The notes under the pieces: generated by a model | The model's input: the letters and a program-made list of their open reading frames with translations, nothing else | Told to the model about the DNA's origin: nothing | The model's database searches: none | Made by a program: the position numbers and the translations under genes | From: Nephrocerus scutellatus | Lineage: Eukaryota; Arthropoda; Insecta; Diptera; Pipunculidae | DNA length: 64,000 nt | NCBI GenBank assembly: GCA_947095585.1 | Contig: OX352765.1 | Span: 60,443,623-60,507,622, forward strand | Reading direction: 5' to 3' | Shown here: in pieces, positions 1 through 64,000 of the stretch | How positions within the stretch are numbered: the stretch's first letter is position 1 | Layout of the letters: the number at the start of each line of letters is the position of its first letter

Positions 1-677
1 CATCTGCTAGCTGGATTGCTGACCGGATAGTGACTCGAATCTTTTTGGAATTACAGGAGTTTAGCTTAGAGCTAGCTGATGACCAGAAGTGAATCAGTTC
101 TGCTTGGAATTGCAGTAAGTTTTAGCGGGGTTGACCTGACTAATCGGTTAAACACCCTATGGTTCGATTGTCGAAAACAATTAAATTAATTTTTAAATTT
201 ATTTTCCCTACAAGAGGCACCCAGGGTGCACTCTCGCTCCCTTTCATCGGTGTGCTCCGGAGGTGTTACTTGCAACGAGGAGGACCCCGACCGAAATTTG
301 AAAGTTCGATTTTTTTTTATTTGATATATCTTAGATTGCATAGTTAAGATTTAGTTCGTCACGTAAACTTTGGAATTAAAAAAAGGTCTTATTAGTGATT
401 TGTTTCAGACATTTTGAATTTTTTTTTTGATTTTTTTTTCTGACTAAACATTCCGGATTAATTTGCCAATGGGTAATTGATTGGCGTGGAACAGAAAACC
501 CTAAACGTTTATGCGGTTGAAGTTTTTGTAGCAGTTCTTGAACATTTCTAAGTCTTTTACTGATTTAAAAGCATACGAGGGTTTTTTTCTCGTATATCTA
601 TAGCATCACTGTAAGGCGTAGTTTGGACGGGCCCAGAAAAACCTTTTGGACTTCTAGCCCCTTAGTCTCGAATTTGC
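1..677 (+). other. 5' untranslated leader of gypsy element A
   Basis: No gene is visible. It lies directly before the Gag start of element A and is read as its leader. Positions about 6-65 and 71-127 are two diverged copies of one unit; both run from GCTAGCT through TTGGAATT to GTTTTAGC or a close variant. No copy of the 3' LTR (12516-12822) is present, so the 5' LTR probably lies left of the window. The small frame at 159-347 has no recognisable domain. Confidence 0.45.
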
Positions 678-1155
678 ATGTTGTGCAAGATAGGAATTGA
701 AATTGGCAGCGCGGAAAGTGTGGTCACTACTTGCAACCACGCGTTTCATAAATACTGTCTAGCTGAAGTACTGAAAGGTTCTGAGTTCTGTCCGCAGTAT
801 AATCTGCCATGCTCGTTGAATTCTCTGCGTCCATGTGTTATCTCACATCGTACAGGAGTCGTTAGTGAGAACGAAAAATCTAAAGATGCGAGTTCGTATA
901 ATACGCGTTTTAGATCTCAAAGGAAACCTCCGGTACGACTTCAGCAAGGAGCGCAAAAGGAAAAGCCAGTGGGAAACCTACCTTCAGATGAATGCTCTGT
1001 GCAGAATCCCGAAGCCGTAGTCAATTCTGACAACCGTTCCAGACTCTCGCTTCCTGGTAAACCTGCTAGTTACCGCCGTGAGTCTAATTGTTATAGCAGT
1101 AGATCCCACACCTCATACATTCCAAAAAATATGAATAACTATGTAATCATATTGT
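678..1155 (+). pseudogene. gag: gypsy element A Gag, N-terminal part with RING-like finger
   Basis: This is the amino-terminal part of a Gag-like protein, cut off by insertion of errantivirus B. The first 50 or so residues look like a RING or PHD-type zinc finger: a CNHAFHKYC core followed by CPQ and further Cys residues, with the first Cys pair reduced to C-K-I-G. The rest is basic, Ser/Arg-rich and low in complexity. The continuing reading frame into B is artefactual. Zinc knuckles of the same Gag resume beyond B at about 8800-8920. Zinc-finger Gag N-termini are not usual in Ty3/gypsy, and the assignment to Gag rests on position. It could be a captured host finger. Confidence 0.5.
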
Positions 1156-1767
1156 ATATATTCAATCATAATATTACTCAAAATACACCTTCATAATATT
1201 ACTCATACGCGCAGTCCTAATGGAAAATGCCATTCCTTATCTCTAATTCAGATCTAAGAGATCAACATGTTTACATCTTCTAAATTCAAGGACAACCAAA
1301 TGTCCAATTGCGCATACACATTCATATCTTGTTTACCATTTTGATACATTCTTATCTTGTTTACCATTTACACATCCTTATCTTGTTTACCAAATTCAAA
1401 GACATGTTCTAACATGAATAATTATTATCACATTTTGCGATCTAAGAGATCAACATGTTTACTCCGTAAATCCAAGGACAAGATCAAAGTCCAACAGTTC
1501 AAAATAGTATTTAAGCTGCATGCAAATACACAAGCAGTTCAGTTCAGTTCAGTTCAGTTCAGCAGTTCAATACAGTTCCGTACAGTACAGTTTTCGTTGC
1601 TCAGTTCTTCGTTGTGAATTATTAATAAGTGAATATTATAAAGAAACAAGTTGTGTTAAATAAGGTGTTATAAATCTATCTATCTTGTAAATACTTTTGT
1701 AAAAGAACGTTTTCTGAATATATATTTTATTTTTTAAAAATACATTCTTTTGAATGGAAAACAAAAT
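1156..1767 (+). repeat. 5' LTR of errantivirus B
   Basis: About 612 bp, matching 7966-8562. It ends directly before the primer-binding site. Relative to the 3' LTR it has a 10-bp extra block near 1500 and one more CAGTT unit. The left edge is approximate because homology fades in AT-rich sequence. Confidence 0.88.
1505..1575 (+). promoter_or_regulatory. putative errantivirus LTR core promoter with repeated initiator
   Basis: A TATTTAA box-like element near 1508 is followed about 27 bp later by five tandem CAGTT units (1535-1559) and a sixth after CAG. TCAGTT is the arthropod initiator consensus, so the repeat offers several possible start sites. The 3' LTR has four tandem units at 8335-8354. 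Function is inferred from sequence only. Confidence 0.5.
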
Positions 1768-1785
1768 TGGCGCAGTCGGTAGGAT
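1768..1785 (+). promoter_or_regulatory. primer-binding site, tRNA-Ser
   Basis: TGGCGCAGTCGGTAGGAT starts directly after the 5' LTR. Its first 11 bases are complementary to the 3' end of insect tRNA-Ser (CGACTGC acceptor strand, then GCCA), the usual minus-strand primer for 17.6-type errantiviruses. Confidence 0.85.
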
Positions 1786-2641
1786 GCACTTAGTCGATTA
1801 AAGACTTACCTTTTTTAAAGTTTAAAAGTGCACCACCAAAACAAAAGGTGTTTGTTGTAAATAAGAAAGATCTTAACAACAAATTCCAACAAAAGTAAAA
1901 GAGAAAAAAAATATTTCATAACTTTATTTTATAGAAATATTTTAAAGAAAAATAACACAACTTAAACAAAAAATATATTTCATAATTTTATTTTATGAAA
2001 ATATTTTAACGCAACTATCTGACAAGAAAATTAATAAATAAATAAATATACAATAAAATAAAGAAGGCGAAACATCAAGAATCAACAGTGAAATAAAGAA
2101 GAAAACTATACAATAAAATAAAGAAGGCGAAACATCAAGGATCAATAGAAAAATCAACAGAAAATTCAACAGAAAAAAAAATTAACAGAGAAGACATCAA
2201 GATCAACAACGAAACGAAACACAACATCAAAATCAACAATAAAACAAGAAGACGAAACACAACATCAGGATCAACAACACATCAAAATCAACAATAAAAC
2301 AAGAAGACGAAACACAACATCAGGATCAACAACAAAAATAAAAAGAAGACGAAACACAACATCAGGATCATCAACAAAAATAAAAAGGTTACACAAATTA
2401 ATTCTAAATTTTTTTTTTGAAAAATATTAAATAAATTTACACATATATTTTATTCTGCCTTACATATATATACAATATTTTACTATATTACCTATATAGC
2501 TTTCTAAAATAAAAGTGCTTTCTATACACCTAAAGTTAAAATATATAAATTTTTTTTTAAACAATACAATTACAATATTTACAAAATATACAATTAAAAG
2601 TGCTTTCTAAAGTGAAAATCCATAAATACAAATAAATTAAA
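1786..2641 (+). other. AT-rich leader of errantivirus B with tandem repeats
   Basis: Untranslated leader. Positions about 1910-2000 hold two copies of a 75-bp unit containing ATATTTCATAA. Positions about 2040-2390 are several copies of an A-rich unit containing GACGAAACACAACATCA. No gene is seen. Packaging signals usually lie in such leaders, but none can be identified here. Confidence 0.6.
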
Positions 2642-3464
2642 ATGGCGGTGGAAAATCAAGGAAATAGTGTGGTAATAAATCCAATCAAATACTTAAATGC
2701 ACTCCCATATTTTTACGGAAACCCGGACAATTTATTAACCTTTTCAAACTTAGTAGACAGAATACAACCACTCTTATTAACATACGACGACTTATCCAAA
2801 TATTTATTTTCCGATATTATTAAAAGTAAACTAATTAAAAGAGCCAGGGAAGTCATAGAAATAAATACTCAAGCCACTGCATGGAGCGACATTAAAGTTG
2901 TTCTACAAAATAACTTCAGTGAAAGACGTAGTCCAGAAGAACTCTACGATGAGTTAAGAGACGTAACTTTCAAAAATAATGCATTAGGCTTTTATAATGA
3001 AATTAAAGACAAATTAAGAAAATTAAATAATAAAACTTTACTAATTTCTGGTCCAGGTGAAATAGCAAACCAATGTGCATTAAATAATATACGCACAGCA
3101 TTAACCGTTTTTAAAAGTAAAATACCCGAACCTATGAAAACCGTTTTAACATGTAGAAATCCTGAATGTCTTGAATCCGCAATCGACATATTAAGTCAAG
3201 GAGGTTACGTAAACCAATCTTATAATGAAACTCATTATAACAATAGACAAACGCGTAACTATAATAGTAACAAATACAATAATCAATCAACTTTTCAACA
3301 AGGAAATCAAAATAGAAATAGACAATATAATAATAACAAACGACATTCAAGATAATTTACCAAATGTTCAACAAAATCAAACGGTTGAACCCATGGATGT
3401 TAATCAATGTGAAACAAGCGAAAATTTTAACTCACGAGCCTCGGAGGTGACTTACCATATGTAA
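2642..3464 (+). pseudogene. gag: errantivirus B gag
   Basis: Structural capsid precursor. It starts at ATG 2642 and runs 237 codons in one frame. The C-terminal part is Asn/Gln-rich and basic, typical of the nucleocapsid side of 17.6/297-type Gag, which lacks CCHC knuckles. Near 3340 the frame shifts: the last roughly 40 codons, containing VEPMDVNQ, lie in another frame that stops after 3460. The protein is shorter than the 400-plus residues common in the group. The product would assemble particles in the cytoplasm if intact. Confidence 0.8.
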
Positions 3465-3932
3465 AAATTAAATCTAACAAAAATCCACTAAAATTCAATC
3501 ATTAATCCAGGTCCTAAATGGAAAGTACCAAAAAATAATATTTAAATTAAAACAATACATAATAATATAATAAATGTAACTGAAAGAGTATCAGTTCCTC
3601 TTTTTAAAGAATTTGGCATTTCTGAGCAAAAAATCGACTTTTTGGTTTGCGCATTCCATGATAAATATGACGGTTTAATTGGCAATGACATACTGAAACG
3701 ATTTAACGCTAAATTAGATTATAAACAAAATCTATTAGAAATAAATGGCCAAACAATACAAATCTTGTTCCAAAATTCAAAACAGCATACTATACACTTA
3801 TTAGTGAACCAACAAAAAGGTTTAGCCTATCTCAAGACGAAGATGTTCTTGGAAGGTGAAGTTATTGCTGATGAAGGAATTTACAATGTTGAAAATCATA
3901 AGATTGAAGTTCAAATAAAAAAAAATACGTAG
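3465..3932 (+). pseudogene. pol: errantivirus B protease remnant
   Basis: Start of pol. The C-terminal half of a retropepsin is recognisable, with LIGNDILKRF as the flap-distal LIG/LLG-D motif. The N-terminal part around 3470-3600 has stops and no D-T/S-G catalytic triplet, so the active-site loop has been deleted. A frameshift at the A-run near 3927 separates it from RT. It is non-functional as it stands. Confidence 0.75.
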
Positions 3933-4835
3933 GCCCTATTGAAATTAGACCTAATCAAATCACCACCACTGAAAACTTTTGTGTAATAGATGAACTTGAA
4001 AACATACCACTGATGAAGCAATTACGAACTCAACATTTAAACTTAGAAGAAAAGCAAAAATTATCAAAAATAATAAATCGATACTCAGATATCTTTTATC
4101 AAGAAGGTACAAACCTTACTTTTACAAATGCAATAAAGCATGAAATTCGTACAATCGATAATGTACCATTAAAAGTGAAATCATATAGGTACCCATATAT
4201 ACATAAAGATGAAGTCAAACAACAGATTCACGAACTCCCCGAAAATAAAATAATAAGACCGAGTTATTCGCCTTATTCCGCTCCTGTTTGGATCGTACCG
4301 AAGAAGGTCGACGCAAGCGGTAAACAAAAGTGGAGGCTTGTCATAGACTATCGTAAACTTAATGAAGTTACAATAGACGATAAGTACCCTCTGCCAAATA
4401 TTGATGAAATATTAGATAAACTTGGAAGATGCCAGTATTTCACAACCCTTGATTTAGCTAAGAGATTTCATCAAATAGAAATTGAGGAAAAGGATGTTCA
4501 CAATACCGCCTTTAATGTAGAAGGAGGACACTATGAATTCTTACGAATGACATTTGGACTGAAGACAGACCCAGCGACATTTCAAAGACTTATGAATAAT
4601 ATCCTTAAGGATCATATTAATAAGATCTGTTTAGTATATCTGGATGACATTATCATCTTTTCAACATCGTTACAAGAACATATAAATTCTATAAATATAA
4701 TTTTCAATTGTTTGAAAAATGCTAATTTAAAAATTCAATTAGACAAATCAGAATTCTTAAAAAGGGAAACAGAATTCCTTGGACATATAGTAACACAAGA
4801 CGGTATAAAACCAAACCAAAAAAAAAATTTAATGC
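3933..4835 (+). pseudogene. pol: errantivirus B reverse transcriptase
   Basis: RNA-dependent DNA polymerase domain of Ty3/gypsy type. Motifs in order: [43 protein letters not shown] and catalytic YLDDII near 4637-4650. The frame runs through a long A-run near 4820-4830 and then goes out of phase; the thumb and RNase H continue in another frame. The core looks complete, and the frameshift alone would break it. Confidence 0.9.
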
Positions 4836-5400
4836 GTGACAAAATTTCCCATTCCAAAAACTACAAAACAAATTAAACAATTCCTAGGACTAACTGGTTA
4901 CTATAGGAAATTTATTAAAGACTATTCATTGATAGCGAAACCAATGACATTATTTCTAAAAAAGGATGCAAAAATAAACATTTCAGACATAAGATACCAA
5001 GAAAGCTTCAATACACTTAAAAAACTGTTAACACATGATCCAATATTAGTATATCCTGACTTTACGAAGAAATTTACACTTACAACAGATGCTAGTAATT
5101 ATGCGTTAGGCGCAGTACTTTCGCAAGATAATCATCCAATTTGTTATGCTAACAGCACAATAGAAAAAGAATTATTAGCAATAATCTGGTCAACCAAATA
5201 TTTCAGACCATATCTTTTCGGACGAAAATTCTTGATCGAAACCGATCATAAGCCATTAACTTGGCTTTTCTCAATTAAAGAACCTAATTCAAAACTTGTA
5301 AGATGGAGATTAAAATTATCAGAATTTGACTACGAAATTAAATATAAAAAAGGAACATTAAATAAAAACGCAGACGCTCTTTCAAGAATAGAAATAAATC
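4836..5400 (+). pseudogene. pol: errantivirus B RNase H domain
   Basis: Continues pol after the frameshift. FLGLTGYYRKFI is the RT connection motif. RNase H follows with TDAS (near 5085), EKELLAI, TDHKPLTW and NADALSRIE. About 12 residues that normally sit between the ILYASR-type strand and the YSTIEKE helix are missing (CYANSTIEKE), an in-frame deletion that should damage the fold. It degrades RNA in RNA-DNA hybrids in functional relatives. Confidence 0.88.
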
Positions 5401-6706
5401 TCAATGAAGAGAATAGAGAAATCGAAGACATTAATCCATTTCCAATCACCAAATCTCCTCTAAACATCTTTAAAAGACAAATAGCAATTCTTAAAACAAA
5501 TTCTGGTTCTTTACGAATAAAACAAATAAGAATTTTCAACAAACACAGAAAAGTAATATATCTTAAATCCTTAGATGCAGAAACTGCATTAACACTTTTG
5601 AAATCACATTTCAACCCAAAATCTCTGAATTGCATCTACATAGAAAACACTAGAAAATGTTTATAAAACGCATTTTGAAGCACAAAATCAATTAAAAATA
5701 GTCAGAACTGAAATAATGCTAAAAGACATAATAAATGAAGAAGAATTAGCAGAACTTATTAAAGAAGAACATCTTAGAAACAACCATAGAGGAATTATAG
5801 AGGTTTACAAAGAATTACATTTAAAATATTATAATCCAAAACTCAATATCAGAGTCACTCAATTCATTAATAACTGCGAAATATGCTTAAGTTCGCCAAT
5901 CAAGCATAAATATCAATTAACAGAAACACCCTCAGGTCCTAATGAAATTATTCACGCTGATGTATTCTATACACTTGAAAAACAAATTTTCGTTACATTC
6001 ATCGACAAATTTAGCAAATTCGCACAAGCTATTAAAATTACAGCAAGAACTTGGACCGAATTCAAAAGAACCATTCTTGTTCTACTTTCTACAATAGGAT
6101 CAATAAATAAAATTACAGTCGACAACGAACTAGGATTCAAAGCTCTTCCACTAAGAGAATTTTTACAAAATGAACATATAGAAATCCATTTACTTCTAAT
6201 AACAATCACACATCTAAATTAGATGTAGAACGCCTACACAACACAATTAATGAACATATAAGATTATTAAAACATGATCCCAACAAAGACAATGATACAG
6301 TCGAAGAAAAAATCTTAAAAATAATACGTTTCTATAATAACACTATCCATTCTACTACAGATAAGAAGCTAATAGATTTTAAAAATGGAACTATAAAAAA
6401 TGATGAATATAATTTAATTAAAGAAAAAATTCTAAAGAAAAAGCAAATTACTATCGATAAATTAAATGCAGGAAGGGAAGAAGTAGAAATACAACCTGGA
6501 ACAAATTTTATTAAAGAAACACGTGGTGGAAAAAATCATACAAAGTTTAGGAAACTCGATACAGAGAAAATCGATGAAAATCATATAATTAATAAAGAAT
6601 CTGGCTTAAAATATTACAAATCACACATAAAGCGTAAAAAGAAATTTCAAACAATTGACTCTCCTTCAATTCAAGCGAAAAACAAAATCATTAAAAGGAA
6701 ACCTTA
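5401..6706 (+). pseudogene. pol: errantivirus B integrase
   Basis: DDE integrase. A HHCC zinc-binding N-terminus is seen (EEHLRNNH, then CEICL), followed by IHADVF with the first Asp and TVDNELGF with the second. A frameshift near 6195 precedes the Glu-bearing DVERLHNT segment, which lies in another frame. A basic C-terminal tail ends at a TAA near 6706. A stop near 5665 also separates the spacer from the zinc domain. Family role: insertion of element DNA into the nuclear genome. Confidence 0.86.
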
Positions 6707-6721
6707 ACATATTCCTATCTT

Positions 6722-7965
6722 TTGCAGATGAATTCCCAGATCATAATTTTATTATTCTCAGCAATACTATCCTTAACACACGGACAATCACTAGAGATAC
6801 ATGACTTAAATAACAACCATGGATATATGACAATTAAGAAAGACGATATTAATATTATTGAAAAATTCAACAAAATCCTTCATATTATAAATGTTACAGA
6901 AATAGAAAATACAATGCATCACATAAACGAAAATATAAACTTAATAAAAATAAAAATCGGTACAACTAACCCAATGTTCAACACATTAGTACATAACTAT
7001 AAACACTTAGAACAAAAAATATACAATCTCAGACCACATTCTAAAAATAAACGAGCACTCATGAATATATTAGGCACAGGACTAAAATACCTAGCAGGAA
7101 CAATGGACTCACAAGATGAGATCGAAATAAAAACACAATTAGAAGCCCTTACTACAAATAATAAAGAATTAATATCAGAAAGTAATAAACAAATCTCCTT
7201 TAATTCCAAAATCTCTCAACAAATAAAAGACATAACAGACCACATTCAAAAGCAACAATTAAACACAGTTTTTAAATAACATTAACATATTAAATAAAAA
7301 CAATTTCAATAAATTACAAGACCAAATAGACTACGTTCAAAATATTTATCAAATCAATTACGATATAAATCTTTTTCGACACCATATAGACGACATAGAA
7401 CAAATCATTTTAACAAGCAAACTAGGCATACTAACTAGAAACATCTTGACAAAAGAAGAACTAAGACTAACAGAAGGTATACAAGGTTTTAAAGACACTA
7501 AAATAGCCGTAATTTTCGAAAACATACTTATCATAATAGTCCTATTAATACCACAATATTCTAACACTTCCTATTCCACTGTTATTATCGAACCGATGCC
7601 AAATAAATATAATAAAGCTATATTGCTTGATGAAAGTATTTTTATTATAGATGAGAATAATAAAGTATATAACAGAAAGGTTAAAGATAAATTAAAGAAA
7701 ACCCTACACGAAATAAATGATAACTGTACTTCAAACATTATTAAATTTAAAGAAGCATATTGTCCAATGAAAAACTTTACGGGAAATAAAATAAAAGAAA
7801 TAATACCCGGAATTATTTTGACAAAAAATATTACAAATATAAATATTGAACATAATTGTAACAAATTGAAATTAAACATATCGGGAAGCAAATTAATTAA
7901 ATTTGAAAATTGTAATGTAATCATAAGAAATAATACATTTATTAATACATACTTTAAAATAAAAG
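6722..7965 (+). pseudogene. env: errantivirus B envelope gene, truncated
   Basis: Envelope glycoprotein related to baculovirus F proteins. The N-terminus has a signal-peptide-like stretch (IIILLFSAILSLTHG). A furin-type site, SKNKR, is followed by a small-residue hydrophobic segment resembling a fusion peptide. A frameshift near 7275 splits the protein, and the remainder resumes in another frame (clear from 7446). Several N-x-S/T sites and paired Cys remain. The frame runs into the 3' LTR without a clear transmembrane anchor, so the C-terminus and probably the polypurine tract have been lost. It cannot make a functional envelope. Confidence 0.8.
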
Positions 7966-8562
7966 ATATATTCAATCATAATATAACTCATAATACACAT
8001 TCATAATATTACTCATACGCGCAGTCCTAATGGAAAATTCCATTCCTTATCTCTAATTCAGATCTAAGAGATCAACATGTTTACATCTTCTAAATTCAAG
8101 GACAACCAGATGTCCAATTGCGCACACACATTCATATCTTGTTTACCATTTTGATACATTCTTATCTTGTTTACCATTTACACATCCTTATCTTGTTTAC
8201 CAAATTCAAAGACATGTTCTAACATGAATAATTATTATCACATTTTGCGATCTAAGAGATCAACATGTTTACTCCGTAAATCCAAGGACAAGATCAAAGT
8301 CCAACAGTATTTAAGCTGCATGCAAATACACAAGCAGTTCAGTTCAGTTCAGTTCAGCAGTTCAATACAGTTCCGTACAGTACAGTTTTCGTTGCTCAGT
8401 TCTTCGTTGTGAATTATTAATAAGTGAATATTATAAAGAAACAAGTTGTGTTAAATAAGGTGTTATAAATCTATCGATCTTGTAAATACTTTTGTAAAAG
8501 AACGTTTTCTGAATATATATTTTATTTGTTAAAAATATATTCTTTTGAATCGAAAAAAAAAT
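7966..8562 (+). repeat. 3' LTR of errantivirus B
   Basis: About 597 bp, nearly identical to 1156-1767. It lacks a 10-bp block and one CAGTT unit found in the 5' copy. The right edge is set by the end of alignment (AAAT) before element A sequence resumes. Confidence 0.88.
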
Positions 8563-8970
8563 TTCTAATCTTGTTACAACAATTCAACGCGTGGTATATG
8601 ATACTGTAGGTCAAGTCCAAGAGAACATGTTGCAACAGATTTCGTAAAACCTTTCCCAGTTAATTGAGTCAAATGTTGAGCGATGCTTTAACAACCTAAA
8701 GTCCAGGAGGCTGAACCCACAGTTCCAGCCGCACCCGTTAACACGCCAGACTTTGATGATGTACCTAGAGTAGAAAATTGTGCCCTTTCCAAAGTAGTTT
8801 GTATGAACTGCCATACGGAGGGTAACAGTTTTGAGGTGTGTCTTGAACCGCGCCAAGTCTTCTGCTATGGTTGTGGTGCACCGAATACCTACAAGCCGAA
8901 CTGTAGGCATTGTACCCAACAGAGAAACGTGCCGATGGGTGTGAACAAACCCACCAGGACTATAATGTAG
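8563..8970 (+). pseudogene. gag: gypsy element A Gag, C-terminal part with zinc knuckles
   Basis: Continuation of the Gag interrupted at 1155. An N-terminal stretch (VVYDTVGQVQENM) looks helical, with a stop near 8645. Two CCHC-like knuckles follow at about 8800-8910: CMNCHTEGNSFEVC and CYGCGAPNTYKPNC, then a third short C-x-x-C. The frame ends at TAG near 8968. The knuckles would bind genomic RNA. The frame is broken at least twice, so this is a relic. Confidence 0.7.
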
Positions 8971-9430
8971 CACGAGAGAAAATTTTTCACTGTGTTGATT
9001 CGATTGTAAAAACCAAACCTAGTAGATCCTCTAACAGGATGAGACAGTTTTGGAAACGGGTTCGAGAAAGTCGTAAACTGCTGATAAGCACTATCTTTGT
9101 ACAACCTAATGATGTCAGATCATACGCTTCTGTAAAATTGCTGGGCAAGAAGGTTATGGGCCTGTTGGACAGCGGTGCGTCCATTAGTTGTATCGGTGGA
9201 TCTCTCGCCACGGAAGTACTCGATAGCGATGTTAAATTGAAACAGCTGATGGTATCTCTCAAAATGTTTTTGGTTACTTGGATGTCGACTTTGAATTTCG
9301 TGGAACGGTGCAGCGACTTCGATTATATGTCGTTCCTTCACTTTCGCAAAACCTATACCTAGGTAAAGATTTTTGGAAGTCATTTAAAATAGCCCCTGGG
9401 ATCGTGTCGGAAATTACCGAAACCAACGTA
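8971..9430 (+). pseudogene. pol: gypsy element A first retropepsin (PR1)
   Basis: Aspartic protease domain. LLDSGASISCIGG (near 9160-9200) has the DSG active-site triplet. A frameshift near 9260 shifts the C-terminal half, where NLYLGKDFWKSF matches the conserved LG-D strand. It is clearly related to the protease of fragment D (34475-34954), which has LLDSGATISCIG and DLYLGVDFCNAF. It is followed not by RT but by a second protease domain. Confidence 0.75.
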
Positions 9431-9434
9431 GTTA

Positions 9435-9743
9435 ATGACTTTGGGAATAGCCATGATCAATGTACTTCATCTAAAAAGTGATATTGTAAAGGACATTAAA
9501 GTCAACAATCTACCCACGTCAGCATTCGTCGATACTGGAAGCAGCCATACTTTGTTACGAGAGTCTTTCACCCACAATCTTTCTGATGTCAAAGACTGTT
9601 CAGTTACGCTGAGTGGATTTGCGGGAGGCAAGTTCATTTGTAGCAAAAAAATCGAAGCGGAAATCTATTTTGAAGCGGAGTTGCTGATCGTTAACAATGA
9701 CATGATAACCGAAAACGTCCTTTTAGGAAGAGACGTACTTTGA
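9435..9743 (+). pseudogene. pol: gypsy element A second retropepsin (PR2)
   Basis: A second, distinct aspartic protease domain in an open frame of about 100 codons. AFVDTGSSHTLLRESF carries the DTG triplet, and NVLLGRDVL is the C-terminal LLG-D motif. It sits directly upstream of RT, the normal place for a gypsy protease. The sequence is unlike PR1, so this is not a simple local duplication. The element may be a recombinant of two gypsy lineages joined near 9430. Confidence 0.75.
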
Positions 9744-9750
9744 ATGCCGG

Positions 9751-10620
9751 ATGGAAAAATCCGTTAATGTTATATCGCTTAATACGCAACTTAATAAAGC
9801 TGAGCAAGGTGAGTTGAAATCGATTTTAACTAACCATCGAGGGTGTTTTGCAGAAAAACTAGTCGACCTGGGAACGTGCAACCTATCGAAAATGCAGATC
9901 AAACTTTCTTCCAACATCCCGGTGAAAACCAAACCGTATCGTTTGCCGTTTGCCAGAAGACCCATAGTCACCAATATAGTCAACGAACTGCTTTCAACAA
10001 ACATCATACGTCCCTCAAATTCGCCGTACGCGTCTCCAGTTGTCTTGGTAGACAAGAAAAATGGTGAACATCGTTTGTGTGTCGACTACCGGCTGTTAAA
10101 CAGCATCACAGTAAAAATTCCTTATCCGATGCCAAATCTTGAAGAGCAGTTTGCACAGCTTGCCGGAAATAAATACTTCACGTCGCTGGACCTTCGTATG
10201 GGATATCATCAAATCGAAATTGACGAGGACTCAAAACGCTACACCGCATTTGTAACCACGGACGGGCATTTCCAGTACAACCGAATGCCGTTTGGTCTCG
10301 TAAATGCCCTGGCAGTGTTCCAAGCCATCATGAACGAGCTCATAACTAAGATGAAACCCGGTGAAGTTCTTGCGTACTTGGATGACGTCATCATTCCGAG
10401 TAAAACTGCCGAAGAAGGTCTGCGGCGACTGGAACAGTTTTTACGCATTCTTGAATTAGCTGGCCTAAGACTATGCGCCGACAAGTGCCATTTCTTAGCA
10501 AAACAAATTACATATTTGGGACATATTGTGAACGAGGCTGGAATAACCCCTGGAGATGACAAGGTAAGCGCAATACGTAACTTTAAAATTCCGACTACTA
10601 TTACCGATTCCTTGGATTAA
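9751..10620 (+). pseudogene. pol: gypsy element A reverse transcriptase
   Basis: Ty3/gypsy RT with long open frame. Motifs in order: IIRPSNSPYASPVVLV, HRLCVDYRLLN, FTSLDLRMGYHQIE, YNRMPFGLVNALAVFQ and AYLDDVII (near 10375), then TYLGHIVNEAGI. The FGLVNAPA motif reads NALA. The frame is shifted at about 10610 inside the FLGLTGFFRKF connection motif. Polymerase residues look intact, so inactivation comes from the surrounding frameshifts. Confidence 0.9.
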
Positions 10621-11234
10621 CCGGGTTTTTCCGAAAATTTTTGTGGGGCATTATTCTTTGATATCGAGACCGTTAACTCAGCTGCTGCGGAAAAACGAAA
10701 AGTTCCAGTGGTGTGAAGAAGAACAATGTGCTTTCACGCAGCTTATCGACCTGTTATGCAAGAAACCAGTACTTGAATTATATAACCACACCGCTTACCA
10801 CGAAGTACACACAGATGCTAGCGCTGTTGCTCTCGCTGGTGTTCTTCTGCAGTCCAACAATAACAGAGATTGGAAACCCGTATTTTACTATAGTCGCCAC
10901 TGTACCGAGGCACAGTTACGAACTCGAAGTTCTCGCCGTCGTCGAGTCTCTCGAACGTTTTCGTGTTTATGTTCTTGGCAAGCCTTTCAAACTCGTCACC
11001 TATTGCGCCGCCATTGCCAAAGCCAAGGCCAATTCAGAAATGATTCCCAAGATTGCTCGCTGGTGGATAAAAATCCTCGATTATAACTTCGAAGCTGTCC
11101 ATCGTCAAGGAAGCCGCATGTCCCATGTTGATGCACTTAGCAGATCTCCCGATTTACCACAGAAAGAAATCCTTCCTGGAGATGACATTTTGAATATTAA
11201 CTCTGCAACAGATGATTGGTTGTTGACGATGTAA
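10621..11234 (+). pseudogene. pol: gypsy element A RNase H domain
   Basis: RNase H in two frames. VHTDASAVALAGVLLQ (10806-10850) supplies the first Asp. A frameshift near 10920 moves to the frame with YELEVLAVVESLERF, then FKLVTYCAAI, where a Tyr replaces the Asp normally seen in the VTD motif, and SHVDALSRS. The substitution and the frameshift both make it inactive. A TAA at about 11232 ends the frame before integrase. Confidence 0.85.
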
Positions 11235-12520
11235 CGACAAGATCCGTCACTAACTGAAGTCATAGCCGTTTTTAATGGAGAACGTAAGTCCGAACAAGAA
11301 ACTCAATTAAAACAGATTATATCTTACAGAATCACCAGTTGTATCGCAAAATCGAAAACACCTTAAAATTCGTTGTACCAAGATCCGTAAGATGGAGAAT
11401 TGTTCGTTCATGCCATGATGAGGTAGGCCATGTCGGTCTAGACAAGACAATCCAGCGTATTCAAACACACTTCTGGTTTCCGAAAATTCGAAAATACGTG
11501 AAAGAGTATCTCGCCGCCTGCATTGAGTGCTGCTACTACAAATCTAAAGGCGGGAAACCTGAAGGGTGTCTTCATTACGGAGAAATTGAACCGATTCCAT
11601 TTCGACAAATACACATCGATCACCTCGGTCTATTTATCCGAAGCAAACGGGGAAACATGTATGTTCTTGCAATCTTTGACGCATTCAGCAAGTTTCTCAT
11701 CATAAAGGCTGTCAAAACTACAAAGACGATTCCCATCATCAACACGCTGAATGAAATAACTACCTAATTTGGACTTCCAAAACGCATCATTACCGACAGG
11801 GGCACTGCGTTTACCTCTAAATCGTTCGAACCGTATTGTGAACAGAACAATATTCAGCATATAAAAACAGCTGTGCGTACCCCAAGGGCCAACGGGCAGA
11901 TTGAGAGAGCCAACCACACCATTCTCACATTTGTCCGAACAACGACAAAGGAACCAAAGGATTGGGACCTAAATATACGAAATTTGCAGTGGGTTGTTAA
12001 TTCTCAACGGAATTCGACGTCGGGGTTCAGTCCAAACGAACTCATCTTTGACTTCAAGCTTATCGATGTGGTACAAAATCGTCTTGTCGCCGCTATTCAT
12101 GACGAAGTCTGCTGTAACGAAGATGATTTAATTAGCAATAAAAGTGCTAAAGCCGCTGAAAATATATCCGAGAGTCGTGAAAAATTAAAACAACGTTTTG
12201 ATATGAAACACGCCGAAACAACATTGTATGCTGAGGGTGACTTAGTGGTAATATCAAACGAACCATCATCTACCGGGGAATCACGAAAACTTGAGCCCAA
12301 GCATAGGGGCCCTTTTCGAGTTTCCAAAGTCTTGGGTAATGACCGATTCCTGATCGAAGATATTCCTGGGATGCAAATTACTCAGAAAAAATTTTGTTCC
12401 GTATACGCCACCGACAAAATCAAACCGTGGTGTTATCATTCGCCTGACCTGGATGAAGGTGAAGAGCAAGAGACTGGTGAAGACGAGGACGACTTCGGAG
12501 TAGGATTGGCCGAGCTGTGA
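11235..12520 (+). pseudogene. pol: gypsy element A integrase
   Basis: DDE integrase with zinc N-terminus (CHDEVGHVGLDKT; CIECC), first catalytic Asp in IHIDHLG, second in IITDRGTAF (after an in-frame TAA near 11764) and the Glu region at RANGQIERANHT. A C-terminal GD-L-V and KHRGPFRVSKV module follows. The frame ends GLAEL at a TGA overlapping the 3' LTR start, a common arrangement in this gypsy group. Role: insertion of element DNA. Confidence 0.88.
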
Positions 12521-12822
12521 CGTGTTCATTGCATCTTTTCCTTGATATTAATGTTCAACAGCTATCTCTTTTCTTCATCATTCTTCATCATCATTTGTCT
12601 TAATATATATATTTTCAATAAACCGAATAACTCTGAGAAGAGAGTGCAGTTGATTTGTGACTGTAAACCGGAATAGACGTTGAAAATAAAACGTAATTTA
12701 ATTTGTTTAAAGAGTATTCTTTGTTTCTTTCAGAATAGTTATCCTGACAATTATTGGAAAATAAAACGTTAATTAATTTTGTTTAAAGAGTATTCTTTGT
12801 TTTTTGTATAGTTATCCTCACA
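12516..12822 (+). repeat. 3' LTR of gypsy element A
   Basis: 307 bp bounded by TGTGA and TCACA, starting inside the last integrase codons. It contains two copies of a unit of about 75 bp (GGAAAATAAAACGT through TAGTTATCCT) at about 12676-12822. No partner LTR is in the window, so boundaries rest on the inverted ends and the position. Confidence 0.65.
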
Positions 12823-12844
12823 GTAGAAACCTTTAAACTTCATT

Positions 12845-13010
12845 ACAACATTACAACGATTTTTACGAAATCCTTACTGCACATCGGATAAACGAACATT
12901 CGAATCCAGATAGCTCATTAGTCTGAAATTAACGATAGATTCCATTACCTTCGATAGAACCGACAACAAAGCAATAGGACGGTAGTTCTACGTCTAACGG
13001 TTTCCGTTAC
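12845..13010 (-). pseudogene. non-LTR retrotransposon RT fragment
   Basis: The minus strand encodes NYRPIALLSVLSKVMESIVN followed by a YL and LSD-Q-GF-like segment, the classic RT fingers region of Jockey/CR1-type LINEs. It is only about 50 codons with stops. No neighbouring part of the same LINE is joined to it. Confidence 0.75.
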
Positions 13011-13029
13011 CAGAATCACGAGTAGACGA

Positions 13030-13245
13030 CATCACCTCGAAAAAAGCAACCCATAAAAATTTAAATTTTATGTGTAAATTCTCGAATAGGAGATACATAT
13101 GTGCAAAGTTTGAACCGGGTAAATTTGGAAACTATTAATATTACAAACATTACTTCAAAATTTTTACAAAAACTGTTGTCACCGGAGATACACATGTGTA
13201 TCTGATCACTTCCAAATTTCAAAAGTAAGTGTTGTCATCAGATAT
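13030..13245 (+). repeat. Helitron-like non-autonomous repeat, left piece
   Basis: Shares with 16170-16215 the motif AACCCATAAAAATT and a following TGTAAATTC, and carries the ACACATGTGTA-type palindrome found in other copies. It seems to be separated from its right part (13640-13826) by a LINE fragment. Classification rests on linked copies that end in Helitron-type CTAG. Confidence 0.45.
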
Positions 13246-13254
13246 ATCATCATA

Positions 13255-13560
13255 TTTAGCTAGACAATCGGGGCCCGGTCCTGGCCTCCCGCAAATAGTC
13301 TCTCCACCGGTCCCGATTTCGAGCCGATGTCATCCCGTTTGGCATCCCTAAACTCTGGGCGTCCTGGTCTACGCCATCCATAGGCTTGGCCGGCCTCGCT
13401 GTCGTGTTCCATATAACCTGGCGCAAACGACTTTCCTAGCAGGATCCTCTTCGCACATGTGAGCTATGTGTCCTGCCCATTAGAGCCTACCGAGCTTAAT
13501 TCTCTTCACGATGTCGACATCACGGTAACACTCGTAGTTCTCATCATTATAGTCTCCAGA
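13255..13560 (-). pseudogene. LINE RT C-terminal fragment
   Basis: The minus strand encodes VKRIKLGRL-WAGHIAHM, then RQRGRPSL-WM, then SARNRDRWRDYLREAR in adjacent frames. This succession (RLRWAGH, GRP-W-D, AxDRxxWR) is the standard C-terminal tail of endonuclease-type LINE reverse transcriptases. Stops and frameshifts are present. It has been inserted into or lies against Helitron-like sequence on both sides. Confidence 0.75.
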
Positions 13561-13562
13561 AT

Positions 13563-13636
13563 CGTCCTTCCTCACATTCTTCCTTCGTCCGAGAGAAAAT
13601 TCATACGAAGGAACGTAAGTGAGGAAGGACGAATGC
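13563..13636. repeat. imperfect hairpin of about 27-bp arms
   Basis: The arm beginning CGTCCTTCCTCAC near 13566 and its complement ending GTGAGGAAGGACG near 13631 flank a loop of about 15 bases. It lies at the edge of the LINE fragment. It could be a tiny inverted-repeat element or a relic of two opposed insertions. Confidence 0.5.
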
Positions 13637-13639
13637 TTA

Positions 13640-13826
13640 TAAAATTTTAAGAAATTCGGGTAATTTATTTGTATAGAAAGGGTTGTCATAGGAAATACAC
13701 ATGTGTAAACAGTTTGAATAAAATCGGGCTTCAGGAAGTGGGTTAAAAATTGATCACAAGATTTGCTGTGCCCGCCCACCAGCCAGCCAGCCGGCACGGG
13801 CACGCGAAGTTAATATAGAGAATTTA
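13640..13826 (+). repeat. Helitron-like repeat, right piece
   Basis: Closely matches 16525-16660: GTTGTCATAGGAAATACACA, AATAAAATCGGGC, TTGATCACAAGATTTG and a CCAGCCAGCCAGCC run, ending GTTAATATAGAGAATTT. No coding potential; the antisense frame across it is not a gene. Confidence 0.55.
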
Positions 13827-14039
13827 ATAGTCGTATACAATTTATAAATTTTTGATGATGAAAAACTTAATTAATTATTTTTGCATATTCTCACTGCGCT
13901 CTTATATCGGACGTTTACGTTTTATACCCTAGCAGTAGTCGAATTTAAGGTCTCTGCCCAACATCTCCCTCTTTATTCACAGACGTAGTCTGCTAAGCAA
14001 TCTGGGGGTTTTCGCTGTCGTTGTGGTCGCGTATCCACA
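13827..14039 (-). repeat. minus-strand gypsy LTR remnant
   Basis: Lies just downstream, on the minus strand, of the integrase remnant at 14155-15302. A candidate LTR start TGTGGATACG is at 14039 on the minus strand. The segment 13824-13960 is related to 26064-26205 (TTTAATAGTCGTATA and a later GGTATAAAAC on the minus strand), which lies in a better-defined LTR. Confidence 0.5.
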
Positions 14040-14154
14040 GGATTGTTCAGTAGTGATCCACCTACTGGAGATGATGATCGAGATAGGCTTTGTAGCGAAT
14101 CCTGAAATCCTAAATCCTATGTCTCTTCATCAATTGTTGAATCCGGTTTGGATT

Positions 14155-15302
14155 TCAGAAATAGATCGAATGAAAATTCTCGGATTCGGTGTGATTATTC
14201 TCGGTGTAGCGACATCTTAACTGGTTGATCGAATACCACAACGTGCGATTCGTGTCAAAAGAACGTACTAAATATATCACACGACCAATTTTTTTTCCGA
14301 TTATAGCTATTTTCCAAAACTGTTCATTGCGGTGATGTATTTTTGCGTAGACCATATCGCCTGGACAGAAACCAAATCGGGCTCCATGGTGGCGGTTGAT
14401 ATGCTGCTCTCGTTGAATAACGCAATCCCTGTCGTGTTCTGGAGTAGGTTTCAACAAGTCGAGCTCCAATCGAATTGTTCGACTCAGGAACAGTTCTGCT
14501 GGTAGCATAGTTTGTTGTACATTTTGGTTTGGTGTTGATCGTTGTGCATAGAGCAATTTGTACTTTCTTATTTTTCCTCTCCCCCTTCGCCTTTTTTGTT
14601 GCTCTCTTTAGTGTGTAAACAAATCCTTCAGCTCGCCCGTCTGATATTGGATAATAGAGCGGCGTTTAGATGTGATTAATTCCTCGAACAAGAAGAAATT
14701 ACTGAATTGATTGCTGGCGAATTGAGTGTTCGTTACCAATGTTTCCGGGTTCCCATAATGTGAGAATAATTCGCCCAATATTTCTATGCAAGTCGTTGAC
14801 GTGATCTTATTACGTTCGTGCACTTCGGGAAACAATGAATTGGAATCAATAGGAACCAGTTACCAGACCACATAAGGCCACATACGCTCGAGCGAGTATT
14901 GTCATCGCTTTGGTGCCCAAAAATGCCTTGTGCAATTGACGTAATATCAGTTTTCGGTATCTTCGTGGAGTGACGTTTCTGTCTCAAAACATAATACAAC
15001 CTGATAAAAAAGACAATGATTCACCACGATTGTAAAACAGCGCCAGTTCATTGTCGCCTTGAATTTCCGCTTTCAAGTTTGTCCTTCAGATTACAAATAC
15101 TGAACGATTGATGTAAGACAAGCTTTGTTTCAGTTTTGATAATTTTCTGAGTGATGGGTAAAACTTTAATGATTCCCCCGATTTGATCGGTTATTTCTTC
15201 TTCGAGGCGGAGACAATCAGTCACGTAATCTTCATCTTCAATTCGAGTTGCGGCGATGAGCTGTGATAGAATATCACCTGTTTCAAAATCATATGTCGAC
15301 AT
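14155..15302 (-). pseudogene. pol: degenerate gypsy pol: RNase H-integrase linker and integrase
   Basis: Three minus-strand blocks in order. 15302-15048 has SQLIAATRIEDEDYV and KVLPITQKII, the linker after RNase H. 14999-14608 is broken integrase with FPEVHER and ETLVTNTQFASNQF, where the second catalytic Asp is replaced (VTN for VTD). 14556-14155 is the integrase C-terminus with GDMVYAKIH, IIGKKIGRVIYLV and a final NQLRCRY. Many stops. The protease and RT parts are absent from the adjoining sequence. Confidence 0.75.
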
Positions 15303-15578
15303 GCATGCATTTTCACTTGACCGTAATTTTCCTCAGCTTTCGTTGTAGTTCAGTTCGTAGTTCACGACGCGTGCGAAATCATTTTCTCCTTTCCGTCTGA
15401 ATATACATGAGAAATTGATGCTCCGATTCCCGTTATAATAGTTTTTGCTGGTAGACACTCGTCGGACCTTGGGTTCGTTTCTCGTCGGTGCGTTACAAAT
15501 TAAAAAATTTTATTTTCCTTTTTTTTATTTTTACTTTAAAAATATATTCCTACTTTATAATAATATATAGGATACTTA
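15303..15578. other. no gene seen; unassigned sequence
   Basis: Contains a TTCAGTTCGTAGTTCACGAC-type stretch and then T-rich DNA before a Helitron-type start. No domain, repeat partner or RNA gene recognised. Confidence 0.4.
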
Positions 15579-15579
15579 A

Positions 15580-16046
15580 TCTATATATATAAAAATGGAT
15601 CATGGTTTGTTCGGATGCTTAAAACTTGAAAACGGCTTGACCAAATTTTATACTTCCTTCTGCGAGTTTGTTCGTAATTGCTACGCGAAGGTTTCTGAGT
15701 TGATTCAGCCCCGCTAGGTGGCGCTGGTATCGTTTTTTTCTGGAAATTCTTATTTATGGAAAGATTTGGCTCAAATTCACACCATATAATATTTAAATAA
15801 AAAGAAAGTCGTTGACAAAATTTGGACCCGATAGGTAGCGCTGGGCTGTTTTCCCTGTATATAATCTTCATATAAAGAATATTCGAACAAGTGTAAATTT
15901 TTTGCCTGTATAAGTGTCGATTCTATAGTTTTCTGGATTGGTGAGTTGGTTAGTTATTGGGGTGTAATTTGGCGTGGCGTCAGTTTGCGAGAGGTCAGTG
16001 GGCGGGGGTCAGTGGGCGGGTAGCAAAGCGCCCGGGAACAGCGAGA
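15580..16046 (+). mobile_element. short non-autonomous Helitron-type element
   Basis: Starts A|TCTATATATATAAAAAT, the usual TC-containing Helitron left end in insects, and ends in AAAGCGCCCGGGAACAGCGAG, a variant of the Helitron right end (hairpin then CTAG). It holds the GTGGGCGGG repeat found in the copies below. No Rep-helicase coding sequence is present. Confidence 0.6.
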
Positions 16047-16048
16047 AA

Positions 16049-17151
16049 TCTATTATATAAAAATCTCGTGTCACGGTGTTTGAGGCTCAACTACTCCGAA
16101 ACGGCTCGACCGATTGTTATGAAATTTTTTATGTCTATTTAGTAGAAATGAGAATAGGTTTTAAAGTGAAAAAAAAACAACCCATAAAAATTAAAATTTT
16201 TCTTGTAAATTCCCTAACCGGGATACACACACACACACACACACTGCGTGCTCGTTTTGTGGCAAAATCATTCACCAAATGACGCAGCGACAGCGAACAG
16301 CGCTGCTCACAAAGCACAGAGCTCAGAATTTGCCGTGATCTGATGCGATATAGCGATATTTAAAAATTGTATATTGGGGTCCCCAAGAGGCCGATCGCTC
16401 CAAATTTTTACAAAAAGTGTTTTCCATCGAAGACACACATGTGTACAAAATTTAAAGAAAATCCGGTAAATTTTGTAAAATATTTGTATGGGAGCCCCCC
16501 GACCCCGCGGCCGAGGGGCCTCAAATTTTAATAGAAAGTGTTGTCTTGGGAGATATACATGTTCATATTCAATAAAATCGGGCTGTAGGAAGTGAAATTG
16601 ATCACAAGATTTGGCCAGCCAGCCAGCCAGCCACGGGCAAGTGGAGTTAATACAGAGAATTTAAAAAAAATACCGCTAGGTGAAAAAAAAAAACAAAAAA
16701 AATTTTTGAGAACGACTGGACTGATTTGGCTACAGTCCGAACATTGTTTTTGTGGTAGTATTTATGGAACGATTTGGCTCAAATTCACACCATATAATAT
16801 TTAAATAAAAAGAAAGTCGTTGACAAAATTTGGACCGTGGGCGTGGCGTCAGTGGGCTGGAGGTCAGTGGGCGGTGGTCAGCGGGATGGGGCAGCCAGGA
16901 AACGCGGGTGTAAGTGGGCGTGGCGTCAGTGGGCGGGGGTCAGTGGGATGGGGCAGCCGGGAAACGCGGGTGTAAGTGGGCGTGGCGTCAGTGGGTGTGA
17001 GGTCAGTGGGTCAGTGTGTATGAGGTCAATGGGTGGGTGGTCAGTGGACGGGAGGTCACGGGAGGTCAGTGGGATAGGGCAGCCGGGAAAAGGTGGGTGT
17101 AAGTGGGCGTGGCGTCAGTGGGCGGGTAGCAAAGCGCCCGGGAACAGCTAG
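16049..17151 (+). mobile_element. non-autonomous Helitron-type element
   Basis: Starts TCTATTATATAAAAATCTCG and ends GCGCCCGGGAACAGCTAG|T, with the CTAG terminus and a GC hairpin as in Helitrons. Inside are a CA microsatellite (16225-16244), a CCAGCCAGCCAGCC run and the GTGGGCGTGGCGTCAGTGG minisatellite (16837-17130). Its right two thirds are repeated at 18177-18804 by the tandem duplication. Confidence 0.6.
16837..17130 (+). repeat. GTGGGCG-rich minisatellite inside Helitron (again at 18490-18783)
   Basis: Irregular units of about 60-65 bp, each containing GTGGGCGTGGCGTCAGTGGG and GATGGGGCAGCCGGGAAA. The open frame of 104 codons across it encodes only Gly/Trp/Ser-rich repeats and is a product of the repeat, not a gene. 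Confidence 0.75.
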
Positions 17152-18176
17152 TAATAATAATAATGATATTGATAATAATACGCTAAATAAAGGTTGGTCG
17201 GTAGGTCGGAGTATCGGGTTCGTAGCAGAGTACCGTCACTGGCCTCGCAATCAGCCTCACTACCTCCTTAATAAGGCAAGTGTAGTATTTGCTGTTCTGA
17301 CTACTGCAGCTAGCAGCTATCCAACAAAAAAATTCAAACTTTGGATGCCACTCCTTTAAAAAGGGGGCGTCTAAACAAAACAAGATAGCGGTTTTCGAGG
17401 TCTGTTCAATGAGGGCTTCCAGAGGAGAGGTCTTTTAGATCCCTAACTCTTTCCGGGCTATAATGTATTTTGTTATATAATTTATATATAATGTTGCTCT
17501 TCCACTGTCGAGGGAAGAAAGGCACTTTTATTACCTTTCCTTTACCAAACCAAACACCAAATAAAACTCCTATCTAAATATAAATTAATTGCGCGCATAA
17601 TATTTTACTGTGTTTCCATACTTTTCAAACACGCCTCTTAAGTCTTAAAAGGAAAAACTCATTTGTGAATATAAACAAATTGAGCGAGGGAATCAAATCA
17701 TCTCTTTTTGTATGGAAAAACACAATTATAATAAAATATAAACTTATCCACCTTCCGTTAAAATAAATTAAGCCACGCCCATAAAAATGCTATGGCTGTT
17801 ATTACATATTATACCCATATTTAGGCACACACATTTTTAAATACGCCCTTTTTTTACCTTTTTTTTACTATGGAAAAGTTAGTTTTTTGACCTTACCTTT
17901 GGCAAGGGTTGTTCGATTGGCCCAATTTTTTTTAGTGCGGAAGTCATTTTTAGCACCAATTCAAGTTTTCAAGGTCTGCTCAATGAGGGATTTCAAGCGA
18001 GGGGTCTCTGGAAAAACTAACCCTTTCCGGGCTATACTGTGTTTTAGCTATGGTCGCTTTAACCATTATATTTCGGGTGTGTCGCTGAATATGGTTTGAA
18101 ATTTGTTTTGCTTATATCTATATCTATATATATAAAATAGAGGATTTATTTATATATATATAAATAAATTTATATA
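17152..18176. repeat. unclassified interspersed repeat (also 18805-19829)
   Basis: No gene. Two diverged copies of a motif (GGTCTGTTCAATGAGGG, then CCCTAACTCTTTCCGGGCTATA) occur near 17398-17470 and 17973-18045; a weaker third relative lies near 27200-27290. The small frames here have no domain. The block ends in a TA microsatellite. Confidence 0.5.
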
Positions 18177-19829
18177 AAATTTTAATAGAAAGTGTTGTCT
18201 TGGGAGATATACATGTTCATATTCAATAAAATCGGGCTGTAGGAAGTGAAATTGATCACAAGATTTGGCCAGCCAGCCAGCCAGCCACGGGCAAGTGGAG
18301 TTAATACAGAGAATTTAAAAAAAATACCGCTAGGTGAAAAAAAAAACAAAAAAAATTTTTGAGAACGACTGGACTGATTTGGCTACAGTCCGAACATTGT
18401 TTTTGTGGTAGTATTTATGGAACGATTTGGCTCAAATTCACACCATATAATATTTAAATAAAAAGAAAGTCGTTGACAAAATTTGGACCGTGGGCGTGGC
18501 GTCAGTGGGCTGGAGGTCAGTGGGCGGTGGTCAGCGGGATGGGGCAGCCAGGAAACGCGGGTGTAAGTGGGCGTGGCGTCAGTGGGCGGGGGTCAGTGGG
18601 ATGGGGCAGCCGGGAAACGCGGGTGTAAGTGGGCGTGGCGTCAGTGGGTGTGAGGTCAGTGGGTCAGTGTGTATGAGGTCAATGGGTGGGTGGTCAGTGG
18701 ACGGGAGGTCACGGGAGGTCAGTGGGATAGGGCAGCCGGGAAAAGGTGGGTGTAAGTGGGCGTGGCGTCAGTGGGCGGGTAGCAAAGCGCCCGGGAACAG
18801 CTAGTAATAATAATAATGATATTGATAATAATACGCTAAATAAAGGTTGGTCGGTAGGTCGGAGTATCGGGTTCGTAGCAGAGTACCGTCACTGGCCTCG
18901 CAATCAGCCTCACTACCTCCTTAATAAGGCAAGTGTAGTATTTGCTGTTCTGACTACTGCAGCTAGCAGCTATCCAACAAAAAAATTCAAACTTTGGATG
19001 CCACTCCTTTAAAAAGGGGGCGTCTAAACAAAACAAGATAGCGGTTTTCGAGGTCTGTTCAATGAGGGCTTCCAGAGGAGAGGTCTTTTAGATCCCTAAC
19101 TCTTTCCGGGCTATAATGTATTTTGTTATATAATTTATATATAATGTTGCTCTTCCACTGTCGAGGGAAGAAAGGCACTTTTATTACCTTTCCTTTACCA
19201 AACCAAACACCAAATAAAACTCCTATCTAAATATAAATTAATTGCGCGCATAATATTTTACTGTGTTTCCATACTTTTCAAACACGCCTCTTAAGTCTTA
19301 AAAGGAAAAACTCATTTGTGAATATAAACAAATTGAGCGAGGGAATCAAATCATCTCTTTTTGTATGGAAAAACACAATTATAATAAAATATAAACTTAT
19401 CCACCTTCCGTTAAAATAAATTAAGCCACGCCCATAAAAATGCTATGGCTGTTATTACATATTATACCCATATTTAGGCACACACATTTTTAAATACGCC
19501 CTTTTTTTACCTTTTTTTTACTATGGAAAAGTTAGTTTTTTGACCTTACCTTTGGCAAGGGTTGTTCGATTGGCCCAATTTTTTTTAGTGCGGAAGTCAT
19601 TTTTAGCACCAATTCAAGTTTTCAAGGTCTGCTCAATGAGGGATTTCAAGCGAGGGGTCTCTGGAAAAACTAACCCTTTCCGGGCTATACTGTGTTTTAG
19701 CTATGGTCGCTTTAACCATTATATTTCGGGTGTGTCGCTGAATATGGTTTGAAATTTGTTTTGCTTATATCTATATCTATATATATAAAATAGAGGATTT
19801 ATTTATATATATATAAATAAATTTATATA

Positions 19830-20132
19830 TATATATATTTGTGCCTAACTAGCTCTTGAACGCCTTGACCAATTTCAACTAAACTTGGTATACATATTAG
19901 TTATTATGTGGAATCAAACATAGGTGGTGGGGAGTAGCACGTTTTGTGGCTGGGGGAGGCGTGGCAGGCGATTTCAGTGTCGGACCCACCGTTTTCGGTA
20001 TCGCCGAGACGAATAGTGCTGGTAGTACACTCCTTTGGGTGATTTATATTCCCGCAGCGGGGTGGCTGATCGATATTAGTGTTTATTTTATGGTTTTCGT
20101 GGTCGCTTAGTTGAATGGTGATGGTAAGACAG
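19830..20132 (+). repeat. Helitron-like left end leading into minisatellite
   Basis: TATATATATATATTTGTGCC followed by AACTAGCTCTTGAACGCCTTG resembles a Helitron/DINE left end. From about 20060 it enters the repeat unit that continues beyond the hAT insertion (GATATTAGTGT, GGTTTTCGTGGTCGC, GTTGAATGGTGATGG). Confidence 0.5.
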
Positions 20133-20279
20133 CTCTAGGGCAGGGGTCGGCAACCTGCGGCTCTTTGGATGTGAAGCTGCGGCTCTTTAGTTCCATACGC
20201 AAATATTTTATTTTATCAAAAAAAAAAACATTTAAAAATCGTTCTGAATCGAATAACGAGGACTAGGCACCGATTCTAT

Positions 20280-21949
20280 ATCTCAGCCACTTGTACTCGC
20301 TCTTCACCGCACCCCTCCCCGATCTGGCAAGCTTAGCGGTATCACTAGAAATTGCAAAACAAGGAAAACCATTCACAGATGGTGAGTATGTCAAAGATTG
20401 CTTCATACGTGCATCTGAAGAACTGTTTCGTGATTTCAAAAACAAACCAGAAATCTTGAAAAAAATCAAAGATTTGCCACTATCCGCTAAAAGAGTACAA
20501 TCTAGAATAGCTAAAATGTCTTCATATGTAACATATTAGCAGGTGGAAGATATTCAACTTTCTTCTGCCTTCTCACTTGCTATAGATGAGTCTTGCGACA
20601 TAAAGGACACGGCACAAAATGCCCTTTTTGTCAGGTATATGTCTTCCCAAGGTCCAAAAGAAGAACTTCCAGGATTGCTACAGCTCTCAGGACAAACTAG
20701 AGGGGAAGATATAGCGAATGCCTTGCAAAAATGATTGAAGACAATAAGATCGATTTAAATAAAATCGTTGTAATAGCAACTGATTGAGCAAGAAGTATGA
20801 CAGGAAAAAAAATGGGCAACAACGATTCTCCAGAGCAAAATAAACCACGAAATTCTTACGTTTCACTGCATATTTCACCAAGAAGCGCTTTGTGCCCAAA
20901 CATTTCCGGCCGAAATAGTTGAGGTCATGAATTTGGTAATCAAGATTGTTAACAGCATCTTGTCAAAAGCACTCTACCATGGTCAGTTCAAACAATTCTT
21001 TAACGGAGTGGCGACTCAGTATTTTGACCTCCTTCTTCACAATAAAGTGCGATGGCTTTCCAATCGTAAGGTGTTGAAACGTTTTGCTTTGTTCTTGAAT
21101 GAAATAAATACATTCCTAAATGAAAAAAGCATTAAATGGTTGCAAAATTTTTACTTTATGGAGGATACCACCGCGAAATTAAATGATCTGAACTAAAACT
21201 GCAAGGAAAGGTAAACCCAGCCTATGTTTTAGTAGAAGAATTGGTTTGTTTTGAAGAAAAATTAATTCTTTTTGCAGAAGATATTCACATCGGTAAATTA
21301 CTTCATTTTCAATTTCTAAAGCAACATCGCGATAAAACCAGTGCAACTGTTGACACGAATTACTTCAGCACGGTTAAAAAAAAATTAAAGATGAATTTGC
21401 TGACAGATTTGAGCAATTAAAAACAAACAACAAAACCACTTTAGCATTCATAGTAAATCCTCTCAACACAAATAGTAACGAAATCCACATTGAGCAATTT
21501 GGAATTGATACTGGATCTCTAGAAATGCACTTGATCGATTTAAAAAGTAAAGCTTTGTGGAGTGTAAAAAAAAATTAAGTTGAAAAGCAAGTTGGAAGAG
21601 TTGAAGGTCCAAAAAAGTATGTACGTAACGCAACAAAAGAGGACAGCTTTAAAAGAAATGCCGCGAAATGCGGCACTTATATTCGACGCATGGAATAGTC
21701 TTCCAGATTGCTACAAGTGAGGTAAAGAAGTTGTCATTTGGAGTGCTGACTATCTTCGGATCGACATATTCGTACGAGCAAGCGTTCTCTTGCATGAATA
21801 TAATTAAAAGTAAAGTAAGAAGCCAACTAACAAATGAAAATGTAGAGTCGTGTTTGAAACTTAAAACAACAAGTTATGAGCCAAAATTATCCAAACTTTC
21901 TAAAACCATGCAAAGCCAACGCTCCCATAGAATTTGTTTGCTCAAATAA
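20280..21949 (+). pseudogene. hAT transposase, GTF2IRD2-like, inactivated
   Basis: Blocks in several frames: ASLAVSLEIAKQGKPFTDGE and [34 protein letters not shown] (first catalytic Asp region); [50 protein letters not shown]; then the C-terminal hAT dimerisation domain at 21668-21949 (SFGVLTIFGSTYSYEQAFS, MNIIKSKVRSQLTNENVES). The order and wording match the transposase-derived GTF2IRD2/ZBED family. No BED zinc finger is found at the start, so the N-terminus is missing. Multiple stops and shifts. Family role: cut-and-paste transposition. Confidence 0.88.
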
Positions 21950-22032
21950 TTTTTTTTTACTTAAATAATAAGTAATTATCTAATAATGTCATTTATATAT
22001 TATCTAATTTGTTGTGAGAAACGCTACTTATA

Positions 22033-22146
22033 AAGGGTGTTTTTTGGGAGGTTTGTTTTTCCGATAGATGTCGTTTTATTTTATGACAGTTGTTTTGACA
22101 GCTCAGAGTGGCATTTCTACTCAGTATTGTTTGGCAAATCATTATG

Positions 22147-22185
<39 letters not shown>

Positions 22186-22478
22186 ACATTTGTGAAAAAT
22201 AGTCGTGGTAGCCATATGCCAGAAATTGTGTTTAAATGTTAAATGCCAAAAAATTATCTACCAAATAAAAAAAAATTTTGGTCATTTCATAATTTTATAT
22301 GTGTTTTATTCAAAAAAAAAATCGGCAACCTCTTAAAAAAACACGTTATATCTAACGGGTGTTTTTTTAAGAGGTAGTACTGAGGTACTGAGTAGAAATG
22401 CCACTTTGAGCTGTCAAAATAACTGTCATAAAATAAAACGACATCTATCGGAAAAACAAACCTCCCAAAAAAACACCC
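22033..22478. mobile_element. MITE with inverted arms of about 100 bp, in the hAT 3' region
   Basis: Left arm 22033-22140 begins AAGGGTGTTTTTTGGGAGG; the right arm 22385-22478 is its complement (CCTCCCAAAAAAACACCC). TA lies at both outer edges, as in Tc1/mariner-type elements. Between the arms are a run of about 40 A (22145-22183) and a second smaller palindrome (22329-22374, CCTCTTAAAAAAACAC and complement). No transposase frame. Confidence 0.75.
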
Positions 22479-22670
22479 TATATATAAATAAACAGATATT
22501 TTTTCTTATGAATAAATAGATAAGTTTTTTTTATCCAAAAACTTTATTTATGCGAGTACTATTTATTATTGGCAAAAAAAATTTTTGTGGCTCTTTAAAA
22601 ACTTTGAAATTTTGTAAATTGTAATTTTTAACTCTTCCGACTCAAAAGATTGCCAACCCCTGCTCTAGGG

Positions 22671-23170
22671 GGATAGGTTCGATAACTGAGGGGGGGGGGG
22701 GGGGCGATATTACTGTGGACTTTGTGGTTTTCATGGTCGCTGAGTTGAATGGTAATGACTAATGACAAGACAGTTCTAGGAGGTTGGGCCGATAACTGTG
22801 GGGGGTTACCGATATTAGTGTGGACTTTGTGGTTTTCGTGGTCGCTGAGTTGAATGGTGATGACAAGACAGTTCTAGGGGGTTGGGCCGATAACTGTGGG
22901 GGGTGACCGATATTAGTGTCGATTTTATGGTTTTCGTGGTCGCTGAGTTGAATGGTGATGGTAAGACAGCTCTAGGTGGATGGGTTCGATAACTGAGCGG
23001 GGTGGGGGGTGACCGATATTAGTGTCCATTCAATAGTTTTCGGGGCCACTTAGATTCCTAGATTCCTTAGATTGGTAGGACATTCCTACGGGTGAGTTGT
23101 CTCCCCCGAAGGGGGAGGGTGACCGATGTTAGTGTCGATCCCATATTTTTCGGGGTCGCTTAGATGAAAA
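22671..23170 (+). repeat. minisatellite, unit about 107-115 bp, right part
   Basis: Four to five diverging units each with CGATATTAGTGT, GGTTTTCGTGGTCGCTGAG, TTGAATGGTGATG and AGACAGTTCTAGG. A run of about 17 G at 22691-22707 lies at its start. Together with 20060-20132 it forms one array split by the hAT element. No coding sequence. Confidence 0.7.
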
Positions 23171-24261
23171 GTGGTGCATAGAATGGTACTCGGCGACCAT
23201 TTGGCTACGAATTTGGGGGTGAGGACATTGTCGCCCCTACTTCAAATTGTAAAAGTTAGATTAGTAGCTGTGTTTTATGGATATGTTAAATTGACATCGA
23301 TTTTTGAAATCTCAAAACTATAGCATTTTGAACCGGTTCGTCTGGATTGCCACCACATCGTCTTACAGTTTGATCTCCAATTATTTTACTACGGATTCTC
23401 GACTCGCCAAAACTCTGCAACGGCACAAGACTGTGCGTAAAAGAGATGCCGGGAAATATAATTAAAGCGACTATCTTCACAGAAAACAGTGTGAAACAGT
23501 TTTTATCCCACGGATAGCACTCATTTCGACGGATCTACCTTTTAAATTTAAGAGATTGCAATTTCCAGTAAAACTTGCGTTTTCGATGACGATCAATAAG
23601 TCGGACAGTTTATTAAGTACTGCGGAGTATAGATTTGAGATCGTCATGTTTTTCCCACGGACAATTTTATTTTGCTTGCACTGGGTTGGGTTGACCTAAA
23701 AATTTATTTATTCTTGAAGGTCAAACTAAAAATGGCTAAAGTGCATTTTAGGGAACATAGAGTTACGGCTTTCGGACCCCCTCCCCATCTGAACGCCCTT
23801 ATTAAGCAGACTTCGAACACACCAATCTTGTTTCACGGAAATTCCCCCTCAAGGAGAGAGGGGGTGTTAAAGTTTTGAGCACTTTTTTGAAAAATGTATT
23901 TTTCTAAGTGATTTGATGGATGTTATGGGGTTAATTGGTATTATATAAAAGGCAATAAAAATACCTTCCGTCCTATAAAAAATTTGGTCCAGTCCAACCC
24001 CCCTCGACAGAGTTTGAGCCAAAAAATGACTTTCACATTGAGCAGGGGGCGTGTTCAAAAGTGGGCGGGCCTAAATATTGGTATCAAATGAAAGGTACTT
24101 TTTTTGAGCGTACGCCAGCTATAACGGAAGTTTGATCAAGTTGTACCCGGTTCATGTGGTTTTTCATATATTTTTTTTTATAATGTACACACGCTAAAGG
24201 GGTTTGCACCCTTATAATGCTTAGCACAGCGTGGGCGTTAGGAAATTAGGTAGAGGAAAAG
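23171..24261. other. no gene; unclassified repeat DNA
   Basis: Contains CCCCCTC/GAGAGAGGGGG stretches and a GGTATCAAATGAAAGGTA motif near 24079 often seen in fly DINE/Helitron repeats. Small frames show no known domain. Confidence 0.4.
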
Positions 24262-24410
24262 ATGAGATGTCTATGCACGCGTGTCTTAAACGACTGCAGA
24301 TCATATAAATGCGGAAACACAGAATCAGGCAATTCATTCCACATAACTATCGTGCGGCTAAAGAAGGAATCTCTGAATTGGTTAGTACGTCCGAAGATAG
24401 GCTTATGGTG
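24262..24410 (-). pseudogene. Jockey-type LINE RT C-terminus
   Basis: The minus strand reads FRDSFFSRTIVMWNELPDSV, then FPHLYDLQSFKTRVHRHL. The SF-R-xxWN-LP-xVFP block is the C-terminal signature of Jockey-clade ORF2 proteins. It probably belongs with 24939-25190 on the same strand, with the part between missing or replaced by 24411-24938. Confidence 0.8.
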
Positions 24411-24938
24411 GACCCATGAGCTCGAGTTAAGGCACGGGTATTACGGATGGGTTTGTGATGAAATCACCGAACGAACCCCAAATCAAAAACAAAAACAAAC
24501 AAGAGATGAAGGAAAGAGTAAAAAGAATATGGGCTCTTCTTGTTTGGGACGTCGTCGCGATAACATGGCGAGTGGCATTGTTCATGATTATTATTAAACT
24601 TATAATTTACTTAATACCCTTTAAAAAAAAAATAAAAGAATAAATCAATAGTCATATTGTTGTAAAACTGAAGTTGTTATAGTCGAGAATTACAATATAT
24701 TTATTATATTACCCGCATTGTTTTCTTCAAATCTGTTTATTCTGGGTAATGAGGAATTTCAATATGGTGGTTCGAGTGCTGTGGAAATGTGTGTGTGGTG
24801 TGTTGATATAAAAAAAATAAAAAAGTGCCTTGCATTGTGAAGTCATATATAGCCCGCTACAGGTTGGAGAATGGGCGGGATGCATCTGGATATTTCTTTT
24901 GAACACCGCTTGTGGAAAAAGCGATAAAACAAAATATG
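24411..24938. other. no gene seen; A/T-rich intervening sequence
   Basis: Separates two pieces of a minus-strand Jockey-like LINE. No domain and no clear repeat ends, though GTGTGTGTGGTGTG near 24788 is low complexity. Confidence 0.35.
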
Positions 24939-25190
24939 TCATATGGCAAATATGTCATTCCAACGAAGCTTGTTGTTGACACACATACCGAGAATTGAGA
25001 GTTTTTCAGTTTCTTTGATGCAAGATCCATTCATGGATAAAGGTTGGGGGTTTAAATTACGCTTAGACGACAGAAGACAGCATTGGGTTTTAGAAGCGTT
25101 AAATTCAACTCTATTATGTAATCCCCACCTTGTCATGTTGTCAAGGTCAGAATTTAACGTGTTTAACATACGTTGTTGTTCAAGTTCCAC
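24939..25190 (-). pseudogene. Jockey-type LINE RT fragment
   Basis: The minus strand encodes LNSDLDNMTRWGLHNRVEFN, ASKTQCCLLSSKRN and LSILGMCVNNKLRW, the region just after RT motif D in Jockey-type LINEs (W-NR-xFN-xKT, LG-L-W-H). About 80 codons are open and it is truncated at both ends. Same strand and element type as 24262-24410. Confidence 0.82.
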
Positions 25191-25508
25191 TTGTGACGAA
25201 GAGGGGCGCGCAGAAAGATTCAGATTCAGTTCCTTAAATCAAAATCCTTAAATTCCTTAAAAAACATATTTGCCCTAAAAATATTGTATACAACTAATTT
25301 TTGTTTTAAATTAATTTTATGTATGTTTATTTAATTTTATTTTATAATTTAAATACTATAGCTATAATTTAAAATATATTTTTTAAAATAAATTTTGTTA
25401 GTAAAAACTGCAATTTTAACTTATAAATAGATATCATTATTTTTTCTACCCCTGCCTAATAGAAGATTGGAATGAATAAATAGCTGGGACACGCCGGGTA
25501 ATCAGCTA
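25191..25508 (+). mobile_element. Helitron-type right end
   Basis: AT-rich tail ending GACACGCCGGGTAATCAGCTAG|T, that is a GC-containing hairpin followed by CTAG and T, as expected for a Helitron 3' terminus. The left end is not located. Confidence 0.5.
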
Positions 25509-25685
25509 GTAGCACCATTCGTTGTTCTCCATTAGGTATATTTACAGATGCACCAAGTTTTTCCGCTAAAATTTCATGCACTAACAAATTTTTTTATATA
25601 GGCCATGGTTGCGAAAGGAAACAAAAATTAAGTATGACTATTTTCTTTTGTTAAATAAAAATTATCCGTTATCCCCGTCGCCAAT
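25509..25685 (-). other. leader and primer-binding site of a minus-strand gypsy element
   Basis: On the minus strand, two bases after the LTR end, lies TGGCGACGGGGATAACGG (25683-25666), a form of primer-binding site common in insect gypsy elements. The leader then runs about 160 bp and is cut by the Helitron end at 25508. No gag is left. Confidence 0.5.
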
Positions 25686-26220
25686 TGTTAGCACTTCCGA
25701 TTTATCGGTTGCATAAATAATTCAACGTAGAGAAGTTTTTTTAACTTGAATTGTTAATATGTATTTATTTTCCTGAGACAAGATGTGTACGGTTTAATAA
25801 AGTAATAATAATATTCGGCGAGACAGACAGTTGCGATCCAAGGCCTAGCTTCTCGGGACCATTACATGTGCATGTATATTATTCACACAAATGGAAGGGA
25901 TTTGATGTCTTATCTGAAGGGCGAATTGAGAAGCTTTCCGTGACAACTTGTAATTGCTCTCGGACGTTTGTCAGACATTCGCGAGGGGAGGGAGACACCA
26001 TGAAAAATACTTTTGGTGCCATGCGGCCATGAAGTATCCACGGCGTCACGGCGCCCACCGCGTTTAATAGTCGTATAAAATATATAAATTTTTGATAATT
26101 ATAATAATTGATATGATAATTTTTTATTTTTTTTATTTTTGCAATCTCAATACTAGGCAACGCTCCTGTATCGCGCTGCTAGGTTTTATACCATAGCAGT
26201 TTTAGAAAAGATTTTTCACA
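25686..26220 (-). repeat. 5' LTR of a minus-strand gypsy element
   Basis: 535 bp read on the minus strand from TGTGAAAAATC (26220) to TAACA (25686), followed by a primer-binding site. A GGTATAAAACC box lies about 30 bp in. Part of it matches 13824-13960. The small plus-strand frame 25751-26032 is inside the LTR and is not a gene. Confidence 0.55.
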
Positions 26221-26319
26221 CGCCCATAGACGAAAGTGACTGTTTCGTACGCTATAAACTAGCCTCGAAAGTAGCCCATAGCAACACTAGTTATGTTATG
26301 ATATAAACGTCTTTTGTTA

Positions 26320-26540
26320 TTTACTACAATATCAGCGAACACATTGCGCATGAGCAAGAATTCTCTTTTGTTTGTCGTTTGTGATTTCTGCTTCTCTCTC
26401 GAATAAGCAGAAAAACCGGTTTGGACGCGTGAAAAATTAATTTCTTTGTTATTTACTGCAGTCACAGCGAACACACATTCTCACATTTCTGCTTCTCTCT
26501 CGAATAAGCAAAAAAAACCGGTTTGGACGCGTGAAAAATA
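26320..26540. repeat. tandem duplication of about 100-130 bp
   Basis: TTTCTGCTTCTCTCTCGAAT through ACCGGTTTGGACGCGTGAAA occurs near 26385-26432 and again near 26488-26538, each preceded by GTTATTTACT and CAGCGAACACA. No coding sequence. Confidence 0.7.
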
Positions 26541-27718
26541 GCGTACATGACTTGCAGAAAAGTGATCATCGTGCTCGTTAGATTGCCGAACTCGGCTACC
26601 GCCTCGTTCGTCAAGCTTCGACCTCGCACGATAAACTCCACTTTCCTTGCTCGTTCTGTAATATACTATATCCTCATTTTTATTGCACAAACTAAGCGAA
26701 AAATTGCTGCATGCAGCGTTCGAGTCTATATGCAGGTATTTCTCTGCAAGTCGGTAAGAACGGTTTTGCCTGATCGCACAGTTTTGCGCACTTCTTTTTA
26801 TTTACATGTAATAATTCGGATTTTGTTTGTTTTCGGTGCTATTCCATGTTCCGCAACTCAGATTTTAACATTCTGTAGGCCGACGATATTTCAGCCGAGC
26901 TGTGACAAACTTTATGCAAAACGCAAACCAAGTTAAATAAATCTTTATGGGTTAACAGGCTTGCTATTATCGGTCAAAACATTGTGAATTTTTCTTAAGT
27001 TTTTGTTCACCAATTTGTGTGGAGATTAGTCTCGCTGAGATCACCGATCAAGAAAAATTTCTTTCGAAATGGTATTGTATACCTTTTGTTTGTATTGCAT
27101 ACACTTTTGAAATGTATTTGTTGTTGGAAAACTAACTCTCTTGTTTGTATCATACTTTGGAAGCCCCCTCCATTTCTAAAAGGAAGATGAAGATTTTTTG
27201 GACCTGTGTCAATAGGACTTATAGGCTAGGGGGTCTCTGGACCACCTAATCCAATATTCACTATAGGCTATACTCTACTTTATTTATGGTATATACAACT
27301 TTGCACATGTTTGAATTTGATTAAATTAATGGTGAGGAAATTAAGCACATAAATAGGTATACAAAACTATTTTTATTTTTATTAAAATAGATTTACCTGA
27401 TAACAATGCAACCGATAACTGTGCCGAGTTGAAATCCTCCAAGTATTTTCCCAGATAGGTATTAAGAACCCATGTAATTAGTTCTCTTAGCATTATTGAA
27501 TGTTCTACTATTACACACACTATCACAGTACTTATTGGTACTAAAATTCTTATTTATTTTTTTATTATCGGATTTTTTAAAGAACTCAAGTACTTCAAAC
27601 AATAATTTGTTTGTATAAAATTAGTCCTGTACTAAATCTTCTAAGAAATTTCTATTAAGCTAAACACCAAGTAAAAACATACCAAATTTCAAATTACGCA
27701 AATTTGCAAAGATCTAAT
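26541..27718. other. no supported gene
   Basis: The frame 26547-26936 (129 codons) shows no recognisable domain, and a hydrophobic stretch near its middle is not enough to call a protein. The segment 27195-27290 resembles the repeat at 17398-17470. The rest is AT-rich. Confidence 0.4.
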
Positions 27719-27856
27719 AGCTGTATTTTATTTGAATTCGAATTGGGACTTACAACAACAATTGCACTGTCGAATTCCTTCTTTGGAATTTGAAAACCTG
27801 CTGTTTGGCTGGTTTTGACATTCGAATTCGTATTCGAATCCCAATTAAATACAGCT
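27719..27856. mobile_element. MITE alpha, copy 1
   Basis: 138 bp bounded by AGCTGTATTTTATTTG and the complement (AATTAAATACAGCT). TA flanks the GCTGTAT ends on both sides. Related copies lie at 28793-28940 and 63754-63870. No coding capacity. Confidence 0.75.
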
Positions 27857-27871
27857 AATGTGTGTTGTTAT

Positions 27872-28110
27872 TGCTGTATTGCTTTGGCTAATCCAGCTTC
27901 GCTTACAACAAAATCGCATAAGCATAAAGCAGAAAGTAAATCCAAAAGTTTTTAGGATTTATAACTACAGCGCTCAGGATTTTTAGTTATAGCGCTCACC
28001 GTAAGGCGGTGTTTTGTTTAACACACATAACAATTAAAATGCATCGAAAATTTAAAGCCTAAAGCTGTTGCTTTGTAAAGCTAATAAAGCTTTGCCAAAG
28101 CAATACAGCA
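27872..28110. mobile_element. MITE beta, copy 1
   Basis: 239 bp with perfect 17-bp inverted ends TGCTGTATTGCTTTGGC. Internal CACCGTAAGGCGGTG is itself a palindrome. A partial related copy in the other orientation ends the window (63872-64000). Confidence 0.75.
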
Positions 28111-28792
28111 CATATTAAAAAAATCTGGCGCATATTGATTTATGGGACGCGTTTATCGCACGATCTAAATGTGTGTGACTTAATTGCGATCGCGACCGTG
28201 GTTAAAAGCACAGCATTTCGCGGTTACCTCAGACCTCAGTAAATGTAATGTAGTTTTTAAGGAGTTGTTTAAATTGTTTTGTTACATTTGTGTGTAATTT
28301 GTATTCTTACACGTTCCAAGCAAAATAAACAAATTTTAATTGTACGGGAAAAAAATAAAAATATACAAATCTACCGAAATATACAGAGCATCGCGATGCA
28401 GTCGCCGATTGATATTTGTTTCAAATAGAAGAATGGAAATTAGCAAAACGGGCAATTAGTGACCGATTTTTAATGTGGCTTTCGTTTAATAGTGCGTGGC
28501 CACACTGGCATGGGTATGAAAGTCATATAAAGCGAAACAAGTAGGTTTTTAGTTGAAAAGAGAAAGCTTGATTGCACCGAAAATTCATAAATGTTCTATA
28601 AGGCAAACCAAACACAAACTTAAAAACACGAAACAAATTGTTCGTTTTGTGTAGCCACTTCGTTCATAGGCATGACTTACATTCCGATGCTTGTGTAGCC
28701 ACGCACATATAATACCCTGAGTGCTAAAATATTGCTCTGAGCGTCACAAAATAATGATCCTTTTGTTCGTTGTGATTAGGAAACTTCACTAG
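28111..28792. other. no gene seen
   Basis: Contains TTGTGTAGCCAC repeated near 28648 and 28693, and no open frame with a recognisable product. Not assigned to a repeat family. Confidence 0.35.
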
Positions 28793-28940
28793 AGCTGTAT
28801 TTTATTGGGAATCTGAATCCGAATTCGAATGTCAAAACCAGCCAAAACCAGCAAAACAACAGGTTTTCTTATTCCAAAGAGGATATAGATAGTGCAATTG
28901 TTGTTGTAATTCCTTATTCCTCGGCAAATAAAATACAGCT
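28793..28940. mobile_element. MITE alpha, copy 2
   Basis: 148 bp, AGCTGTATTTTATT to AATAAAATACAGCT, with the internal CAATTGTTGTTGTAATTCC motif shared with the copy at 63754. Confidence 0.75.
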
Positions 28941-28960
28941 TAGGTGTAGGTACTGGTTAA

Positions 28961-29385
28961 AAAAAATTTAAAATTATAAGTTTTTTGGTCGAGTATACGG
29001 AATATCAATTCTTACACACACAAAAAAATTTCTATGAGCTGTATTTGAAGTTTGATTTGTGATTAGTTTTAATTTTGCATTGACTTTAATTTGCTTCACA
29101 CAATAGGTAATACTGTGATTTCAAATATTCGATTAGTACGGATACAATTTTAAAATAAAAACTTTTGTCACTATCGTCGGATTTGTGTGGCGATTTTGAC
29201 ACATTCAAAAAGTGCGAGTGCAATTTTTTTTTATTGACGTCTAAAACGCGAATGTTCTCTTCATATCACATACGTCATGCACACGGAATATCAAAAATTT
29301 AACGGCAACTAAAAAAAATTGCGTGTCTACAGAGTACACATGACAGAAATAATAATTCTTTGGCAATATAAACTTTAAATTTTCA
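28961..29385. repeat. dispersed repeat, left copy (partner 32379-32640)
   Basis: TTTTTTGGTCGAGTATACGG and CTTACACACACAAAAAA match 32395-32450. AATTGCGTGTCTACAGAGTA and TTCTTTGGCAATATAAACTT match 32581-32640. The two copies flank LTR element C and its neighbour. No gene. Confidence 0.6.
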
Positions 29386-29615
29386 ACGATTTGTTGATAT
29401 GTAGGAAGGGTACGATGGTAGAGAGAAAGACATTTATTTACTGGATTAAAGAATATTACTTAAATGATTAAAATGAGTATATTTCTTTGACCCTTACGTG
29501 TTATTTGATGATGTTTGTATTCGTATAGTTGACACTATAGCATTTTGGTGACTTGAATATGTTACGTACGTTTTTGACTTAAAATTTTCTAGATATTGTG
29601 TAAAAAACAACCCAT

Positions 29616-29848
29616 TGTAAGATTGTAAATCGTGTGTTGGTATCGCAGATTGCAAATCATGTGTTGGCATCGCGGCGATCAAGTTGAACAATGACAGCAT
29701 CTATACTCGAGAGGGTGCGGCTAGATATATTCCTTCAAAGAAGAATAAAGAAGATTATTAGAATTACAATTATTACGACTTCCGATTAGTTTTACAAAAT
29801 AAATGGTGTATTATAATAGTCTAGTTTTTAAATAAGTGCTCTATTACA
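29616..29848 (+). repeat. 5' LTR of element C
   Basis: 233 bp, TGTAAGATTG to CTATTACA, with an internal duplication of GCAGATTGCAAATC-type sequence (ATCGTGTGTTGGTATCGC and ATCATGTGTTGGCATCGC). A possible primer-binding site starting TGGGGTGCAACC lies 9 bp beyond the end; the tRNA cannot be named. Confidence 0.9.
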
Positions 29849-29956
29849 ACTCAGATGTGGGGTGCAACCGTATCAAATAAATGCTTGAAATTGGTGAAAT
29901 TTTTATTTTAAAAAAAATCATAATTTTTAATATTCTTCTTGTGACGCCATTTTGCA

Positions 29957-31146
29957 ATGCCGAAAACAATTAAAACTAAAAAGGAGGAAATTGTGACTGA
30001 ATCCGAAAACAAGGATGAGCTGGCCGAATTGGATGAGACGATCATAAGTGTTCATCAAGCCGATCAACGAATCATTGTGGATGAACGAGCAGATTATGTT
30101 GAGCGCAATGAGAGTTTGTTGCGTCAGATTGAGATGTTGGAGCGTGAAAAGAAGTTGTTGTTGTTGCAGCGTCAAGTGGAACAACTGCGTGGAAGTGTTC
30201 CAGCATATACAAACGATGGCTTAAATAACATAAATGATACAGCTAACCAATCGAGTGTAGGGGCTGTATGTGCCACTAGGCTGGATTTTGGTGACGTTGA
30301 ACATGCACTACCAAAATTTTCAGGCGACGATCGTGCGCATGACGTGGGTGAATTTTTTCGAGAGTTCGAGGAAATAATGACGCTGACTGGTGCTTCAGAC
30401 ACTTTTAAACTTCTGAGCCTTCGACGTTCACTACGAAATGCTGCCAAATCTTTACTTGAAACTAAGCCGTCTGTCAATTACAATGAAATAAAATCGATGT
30501 TGATCAACGAATTCGCAACAGCAACGACACGTGAAGATATTTATCGTTTTTTACGCAATACTAAGTGGGAACGCAACGAGGAAATAATGTATAATTATCG
30601 CTTACGTATGCGAACCATTGCTAAGAGAGGCGGCGTTCCAGATGGTGAACTAGTCGGCATCATTGTCGATGGACTTCGTATTCCGCGGGCTGCAGCTTAT
30701 ATCTTACTGGGTGCTAAAACAATGGACGATTTGAAGGACCTGATGAATTTACACGAAACTCGTCTGATCGATGCTGTCAACACTATGACTTCGATGTCAG
30801 CTGCCAAAAATCATATGAATGCCAAAGCTTAAAATCAAGCCCCTTCCGCATCCGCCACTTCCATGCAACCGAGATGTTTCAACTGCTCACGAATAGGACA
30901 TAAATATAAAGCCACAATGTCCATATCCAAAGCGACCAGCCTGCTTCAAGTGCTGGCAAATGGGACATGTATTGCGCAATTGTCCAAACCCTCGGAAGCA
31001 ACTTTTTGAGATGCAAACAGCAATTCCTGCCGTCACTGCTTCTACGTAAACTGCCCTTTCAGCCCAGGCTGCTGCTGTTACTGCTGAGGATGAAATCGGA
31101 GATAAAATGTATCGCCATTTCGAGGTAATGAATTTGTCCAATTAGT
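29957..31146 (+). pseudogene. gag: element C Gag with coiled coil and zinc knuckles
   Basis: Open for 291 codons from ATG 29957. Residues about 50-75 form a Leu/Glu-rich coiled coil (LLRQIEMLEREKKLLLLQRQ). A retrotransposon capsid domain spans about residues 105-230 with FSGDDRAHDVGEFFREFEE and the WERNEEIMYNYRLRMRTIA segment. After the TAA at 30830 the zinc-knuckle part goes on in other frames: CFNCSRIGH near 30872 and CFKCWQMGHVLRNC near 30939. The split between capsid and knuckles is by stop and frameshift. It could still make capsid-like protein of about 290 residues, but without nucleocapsid. Confidence 0.85.
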
Positions 31147-31156
31147 TTCATTAAAA

Positions 31157-31566
31157 GATATTAAAAAAGACGAGACTTCCGAGGCGCTTTGTCAATGCGA
31201 CATCTTCCGAAATGCCTGAAACTTCCGAGACAACAATAGATATTAAAAAGACGAGACTTCCGAGACGCTTTGTCAATGCGATATCTTCCGAAATGCCTGA
31301 AACTTCTGAGACAACAATAGATATTAAAAAAGACGAGATTTTCGAGGCGCTTTGTCAATGCGACATCTTCCGTAATGCCTGAAACTACCGCGACAACAAT
31401 AGATATTAAAAAGAGACGAGACTACCGAGATGCTTTGTCAATGCGACATCTTCCGAAATTCCTGAAACTTCTGAGACAACAAAAGATATTAAAAAGAGAC
31501 GAGACTTCCGAGATGATTTGTCAATGCGAAACTTTTACATCTTTCGAAATTCCTGAAACTTTAGAG
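31157..31566 (+). repeat. 82-bp tandem repeat replacing pol in element C
   Basis: Five units start with GATATTAAAA at 31157, 31239, 31320, 31402 and 31485 (spacing 82, 81, 82, 83), each with GACGAGACTTCCGAG, CTTTGTCAATGCGACATCTT and TGCCTGAAACTTC or close variants. The unit is not a multiple of three, so reading frames rotate from copy to copy. The last unit decays into the pol C-terminal remnant. Confidence 0.9.
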
Positions 31567-31668
31567 GCAAAACCAGACGAGTATAATTATGAGGTGGAAT
31601 GGTTGGAAGAAGAAACAGAAAACATCGATGGTCGAGGGCGACCTGAGGTCAGATTGGCCGAGTTGTAA
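31567..31668 (+). pseudogene. pol: pol C-terminal remnant of element C
   Basis: About 33 codons, EYNYEVEWLEEETENIDGRG and VRLAEL then TAA. The acidic tail and terminal R-LAEL match the end of gypsy integrase proteins such as element A (GVGLAEL). It is the only trace of pol left. Confidence 0.7.
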
Positions 31669-31905
31669 GATTGTAAATCGTGTGTTGGTATCGCAGATTG
31701 CAAATCATGTGTTGGCATCGCGGCGACCAAGTTGAACAATGACAGCATCGATACTCGAGAGGGTGCGGCTAGATATATTCTTTCAAAGAAGAACAAAGAA
31801 GATTATTAGAATTACAATTGTATTGTTGTTTACGACTTCCGATTAGTTTTAGAAAATAAATGGTGTATTATAATAGTCTAGTTTTTAAATGAATGCTCTA
31901 TTACA
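31664..31905 (+). repeat. 3' LTR of element C
   Basis: 242 bp, matching the 5' LTR with a 9-bp length difference (an extra TTGTATTG-like block near 31815). It starts inside the last Leu codon of the pol remnant. Confidence 0.9.
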
Positions 31906-31924
31906 CCATAAAAATTTTTTATGT

Positions 31925-32490
31925 AAATTTTCTAAGGCTATGAACGACGATAGATAGAATAAATTTTTTTTTTCGTCGATTCTATGAACGACGATAGATT
32001 ATAAAAATTCCTAAATTATTACAGGTTTTATTGCAGTTATAGCGCAGTTTTTTGTACGAGTGGTAACAGTTTTTTGACCTTTATACTTATTTTATATAGT
32101 TTATACTAACATTTTATGTTGTGTGTATGATTAAAATTTTATTAAATTATGATCAATTGATCTCTTCTCAATTCTAAATCCTAATAAATATAATGTTTCA
32201 AGTTTAAAACATCAAAATTTATAATAACAACAACACCTTTTTTTACCCTCTGATTTACCCACAAAAATCAGCAGATAAAAAGTAGAAAAAAATCCTCGGA
32301 TTAATTTTCTCATTTATCGTCGTTCATAAAATGCAAACGACGATTAATCCGAGGATTAATCATTTACTCGCGTTCCAGGTTAAAAATTTTTACATGATTT
32401 TTTTGGTCAAGTTTACGGATTATCCATTCCTACACACACAAAAAACTGTCCATTAGCTGACTTTTGTTTTTTTATCTATCGTCGTTCATA
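31925..32490. repeat. inverted-repeat element with nested palindrome
   Basis: CTATGAACGACGATAGAT near 31938 (and again near 31981) is matched in inverted form by ATCTATCGTCGTTCATAAAA near 32466. Inside, 32291-32357 is a second palindrome with 15-bp perfect arms AATCCTCGGATTAAT. No coding sequence. Edges are uncertain because it overlaps the dispersed repeat at 32379-32640. Confidence 0.5.
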
Positions 32491-32640
32491 AAATCGGGCC
32501 TAGTATCCAGAACCCCATTTTTTTGAAAAGGAACCAACGCCCGAAAGTTGTGGGAAAAAACAAAAACTAAAGCTAAAAAAAAATTGCGTGTGTACAGAGT
32601 ACACATGTCAGAAGTAATACTTCTTTGGCAATATAAACTT
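32379..32640. repeat. dispersed repeat, right copy (partner 28961-29385)
   Basis: See the left copy: two blocks of strong similarity in the same orientation and order. Confidence 0.6.
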
Positions 32641-33660
32641 CGTGGATACGAAATTAAAGTTGTGGTAGAAAAAAAAATTTCCTTCGCATAATAAAAATTT
32701 TGCGACGTGCGTACTCATAGTGTCCACAAACCCATTTTTTTTTAAACAGGAACCAACGCCCGAAAGTTGTGCGACACTTTTTATTATAAATTCTACAATC
32801 CGTGGAAAAAAAGGAGAGAAAAAAATCCGTTGCCGAATAAACTTGAGCGAAGTATTTCTTTGTTTTGTAAACCGGAAATTCAGTTTTGAGGAGAAGAAAT
32901 ATAATCTGTCGATTAAATGAAATTGCGTGATACGCACACTTATATTTCAATGGCCCATTTTACTTTCTTTTACTAGTAGTAAAAGTAAGTATAGTAATCA
33001 TGAAAATTTTCGAACTCGGGATTTTTGCAGATTTACCCATTACCGTATCTCCTGAGTCAGAAAAAGCAAAAAAAAAATCTCTGTCTGTGGCTCTGTGTCC
33101 ACTCTACAGCCCAGACGGCTGAATTGATTGAGACGAAAATTCATATTTAAGCTTTTTACATAAATTGGGAGGGCCCAGTTGATTTTGGATATGCGGAAAT
33201 CGGCCAAACGGAAGTGGTAGTCGTAGTAGTAAAATACTATGAGAAAATGCAAAAAAAAAATAAAAATAAAAAAAAAAAGGAAAAAAAAATTTAATATACA
33301 TTTACTGAAGATTCTGGACCCGTCCGTTAAAGAAAGTCGTGTTGTGCCCATACCTCCATTTTTTTATTTGACAAATGAAGAAACCCACACCAGAAAAGCT
33401 TTGTAACGAGTTTTCTTACAATCTCTAATCTGCATTTTGCAGAATTGTGGAAAAATTTATCGTTCAAAAGAATTGTGCAAATCGCGCCCTAATAGTTTCT
33501 TAACCGAGTTTTGAAAACGTAAGCCCACGCCCTTTAAATTGTGCGACGCATTACTTGTAAAGCGGAAGGTACAGTTTTGTAAAAAAGAAAAAAAATACTC
33601 AATCGATTAAAGAAATTGTGTAACACGCGCTCCAATAATTTCTCTAACCTTACTTACTTT
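32641..33660. repeat. degenerate repeat block
   Basis: The phrase GGAACCAACGCCCGAAAGTTGTG occurs near 32529 and 32750, and relatives (ACCCACACCAGAAAAGC, AAGCCCACGCCCTTTAAATTG) near 33385 and 33520. Each is followed by TTGTAAA-CGGAA-CAGTTTTG and TCGATTAAA-GAAATTG. I read it as old copies of a single repeat of about 200-250 bp. The open frames here are A/T-rich by-products. Confidence 0.5.
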
Positions 33661-34071
33661 TGACCAAAAGAGAAAAAAAGAGGAAAACCTGCCCGCGATT
33701 CGATGAGAAGCAAGCGGTGAAATTCCGTGAACCACCGAAGCAAGCGCTCCAAGTGTAAATTGTTGGAGTCAACGTACGATGACTAGGCTGCCATTTTTTT
33801 ATGGTCTGCCTTCAGAGAGTTAACAGGTGGTCTCAAATTGTTATAGGCGATTAAGCAAATTTCAAGCGATGAAGGTAACCAACTACGTAATTTATTTTAT
33901 ATTTGAACCGGATATGATTGATGCAAAATCCGACGAAGTCATGGGCCTTCGTGAAATCTTACTTAAGAGGAGCGTGCCAGGAGCAACAATTTGCCATAGG
34001 TCCATCTTCAACTTTAGATTATAAAATGCTTCCAAAGTTTGAGTACGCTCCACAAAGAGAAAAAGGGGAAG
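33661..34071. other. no gene seen
   Basis: The frame 33827-34024 has no domain. The sequence just before 34072 (GAGAAAAAGGGGAAG) is purine-rich like a polypurine tract, which would fit an LTR starting there. Confidence 0.35.
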
Positions 34072-34289
34072 TGACCTTTGTATTAGAATAAAAATATTGT
34101 AAATAATAAGTAATGCCTTTAACTTTTTTTGGCACCAAGGAAAAAATAAGAAAACAAATATGCAATCATTTATTGTTCCTAAATAAAATTATATTTCACC
34201 TCAATGATCATTGGTACTTATATTTAAAATTTAATCTATTAATATAAGAACAATTAAGGGGTAGCTTTTTTTTTTATTTAAATCTTTGT
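34072..34289 (+). repeat. direct repeat, copy 1 (LTR candidate of fragment D)
   Basis: About 200 bp matching 35381-35610 from GACCTTTGTATTA through AAATATGCAATCATTTATTG to ATTTAAATCTT. A purine-rich stretch precedes it. The pair brackets fragment D. Clean TG...CA ends and a target duplication were not found. Confidence 0.55.
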
Positions 34290-34454
34290 TTCGCACAGTC
34301 CCAAAGACCTTGCTTGCCTCTAACGTACACAGATTGACACCCCCACCGGATAGTAGGTAGAAAGCCATTAGTGGTCCCAATTAAGCCCTACCATGTGCGA
34401 TTCGACGAAATACCAAAAAGCTCGAGCGCGTATTTAAGAAGAAGTAAACGTTCG

Positions 34455-35378
34455 ACACTTAGGTTGCGAAGATTTTGAAAGCAGTGCGGAAAAGCCGACG
34501 AAGATTGGTTAATGCGATCATCAACCGAGGTGAGGATGTACGTTCGTATGCCAAAGTAAAGTTTCTTGGTTGTTCTGTGTTGCGACTACTTGATAGTGGT
34601 GCAACAATAAGCTGTATCGGATCGAAGGTGACTGAAGAGTTTCTACGGGATGGTCGCGATTTAACAAGGTTCATCAGCAGCGTGAGAACGGCGGATGGAA
34701 GTCGACATCCGATAAAGGGAAAAATTGACGTTAAGATGGAATTTCGAGGGCAGACTCGAGAAATCGAACTGTACCTCATCCCCAACCTTTCACAAGATTT
34801 GTATCTCGGTGTTGACTTCTGTAACGCGTTCAATCTAGCGCCTGGGGTCATCGGAGAATTACACCATAGTCAGGATTTTGGATTGGATAAGGCTGATGCT
34901 ACCAAATCTCTCGAGTTGACAAGCGGACAATTACGCAGACTCCCGGTTTCCTGACTTTGATCGTGATGGACTGGGAAAGACGACTCTGGTTGAACATGTC
35001 ATCGACGTTCATGAGGCAAAGCCAATAAAACAGCGGCATTATCCCGTATCTCCGGCGATTGAAAAACTGATCTTCGCTGAACTGGATGAGATGCTGGTTC
35101 AAGGAATTATTGAGAATCCAAGAGTTCCTGGAGTTCGCCTGTGGTGTTGGTGCGTGAACCGGCGAAAGTTAGACTTTGTCTAGACTCTAGGAAGGTTAAC
35201 GCTGTGACAGTCAAGGATGCTTATCTCTTGCCCCACATTAACAGGTTTCTAGGTCGTTAACAGTCTGCAGAGGTCATCTCGAGCTTGGATCTAAAGAAGG
35301 CGTTCCATCAGATTCCGTTGGTAGTAAATTATCGGGACAAAACCGCTTTCACTGTTCCAAATAGACCAGCCAAAAGAA
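34455..35378 (+). pseudogene. pol: gypsy fragment D: protease and partial RT
   Basis: A 159-codon frame (34475-34954) is a retropepsin: VRSYAKVKFLG, LLDSGATISCIG and LSQDLYLGVDFCNAFNLAPG. RT follows in shifting frames: PIKQRHYPVSPA with ELDEMLVQGIIE (near 35020-35110), a decayed RLCLDSRKVN and VTVKDAYLLP, then SSLDLKKAFHQIPL (35278-35320) and KTAFTVPN. It stops at a repeat junction near 35378, so the catalytic YLDD region is absent. Protease is most like PR1 of element A, while its RT belongs to a 412/mdg1-type lineage. Confidence 0.82.
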
Positions 35379-35380
35379 TT

Positions 35381-35610
35381 CGACCTTTGTATTATACTAA
35401 AAATATTGTAAATAATTTATCACTTCCTTTAACTTTTTTTTTGAACCAAGGAAAAAATAAGAAATAAATATGCAATCATTTATTGTTCCTAAATAAAATT
35501 ATATTTTACCCCAATAATGATTAGTACAATGGTATATTGGTACTTATGTTTAAAATTTAATCTATTAATATAAGAAAAATTAAGGGGGAGACATTTTTTA
35601 TTTAAATCTT
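35381..35610 (+). repeat. direct repeat, copy 2 (LTR candidate of fragment D)
   Basis: Same sequence as 34072-34289 with about 25 bp extra near 35525. It begins directly where the RT frame of D breaks off. Confidence 0.55.
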
Positions 35611-35732
35611 CGTTTTGCATATTAGTTACAAATTTTCATAACGTCTCGACAAAAGTCATTACTATTTGATGGATAAGAAAAAGAACGAAAATTTTCAATT
35701 TAAATTTTGTGCCACAAACTTTTCAGCAAAGA

Positions 35733-35855
35733 TTATAGAAAATAATGGACAGATCATTTTTGTTCAGAGTAAGAAATATTTTAAGTTAAAAAGTTAATAT
35801 AGAAAATAATGAACAGAAAATGTTGTTCAGAGAAGAAATACTTTAAGTTAATTTT
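35733..35855. repeat. tandem duplication of about 65 bp
   Basis: ATAGAAAATAATGGACAGA with TTGTTCAGAG and AAATATTTTAAGTTAA is followed by a second copy (ATAGAAAATAATGAACAGA, GTTCAGAGAAG, AAATACTTTAAGTTAA). Confidence 0.65.
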
Positions 35856-36980
35856 TTTTGTTGCATACTTTAAATATAATGCCTTTATTCCCCCACAGGA
35901 GGAATGCTAGCACGCCTTCTTCAAGTAGATGTCAGATAAGTACCTTCTTGTAAATATGTATATATCCTGATTATATTATTAAGAAATACGGGCAGAATGT
36001 TAGCGAGGCTAGGTGACTGCCGACGACCACTCCTAGTTACTGTTGAGTTGCTTGAATTAATTTGCAAAACCTTACAAAGAAAAATAAACCTCGGAGAAGG
36101 GAATTTTGATAATTTTATGTAACCATTTAATTTAATTTAATTTATTATTCAGTGCTTGTGTACTAGGGCCATTTGTAAAGCACTGAGTGACCTAATTATC
36201 TCACCATGATTATGCACAGATTGAATTTGTTTTATTAATTCTCACTGGGTAACGGCTCAGTCCTAATTAGCTTCCGAATAGTATAGAAATTGAATATTTT
36301 TTTGTTTATTAATAACGCGGCGCTGGCGTACTTAAGTCTAGTGTAGAGCCTTGATAATAACGATTCATCTCGCTGAGATTATGCACAAGTTGTTGTTTTT
36401 TTTAATAAACTGTCATATACTGTCAAATGAACCTTAAGTGAAGTCTTTTTTTTTTTTTTTTTGATGCACCATTCCAGCTTAGTCATGCAAGTGGGGGCTT
36501 ACCCCATCTAGGGGGTCCACTGACATCGTGTCCCAAAGGAAGGGTGAGTACAGACGATCAGAACGAGGTATGATGTCTGCTAGGTACGCCGTTCCGCCAA
36601 CATCAAGACAAGTCGAGCTTGGCAGCAACAAGGAACTGTTCGGGTCCTGAACTTCCACTCCACCCTTCTGGTGGTGGCGAATATGAAGTGTGGTGATTCC
36701 TCTCCCAAGTTCACTTTTCTTCTCTTCTCCTCTTTTTTCTACAATCGCATGCGGATTAAAATTATTACCAATGGAACAGAGGTCACTAACCAATCAAGAC
36801 CCCACCCAAAGCCGACGAGCCAGGCCGTACGAGCGCAAGCAACCCAGGGAGGTTAGTATCTATATGGAAAAGAATATGGCCAAACTGAACACAGGCCTTA
36901 ATCCATTTCAGGCTAAGCATGCCCAACCCTCATTCCCATCTCATTATCATCAGAAATCAATACGAATTCGCTACGGATTC
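35856..36980. other. no supported gene; unclassified sequence before BEL element F
   Basis: 35856-36440 is AT-rich with no domain, ending in a T-run (36447-36462). 36479-36850 holds overlapping frames on both strands, including a 104-codon minus-strand frame with no recognisable domain. It reads like part of an uncharacterised repeat. It is not the BEL LTR found at 37236 and 43952, so F has lost its own left LTR. Confidence 0.4.
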
Positions 36981-37235
36981 CAACGGTAAAAATCCCAATA
37001 TTCGATGGGGATTATCTAAAATGGAATCAATTCCACGACATTTTCTCAGAGTTTGTTAACAAAAAAAAACAGCCACTCTCAAAGGTAGAGAAAATGTGGC
37101 ATCTCAAGACGCAACTGGTTAGCAAAGCAGCAAGTCTCGTCAGTCATCTTCCCTTATCAAAAAACTTCTGGATCAGCCAGCAGAAACATCATCTGCAGCA
37201 GCGGTGAAACATCTGCATAATACTACAAAAGTGTG
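36981..37235 (+). pseudogene. gag: element F gag, 5' piece
   Basis: IPIFDGDYLKWNQFHDIFSE and LSKVEKMWHLKTQLVSKAAS are the DUF1759 region of BEL/Pao Gag. Compared with E it lacks about 90 bp after VSHLP. Then comes KLLDQPAETSSAAAVKHLHN in a shifted frame, up to the E insertion. Confidence 0.8.
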
Positions 37236-37858
37236 TGTAGCTTCAGATTAGGTGCAAACCAAATCAGTTGATCGGAACTTAAACCAATACTCTTTGGCAC
37301 TACTAATCGTATATGTGTCCAGCGAGGAAGTATAGGCACTTAAACCAATACTCAATCTGTGGACGTTGATGATCTGATTTGTCCAGTACAAATTCAGACA
37401 ATGCAGCGAGTACTAGCACTTTAACCAATACTCAATGCAAAGCGAAATCAAAACAAACAAGGTTGAATTTGATCTAATTTATTAATTTGAAATATGGTGG
37501 CTTTTATACCCAAAAAATGCTTACAATAACAATATACAATATTATAATAATTACAAAAAACAAAAACAATAAAAATACAAAAAATTGACATTTAGGCTGA
37601 TGCGGCAAATAACTATTGTAACCGTCGTGCTGTTATGTGAGTATTATCAAAGAAAATACAAAATTGTTAACTCATCAATAACTGCAGTTTCTGCTGTTGT
37701 GCTGCAATAGAATCCACCTGACGATGCAGCGACAAGCGATTCCGACGGTGTTTTTCGCTGTAGACGCAAGGTCAGCAATTTGAATGATATGTTGGCCTTG
37801 ATGTAGTTCGTTGCTTTAATTTTGTCCATTGCACCTGAATTTTATGTTGATCCAAACA
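37236..37858 (-). repeat. 3' LTR of element E
   Basis: 623 bp, TGTAGCTTCAG to GATCCAAACA on the plus strand, matching 43952-44513 but with about 60 bp extra near 37660-37760. Contains several ACTTAAACCAATACTC repeats. Confidence 0.92.
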
Positions 37859-37892
37859 TTCTCCCCCCGTTGAGTGACTGACTCAACTTTTG

Positions 37893-39430
37893 TCACACGA
37901 ATCTTAAAATATGATGGTTGTTGACGTGGTGTCGGTTGAGGATTTGTTGCGATGTTGTGTGTCGGTTTTGGTTGACAGTACTTGCTGAAACTTCCAAGTA
38001 ATGAGCAGGATAATGACTACCGTGATTAGCGTGAGTGCAAGGTAGCTGACCACATGATGATGAGTGTTTGATGACTGATGTCATTCTGGTAGATTGTCCA
38101 AATCTTTGTGCAACAACTTTGACTGGAGATTGGTGAGTTGTTCCCAGTTAGTGTCAAAGTGCTCGAAGTTAAATTTCAAAAGAGGATTTAGTGCACTTGG
38201 TGAACTAATAGATGATATGTTTCCAAATCCAGTATACGATGTATATACACGACTGGAAATCTCCATGTTCCCTTGGATGTTAATGGCATCATTCTTCAAA
38301 ACGCAGTACTGACCAATTGTAAGAAATCCTGAACCCATCAATGTTAATTGAACAGTATCGTTCACGCACACTGCAATCATTTCGGTGGCAAGAGTCGTGG
38401 CGAAAATCCACTGGTTGGGACGAAACGTTGGTGTGAATGATATCTTCTCTCCCATAGTCCTGAATTTGCAGCTCTGAGAGGTTTTGTTGTTTAGTAATTG
38501 AATCTCACAGGCGAATTTGCCAGACTTTCTTGCAAATTTCAATTGTTTTCTGTCAATCAAGTAGGTATCTTCAATTGTGGTAGCTGTTGTAAGTTCGCTC
38601 CGACTTAAGGCAACGAATTGGTCCCGATGCCCGCTGATTCCGAGTATTTCGGTGTTTGGTGTGATAACCACAAGAGTGTCATTGAGTTGTGTTGGGATAG
38701 GTTCAATCGCAAACAAATCGAGAACTTGATGATCTATTAACGGCAATTTTAATTCAAACATCACACGGTCCTTTGTGACAGTAATCCTGACGTCTAATAT
38801 ATGATAAAATCCTAATAGGTTCGCCTCGGTTATTGGTAGAGCTCGTGTGGGTGATAAATGCCCTTTTATAAGAATAACCTCCTTTTCGAGTTGTTGTGGC
38901 GTGAGAATTTTCGGGCTTATTTTTCCGTGACTGGTATGTGTCTGAATGTTTATTAATTCTGATTGGATGTGTTGTAAGTCTGTGACTATCGCTGATAGTT
39001 GAACGATTAGGACAGTAAAACGTTGTAATCGTCGAAATTGAGTAACTGAGTTGTTAATGCTTTTCAAATATTCGATGATCATATGTTGGACTTCAGCTAG
39101 GCGTACGGATGCATCTTTCTCATCCTGTTTTATAATGTTGATTGCGAGCGTTTTCAAAGTATTCGATGAGTGAGTGGCATTAAATGTCTGATGTTGGATG
39201 TAGGCACAATTTTTTCAAAGCTTGGATTCCATCTGATAGTACATGAACTTGATGATGAAATGGCGCCAGATCGTAGTACACAATGATTTTCCAAACACCA
39301 CTTGAAAGCCGTGCAGTACCTATTCCTTCGAAGTAAATCCCGGGGTTTGCCTCAAAGTTGGATGTTTGAATTTGAGATGCCAATGCCAATGGTAGAAAGA
39401 GTAGTGTAATTAGCATTATAGTGAGTGATG
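37893..39430 (-). pseudogene. env: element E envelope-like domain
   Basis: The envelope part begins inside the frame ending at 39180 with a hydrophobic segment (LTIMLITLLFLPLALAS) acting as a signal or anchor. Next to it, 39157-38081 is open for 358 codons. The join between them lacks about 200 bp that F keeps, including the basic cleavage site and fusion-peptide-like segment. The 358-codon frame stops with LPE-TGA. In the same frame just after that stop lies a strong transmembrane segment (YLALTLITVVIILLITW) and a short tail. Relation: F-type envelope of roo-like BEL elements. Not functional as written. Confidence 0.78.
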
Positions 39431-40956
39431 GACCGCTGGTCACTGATCTCCTTTTCTTGACTCCCTCATCTTGGACTGAAGAGGGACGTTTTGGATTCGG
39501 TTTCTCCCTTGCTGATGGCCGTAGATTTGCTGTGTCTTCTTCGCTGAATAAGGGAGCTAATCTATGTATTGGTCGCTTGAGTATACCCGACTTTGTTTTA
39601 ACATCAACCACTCGAACAATTTCATCATTTCCTTTGTAAATTCTAGTGATTCGTCCAAGAGGCCATTGTAAAACGGGTACGTTGTCTTCCTTCAAAATTA
39701 CCAACATACCTTCCTTCACATTCATTGCTGAGTTCTTCCATTTAGACCTTGAGTGAAGTTCGTGTAGATATTCTTCATGCCATCTCTTCCAGAATGTGTG
39801 TTTCAATTCTGACACAAGTTTCCATCTAGTGTTCAATGATGTTTTGTTCGCTGAAGATCTTGAGTCGACTGGCGTCGTTAAAGGCTCACCGATAATAAAA
39901 TGACCTAATGTCAGAGCGTCTTTTTTGGTTTGATGACAATGGTGTGAGTTGTCGAGAATTCAAAATTGCCTCTATTTCTATTACCACCGTTTCCAATTCT
40001 TCATATGTCAATGATGAAGTTGACACATTTCGAATCAGATGATACTTAGAGGATTTAACGGCTGCTTCCCATAGTCCACCAAAATGTGGGGCTCTGGGAG
40101 GAATGAATTTGAATTAAATTCATTTATCACTGCATGATTTGATGATCCTGTCTTTGGAGTTGTTCGAAAAAATAGCTTCTTGCAGCTCAACTAATTGATT
40201 TTTTGCACCAACAAAGTTCGTTGCATTGTCGGAGTATAACGTTTTGCACCTTCCTCTACGACTAATGAATCTTTTCAGTGCTCCGATGAAGGCCTCTGTA
40301 GTTAAATCTGATACGATTTCCATATGAACGGCCTTTGTGGCAAAACAGCAAAAGACTGAAATGTAGGCCTTATGTGGTCTTTTTCCTCGGATTTTATGAT
40401 GTACCCAAATGGGACCACAATAATCTACGCTTGATATCAAAAATGGACGTGATACTGTCACTCTATCAGCTGGTAGATTACCCTTGATTTGAGTAAATAA
40501 CTTCGGTTTTGCCTTTGTACAGCGTACACAGTTTTGCACAATGTTGCGTGCTACTGTTTTTCCTCTTAAAATCCAAAATTGTTGCCGAGAAGTGGCCAAT
40601 AAAGCTTTCGGGCCGCAGTGTTGGTTTTCTTCGTGAATCATTTTTAAAATGATTTTGGTCAACGGGTCATTGTATGGTAAAATCATTGGATGCTTGGCAT
40701 CGAACGACAATGTTGAAGCTTCCAGTCGCCCTCCCACACGAAGTATTTCCTGATCGTCTAGCAGAGGGCAGAGACTTGCAAGTTGGTTTGATTTACTCAC
40801 TTGCTTATATCGTTGCAGTTCCTTGATTTCATCCTTGAAATCAGAGATTTGAATAGTCTTGATTATGGCCCGTAATGATTTCTTCATTTCTTGCGCGCCT
40901 AAAGATTTGTGACTTGGCCCTTTCGCCTTTGAGATTTGCAATGAAGCGAAACACAT
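39431..40956 (-). pseudogene. pol: element E integrase
   Basis: Zinc N-terminus MIHEENQHCG with VRCTKAKP; catalytic Asp in SSVDYCGPIWV and in LYSDNATNFVGA; the frame ends by TAA at 40120 before the Glu-containing PHFGG-WEAAV part. About 70 codons around 39850-40100 are broken. The C-terminal DUF5641-type domain is in frame at 39836-39430: ELKHTFWKRWHEEYL, MLVILKEDNVPVLQWPLGRI, IRVVDVKT-like and PIHRLAPL. This frame continues straight into the envelope part, so pol and env form one reading frame. Confidence 0.85.
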
Positions 40957-41761
40957 ATCCGACTGTACGTTGTAGAAATCGAAACGAGTTTCTGTGGTTT
41001 ATTCCATATATTAATGCTTCACATGATGCTGAATCTAGTATTGCTGCTGCCACAGTTGATTGCCTTTTTCTTTCAATGTCATTTGGTATGTCAAACGTCT
41101 TTATTTCTTGATTTAGCCAAAATTCATTGGTTCCAGGTAAAAAGAGTGGTCCAAAAACCATATGGAGCATGAACTGAATTTTTCAGGATTAATACCACGG
41201 GAGATTATGTCAGCAGGATTCATTTTGGATGAAACATGGTGCCATTGAACAGCGTGTGAAAGCTCTTGAATTCTGCTTACCCGATTTGCTACGATGGTGT
41301 GTAGTGATGACGGTGATGACTTTATTCAGGATAAACCAATTTCAGAGTCAGACCAAAAAAATGTGAGCATGCCTTGGTATTTAAGTTCCTGCTTTACTCT
41401 TTCTGTTAGTTCGGCTCCCAAAAGGGCTGCGCATAATTCTAATCGAGGCAGTGTTTGTTTCTTCAAAGATGCTATTCTGGATTTTGCGCAGAGCAATCTT
41501 GATGTTATAGTTGGTCTTTATAACATGCTCGCACATAAACAGCTGCTCCATATGCCTTTTCCGAAGCATCAGAAAATGTGTGTAGTTGAACAGAAACTGG
41601 TACCTTTGCGTTGAAGACGTGTCTTTGAACCTTAAAAGTTATTAGTGCTAATATACATTTCATAAAGCGCGTCCATTCTTGTTGCTCCTGACGTGGCAAT
41701 TCTTCATCCCACGTATATTTTTGCTGCCATAGGTACTGCATAAATATCTTTGCTGATACTG
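40957..41761 (-). pseudogene. pol: element E RNase H and connection
   Basis: VSAKIFMQYLWQQKYTWDEE, then QLHTFSDASEKAYGAAVYVR with the catalytic Asp of a BEL-type RNase H, then LPRLELCAALL-like decayed text, and the Leu-rich connection before integrase (NEFWLNQEI and AKSQIFRRA). Several frameshifts. On its upstream side (41761/41762) it meets protease sequence directly, with no RT between. Confidence 0.8.
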
Positions 41762-42545
41762 TTACGGGGCCAAAAAATTATTTTCACACCACTTTTCTGA
41801 TGGAGTCATGGCTTTTGTTTTCTCGCTTAAATCGTCCAGTCTCCAGAATTTTGTAGCGGTTTTTGTTTTGCCAATGACGATCCATCCAAGAACTGTATTT
41901 TGTAGTACTGGTAAGTGTTTTCCTAATTTCAGCTGTTCTGGGCGGAGTAAGGTATGGTAGAATTCTGCTCCGATTAAGAGATCAATCCTTCCAGATTTGA
42001 AGAATTCGGGATCGGCCAGTGTTATGTTGTTTGGCGTTTCCCAATCAGTGACATCTGGCATCCAAGTAGCGGTTTTTGTTTTGCCAATGACGATCCATCT
42101 AAGAACTGTATTTTGTAGTACTGGTAAGTGTTTTCCTAATTTCAGCTGTTCTGGGCGGAGTAAGGTATGGTAAAATTCTGCTCCGATTAAGAGATAAATC
42201 CTTCCAGATTTGAAGAATTCGGGATCGGCCAGTGTTATGTTGTTTGGCGTTTCCCAATCAGTGACATCTAAATCTCTAGATGGTTGCGCTGAGATTATTT
42301 GCGGCAGAACGAAAGCTTCGATTCTTGTTGAGAAACTTCCTACGGATGACTTCAGGTTAAGGTTAACTCGGGATTTCTAATTTCCAGTACGTAGCCCGAT
42401 TCCTTCAATTGATAAGTGGGATCTTGTTGTGGCCAATGATTATTTGTTAATTAATCTCTCCGTCATTAAATTAACTTGTGAGCCAGAGTCGAGTACCGCA
42501 CGTGCTTCGCAGGTCCTCCCATTATTTGCCACTATTGTTACCTTA
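41762..42545 (-). pseudogene. pol: element E protease with internal duplication
   Basis: DUF1758-type aspartic protease. ARAVLDSGSQVNLMTERL carries the DSG triplet (near 42480). The C-terminal half, DLLIGAEFYHTLL, is present twice because 41853-42056 and 42066-42269 are near-identical tandem copies with a 9-bp filler. A stop near 42440 also breaks the frame. After CENNFL the sequence jumps to VTVSAKIF, showing that the whole RT was deleted. Confidence 0.82.
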
Positions 42546-43888
42546 GCGGTTGCTAAAAGAACGTATTTATGACTTCCCTTTGCATGGTTTATTGTTGCTA
42601 CAGTTGCAGGTGAATCTTCCCTTTTTTCTGTACTTGATGATATTTCATTCCTTTGATGCTCCAAATGAAGTAACGAGTTATTTTTTTTAGTGCACTTGGT
42701 GCAATGTCTCCAAGCACATTGAGTAGCCATGTGTCCCGGCTTCAGACAATTCATGCAAAGTTTGGGCTTCTGGATGAACTTTATGCGGTCATTCACTTTT
42801 AGTTTAAGAAACTGGTCCCATGAGAATAACGGGTGAACCTTTCTTCCGCATGACAGACAGAGGTTCTTTGCTTCATGGGTTGATGCTGCCGAGGTGCATA
42901 TCTTTGTTGATGACTGAGGAAGAGTTGCCCTTTTTCGGTGTCCAATTGTTTCCATTGTTTGGCTCTGCAATTCCAAAAACGATAAAAATTCTTTAACTGT
43001 CGGTAGCTCCTCCGGTTTGGATAGTGACTGCTCATAAAGGATATAGGTAGGTCGATCCATTTTTTTTATCAGCAAGTGAATCAGCAGCGGATCCCATGAA
43101 CTCGTTTCAATGCTTAAATTATTTAATGCAAGTAAGCTCTCTTTTGTAGTATCATGCAGATGTTTGACCGCTGCTGCAGATGATGTTCCTGCTGGCTGAT
43201 CCACAATTTTTTTGATTAGTGTTGATGCCAGTATTCTTTTGTTACTATAGCGCTCCTCAAATAGTTTCCAGGCTGCTACATAATTTTCATCTGTGTTTGA
43301 AAGATGATTGACGAGACTTGCTGCTTCGCGAACCAGTTGCGTCTTGACATACCACATTTTATCTACATTTGAGATTGGCTGTTTGTGAATCAATATTGTC
43401 GTAATATTGTCCGGATTGTTTCGCCAAGAGCAAGATGTTTGAAAGTCTGGCATCTAGTATTGCCATTTTCGATGTGCCCTTCTAATTAAGCCATCGATTT
43501 TTGAAATGCACGCTTCTTCAGTTTGCTTGGCTTTATTTGTGAAAAAGCCTTCTTCGACGCTGTCATCGACGCTGCTTGCTTCCAACGTTTGGATTTCTTG
43601 TTAAAAACGTTTTATATATGAATTGCACAACGTTGTCGTTTGGACATAGTAGTCCTCCATAAAGTACTCGTGTTGACGGTCGTCCTCCAACTTACGGAGC
43701 TCTGTATCGTTTGCCACGAACTTGGCAATGATTGTTTGTAGCTGACTGAGTCGCAGCTTGTAATATTTTAAGTTTTTCCGCTCTTCGGAATCTTTCTTAA
43801 AATTTCGAGTTGTTCTTTCGATCTCGTCCCCAAGTTGAGACTGCTGTGAGAATAAGTCGTCCATGATGTGGTGTAAGATTGTGTCCAA
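42546..43888 (-). pseudogene. gag: element E gag
   Basis: First piece 43888-43601 has a Lys/Glu-rich coiled-coil-like start. The second piece from 43453 is DUF1759 (VDKMWYVKTQLVREAASLVN, YSNKRILASTLIKKIVDQPA, LPTVKEFLSFLE) followed by zinc fingers CLSCG and CMNCLKPGHMATQC-x-HCTKC. The frame changes between 43600 and 43454. This Gag is the best preserved part of E and lines up with both halves of F gag. Confidence 0.85.
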
Positions 43889-43951
43889 CTAGGAATTTGT
43901 CTAATGAGAAGCGCCAACCGTGATATCCTGATCACGTCGGGCTCACCAAAA

Positions 43952-44513
43952 TGTAGCTTCAGATCAGGTGCAAACCAAATCAGTTGTTGAAAAGACTATC
44001 GGAACTTAAACCAATACTCTTTGGCGCTACTAATCGTACATGTGTCCTGCGAGGAAGTATAGGCACTTAAACCAATACTCAATCTGTGGACGTTGATGAT
44101 CTGATTTGTCCAGTACAAATTCAGACAATGCAGCGAGTACTATCACTTTAACCAATACTCAATGCACAGCGAAATCAAAACACACAAGGTTGAATTTGAT
44201 CTAATTTATTAATTTGAAATTTGGTGGCTTTTATACCCAAAAAATGCTTACAATAACAATATACAATATTATAATAATTACAAAAAAACAAAAACAATAA
44301 AAATATCAAAAATTGACATTTAGGCTGATGCGGCAAATAACTATTGTCACCGTCGTGCTGTTATGTGAGTATTATCAAAGAAAGCAGTGCTTGCTGCTGT
44401 ACTGCAATAGAATCCACTGTAGACGCAAGGTCAGCAATTTAAATGATATGTTGGCCTTGATGTCGTTGCTTTAATTTTGTCCGTTTCACCTGCATTTTAT
44501 GTTGATCCAAACA
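43952..44513 (-). repeat. 5' LTR of element E
   Basis: 562 bp; see the other LTR. It has about 15 bp extra near 43985 (GTTGAAAAGACTA) and lacks about 75 bp in two places near 44385-44420 relative to the left copy. Confidence 0.92.
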
Positions 44514-44518
44514 GTGTG

Positions 44519-45190
44519 TTTACTTGCATTAAACAATTTAAGCATTGAAACGAGTTTATTGGATCTATTGCTGATTCACTTGCTGATAAAAAAAAATGGG
44601 TCGACCTACCTATATCCGGTATGAGCAGTCACTATCAAAACCGAAGGAGCTACCGACAGTTAAAGAATTTTTATTGATTTGGAATTGCAGTTCCAAACAA
44701 TGGATACAATTGGACACCGAGAAAGGGCAACTATTCCTCAATCATTAACAAAGATTTGCACCTCGACAGCATGAACACATGAAGCAAAGTACCTCTTTTT
44801 GTCATGCGGAAGGAAGGTTCACCCGTTATTCTCATGCGACCAGTTTATTAAACTAAAAGTTAATGACCGCATAAAGTTCATCCAGAAGCACAAACTTTGC
44901 ATGAATTGTTAGAAGCCGGGACACATGGCTAATCAATGTGTTTGGCGACATTGCACTAAAAACACAAATCATTACTTCATTTGGAGCATCAAAGGACTGA
45001 AATATCATCAAGTACAAAAAGAAAGGAATATTCACCTGTAACTGTAGCAATAATAAACCATGCAAAGGGAAGTCATAAATACGTTCTTTTAGCAACCGCT
45101 AAGGTAACAATAGTGGCGAATAATGGGAAGGCTTGCGAAGCACGTGCGGTACTCGACTCTGGTTCACAAGTCAATTTAGTGACATAGAGA
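44519..45190 (+). pseudogene. gag: element F gag 3' piece and protease start
   Basis: Resumes exactly after the E insertion: LLALNNLSIETS, HLLIKK, then KFIQKHKLCMN with a stop in place of the Cys in the knuckle (CMNC-stop-KPGHM), QCVWRHC, and ARAVLDSGSQVNLVT with the protease DSG triplet before a TAG. Frameshifts at A-runs. Confidence 0.82.
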
Positions 45191-45530
45191 TTAATCGACA
45201 AATTATCATTGGCCACAAGATCACACTTATCAATTAAGGAATCAGGCAACGTACTGAACATTCGAAATCCCGAGTTAACGTTAACCTGAAGTCATCCGTA
45301 GGAAGTTTCTCAACAAAAATTGAAGCTTTCGTTCAGCCGCAAGTAATGTCAGCGCAACAATCACGAGATTTAGATGCTACTGATTGGGAAACGCCAAACA
45401 CAAGAAGACGAAAGAACCTCAGAAATCTTGGAAAAATTCTGGAGACTGGAAGATTTCAGCGAGAAAAAAGGCCATGACTCCATCAGAAAAGTGTTGTGAA
45501 AATCATTTTTTGAACAACACAAAACGAGAC
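45191..45530 (+). pseudogene. pol: element F protease remnant, deleted
   Basis: Follows the E protease up to a DWETPN motif near 45395, then skips about 150 bp and resumes near EKCCENHF. The LIGAEFY half is lost. Not active. Confidence 0.7.
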
Positions 45531-45670
45531 AAGAAGGTTCGCTTTATTGTACATCTACCATTATCTGAGAATCCAATAGCTCTTGGAAGGTCAACACAAA
45601 ACGAGACAAGAAGGTTCGCTTTATTGTACATCTACCATTATCTGAGAATCCAATAGCTCTTGGAAGGTCT
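45518..45670 (+). repeat. 77-bp tandem duplication in element F
   Basis: ACACAAAACGAGACAAGAAG through CCAATAGCTCTTGGAAGGTC occurs twice in direct succession (starts near 45516 and 45593). It encodes the start of RT (KVRFIVHLPLSENPIALG) and its copy. Confidence 0.85.
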
Positions 45671-46560
45671 AGAGACATGGTTATAAATAGATTTTTGTCA
45701 ATGGAAAAACGCTTGCAAAGGGACACAACTTTACGTTCAGAGTATATCAAATTCATGGACGAATATGAAGTTTTGGGACACATGGAAAGGTTACGTCCAG
45801 CAGATGTTCCGGATGCCAATTATTTCATTCCTCATCATTGTGTTGTGAAGCCCTACAGTAGTACTACCAAACTAAGAGTGGTATTTGACGCATTGGCCAA
45901 AACATCAAATGAATTGGCTTTGAACAACATTTTGCATAAGGGCCCAACAGCAATCGGCAAATTCGCATACGCGAAGAAGACACTGCTCAACAACTGATTG
46001 TGTGGCGGAAGGATCCAACCAAATTTATACAGTTTTATCGTCTTCTATTGTCACTTATCGAACAAAGTCAGCTCCATATCTTGCAACTAAATGACTCCAG
46101 CATCTGGCAAAAGAAAACATGCATAAGTACCCGCAAGCTGCATCATCATTACACGACGATTTTTATGTAGACGAGTGCTTAAGTGGTGACAACGACATCA
46201 ACACGGCGCTTTACACCCAAAACCAACTCACAACTATTCTTCATGAAGCTGGATTCAAGCTCAGTAAATGGTGCGCTAGTCATCCAAAGCTACTGGCAGA
46301 CATACCATTAAAGGATCAAGAAATAAATTTAGATTTAGATGGTTCATCAAACAAGGCAACAAAAACATTAGGAATCATTTGGCTACCAAAAACTGATGAA
46401 CTGTGCGGACGAGCGCAAGTGTCATCCGGAAAATCTATCACCAAGCGAGTAGTATCATCAGAATTGGCTCGAATTTTCTATCCTTTGGGAATTTTTGACC
46501 CCGTAACAGTATCAGCAAAGATATTTATGCAGGACCTATGGCAGCAAAAATACACGTGGG
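45600..46560 (+). pseudogene. pol: element F reverse transcriptase, core deleted
   Basis: BEL-type RT. The N-terminal part 45677-45997 has YFIPHHCVVKP and TTKLRVVFDALAKTSNELAL. Then about 100 residues of palm are lost. The next frame (46119-46886) starts near the catalytic motif, which reads FYVDECLSG instead of YVDDCL, so a catalytic Asp is changed to Glu. GFKLSKWCASHP and LGIIWLPKTDEL follow. Inactive. Confidence 0.85.
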
Positions 46561-47121
46561 ATGAAGTATTGCCCCTTCAGGAGCAACAAGAACGGATGCT
46601 GAAAGTTCAAAGACACGTCTTCAACGCAAAGGTACCAGTTTCTATTCAACTACATACATTTTCAGATGCTTCGGAAAAGGTATATGGGGCAGTTGTTTAT
46701 GTGCGAGCAAGTTATAAAGACAAAACTATAACATCAAGATTGCTCTGCGCAAAATCCAGAATAGCACCTTTGAAGAAACAAACACTGCCTCGAATAGAAT
46801 TATGCTCCTCTTTTGGGAGACGAACTAACAGAAAGAGTGAAGCAGGAACTCAAATACCAAGACATGCTCACATTTTTTTGGTCTGACTCTGAATTTCTTT
46901 TATCCTGGATCAAGTCATCAGCTTCATCACTACACACATTTGTAGCAAATCGGGTAAGCAGAATTCAAGAGCTTTCACGCGCTGTTCAATGGCATCATGT
47001 TTCATCCAAAATGAATCCTGCTGACATAATCTCCCGTGGTTATAATCATGAAGAATTCAGTTCATGCTACATATGGTTTTTGGATCACTGTTTTTACATG
47101 GAACCAATGAATTTTAGCTAA
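46561..47121 (+). pseudogene. pol: element F RNase H
   Basis: QLHTFSDASEKVYGAVVYVR with catalytic Asp, LPRIELC, then a shift near 46815 to FFWSDSEFLLSWIKSSASSL, FVANRVSRIQEL and WHHVSSKMNPADIISRG, which is the RNase H C-terminal part. Two frames, small deletions. Confidence 0.85.
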
Positions 47122-48600
47122 ATCAAGAAAAAAAAAAGACGTTTAACATACCAAATGACATTGAAAGAAAAAGGCATTAAACTGTGGCAGCAGCATTACC
47201 AGCTTTAGCACCATGTGAAGCATTAATATATGGAATAAATCACAGAAACTAGTTTCGATTTCTACAACGTACGGTCGGATATGTGTTTCGCTTCATTGCA
47301 AATCTCAAAGGGGGAAAGGCGAAAGGGCCAAGTCACAAATCTTTATGCGCGCAGGAAATGGAGTAATCATTGAGAGTCATAATTAAGACTATCCAAATCT
47401 CTGATTTCAAGTATGAAAGGAAAGGAACTGCAACGATATAAGCAAGTGAGTAAATCAAACCAACTTGCAAGTCTCTGCCCTTTGCTAGACGATCAGCAAA
47501 TACTTCGTGTGGGAGGGCTACTGGAAGCTTCAACTTTGTCGTTCGATGCCAAGCATCCAATGATTTTAGTATATAATGACCCGTTGATCAAACTCATTTT
47601 AAAAATGATTCATGAAGAAAACCAACACTGCGGCCCGAAGTCTTTATTGGCCACCTCTCGACAACAATTTTGGATATTAAGAAGAAAAACAGTAGCACGC
47701 AACATTATGCAAAACTGTGTACGCTGTACAAAGGTAAAACCGAAGTTATTTCCTCAAATCATCTACCAGCTGATCGAGTGACAGAATCACGCCCATTTTT
47801 GATATCAGGCGTAGATTGTTGTGGTCCCATTTGGGTATATCATAAAATCCGAGGAAAAAGACCACATAAGGCCTACATTGCAGTCTTTTGCTGTTTTGCC
47901 ACAAATGCCGTTCACATGGAAATAGTATCAGACCCAACTACAGAAGCCTTCATCGGAGCACTGAAAAGATTCATTAGTCGTAAAGGAAGGTGCAAAACGT
48001 TGTACTCCGACAATGCAACGAACTTTGTTGGTGCACAAAATCAATTATTTGAGCTGCAAAAAGCTATTTTTTCGAACAACTCCAAAGAAAGGATCATCAA
48101 ATCATGCAATGATAAAGGAATTGAATTCAAATTCATTCCATCCAGAGCCCCACATTTTGGTGGACTATGAGAAGCAGCTGTTAATTCCGCTAAGTATCAT
48201 CTACTTCGAAATGTGTCAACTTCATCATTGACATATGAAGAATTTGAAACGGTGTTAAAAGAAATAGAGGCAATCTTGAATTCTCGACTACTCACACTAC
48301 TGTCATCAAACCCAAACGACTTAGGAGCTCTTACACCAGGTCATTTCATTATCGATGAGCCTTTAACGACGCCAGTGGACTAAAGATCTTCAGCGAATAA
48401 AACATCATTCAACACTAGATGGAAACTTGTGTCAGAATTGAAACACACATTCTGGAAAGGATGGCATGAAGAATATCTACAAGAACTTCAATCCGAAACG
48501 GCACTCTTAAGTCCAAGATGAGGGAGTCAATAAGAGGAGATCAGTGACCAGCAGCCCATCACTCACTACAATGCTGATTACACTACTCTTTCTACCATTG
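47122..48600 (+). pseudogene. pol: element F integrase
   Basis: LQRYKQVSKSNQLASLCPLL, then zinc N-terminus MIHEENQHCG with CVRCTKVKP, a frameshift near 47760, catalytic Asp in SGVDCCGPIWV and LYSDNATNFVGA, and PHFGGL followed by TGA in place of Trp before EAAV. The C-terminal domain (NTRWKLVSELKHTFWKGWHE) is partly deleted after 48500. Close match to E. Confidence 0.85.
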
Positions 48601-50130
48601 ACATTGGCATCTCAAATTTAAATATCCAAATTTGAGGCAAACCCCGGGACTTACTTCAAAGGAATGGGTACTGCACGGCTATCAACTTGTGTTTGGAAAA
48701 TCATTGTGTACTACGATTTGGCGCCATTTTATCATCTTATACTATCAGATGGTATCCAAGCTTTGAAAAAACTATGCCTACATCCAACATCAGAAATTTC
48801 ATGTCACTCACTCATCGAATACTTTGAAAACGCTCGCAATCAGTTAAATCAAGAGGACAGTTTATTATCATCAAATCGAACAAAAAGAGCAGCATTTAAT
48901 ATAATTGGAAATGTTGCTCACGCTTTGTTAGGCGTTCTAGACTCTGATTACGCAGATGAAATGTCAAACACAGTCAACAAAGTTAAGTCGAACGAAGAAT
49001 ATCTGCTACAGCTGCTCAAAAATCAAACATAATTTATCGATTCTACAATCAACATTATAAAACAGGATGCGAAAGATACATCTTTACGCCTAGCTGAATT
49101 TCAACATAATTTCACGGAAAATTTGAAAAGCATTAACAACTCAGTAACTCAATTTTGACGTTTACAACGGTTTACTGTCGTAATCTATCAACTATACGAT
49201 TTCAATTTCAAATTAAACCATTTAAAGTTCTATGCAAACTTTTTCAAAAGAAAACGAAACCTTTTCAAAAACAAATAAAATTTTTTCCAAACCAAACCAA
49301 ACTTTTTCAAATCCTTTTTTTCAAAATTAAAAGAAACTTTTTCAAAAACAAAAGAAACTAAAATTTTTTTTTTAATGGATGCATATTTGTGTTGTAATTG
49401 TTGCAGACGTTTTAAGTTATTGTTTGTAACGCGTTTTTTATCACATTTACCATATCCAAATGTCTATATAACATTTTCGCTTATAATTCTCCGAGCATTT
49501 TGAATCTAAGTGAAAATATCAATGTTAACGGCAAGTATAAAAATTCATATATATAGAAAATGTACGGCAAGAAAAAATGTTCAAGGACGACTTTTAAGTC
49601 TTTCGGTGTTTTAAAAATAATTGTGATTATGATGGTCGCAACAAAATGACAGTAGAACTTAGAAACCGATAAATATGTCAAAAAGCCACTAGACCGATCA
49701 AAATTATAATTCATTTAGAATTATGAGCGAAAATGTTAGACATTTGGATTCTCACTAGCACTCGTTACAGTTGTTAAGTTTCGTAAAATACAGTTAACAG
49801 GCAGCCCCTCCATTGAAATAAAAAATGTTAGTTTCTTTTGATTTTGAAAAAGTTTCTTTTAATTTTGAAAAAGCTTCATATGGATTTGAAAAAGTTTGGT
49901 TTGGTTTGGAAAAAGTTTTATTTGTTTTTGAAAAGGTTTCGTTTGCTTTTAAAAAAGTTTGCATTGAACTTTAAATGGTTTGATTTGAAATTGAAATTCT
50001 ATATCAGCGATAGTCACAGACTTACAGCACATCCAATCAGAATTAATAATAATTCTGACACATACCATACCACACATACCGAAATACTCGGAATCAGCGT
50101 GAATCGTGACCAATTTGTTGCCTAAAGCCA
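48560..50130 (+). pseudogene. env: element F envelope-like domain, split by foldback element
   Basis: A hydrophobic start (near 48570) is followed by a frame (48664-49032) with YYDLAPFYH, NRTKRAAFNIIGNVAHALLG, that is a basic cleavage site then a Gly/Ala-rich fusion-peptide-like stretch, as in F-type envelopes of errantiviruses and roo. It stops at TAA near 49030. About 150 bp further on it is interrupted by the insertion 49195-50001. A last piece (EILGISVNRDQFVA) ends at 50125. The transmembrane end is absent. The cleavage region lost from E is kept here. Confidence 0.8.
49195..50001. mobile_element. foldback-like inverted-repeat element
   Basis: 807-bp imperfect palindrome flanked by TA. 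Outer arms (49195-49372 and 49826-50001) consist of short units of about 20 bp, such as AAACTTTTTCAAAA and its variants. Inner arms (49456-49490 and 49717-49747) pair again: CCAAATGTCTA and complement. The comparison with E, where CAACTATCAGCG is uninterrupted, fixes the insertion point. Tandem subrepeats in the arms are typical of Foldback elements. Confidence 0.8.
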
Positions 50131-50400
50131 CGAAGCCATGATCTGGAATTTCAGGAACAAAGCCATTTCACAAGCGATTCGCATGAATTTCGAAATGAGG
50201 ACTAAGATGCGACTATAAGACTTCTTCCTATGGAAATTCTGTAATATGATCTTTATGGTCTTGAATTTCTGGAATAAAGCAATTTCTCAAGCGATTCGCA
50301 TGAAATTCGGAATGTAGGACTAAGATTCCACTATAAGACTTCTTCTTATGGAAATTCTGGGATATGGTCATTAGGACCTTTGAATTTTAGAAACTATACC
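50131..50400. repeat. tandem repeat, unit about 115 bp
   Basis: TCTGGAATTTCAGGAACAAA, TTTCACAAGCGATTCGCATG, GGACTAAGATGCGACTATAA and CTTATGGAAATTCTG recur with small changes near 50140, 50260 and (partial) 50375. Confidence 0.75.
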
Positions 50401-51299
50401 ATTTGAGATGTTCGTTCGTGTATCCGTTCCACAGACAAGCAGATCTTTGTTTTTTTTTTCGTCCCGGGCAGACGTTGTCACGCTCAAAACCTACGTCCGT
50501 GTTTCCGACACAGCCTACCCTGCTCTTTTTTTTATTAATAATTATAAACAAATCACACAGAAATAATAAATAAAGGAATAAAGTTCTTTACTAAAAATTT
50601 TGTCGGCGTTTATAATTTATTAGTCGTAAAACCATACAATGAATAAAACATATTTGCCTGTGTTTACATTTTCAATTACTCCATACCAAAAATTACTATC
50701 ATCACTTTTAAGTTGACCCATAGAAGTGACAACGATCAACGACTAAATTACTGAATACCGGAAATTATTATCGTCATCACTCAAACAAAGCACACAGAAA
50801 TAATAAATTTTGTCTGCGTTTATAATTTATTTCGCGAGCCGTTATTTAAGCAATGGTCTTGTTTTTAATTTTTTGTGCGCAAACACAATTTTTTGACGAA
50901 GCACGTGCCGAAGTGCAGCACGACCGTGCACAGCGTTGATTGGTAGACAACTTTTAAAGGTGATTTTGCTGGGGAGTTTACTTTCATCCGCGGATTAGCT
51001 TCTTCTGTAATTGACTACTGCCTCATTTCTGGAAGTTGGAAATAACTGCTCGGAGATTTTCGTGTAGGTGTCGAGCATTTTTCGGATCACTTGCCTTTTG
51101 GAATTGAATACAGGTTCGCCAAATGGTGACTCTTTCACACAACTGGGATTATTACCGATTTTGGTTTGGAACGAAAGAATGCGCTATAACTTTCAGACTA
51201 ACATGAATATTAATCTAGAGAGTTTATATTCTGCAAATACTTTGTTAATATTGATACAATAACAAATATAAATAAAAATACAAAAATTTAAAGTCCTTA
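50401..51299. other. no gene seen
   Basis: Contains GCGTTTATAATTTATT near 50608 and 50817, so at least one short repeat pair. The frame 51068-51262 has no recognised domain. Confidence 0.4.
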
Positions 51300-52669
51300 C
51301 AAGCAAGCGGTACCCAATCCGATTTGTATTAGCTTGGGTCGGGGCTAAATAAGAAGTTGGGCTTGCCTTGGTCGGCGGCGCTTCATGACGACCTAGGTTG
51401 CGGTTGGCCAATCACCACTCAACTGAATTAATTGATTCTTGAAACTAATACAAGCCTCGGATACGTATCGAATTTATCAACATTGACCTTTGGCCCACGG
51501 AAAAGGACACGTTTTGGAACTTGGAACATTCGCACGCTCGTCAAGACAACAACACTCAATTAACAAAGGAATTTCGTAAATACCATCTAGAGATTCTTGG
51601 TCTTAGTGAGGTGAGAGGCCTGGAGTAGGGGAAAAACGAACATCCACCGGCGAGTTTCTAATTTTTTCGGGTAAGCCTGCAGGAGAACACCATGCCAATG
51701 GAGTGGAATTTCTACTCTCTAAAGCCGCGAGAAGATCGTTACAGGACTGGCGAGCAATATCCGATAGAATTATTATTGAAAGATTAAAATCTGCTGTTCG
51801 ACAGGTCGTGTTTGTTCAAGTTTATACACCAACGGAACAAGCCACCTCTGAAGAAAAAGACTCGTTTTACTTGCGTCTAAATAATTCATTAGATCAACTA
51901 CGGAAGAATGACATCGTTATTTTGATGGGTGACCTTAACGCAAAGGTAGGCAGCGACATCAGTGATTGGGAACATGTCATGGAAAAACACGGCCTTGGTT
52001 CTATGAATAACAGCGGCGAAAGGTTTGCTGATCTATGTTCTGATCGCAACCTAATCATTGGAGGCACAATTTTTCCCCACAAAAACAACCACAAAGCCAC
52101 CTGGACCTCTCCTGATCACATGTACAACAACCAGATTGATCACATCGCTATAAGTCGCAAGTGGCGATCATCTTTGCTGGACGATAGAACCCGAAGAGCA
52201 GCCGACGTCTACAGCGACCACCACCTAGTGGTTGGGAGTGTGCGGTTGAAGCTCGCGGTCCGCTCAGTCACACGAAGTCAAATAACGAGAAAGCCAGCTG
52301 CACTGAAAGACCCAGATGTGAAACTGCAATATGTATCCTGCGTACAACAGTCTCTCTCTGAGATACAGCCCCAAACCCTAGAGTCTAAATGGGAGAAAAC
52401 AGTAAATGCGTATACGGAAGCAGCCTCATCCGTTTTAGCTTATCCCGACAAAAGTAGAAAAGAATGGATTTCAGATAGCACATGGAACACCATTCGTGAA
52501 CGACAATCCATCAAAGCAGAGCTAAACGCGGCCCCGGGTCCGAGCGAAGTGCATTAGCGCGGAAGTATAGGGATCTGGACCGGCAAGTTGGCTGTTCAGC
52601 TAGGAACTATAAACGTGCATGGCTAAGCGACATCTCAACACAAGCACAGCAAGCCGCTGATAGCAGACA
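51300..52669 (+). pseudogene. RTE-type LINE, endonuclease part
   Basis: Non-LTR element, left part. GTWNIRTL near 51505-51530 is the AP-endonuclease start and EILGLSEV follows near 51590. After a stop and shift, 51703-52557 is open for 284 codons: VFVQVYTPTEQA, ILMGDLNAKVGSD, GGTIFPHKNNHKATWTSPDH, NQIDHIAISRKWRSSLLDDR and VYSDHHLVVGSVRLKL. These are the catalytic endonuclease blocks (GDxN, W-SPD, IDHI, SDHxL), in RTE-clade style. The linker toward RT (DSRQY) is cut at 52669 by element G. Role: nicks target DNA for target-primed reverse transcription. Confidence 0.87.
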
Positions 52670-53633
52670 ATATTGTGAGGGGAAATTCTGCGCAGGAGGA
52701 AGAATTTCCCTACACAGTATGCATTATATATGCCACCTCCTCATCACTTCACCATCATCATATTTTCTTTCATAATTTATTTTTATATTCCTTAAACTTT
52801 GTTCTACATGCACTAATGAATTAATAAAGCAACCAAATGTATACAAATGGTGTTCTCACTGAGTAAAAAGGGAAAAATCACTCAATATAAAAGAAGAGTG
52901 AAAATATGGTTGTCAGTAAACACCTAACACAACACAGAAAAAAAAGAAACTCAATTCTCGTTTTCTCCTAAAAGCAGGCAAGCGCTCAAAAGACAACCAA
53001 CCACAGGCGGTTAATCTAACCACCACCGAGTCGAGCGAAACAGCAGTGACCAATCCGACGCAACTGATCTAGCATGAGTCATAGGCGAACAGAAAATTCC
53101 AAAAGAGAAAGTAATATTAAGCACAAAAACGAGAACAGCAGCGAATTCGCCCAAAAATACGGCTGTCCCACTCACACCCAGGCGGCAGTGGACTCTTACG
53201 CACCGATCGGAACCCAATGCACACTAACTTCAGACAAACGGCTGATGGGGTCGATGACCGAAACTTTTCAAAACACAAACCGTTTTCAAAACCAAATGTG
53301 TAAATGACGTAAGCAGAGATCAAACAAACACACTACATACATGCATATGGTAGAGAATGCGTATAGAGCATGCGTATAATAGAGTCAAAACGTGTATATA
53401 TCATGTTATTGCAATACAACAAAACATGTATATTGCATGTATATTGAAATACGACAAAACATGTATATTAGAATAAATTTGAAACATGTATGCAAAACAC
53501 GTCGATCATATATATTGCCAACAATATATGGCAATATGCATCGGACTATAGAGGGAAAACCGAAGAAAACAACAACAAAACACAAGAAAGATGACAAACA
53601 AACGAAAAACCACCTTGTATGACAACAGAAAAA

Positions 53634-53669
53634 TATAAAAGGAGCACGCAGCTCGACAGAAGGGCAGTC
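53634..53669 (+). promoter_or_regulatory. LTR core promoter of element G (also 61314-61349)
   Basis: TATAAAAGGAGC followed about 30 bp later by GGCAGTCTT, an initiator-like sequence. Identical in the 3' LTR. Start site is inferred from spacing only. Confidence 0.6.
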
Positions 53670-53692
53670 TTCCTGAGTTCTTTTTGGAATCG

Positions 53693-53984
53693 ACATTAGT
53701 GGCTTAAGAGTACTTACCTTGCCATTACCGCTGAAGCTAAACGCTGCAACGCTGACTGAATCCTCACATTAGTGCCTTAAGAGTACTTACCTTGCCATTA
53801 CCGCTGAAGCTTAACGCTGCAACGTGGACTGAATCCTCACATTAGTGGCTTAAGAGTACTTACCTTGCCATTACCGCTGAAGCTAAACGCTGCAACGCTG
53901 ACTGAATCCTCACATTAGTGGCTTAAGAGTACTTACCTTGCCATAACCGCTGAGGCTACACGCTGTGAACTCATCCGCCATCAA
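53693..53984 (+). repeat. 73-bp tandem repeat in 5' LTR of G, four copies
   Basis: Units start ACATTAGTG at 53693, 53766, 53839 and 53912. Each has AAGAGTACTTACCTTGCCAT, whose complement is a consensus splice donor, AAG|GTAAGTACT. The last unit is diverged at its end. Confidence 0.92.
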
Positions 53985-54338
53985 AGCATTATATCAAACT
54001 TTATATAAAATAAACAACTAACTTCCTAACCTCTTTTTCACAGGAGAATTATCAAACTTTATATAAAATAAACACTAATTTCCTAATATCTTCTCACAGG
54101 AAAATTATCAAACTTTATATAAAATAACTATTAATTTTATAAAAAGAAAAATTATCACAACATGCCTCAAGGGGCCACAAATATCCTTTGTATAAATTAA
54201 TATTGAATATACTTGAACTAAATGAAGATAAAATTCCAAAAACCCTAAACAAAAAAATCTTATCATTGTAACGACCAAATTTAAAATAGAACCCTGGTCA
54301 CACTGATTTCTACCCCGGCTGGGAAACTCCGTTACAAT

Positions 54339-54356
54339 TGGCGCCCGAGCAGGGAC
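54339..54356 (+). promoter_or_regulatory. primer-binding site, tRNA-Lys type
   Basis: TGGCGCCCGAGCAGGGAC begins two bases after the LTR. It is complementary to the 3' end of a tRNA-Lys (GGGCGCCA acceptor) and differs by one base from the tRNA-Lys3 site used by lentiviruses. Confidence 0.82.
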
Positions 54357-54418
54357 CCTGGAATTTTAAAACCATATTTAATAAAACAAAAACCCAATAA
54401 CACCAGAATACAGCCAAA

Positions 54419-55482
54419 ATGGTCAGAATGAGCTGGGTGTATAACCTATCGAAAGATGAACTAAAAAATTATATGAACGAATTCAGACTGGATACCAACG
54501 GTTCGGTAGAAGAACTGAGAAAACGTTTTTCCAACTATATTACAGGGCGAGACGTCACGTCAGAGGACGAAACTCGCCTCATCGAGTTGGAAAAGAAGCA
54601 TACCCGCGGCATGCTGCCTCAAATATCCCTAAACCCTACGGATTCACAGGATTACAAGGAACCAAAGGCGGTCGTAAGCAGGACGACGTTCCCCAGTGCC
54701 AAGGGAAACAATTGCCATACGAAACCCAACAGAGGCACCAGGGGCATCGTACCCAATGGTTATCGACGCGTAAATGGTCAGTGCGGTACGACGGTGGCAA
54801 AGAGCCTCTTCTGTTTATCGAGAGATTGGAAGAGCTCGCGGATGCATACTCGTTGAGTAGAAATCTGCTTCACCGGACTATGCCGGAGTTGCTTCGCGAC
54901 CGAGCCTTGCTGTGGTTCCGTAGCAACAACCAGAGGTGGCAGGACTGGAGCAACTTCAAGACGGACTTTTTGCAATTCCTGCCCACCAGATACTGGGAAC
55001 GTCTGGACGATGAAATCCGCCAAAGACGCCAGAAGCCACAGGAACAGTTCAAAGACTACGTAATTACGATGCAGAACCTGATGAGGCATGCGAATTATAC
55101 AGAAGAAGAGCAGCTAGAAAGAATCTTCCGGAACTGCCGTCAGGAATACCAATATTATATCCGACGGAAGGATTTCGGTAACCTCCGTGAACTCATCGGA
55201 CTCGCGGAAGATTTCGAGGGCATAGCAGACGCCGCGGACCCAATCAGCCATGTGTCACGGCCTAGACCGAAGGAAAGAAATTGCATGGTCGCATCAGACT
55301 CCGACGAACGAATAGACGTCAGAACCGCATGCATGCGATGCGGTCAACACGGCCAAGTTAGGCGGGACTGCCGCAACCCGCAAGTACTCTTTTGCTGTGA
55401 CTGTGGAAAGCGGCAGATACGAACGATGGAGTGCTGCCGCAAACGAAATAACCGAGCGGGTCACGAACAGGGGAACCGGTAG
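54419..55482 (+). pseudogene. gag: element G gag with SAP-like N-terminus
   Basis: From ATG 54419. Residues about 5-45 (LSKDELKNYMNEFRLDTNGS, VEELRKRFSNYI) resemble a SAP DNA-binding motif. A frameshift near 54715-54770 moves to the second frame, which holds the capsid region (LLFIERLEELADAYSLSRNL, ALLWFRSNNQRWQDWSNFKT) and two zinc knuckles (CMRCGQHGQVRRDC and CCDCGKRQIRTMEC). The frame ends at TAG 55480. Apart from the shift, the protein looks whole. Confidence 0.85.
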
Positions 55483-55526
55483 AACAGAGGTGCAACGGAA
55501 CCCCAGAGACAGACACCTCATACCCA

Positions 55527-55930
55527 GTGAATTTTCTAACTTCTGATTCCAGCCGCATTCTAGCTACCATCACCATAGGAGAAGATCTTGTTAACGCCAC
55601 CATCGATACGGGAGCTACCAGGAGTTTCATAAGTGAACGAGCCGCTACAAACAAGAGAAGTAAAACCAACAGCGTAGCCGTCAACATGACAGTCCGGATG
55701 GCCGAAGGGACTCCTAAGCTCATGCAAGAGGCATTACGATTGGACATTCGGATTGGGAACAGACACACAGAGTTCTTGTTCCTGGTCCTTCCAGAGGCCA
55801 TGGACCACGTCATACTGGGGCTGGATTTCCTATTACGAGTCGGCGCACGGTTAACTTGCGGCGGCCAGACAGTGAGACTCGAAGAACGGATAGGAGCAGC
55901 AGACAGTGTTCTACAAAGCACCACAACTAC
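55527..55930 (+). pseudogene. pol: element G retropepsin
   Basis: ILATITIGEDLVNATIDTGA with the DTG triplet near 55600, TRSFISERAA, and HVILGLDFLLRVGA as the C-terminal ILG-D motif. In frame with RT. No stops within. Processes Gag-Pol in relatives. Confidence 0.88.
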
Positions 55931-56657
55931 AACTACACCACGAACGGATAAAGAAAAACTTTCGGCTTTCCTCCAGCAGGAGTTCGAAAAATTTGACAAG
56001 CTACCTGCTGTATCTAATATAGCAGAACACAAGATCGTCATGCGCGACGATAGACCAATAAAGCAGCGGTACTACCCTCAGAATCCAGTAATGCAAGAAG
56101 TCATCAACACAGAGATAGACGAACTGCTGACCAAGGGGTGCATAGAGCCCTCTCATAGTCCACACAGCGCACCGATAGTCCTGGTTCGGAAAAAGACCGG
56201 CAAATGGAGACTATGCATCGATTACCGGGAACTCAACGCACGATCAATACCGGACGCCTACCCTCTTCCCAGAATTCAACACATCCTAGAAAGACTCCGA
56301 GGCGCAAAATTCATCAGCAGTCTGGACTTGCGGAACGGGTATTGGCAGATACCAATGGAAAATGAGAGCAGACAATACACTGCCTTTACGGTGCCTGGCC
56401 GCGGCCTATTCCAGTGGCGGGTGATGCCATTCGGTTTACACTCTGCACCAGCCACCTTCCAGAGGGCACTTGACAGAGTCATCGGGCCGGAAATGGAACC
56501 CCACGCGTTCGCGTATCTTGATGATATAATTGTCACTGGAAGGAAGTTCGACGAACACCTAGAAAACCTACGCACAGTATTCAGAAGGCTCCAAGAAGCC
56601 CACCTAAAAATAAATCCGGAAAATGTGATTTCTGCAAAACAGAGATCAGATATCTAG
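55931..56657 (+). pseudogene. pol: element G reverse transcriptase
   Basis: IKQRYYPQNPVMQEVINTEI, SHSPHSAPIVLVRKKTGKWR, LCIDYRELNARS, FISSLDLRNGYWQIPM, WRVMPFGLHSAPATFQRALD and AYLDDIIVTG (near 56510). All polymerase motifs are present. The frame is lost near 56630 in KINPEK-C, and the thumb (YLGHVVSRQGI) continues in another frame. Confidence 0.92.
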
Positions 56658-57310
56658 GCCATGTGGTGAGTAGACAGGGTATACACACTGATCCCGACAA
56701 GGTAGCCGTAATTAAGGAGCTGAAACCACCGCGAAACTTCCGTGAAGTGCGACGTTACCTGGGTATTGCCTCCTGGTATCGACGATTCGTGCCCGATTTT
56801 TCAAAAACAGTGCAACCCTTGACTGCACTGTTAAAAAATGGTAAACACTGGAAATGGGGAGAAGAGCAGCAAACGGCTTTCGAACAACTGAAGCAAAACT
56901 TAACGGAAGCACCGATTCTTGCATGTCCGGATTTCACGCAGAAGTTCTCACTCCAGACCGATGCAAGTGACTACGGCTTAGGGGCAGTCCTCACACAGGA
57001 ACTCGATGGCAGTGAACGGGTCATCGCCTACGCCAGCCGACATCTTAACCCGGCGAAAAGTAACTACTCCCCAACCGAGAAGGAGTGCCTGGCGATCGTC
57101 TGGGGAATTAGGAAGATGCGGCAGTACATCGAGGGATACCAGTTCACCGTCATAACGGACCACCTCTCTCTGAAGTGGTTGAATTCCATCACCAGCCCAT
57201 CCGGACGAATCGCCCGATGGGCCCTCGAACTTCAACAGTTCTCGTTCGACATTAAATACAGGCGGGGTAAGTTGAACGTTGTCGCGGACGCACTGTCACG
57301 ACAACCTTAC
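56658..57310 (+). pseudogene. pol: element G RNase H
   Basis: YLGIASWYRRFVPDF connection, then SLQTDASDYGLGAVLTQ, YSPTEKECLAIVWGIRKMRQ, FTVITDHLSLKWL and VVADALSRQ: all four acidic catalytic positions are kept. Open frame, in phase with integrase up to the TAA at about 57525. Confidence 0.92.
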
Positions 57311-58683
57311 GAGACGCTTATGATAACTGAAGACGAACCGGCCGCAAAGTCACGATGCCACTGGCTAGAGAAACTTATTACACAGGTGAAGGAGTATCCC
57401 GCAAAGTTTCCAGACTACGTCATGGAAGGCGACCAATTATACCGACATATAGAACAGCGTACCGGGGACGAGGATGCGGCTCCGTGGAAACTCTGTGTTC
57501 CCAAAATGCTTAGAGGACAGGTTTAACAGGAAAATCATGACGATGTTGCAGCAGGACACATGGGCATTCGCAAGACCACGGCGCGCATATGCGGACACTA
57601 CTACTGGCCAGGTATGTTTCGAGACATCCGAAACTATGTGAAAAGTTGTGAAAGCTGCCAAAAATACAAGCCAAACCAGCAACAAGCAGCCGGGAAGATG
57701 TTAACCCAGATCGCAGAAGAACCGTGGGCCACGCTATGCGCCGATTTCGTGGGACCTTTGCCAATATCGAAACATGGGAATACTATACTCCTGGTCTTCT
57801 TCGACCGATTTTCGAAATGGGTCGAATTGATCCCGATGCGGCGCGCAACAACTGATGGAGTAAGAAAAGCGTTTCGAGAACGCATCCTTGCACATTACGG
57901 TGTACCGAAGGTGTTGATCACGGACAACGGCGCCCAATTCACCAGCAAGGTATTTTGCCGATTCCTGCCATGGCCATGGGCACTCGGCACCAATTCACTG
58001 CCACATATATGCCACAGGAAAATCCAACCGAGAGAGCGAATCGCACCATTAAAACCATCATCGCCCAGCTTTCTGGAACACAACAGCGTACTTGGGATGA
58101 AAAACTACCAGAGGTCATGCTTGCGATAAACTCCAGCCTACAAGATTCCACAGGATACAGCCCCGCTTTTCTCACGCAGTGCATAGAGCCACGCCTTCCA
58201 AACGCGTTGTACGACCAGGTCACCCCAGGAACAGGTACGGTATCCAAGACACCCAACGAACGCGCAAATCAGATGACCGAGGTCTTTGAAATCGTCCGAC
58301 GAAACCTGGAACGTGCGGCAGGAGACCAAGCCCGCCATTATAACGTAAGACGTCGCACATAGAAGCCCGAAGTAGGACAATTAGTACTCATCAAGCAACA
58401 ATAACTGTCAAACACCCTGGAAGGATTCGCCAGCAAATTAGCACCAAGGTACGACGGGCCATACAGAGTAACGGACTTCATCTCACCAGTAATCGTCAAG
58501 CTACAAAGAAAGGGACAAGGTAAGGAACGCACCGCGCACATTAGTGAACTCAAAAACTTCCACGAGGATTCCACAGTCGAGCACTCAGGAACGCAAGAGA
58601 AAATTACACATCACAAGAATCACACGAACCAACAACAAATACAAACTACCACGGCCAGTGAATCACAAAACAAACAACTATAA
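57311..58683 (+). pseudogene. pol: element G integrase
   Basis: A TAA near 57524 lies just before the zinc N-terminus (AAGHMGIRKTTARI; CESCQKYKPNQQQ). Core: CADFVGPLP (first Asp), VLITDNGAQFTSKVF (second Asp), then a shift near 57955 to the frame with PTERANRTIKTII (Glu). A TAG near 58361 breaks RRT-KPEVGQLVLI. The C-terminal module (APRYDGPYRVTDF, TAHISELKNFH) ends at TAA 58681. Confidence 0.9.
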
Positions 58684-59003
58684 ACACCTACCAACATAAT
58701 CCCGTCGATGCCAGCGCTACGCAACACGGTCCAGAGTTTCGCCTCCAACATGCAGGATGTCCCTCAACATCTACCGGCCAAAGAACATTCAAAAGTGTTA
58801 GGAAACGAATGTGCAATAAGCCTAAACAAGTTCAAAACTACAAAACATTACGGTACTGTTCGAGTTGGTGTTACTACAACAAGTTTCCTCGCGAGCAAAA
58901 TGATCAGGCTGAGACAGTAATAATTACACTGTGATCACGACGAGTTCGCGAGTAACAACAATCGTAATACTAAAAAAGAAAAGAAACAAAACAGCAAAAT
59001 AAA
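58684..59003 (+). other. spacer between pol and the Ulp1 gene of G
   Basis: 320 bp. A 70-codon frame (58708-58920) is open but has no recognisable domain. No clear splice acceptor could be chosen by eye, so how the downstream gene was expressed (splicing, reinitiation or own promoter) is unknown. Confidence 0.45.
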
Positions 59004-59729
59004 ATGGCAAACAACGAAACTCTACAACGCATCACCCTTAAACGGACAGCCGGCTCCTGGAACGCAGTGCCAAAATTTAGTGACGCCGACTTATAGAAAT
59101 TGGTTTGCAAATACCCGCCCGGAACAGGGGGCATCGACGTCCGTATGTCGGATTACTATCGCCTCAGGTATGGCTCATTTCTGAACGATACGCTTATCGA
59201 AGTTGGACTTAGGTGGTCGATAAGACGAATCGCCGAAGAACAACGGGCCCGCACCAAGGTGTGCACCTCCTTCCTAGTAGACCGCATGAGGAGCTATCAA
59301 CCTGCCCCACAAGAGGACGAAGAGGCTGTCACCGGAAAACGTCACACGCTAGTCCGACGATGGAACAAGGATGTTGAAATCCTCAGCAAGGAGCTCATAA
59401 TAATCCCAGTGTGCGAGAACAAGCACTGGTACCTCACCGCAGTGGCGCACCCTGGAACGCCCGAAAAGGCTAGGATCTACGTATATGACTCTTTGGCTAC
59501 AACAGAACGCAAAGAGACCACACGGCTGATAAGGGGTTTCTTCATCCAGGAACACCGGGTCAGAGGCCGTCAGGGATCGTGGCAGGACTATGACGGTTCG
59601 TACCCGAGTCACTCCATAAACATTCCACAACAGACCAACCGGATAGACTGCGGGTTGTACTTATTGGAGGCAGCCGAAGGAGTGTTAACAATGGGTCTCC
59701 CAGGCCTTGAGACAGTAGGAGAGAGGTGA
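59004..59729 (+). pseudogene. Ulp1-type (C48) SUMO-protease-like gene of element G
   Basis: From ATG 59004 the frame encodes a cysteine protease of the Ulp1/SENP fold. Seen in order: SDYYRLRYGSFLNDTLIEVG (substrate groove, LND-LI), ELIIIPVCENKHWYLTAVAH with catalytic His141, IYVYDSLATT with Asp162, and NIPQQTNRIDCGLYLLEAAE with Gln210 and Cys216. The P-Q-Q-x-N-x-x-D-C-G signature and the six-residue Gln-Cys spacing match the family. One TAG at codon 31 (59094) is the only break in the domain. Known family role: cleaves SUMO or similar tags from proteins. Lying between integrase and the 3' LTR, it is an extra gene of the retrotransposon. Without the stop it continues by a small shift into the Ser-rich tail. 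Confidence 0.88.
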
Positions 59730-60391
59730 CAGTCGCCAGAATCGCTGAAAAACGTAAAATCTTGGCCGCAGTAATCAGGACCAACGCAGAGGCAACAATA
59801 GAATTCCCTGAAATAGACTTCCACAAAGCAAGAGATGAGGAGCCCAGGAGCCGCCGGCATAATGGCAGACGGAGCGGCCGAGGAAGCCGCAGCAGCAGTA
59901 GCAGTAGCAGTAGTAGCAGCAGCAGTAGCAGTAGTAGTAGTGGCAGTAGTAGCAGCAGCAGCAGCAGCAGCAGTAGCAGTAGTAGTGCCAGCAACGACAG
60001 TCACAGTTCCGACAAACGAAAAGACGACCACACTGATCACCAAAGTCACCAGAAGGAGGAAGTGACAATTAACAATGACCACCCCAACCAAGTGGTCACG
60101 CACCACAGACCGCTGGAAGGACGCACGGGCTGCAACGACAACACAGCCGAACCTGAAACAAAAAGGCAACGACCTGGCAGTGGTCGACCTGACACCTCAA
60201 AACCCAAAAAAACTACCCCGCCGGCATGGCCCCAAGGGCTCCAGGAGAAGATCGATAGGGCCAAGGCCGAAGTGTTACGACAAGGACAACGACGCCACCA
60301 TTTTCACCACACTGAGCGAAATATACATTTTGAAGTCCTCGTCACAAAAAGGGGAATCATCAGTGTTCGCCAAAGCAGCGGGGAGATGTGA
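59726..60391 (+). pseudogene. Ser-rich C-terminal tail of the Ulp1 protein
   Basis: Open for 221 codons, one shift after the protease frame. VARIAEKRKILAAVIRTNAE is helical and likely completes the Ulp1 domain. An Arg-rich RRHNGRRSGRGSR is followed by a long Ser run, then charged His/Asp/Lys-rich sequence and a C-terminal PPAWPQGLQEKIDRAKAEVL segment. The stop (TGA 60389) lies in the first bases of the 3' LTR. The basic part could be a nuclear signal (inference). Confidence 0.7.
59880..59996 (+). repeat. AGC/AGT triplet repeat encoding polyserine
   Basis: An almost pure run of AGC and AGT codons, with single Gly and Ala codons near the end. The opposite strand gives Leu and Ala runs in long spurious frames. 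Mixed synonymous codons suggest age or selection for Ser. Confidence 0.9.
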
Positions 60392-62101
60392 AGGGAAATT
60401 CTGCGCAGGAGGAAGAATTTCCCTACACAGTATGCATTATATATGCCACCTCCTCATCACTTCACCATCATTTTATTTTCTTTCATAATTTATTTTTATA
60501 TTCCTTAAACTTTGTTCTAAATGCACTAATGTGTTCTCACTGAGTAAGAAGGGAAAAATCACTCAATATAAAAGAAGAGTGAAAATATGGTAGTCAGTAA
60601 ACACCTAACACAACACAGAAAAAAAAGAAACTCAATTCTCGTTTTCTCCTAAAAGCAGGCAAGCGCTCAAAAGACAACCAACCACAGGCGGTTAATCTAA
60701 CCACCACCGAGTCGAGCGAAACAGCAGTGACCAATCCGACGCAACTGATCTAGCATGAGTCATAGGCGAACAGAAAATTCCAAAAGAGAAATAAATATTA
60801 AGCACAAAAACGAGAACAGCAGCGAATTCGCCCAAATATACGGCTGTCCCACACACACCCAGGCGGCAGTGGACTCTTACGCACCGATCGAAACCCAATG
60901 CACACTAACTTCAGACAAACGGCTGATGGGGTCGATGACCGAAACTTTTCAAAACACAAACCGTTTTCAAAACCAAATGTGTAAATGACGTAAGCAGAGA
61001 TCAAACAAACACACTACATACATGCATTAGTAGAGAATGCGTATAGAGCATGCGTATAATAAAGTCAAAACGTGTATATTTCATGTTATTGCAATACAAC
61101 AAAACATGTATATTGCATGTATATTGAAATACGGCAAAACATGTATATTAGAATAAATTTGAAACATGTATGCAAAACACGTCGATCATGTATATTGCCA
61201 ACAATATATGGCAATATGCATCGGACTATAGAGGGAAAACCGAAGAAAACAACAACAAAACACAAGGAAGACTACAAACAAACGAAAAACTACCCTGTAT
61301 GACAACGGAAAAGTATAAAAGGAGCACGCAGCTCGACAGAAGGGCAGTCTTCCTGAGTTCCTTTTGGAATCGACATTAGTGGCTTAAGAGTACTTACCTT
61401 GCCATTACCGCTGAAGCTAAACGCTGCAACGCTGACTGAATCCTCACATTAGTGGCTTAAGAGTACTTACCTTGCCATTACCGCTGAAGCTAAACGCTGC
61501 AACGCTGACTGAATCCTCACATTAGTGGCTTAAGAGTACTTACCTTGCCATTACTGCTGAAGCTAAACGCTGCAACGCTAACTGAATCCTCACATTAGTG
61601 GCTTAAGAGTACTTACCTTGCCATTACCGCTGAAGCTAAACGCTGCAACGCTGACTGAATACTCACATTAGTGTCTTAAGAGTACTTACCTTGCCATAAC
61701 CGCTGAGGCTACACGCTGTGAACTCATCCGCCATCAAAGCATTATATCAAAGTTTATATAAAATAAACAACTAACTTCCGAACCTCTTTTTCACAGGAGA
61801 ATTATCAAACTTTATATAAAACAAACACTAATTTCCTAATATCTTCTCACAGGAAAATAATCAAACTTTATATAAAATAATTATTAATGTCATAAAATCT
61901 TTGTCACAGGAAAAATTATCACTACATGCCTCAAGGGGCCACAAATATCCTTTGTATAAATTAATATTGAATATACTTGAACTAAATAAAGATAAAATTC
62001 CAAAAACCCCTTACCAAAAAAATCTTATCATTGTAACGACCAAATTTAAAATAGAACCCTGGTCACACTGAGTTCTACCCCGGCTGGGAAACTCCGTTAC
62101 A
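60387..62101 (+). repeat. 3' LTR of element G
   Basis: 1715 bp; same as the 5' LTR apart from scattered substitutions, the missing 33 bp near 60530, and a fifth 73-bp unit. Units start at 61373, 61446, 61519, 61592 and 61665. Confidence 0.93.
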
Positions 62102-62105
62102 ATAT

Positions 62106-63745
62106 AGCACAGTCTTACAACTCGCTCGTAAGCTGGCCAACAAGAAACACCACATCAACTACCCTGTTAAGGCAATAGATGGCTCTTTGATCCTTTTGGA
62201 GGAACAACAATTAACCCGCTGGACAGAATATTTTAATAATGTTTTGAATTGTACTTCGCCAGGCACGTCCATCAACCCAGATATGCACCCTAATAGGCTA
62301 CTGAACATCATCGTCGCCACTACTTCGTTGGATGAGATAAGGACAACAATTCGTTCACTGCAATCAGGTAAAGCAGCTGGCAATGACAACATCTACGCAG
62401 AACTCCTCCAAGCCGACGTCGAGTTAACTACGCGAACATTGCATGCGATATATCAAGATATTTGGGAATCTGAATCCATTCCGTCGTCTTTAAAAGAAGG
62501 CTTAATAGTCAAACTCCCCAAGAAAGGTGATTTGAGCAAAGTGATCTCCTCTATAATAGCTAGGCGCTTACAGATCGTTAGAGCCAATTTTAAGAAATGA
62601 ACAAGCCGGATTTCGCCCAACCGTTCTTGTACTGATCAAATTAACACCCTGCGTATAATCATTGAACAGTCAGTTGAGTATCGCTCTCCTCTGTATATGG
62701 TTTTTGTAGATTTTAAACGCGCTTTTGATAGCGTAGGCCGAAACATGATGTGGCAGATTTTGTCCAGCTATGGTGTTCCGGAAAAAATCATTAACATCAT
62801 TAAGGAGCAGTACCGCGACTCAACATGCCGCGTCATTCATAACGGTTATCTTGGCTCACCTTTCAACATCTACTCGGGAGTCAAGCAAGGCTGCATCCTC
62901 TCACCATTGCTTTTCACAATTGTTATCGACTGGGTGATGAATAAGTAGTGAATGTTTTTCACCGCCTAGAAGACCTAGACTATGCCGATGATATCTGTCT
63001 CCTATCACAATCGCTAGGTGACATGGAGCGAAAATTAAACTCACTAGAATTCCTCGCTAATAAAGTGGGTCTCAAAAACAAAATTACTTCGCGTTAACGC
63101 TAGTGGAACATGTGATCTCTCGATTGACGGTCATCAGATAGAAGAAGTCGATAAGTTTTGTTATTTGGGCAGCTGGATGTCAAAAAATGGTAGTTCTGAC
63201 TCGGATGTGTGCTCTCATGTAAACAAGGCGCGACACTCCTATAGTATGCTAAATAATATCTGGAACTCCTCGCAAATCTCCATGAATCTAAAGCTAATGA
63301 TCTTCAGATCTAAGATTCTCTCAGTACTCTTGTATGGATGCGAAACGTGGAAAGTCACAGAGTCAATTGCGACGCGCCTCCAAGTTTTCGTGAACAAGTG
63401 CTTAAGGAGGATACTGAGAATAAGATGGCCGGACATTATCACCAATCAAGACTTGCGGAGAGTAACACAGCAGGAAGCAATCGCAATCACCATCAGACGA
63501 CGAAAATGGAGCTGGATCGGCCACACTCTGAGAAAGCCAGCGGACGACATTACGAAACTAGCGCTCGACTGGAATCCACAAGTAAGAAGCCGAGTTGGCC
63601 GTCCTAGCAAGACATGGAAAAGGACAATAGAAGAGGAAGCAAATTCCTAGGGGACCGAATGGCGTCTCTTGGAACCTCCGGCGTTAAATCGAGTTCGTTG
63701 GCGGGCGTTTGTAGAAACCCTATGCTCCCCCGCGGAGTAAAGGAA
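62106..63745 (+). pseudogene. RTE-type LINE, reverse transcriptase part
   Basis: Right part of the LINE split by G. AIDGSLILLEEQQLTRWTEY, LQSGKAAGNDNIYAELLQAD, then LPKKGDLSK directly joined to VISSIIARRL, so the YRGI-LL-xxKV block is deleted. RT motif A FVDFKRAFDSV (62700-62735), motif B SGVKQGCILSPLLF, and motif C LDYADDICLL near 62965 in another frame. The tail 63165-63650 has VLLYGCETWKVT, RRRKWSWIGHTLRKPADDI and GRPSKTWKRTIEEE. It ends near 63740 before a short AAAGGAAAGAAAG tail. Confidence 0.9.
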
Positions 63746-63753
63746 AGAAAGAT

Positions 63754-63870
63754 AGCTGTATTTTATTTGGAATCCGAATAAGGAATTCGAATTCGAGAAA
63801 TTCCAAAGAAGGAATTTGACAATGCAATTGTTGTTGTAATTCCTTATTCCTTGGCATATAAAGTACAGCT
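63754..63870. mobile_element. MITE alpha, copy 3
   Basis: 117 bp, AGCTGTATTTTATTTGG to TATAAAGTACAGCT, next to the 3' end of the LINE. Shares CAATTGTTGTTGTAATTCC with copy 2. Confidence 0.75.
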
Positions 63871-63871
63871 T

Positions 63872-64000
63872 ATATATTGCTTTGGTAAAGCTAAGCGGGT
63901 TTTACTTAATATCTCAAAGCAACAGATTTTGGTTTTACCGCCTTACGGTGAGCACCATAACTATAAAAGGGCTTTAGTTTCTTAATCCTAAAAATTTTTT
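63872..64000. mobile_element. MITE beta, partial copy in inverted orientation
   Basis: ATTGCTTTGGTAAAGCT, CAAAGCAACAG and ACCGCCTTACGGTGAGC follow the reverse complement of the right half of the copy at 27872-28110. It runs off the window. Confidence 0.6.

Follow-up and report, generated by a model that had tools for sequence, protein, structure and literature searches.

Element G, an LTR retrotransposon of the Ty3/gypsy type lying in the window (the whole 64-kb stretch of DNA that was analysed), carries a gene for a C48 cysteine protease, and the genome-wide data support this open reading frame (ORF3) as a regular third gene of G and its relatives. ORF3 is conserved in its place, its catalytic residues and its predicted fold, it bears the mark of purifying selection, and its origin, as far as sequence comparison can tell, is old and lies on the SENP6/7 side of the family. 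The best explanation, held at a little under even confidence, is that a host-type SENP6/7 (Velo) SUMO protease was captured, is now the regular third gene of a large Ty3/gypsy clade and would weaken silencing of the element as a deSUMOylase.

Element G and its ORF3 in the window

The LTRs with their target-site duplication, the gag gene and the order of aspartic protease, reverse transcriptase (RT), RNase H and integrase, read through stops and frameshifts, identify G as a Ty3/gypsy LTR retrotransposon (Table 1). The element sits inside a LINE-like ORF, and its joined flanks, which represent the empty site, give an uninterrupted reading. The divergence between the two LTRs (K2P 0.027 across 1630 aligned bases) corresponds to an age of about 1.2 million years at an assumed fly substitution rate. 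Tandem repeats of 73 bp (window 53620-54065 and 61300-61818) are present in unequal copy number in the two LTRs. To judge from its sequence the primer binding site may be of the tRNA-Lys type, and no tRNA gene was found in the 64-kb window. The purine-rich stretch at the end of ORF3 is, judged from its position, probably the polypurine tract. The splice donor AGGTRAGT is absent from G through the ORF3 end. When 117 RT sequences were placed in one tree, that of G clustered with proteins from Rhagoletis, Bactrocera and Eurosta at a local support of 0.87; all three genera belong to the Tephritidae. Elsewhere in the window, another gypsy element (2642-8006) is followed by an ORF that resembles an envelope gene by eye, pieces of a BEL/Pao-like element were recognized by eye at 38081-43453 (-) and 46119-48170 (+), and a short ORF (678-1196) has a RING-like Cys/His motif, likewise read by eye.

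Table 1. Features of element G and its ORF3 (window positions)
Feature	Position	Strand	Remark
Target-site duplication ATAT	left 52670..52673, right 62102-62105	.	flanks of TG...CA LTRs
5' LTR, 1663 bp, tandem repeats of ~73 bp	52674..54336	+	
Primer binding site, putative tRNA-Lys type	54339..54356	+	sequence
gag, frame broken	54419..55482	+	Pfam Retrotrans_gag; zinc-knuckle Cys by eye
pol: aspartic protease and reverse transcriptase	55527..56657	+	
pol: RNase H	56663..57526	+	
pol: integrase, frame broken, C-terminus at 58683	57560..58683	+	
ORF3, protease gene and Ser-rich tail; one stop 59094-59096, frameshift near 59700-59730	59004..60391	+	
SENP6/7-type C48 protease, open stretch	59100..59729	+	
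Catalytic codons	His 59424-59426, Asp 59487-59489, Gln 59631-59633, Cys 59649-59651	+	
ORF3 tail: protease-domain end, Ser-rich low-complexity part, C-terminal module	59726..60391	+	
Conserved C-terminal ORF3 module, related to Drosophila-element ORF3 end	60224..60388	+	
Purine-rich stretch encoding ORF3 end, 5' of 3' LTR	60372..60386	+	sequence
3' LTR, 1715 bp	60387..62101	+	

The preliminary description had placed the gene between the integrase and the 3' LTR of a gypsy element, which is borne out by the mapped LTRs and pol, and numbering from the ATG at 59004 puts H141, D162, Q210 and C216 where it had claimed them. The ORF3 stop codon overlaps the start of the 3' LTR. The H..D..PQQ..DCG motif occurs once in the six frames of the whole window, a Ulp protein search of the window returned one match only, and the open protease stretch is recognized by Pfam PF02902 (E 1.9e-18; 67.5 bits against a cut-off of 20.7) and by none of the NCBIfam profiles. 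Since an open run of 209 codons was reached in two of 500 dinucleotide shuffles of the ORF3 region, the length of the frame is weak evidence by itself and homology carries the case.

The Ser-rich tail of the earlier account is present, and the account has to be amended on two points: the window copy has an in-frame TAG at 59094-59096, and its tail lies in a different frame from the protease. Because 12 of 20 close copies have one open frame here, the split is a lesion of the window copy. The one stop and one frameshift read by eye in ORF3 agree with the 0.73 stops and 1.41 frameshifts predicted from LTR divergence for a gene that started out whole, and ORF3 was therefore apparently intact when this copy inserted. 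For gag-pol, 2.5 stops and 4.2 frameshifts are expected, and 3 stops and 3 to 4 frameshifts were read, one of which may be a natural gag-pol shift. Retrocopy signs were sought in the ORF3 flanks, where the best shared word measured 10 bases and was chance-like.

Copies, related families and selection

A whole-genome search with the ORF (613 Mb, 9 contigs) gave 729 candidates, 150 of which were scored and listed, the window copy included. Eighteen of these 150 belong to one tandem array; among the other 132, according to a match table transcribed by hand, 103 have no stop within the match and 70 of them also have an open frame of at least 440 aa. In a sample of 20 of the closest matches, each copy is preceded by RT, RNase H or integrase and followed by an LTR match, with integrase matched in 18 and the LTR match starting at the first base of the LTR in 19. 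The preliminary description had asked whether the gene is intact in young copies; in 12 of the 20 a single open frame of 452-507 aa includes the homologous ATG and extends through the tail to the LTR (in L023 it continues past the LTR start). All four catalytic residues are kept in nine of these 12 open copies; Tyr replaces the catalytic Cys in the near-identical neighbours L009 and L010, and the His/Asp stretch is lost from L026. Genome-wide copies and families rule out a recent insertion of a host exon into the window copy alone.

More distant families were represented by 8 and 6 elements picked from the match lists, with ORF3s of the element families 38-44% identical to that of L016. In 13 of these 14 representatives pol lies directly upstream of ORF3, the exception being L034, a tandem array (G000:C2:56.345-56.469 Mb) of ~1563-bp units with a C48 domain. 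No pol was found in the 6.8 kb of this array that were read; a 1482-aa open frame covers three domain matches, and in the tree the array domain is a neighbour of the G clade. The array is possibly a captured or domesticated ORF3. ORF3 of L049 (reverse strand) contains two protease domains and a SUMO-interacting-like motif twice.

Starting from integrase (8086 candidates), a C48 match was located 0.5-3.5 kb downstream on the same strand for at least 92 of the best 150 matches (a lower bound set by the C48 matches listed, with coordinates transcribed by hand), at a median distance of 1744 bp over these loci, and for at least 21 of the best 24. Five of the 58 integrase matches that lack a listed C48 match were inspected. 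The C48 gene of L053 carries an internal deletion; L052 and L054, of a related subfamily, have an open pol stretch and no ORF3 protease; in L055, a near copy (C3:92672144), the LTR starts where ORF3 belongs; and L056 showed no match to two element copies within the 1 kb inspected. The pol of L054 runs into a short end that resembles the ORF3 end by eye, a likeness that the module profile does not bear out (4.4 bits, E 0.2), and integrase matches of the L052/L054 kind are near 85% identity. Copies without the gene, which the preliminary description had named as refuting evidence, thus occur in a minority (L055, L052 and L054), and this makes ORF3 common yet dispensable for some members.

The C-terminal module closes ORF3 in G, L029/L030, L031/L036, L032/L033, L046 and kin, and also in L047/L048, L050 and L051, with an LTR immediately 3' established in the G copies only. 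Against solved structures the ORF3 tail alone gave nothing significant (best E 0.016, in low complexity). A module profile built from nine sequences of this genome was compared with 120 real proteins and 2400 shuffles. Eight tail-bearing Drosophila proteins had been preselected by similarity to the tail of the D. subpalustris protein P0013; seven of them, from elements of D. palustris and D. subpalustris, scored above all 2400 shuffles (best E 0.0002), and the eighth, from D. rhopaloa, was not among the 16 shown. This profile test improved on an earlier, weak one in which three of 2000 shuffles were equally good, and hhalign gave P 3.4e-7. With the module common to elements of this fly and of Drosophila, ORF3 appears to predate the divergence of these hosts' elements. 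No C48 domain was found in those Drosophila gene models, which may skip exons, and parts of the clade may either have acquired the protease or have lost it. P0013 itself is the gene model of a related element, with an ORF3 end that carries EEEIIVISDEE and the module and no protease. An acidic SUMO-interacting-like motif is found in P0013, L047, L048, L049 and L051; the same pattern is absent from single copies of G and of six other families.

The dN/dS below 1 that the preliminary description proposed to look for was observed: calculated on uninterrupted frames only, which favours low values, the median pairwise ratio among the 12 open copies is 0.22 for the protease (58 of 66 pairs, dS >0.02) and 0.36 for the tail (62 of 66 pairs). 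Within families, the protease ratio is 0.09-0.49 in six of seven pairs and 1.17, on five changes, in the seventh; that of RNase H is 0.07-0.39 in five of six pairs, the sixth having no synonymous change. Between two families that are 61% identical the protease ratio is 0.17 at dS 1.66, the remaining between-family pairs being saturated. These values support purifying selection on the ORF3 protease. The gene might instead be a passenger, an unused host exon carried along, as its absence or breakage in some copies and the broken state of the window copy could suggest. Such a history is very improbable indeed, given ratios well below 1, catalytic residues invariant in the chosen domains across families with 38-44% ORF3 identity, and a lesion count in the window that agrees with a gene intact at insertion.

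A protease of the SENP6/7 branch

PF02902 scored above cut-off in the window ORF and in nine of nine further ORFs, the array ORF among them, and the catalytic His, Asp, Gln and Cys are unchanged in all 19 domains aligned, a chosen set of 17 element domains, one array domain and one host Ulp1. The first assignment to an Ulp1/SENP-type protease holds at the level of the C48 family; the comparisons indicate the SENP6/7 (Velo, Ulp2-like) type and not the SENP1/Ulp1-like one. The best solved-structure match of the open stretch is human SENP7 (E 1.2e-18), with SENP1 far weaker (1.3e-8), and the N-terminal half of the protease scores 58.6 bits with SENP7, 27.9 with SENP2 and ~19 with SENP1, the C-terminal half on its own being uninformative on type. 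In a tree that includes host Ulp1, as had been proposed, host Ulp1 and SENP2 form one group (100/100) apart from the element domains; on the velo side node support is low where F38 and the motif-bearing families join velo. Taken together, these comparisons place the ORF3 protease, by all appearances, on the SENP6/7 (Velo) branch with an old origin on that side. A second SENP6/7-like host locus, L044 (G000:C2:15774447), shows a stop and frame breaks when read without introns.

With SENP6, SENP7 and Velo, ORF3 shares the catalytic His-Asp-Gln-Cys, an N-terminal YPP..GG motif and the HWYL surroundings. The G protease is 30% identical to the host velo domain, and that of another element family 44%. 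Unlike ORF3, SENP7 has a long insertion that splits its domain, ~60 residues of which (chain 148-207) have no counterpart in the element protease, and the ORF3 domain lies in a retrotransposon, followed by a Ser-rich tail and the C-terminal module.

The protease is very probably active as an enzyme, and SUMO is likely to be its substrate. NEDD8 or ubiquitin as the target is improbable, since SENP7 ranks closest by sequence as well as by model, followed by Ulp2 in the model ranking. It is still less probable that ORF3 is a maturation protease that cuts Gag-Pol in the manner of the adenain-like proteases of some viruses: its position in the element and an adenain model in the viral library (E 0.36 only) would agree with such a role, but pol already has an aspartic protease and the best matches are SUMO proteases.

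Possible function and known systems

A protease made from the element, with a SENP7-like fold, would remove SUMO, probably in the form of chains, from proteins of the nucleus. Because transposon silencing in flies depends on SUMO, the ORF3 protease may be a counter-measure of the element. Its likeliest gain would be weaker SUMO-dependent silencing, for example through removal of SUMO from Panoramix or other piRNA-guided silencing factors; that host silencing is the target is a possibility nearly as strong as its opposite. Several observations count against the best explanation: two of 12 open copies have Tyr for Cys and one is without His/Asp, one pair has a dN/dS of 1.17, and the SUMO-interacting-like motif is, by the pattern used, absent from the single copies of G and six other families. 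The counter-silencing role is further challenged by the loss of the gene from some members and by the silencing-supporting role of SENP7 in mammals, where, according to titles cited in PMC8324896, it helps to retain HP1 at heterochromatin, so that a deSUMOylase need not oppose silencing.

The protease might alternatively act on the element's own products, stripping SUMO from integrase, Gag or the pre-integration complex for protection or nuclear steps. This can be advanced only with some doubt. It is favoured by two loci, L030 and G000:C6:16507217, in which integrase and protease, in L030 together with RT, share one open frame of 1743 and of 1774 aa, and by the Ginger1 transposases described in the accessible part of PMC2836005, with a Ulp1 domain C-terminal to a gypsy-type integrase; in the other sampled families, however, ORF3 is a separate frame 3' of pol. 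A target in host silencing is slightly preferred over one among the element's own proteins.

A wider and more tentative proposal is that an insect gypsy clade keeps a dedicated SENP6/7 deSUMOylase that would disable SUMO-dependent, piRNA-guided transcriptional silencing, with an arms race between host SUMO and protease in which some ORF3s add a SUMO-binding motif and others lose the enzyme. The clade would have kept a SUMO-removing enzyme while its domain drifted to ~30-50% identity between families, and would be a direct candidate, open to testing, for a counter-measure to piRNA silencing in the nucleus. Few such transposon counter-measures are known from animals.

Searches for related proteins and reports give the setting. 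A protein database queried with the Ulp ORF returned 91 and 888 candidates, none significant; RT relatives in the same database reached 76%, and PF02902 was present in none of the 120 listed of 2629. This search sees only proteins with several shared exact words and a set length range, so the negative does not argue for absence. Neither viral nor GTDB contigs gave a match when scanned for the ORF3 protease. In the literature covered, which leaves Repbase and most subscription papers outside, no title or abstract opening among the papers listed reports a SUMO protease from an LTR element of insects, and the available sections of PMC5408442, PMC12910113, PMC3098803, PMC2774666 and PMC13269885 describe no protease for Osvaldo, Ulysses or accessory genes.

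Ginger1 elements are not known to have a reverse transcriptase, and the RT and LTRs of G rule out its being one of them. They are DNA transposons with terminal inverted repeats, whereas G has LTRs, gag, RT and RNase H. The likeness lies in a gypsy-type integrase with a C-terminal Ulp1 domain (PMC2836005, as far as available), one family here joining pol and protease, and the pairing of integrase and Ulp1 known from Ginger1 is now found in a lineage of LTR elements. In the portions seen of PMC2836005 and PMC4640811, Ulp1 domains are reported from Ginger1 and Mutator and, among retroelements, from NeSL and Utopia, which likewise have a Ulp1-like protease but are non-LTR elements of nematodes with the protease domain N-terminal (PMC4640811).

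The closest LTR-element comparison is with Osvaldo, Ulysses and Isis, described in the available text of PMC3286476 and PMC3630058 as having LTRs of ~1-2 kb, a tRNA-Lys type primer site and a 4-bp target-site duplication; both G LTRs (1663 and 1715 bp) lie within the Osvaldo/Ulysses range (PMC3286476), so that G resembles the Osvaldo lineage in LTR length and perhaps, through its candidate primer site, in primer type. Their third gene, by contrast, is called env (Isis) or absent (the Isis-like element of Calliphora). The third ORFs of the lineages treated in the accessible part of PMC12992720 are all env of the gypsy/gypsy clade, and G is excluded as an errantivirus by a third ORF that encodes a C48 protease and not an envelope gene. 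SUMO-like and ubiquitination-related domains are described from giant planarian Burro elements in the section seen of PMC6431247. Bdelloid LTR retrotransposons, as portrayed in the available part of PMC5408684, resemble G in having a captured enzyme as ORF3, which in their case is a GDSL esterase or a DEDDy exonuclease and not a SUMO protease.
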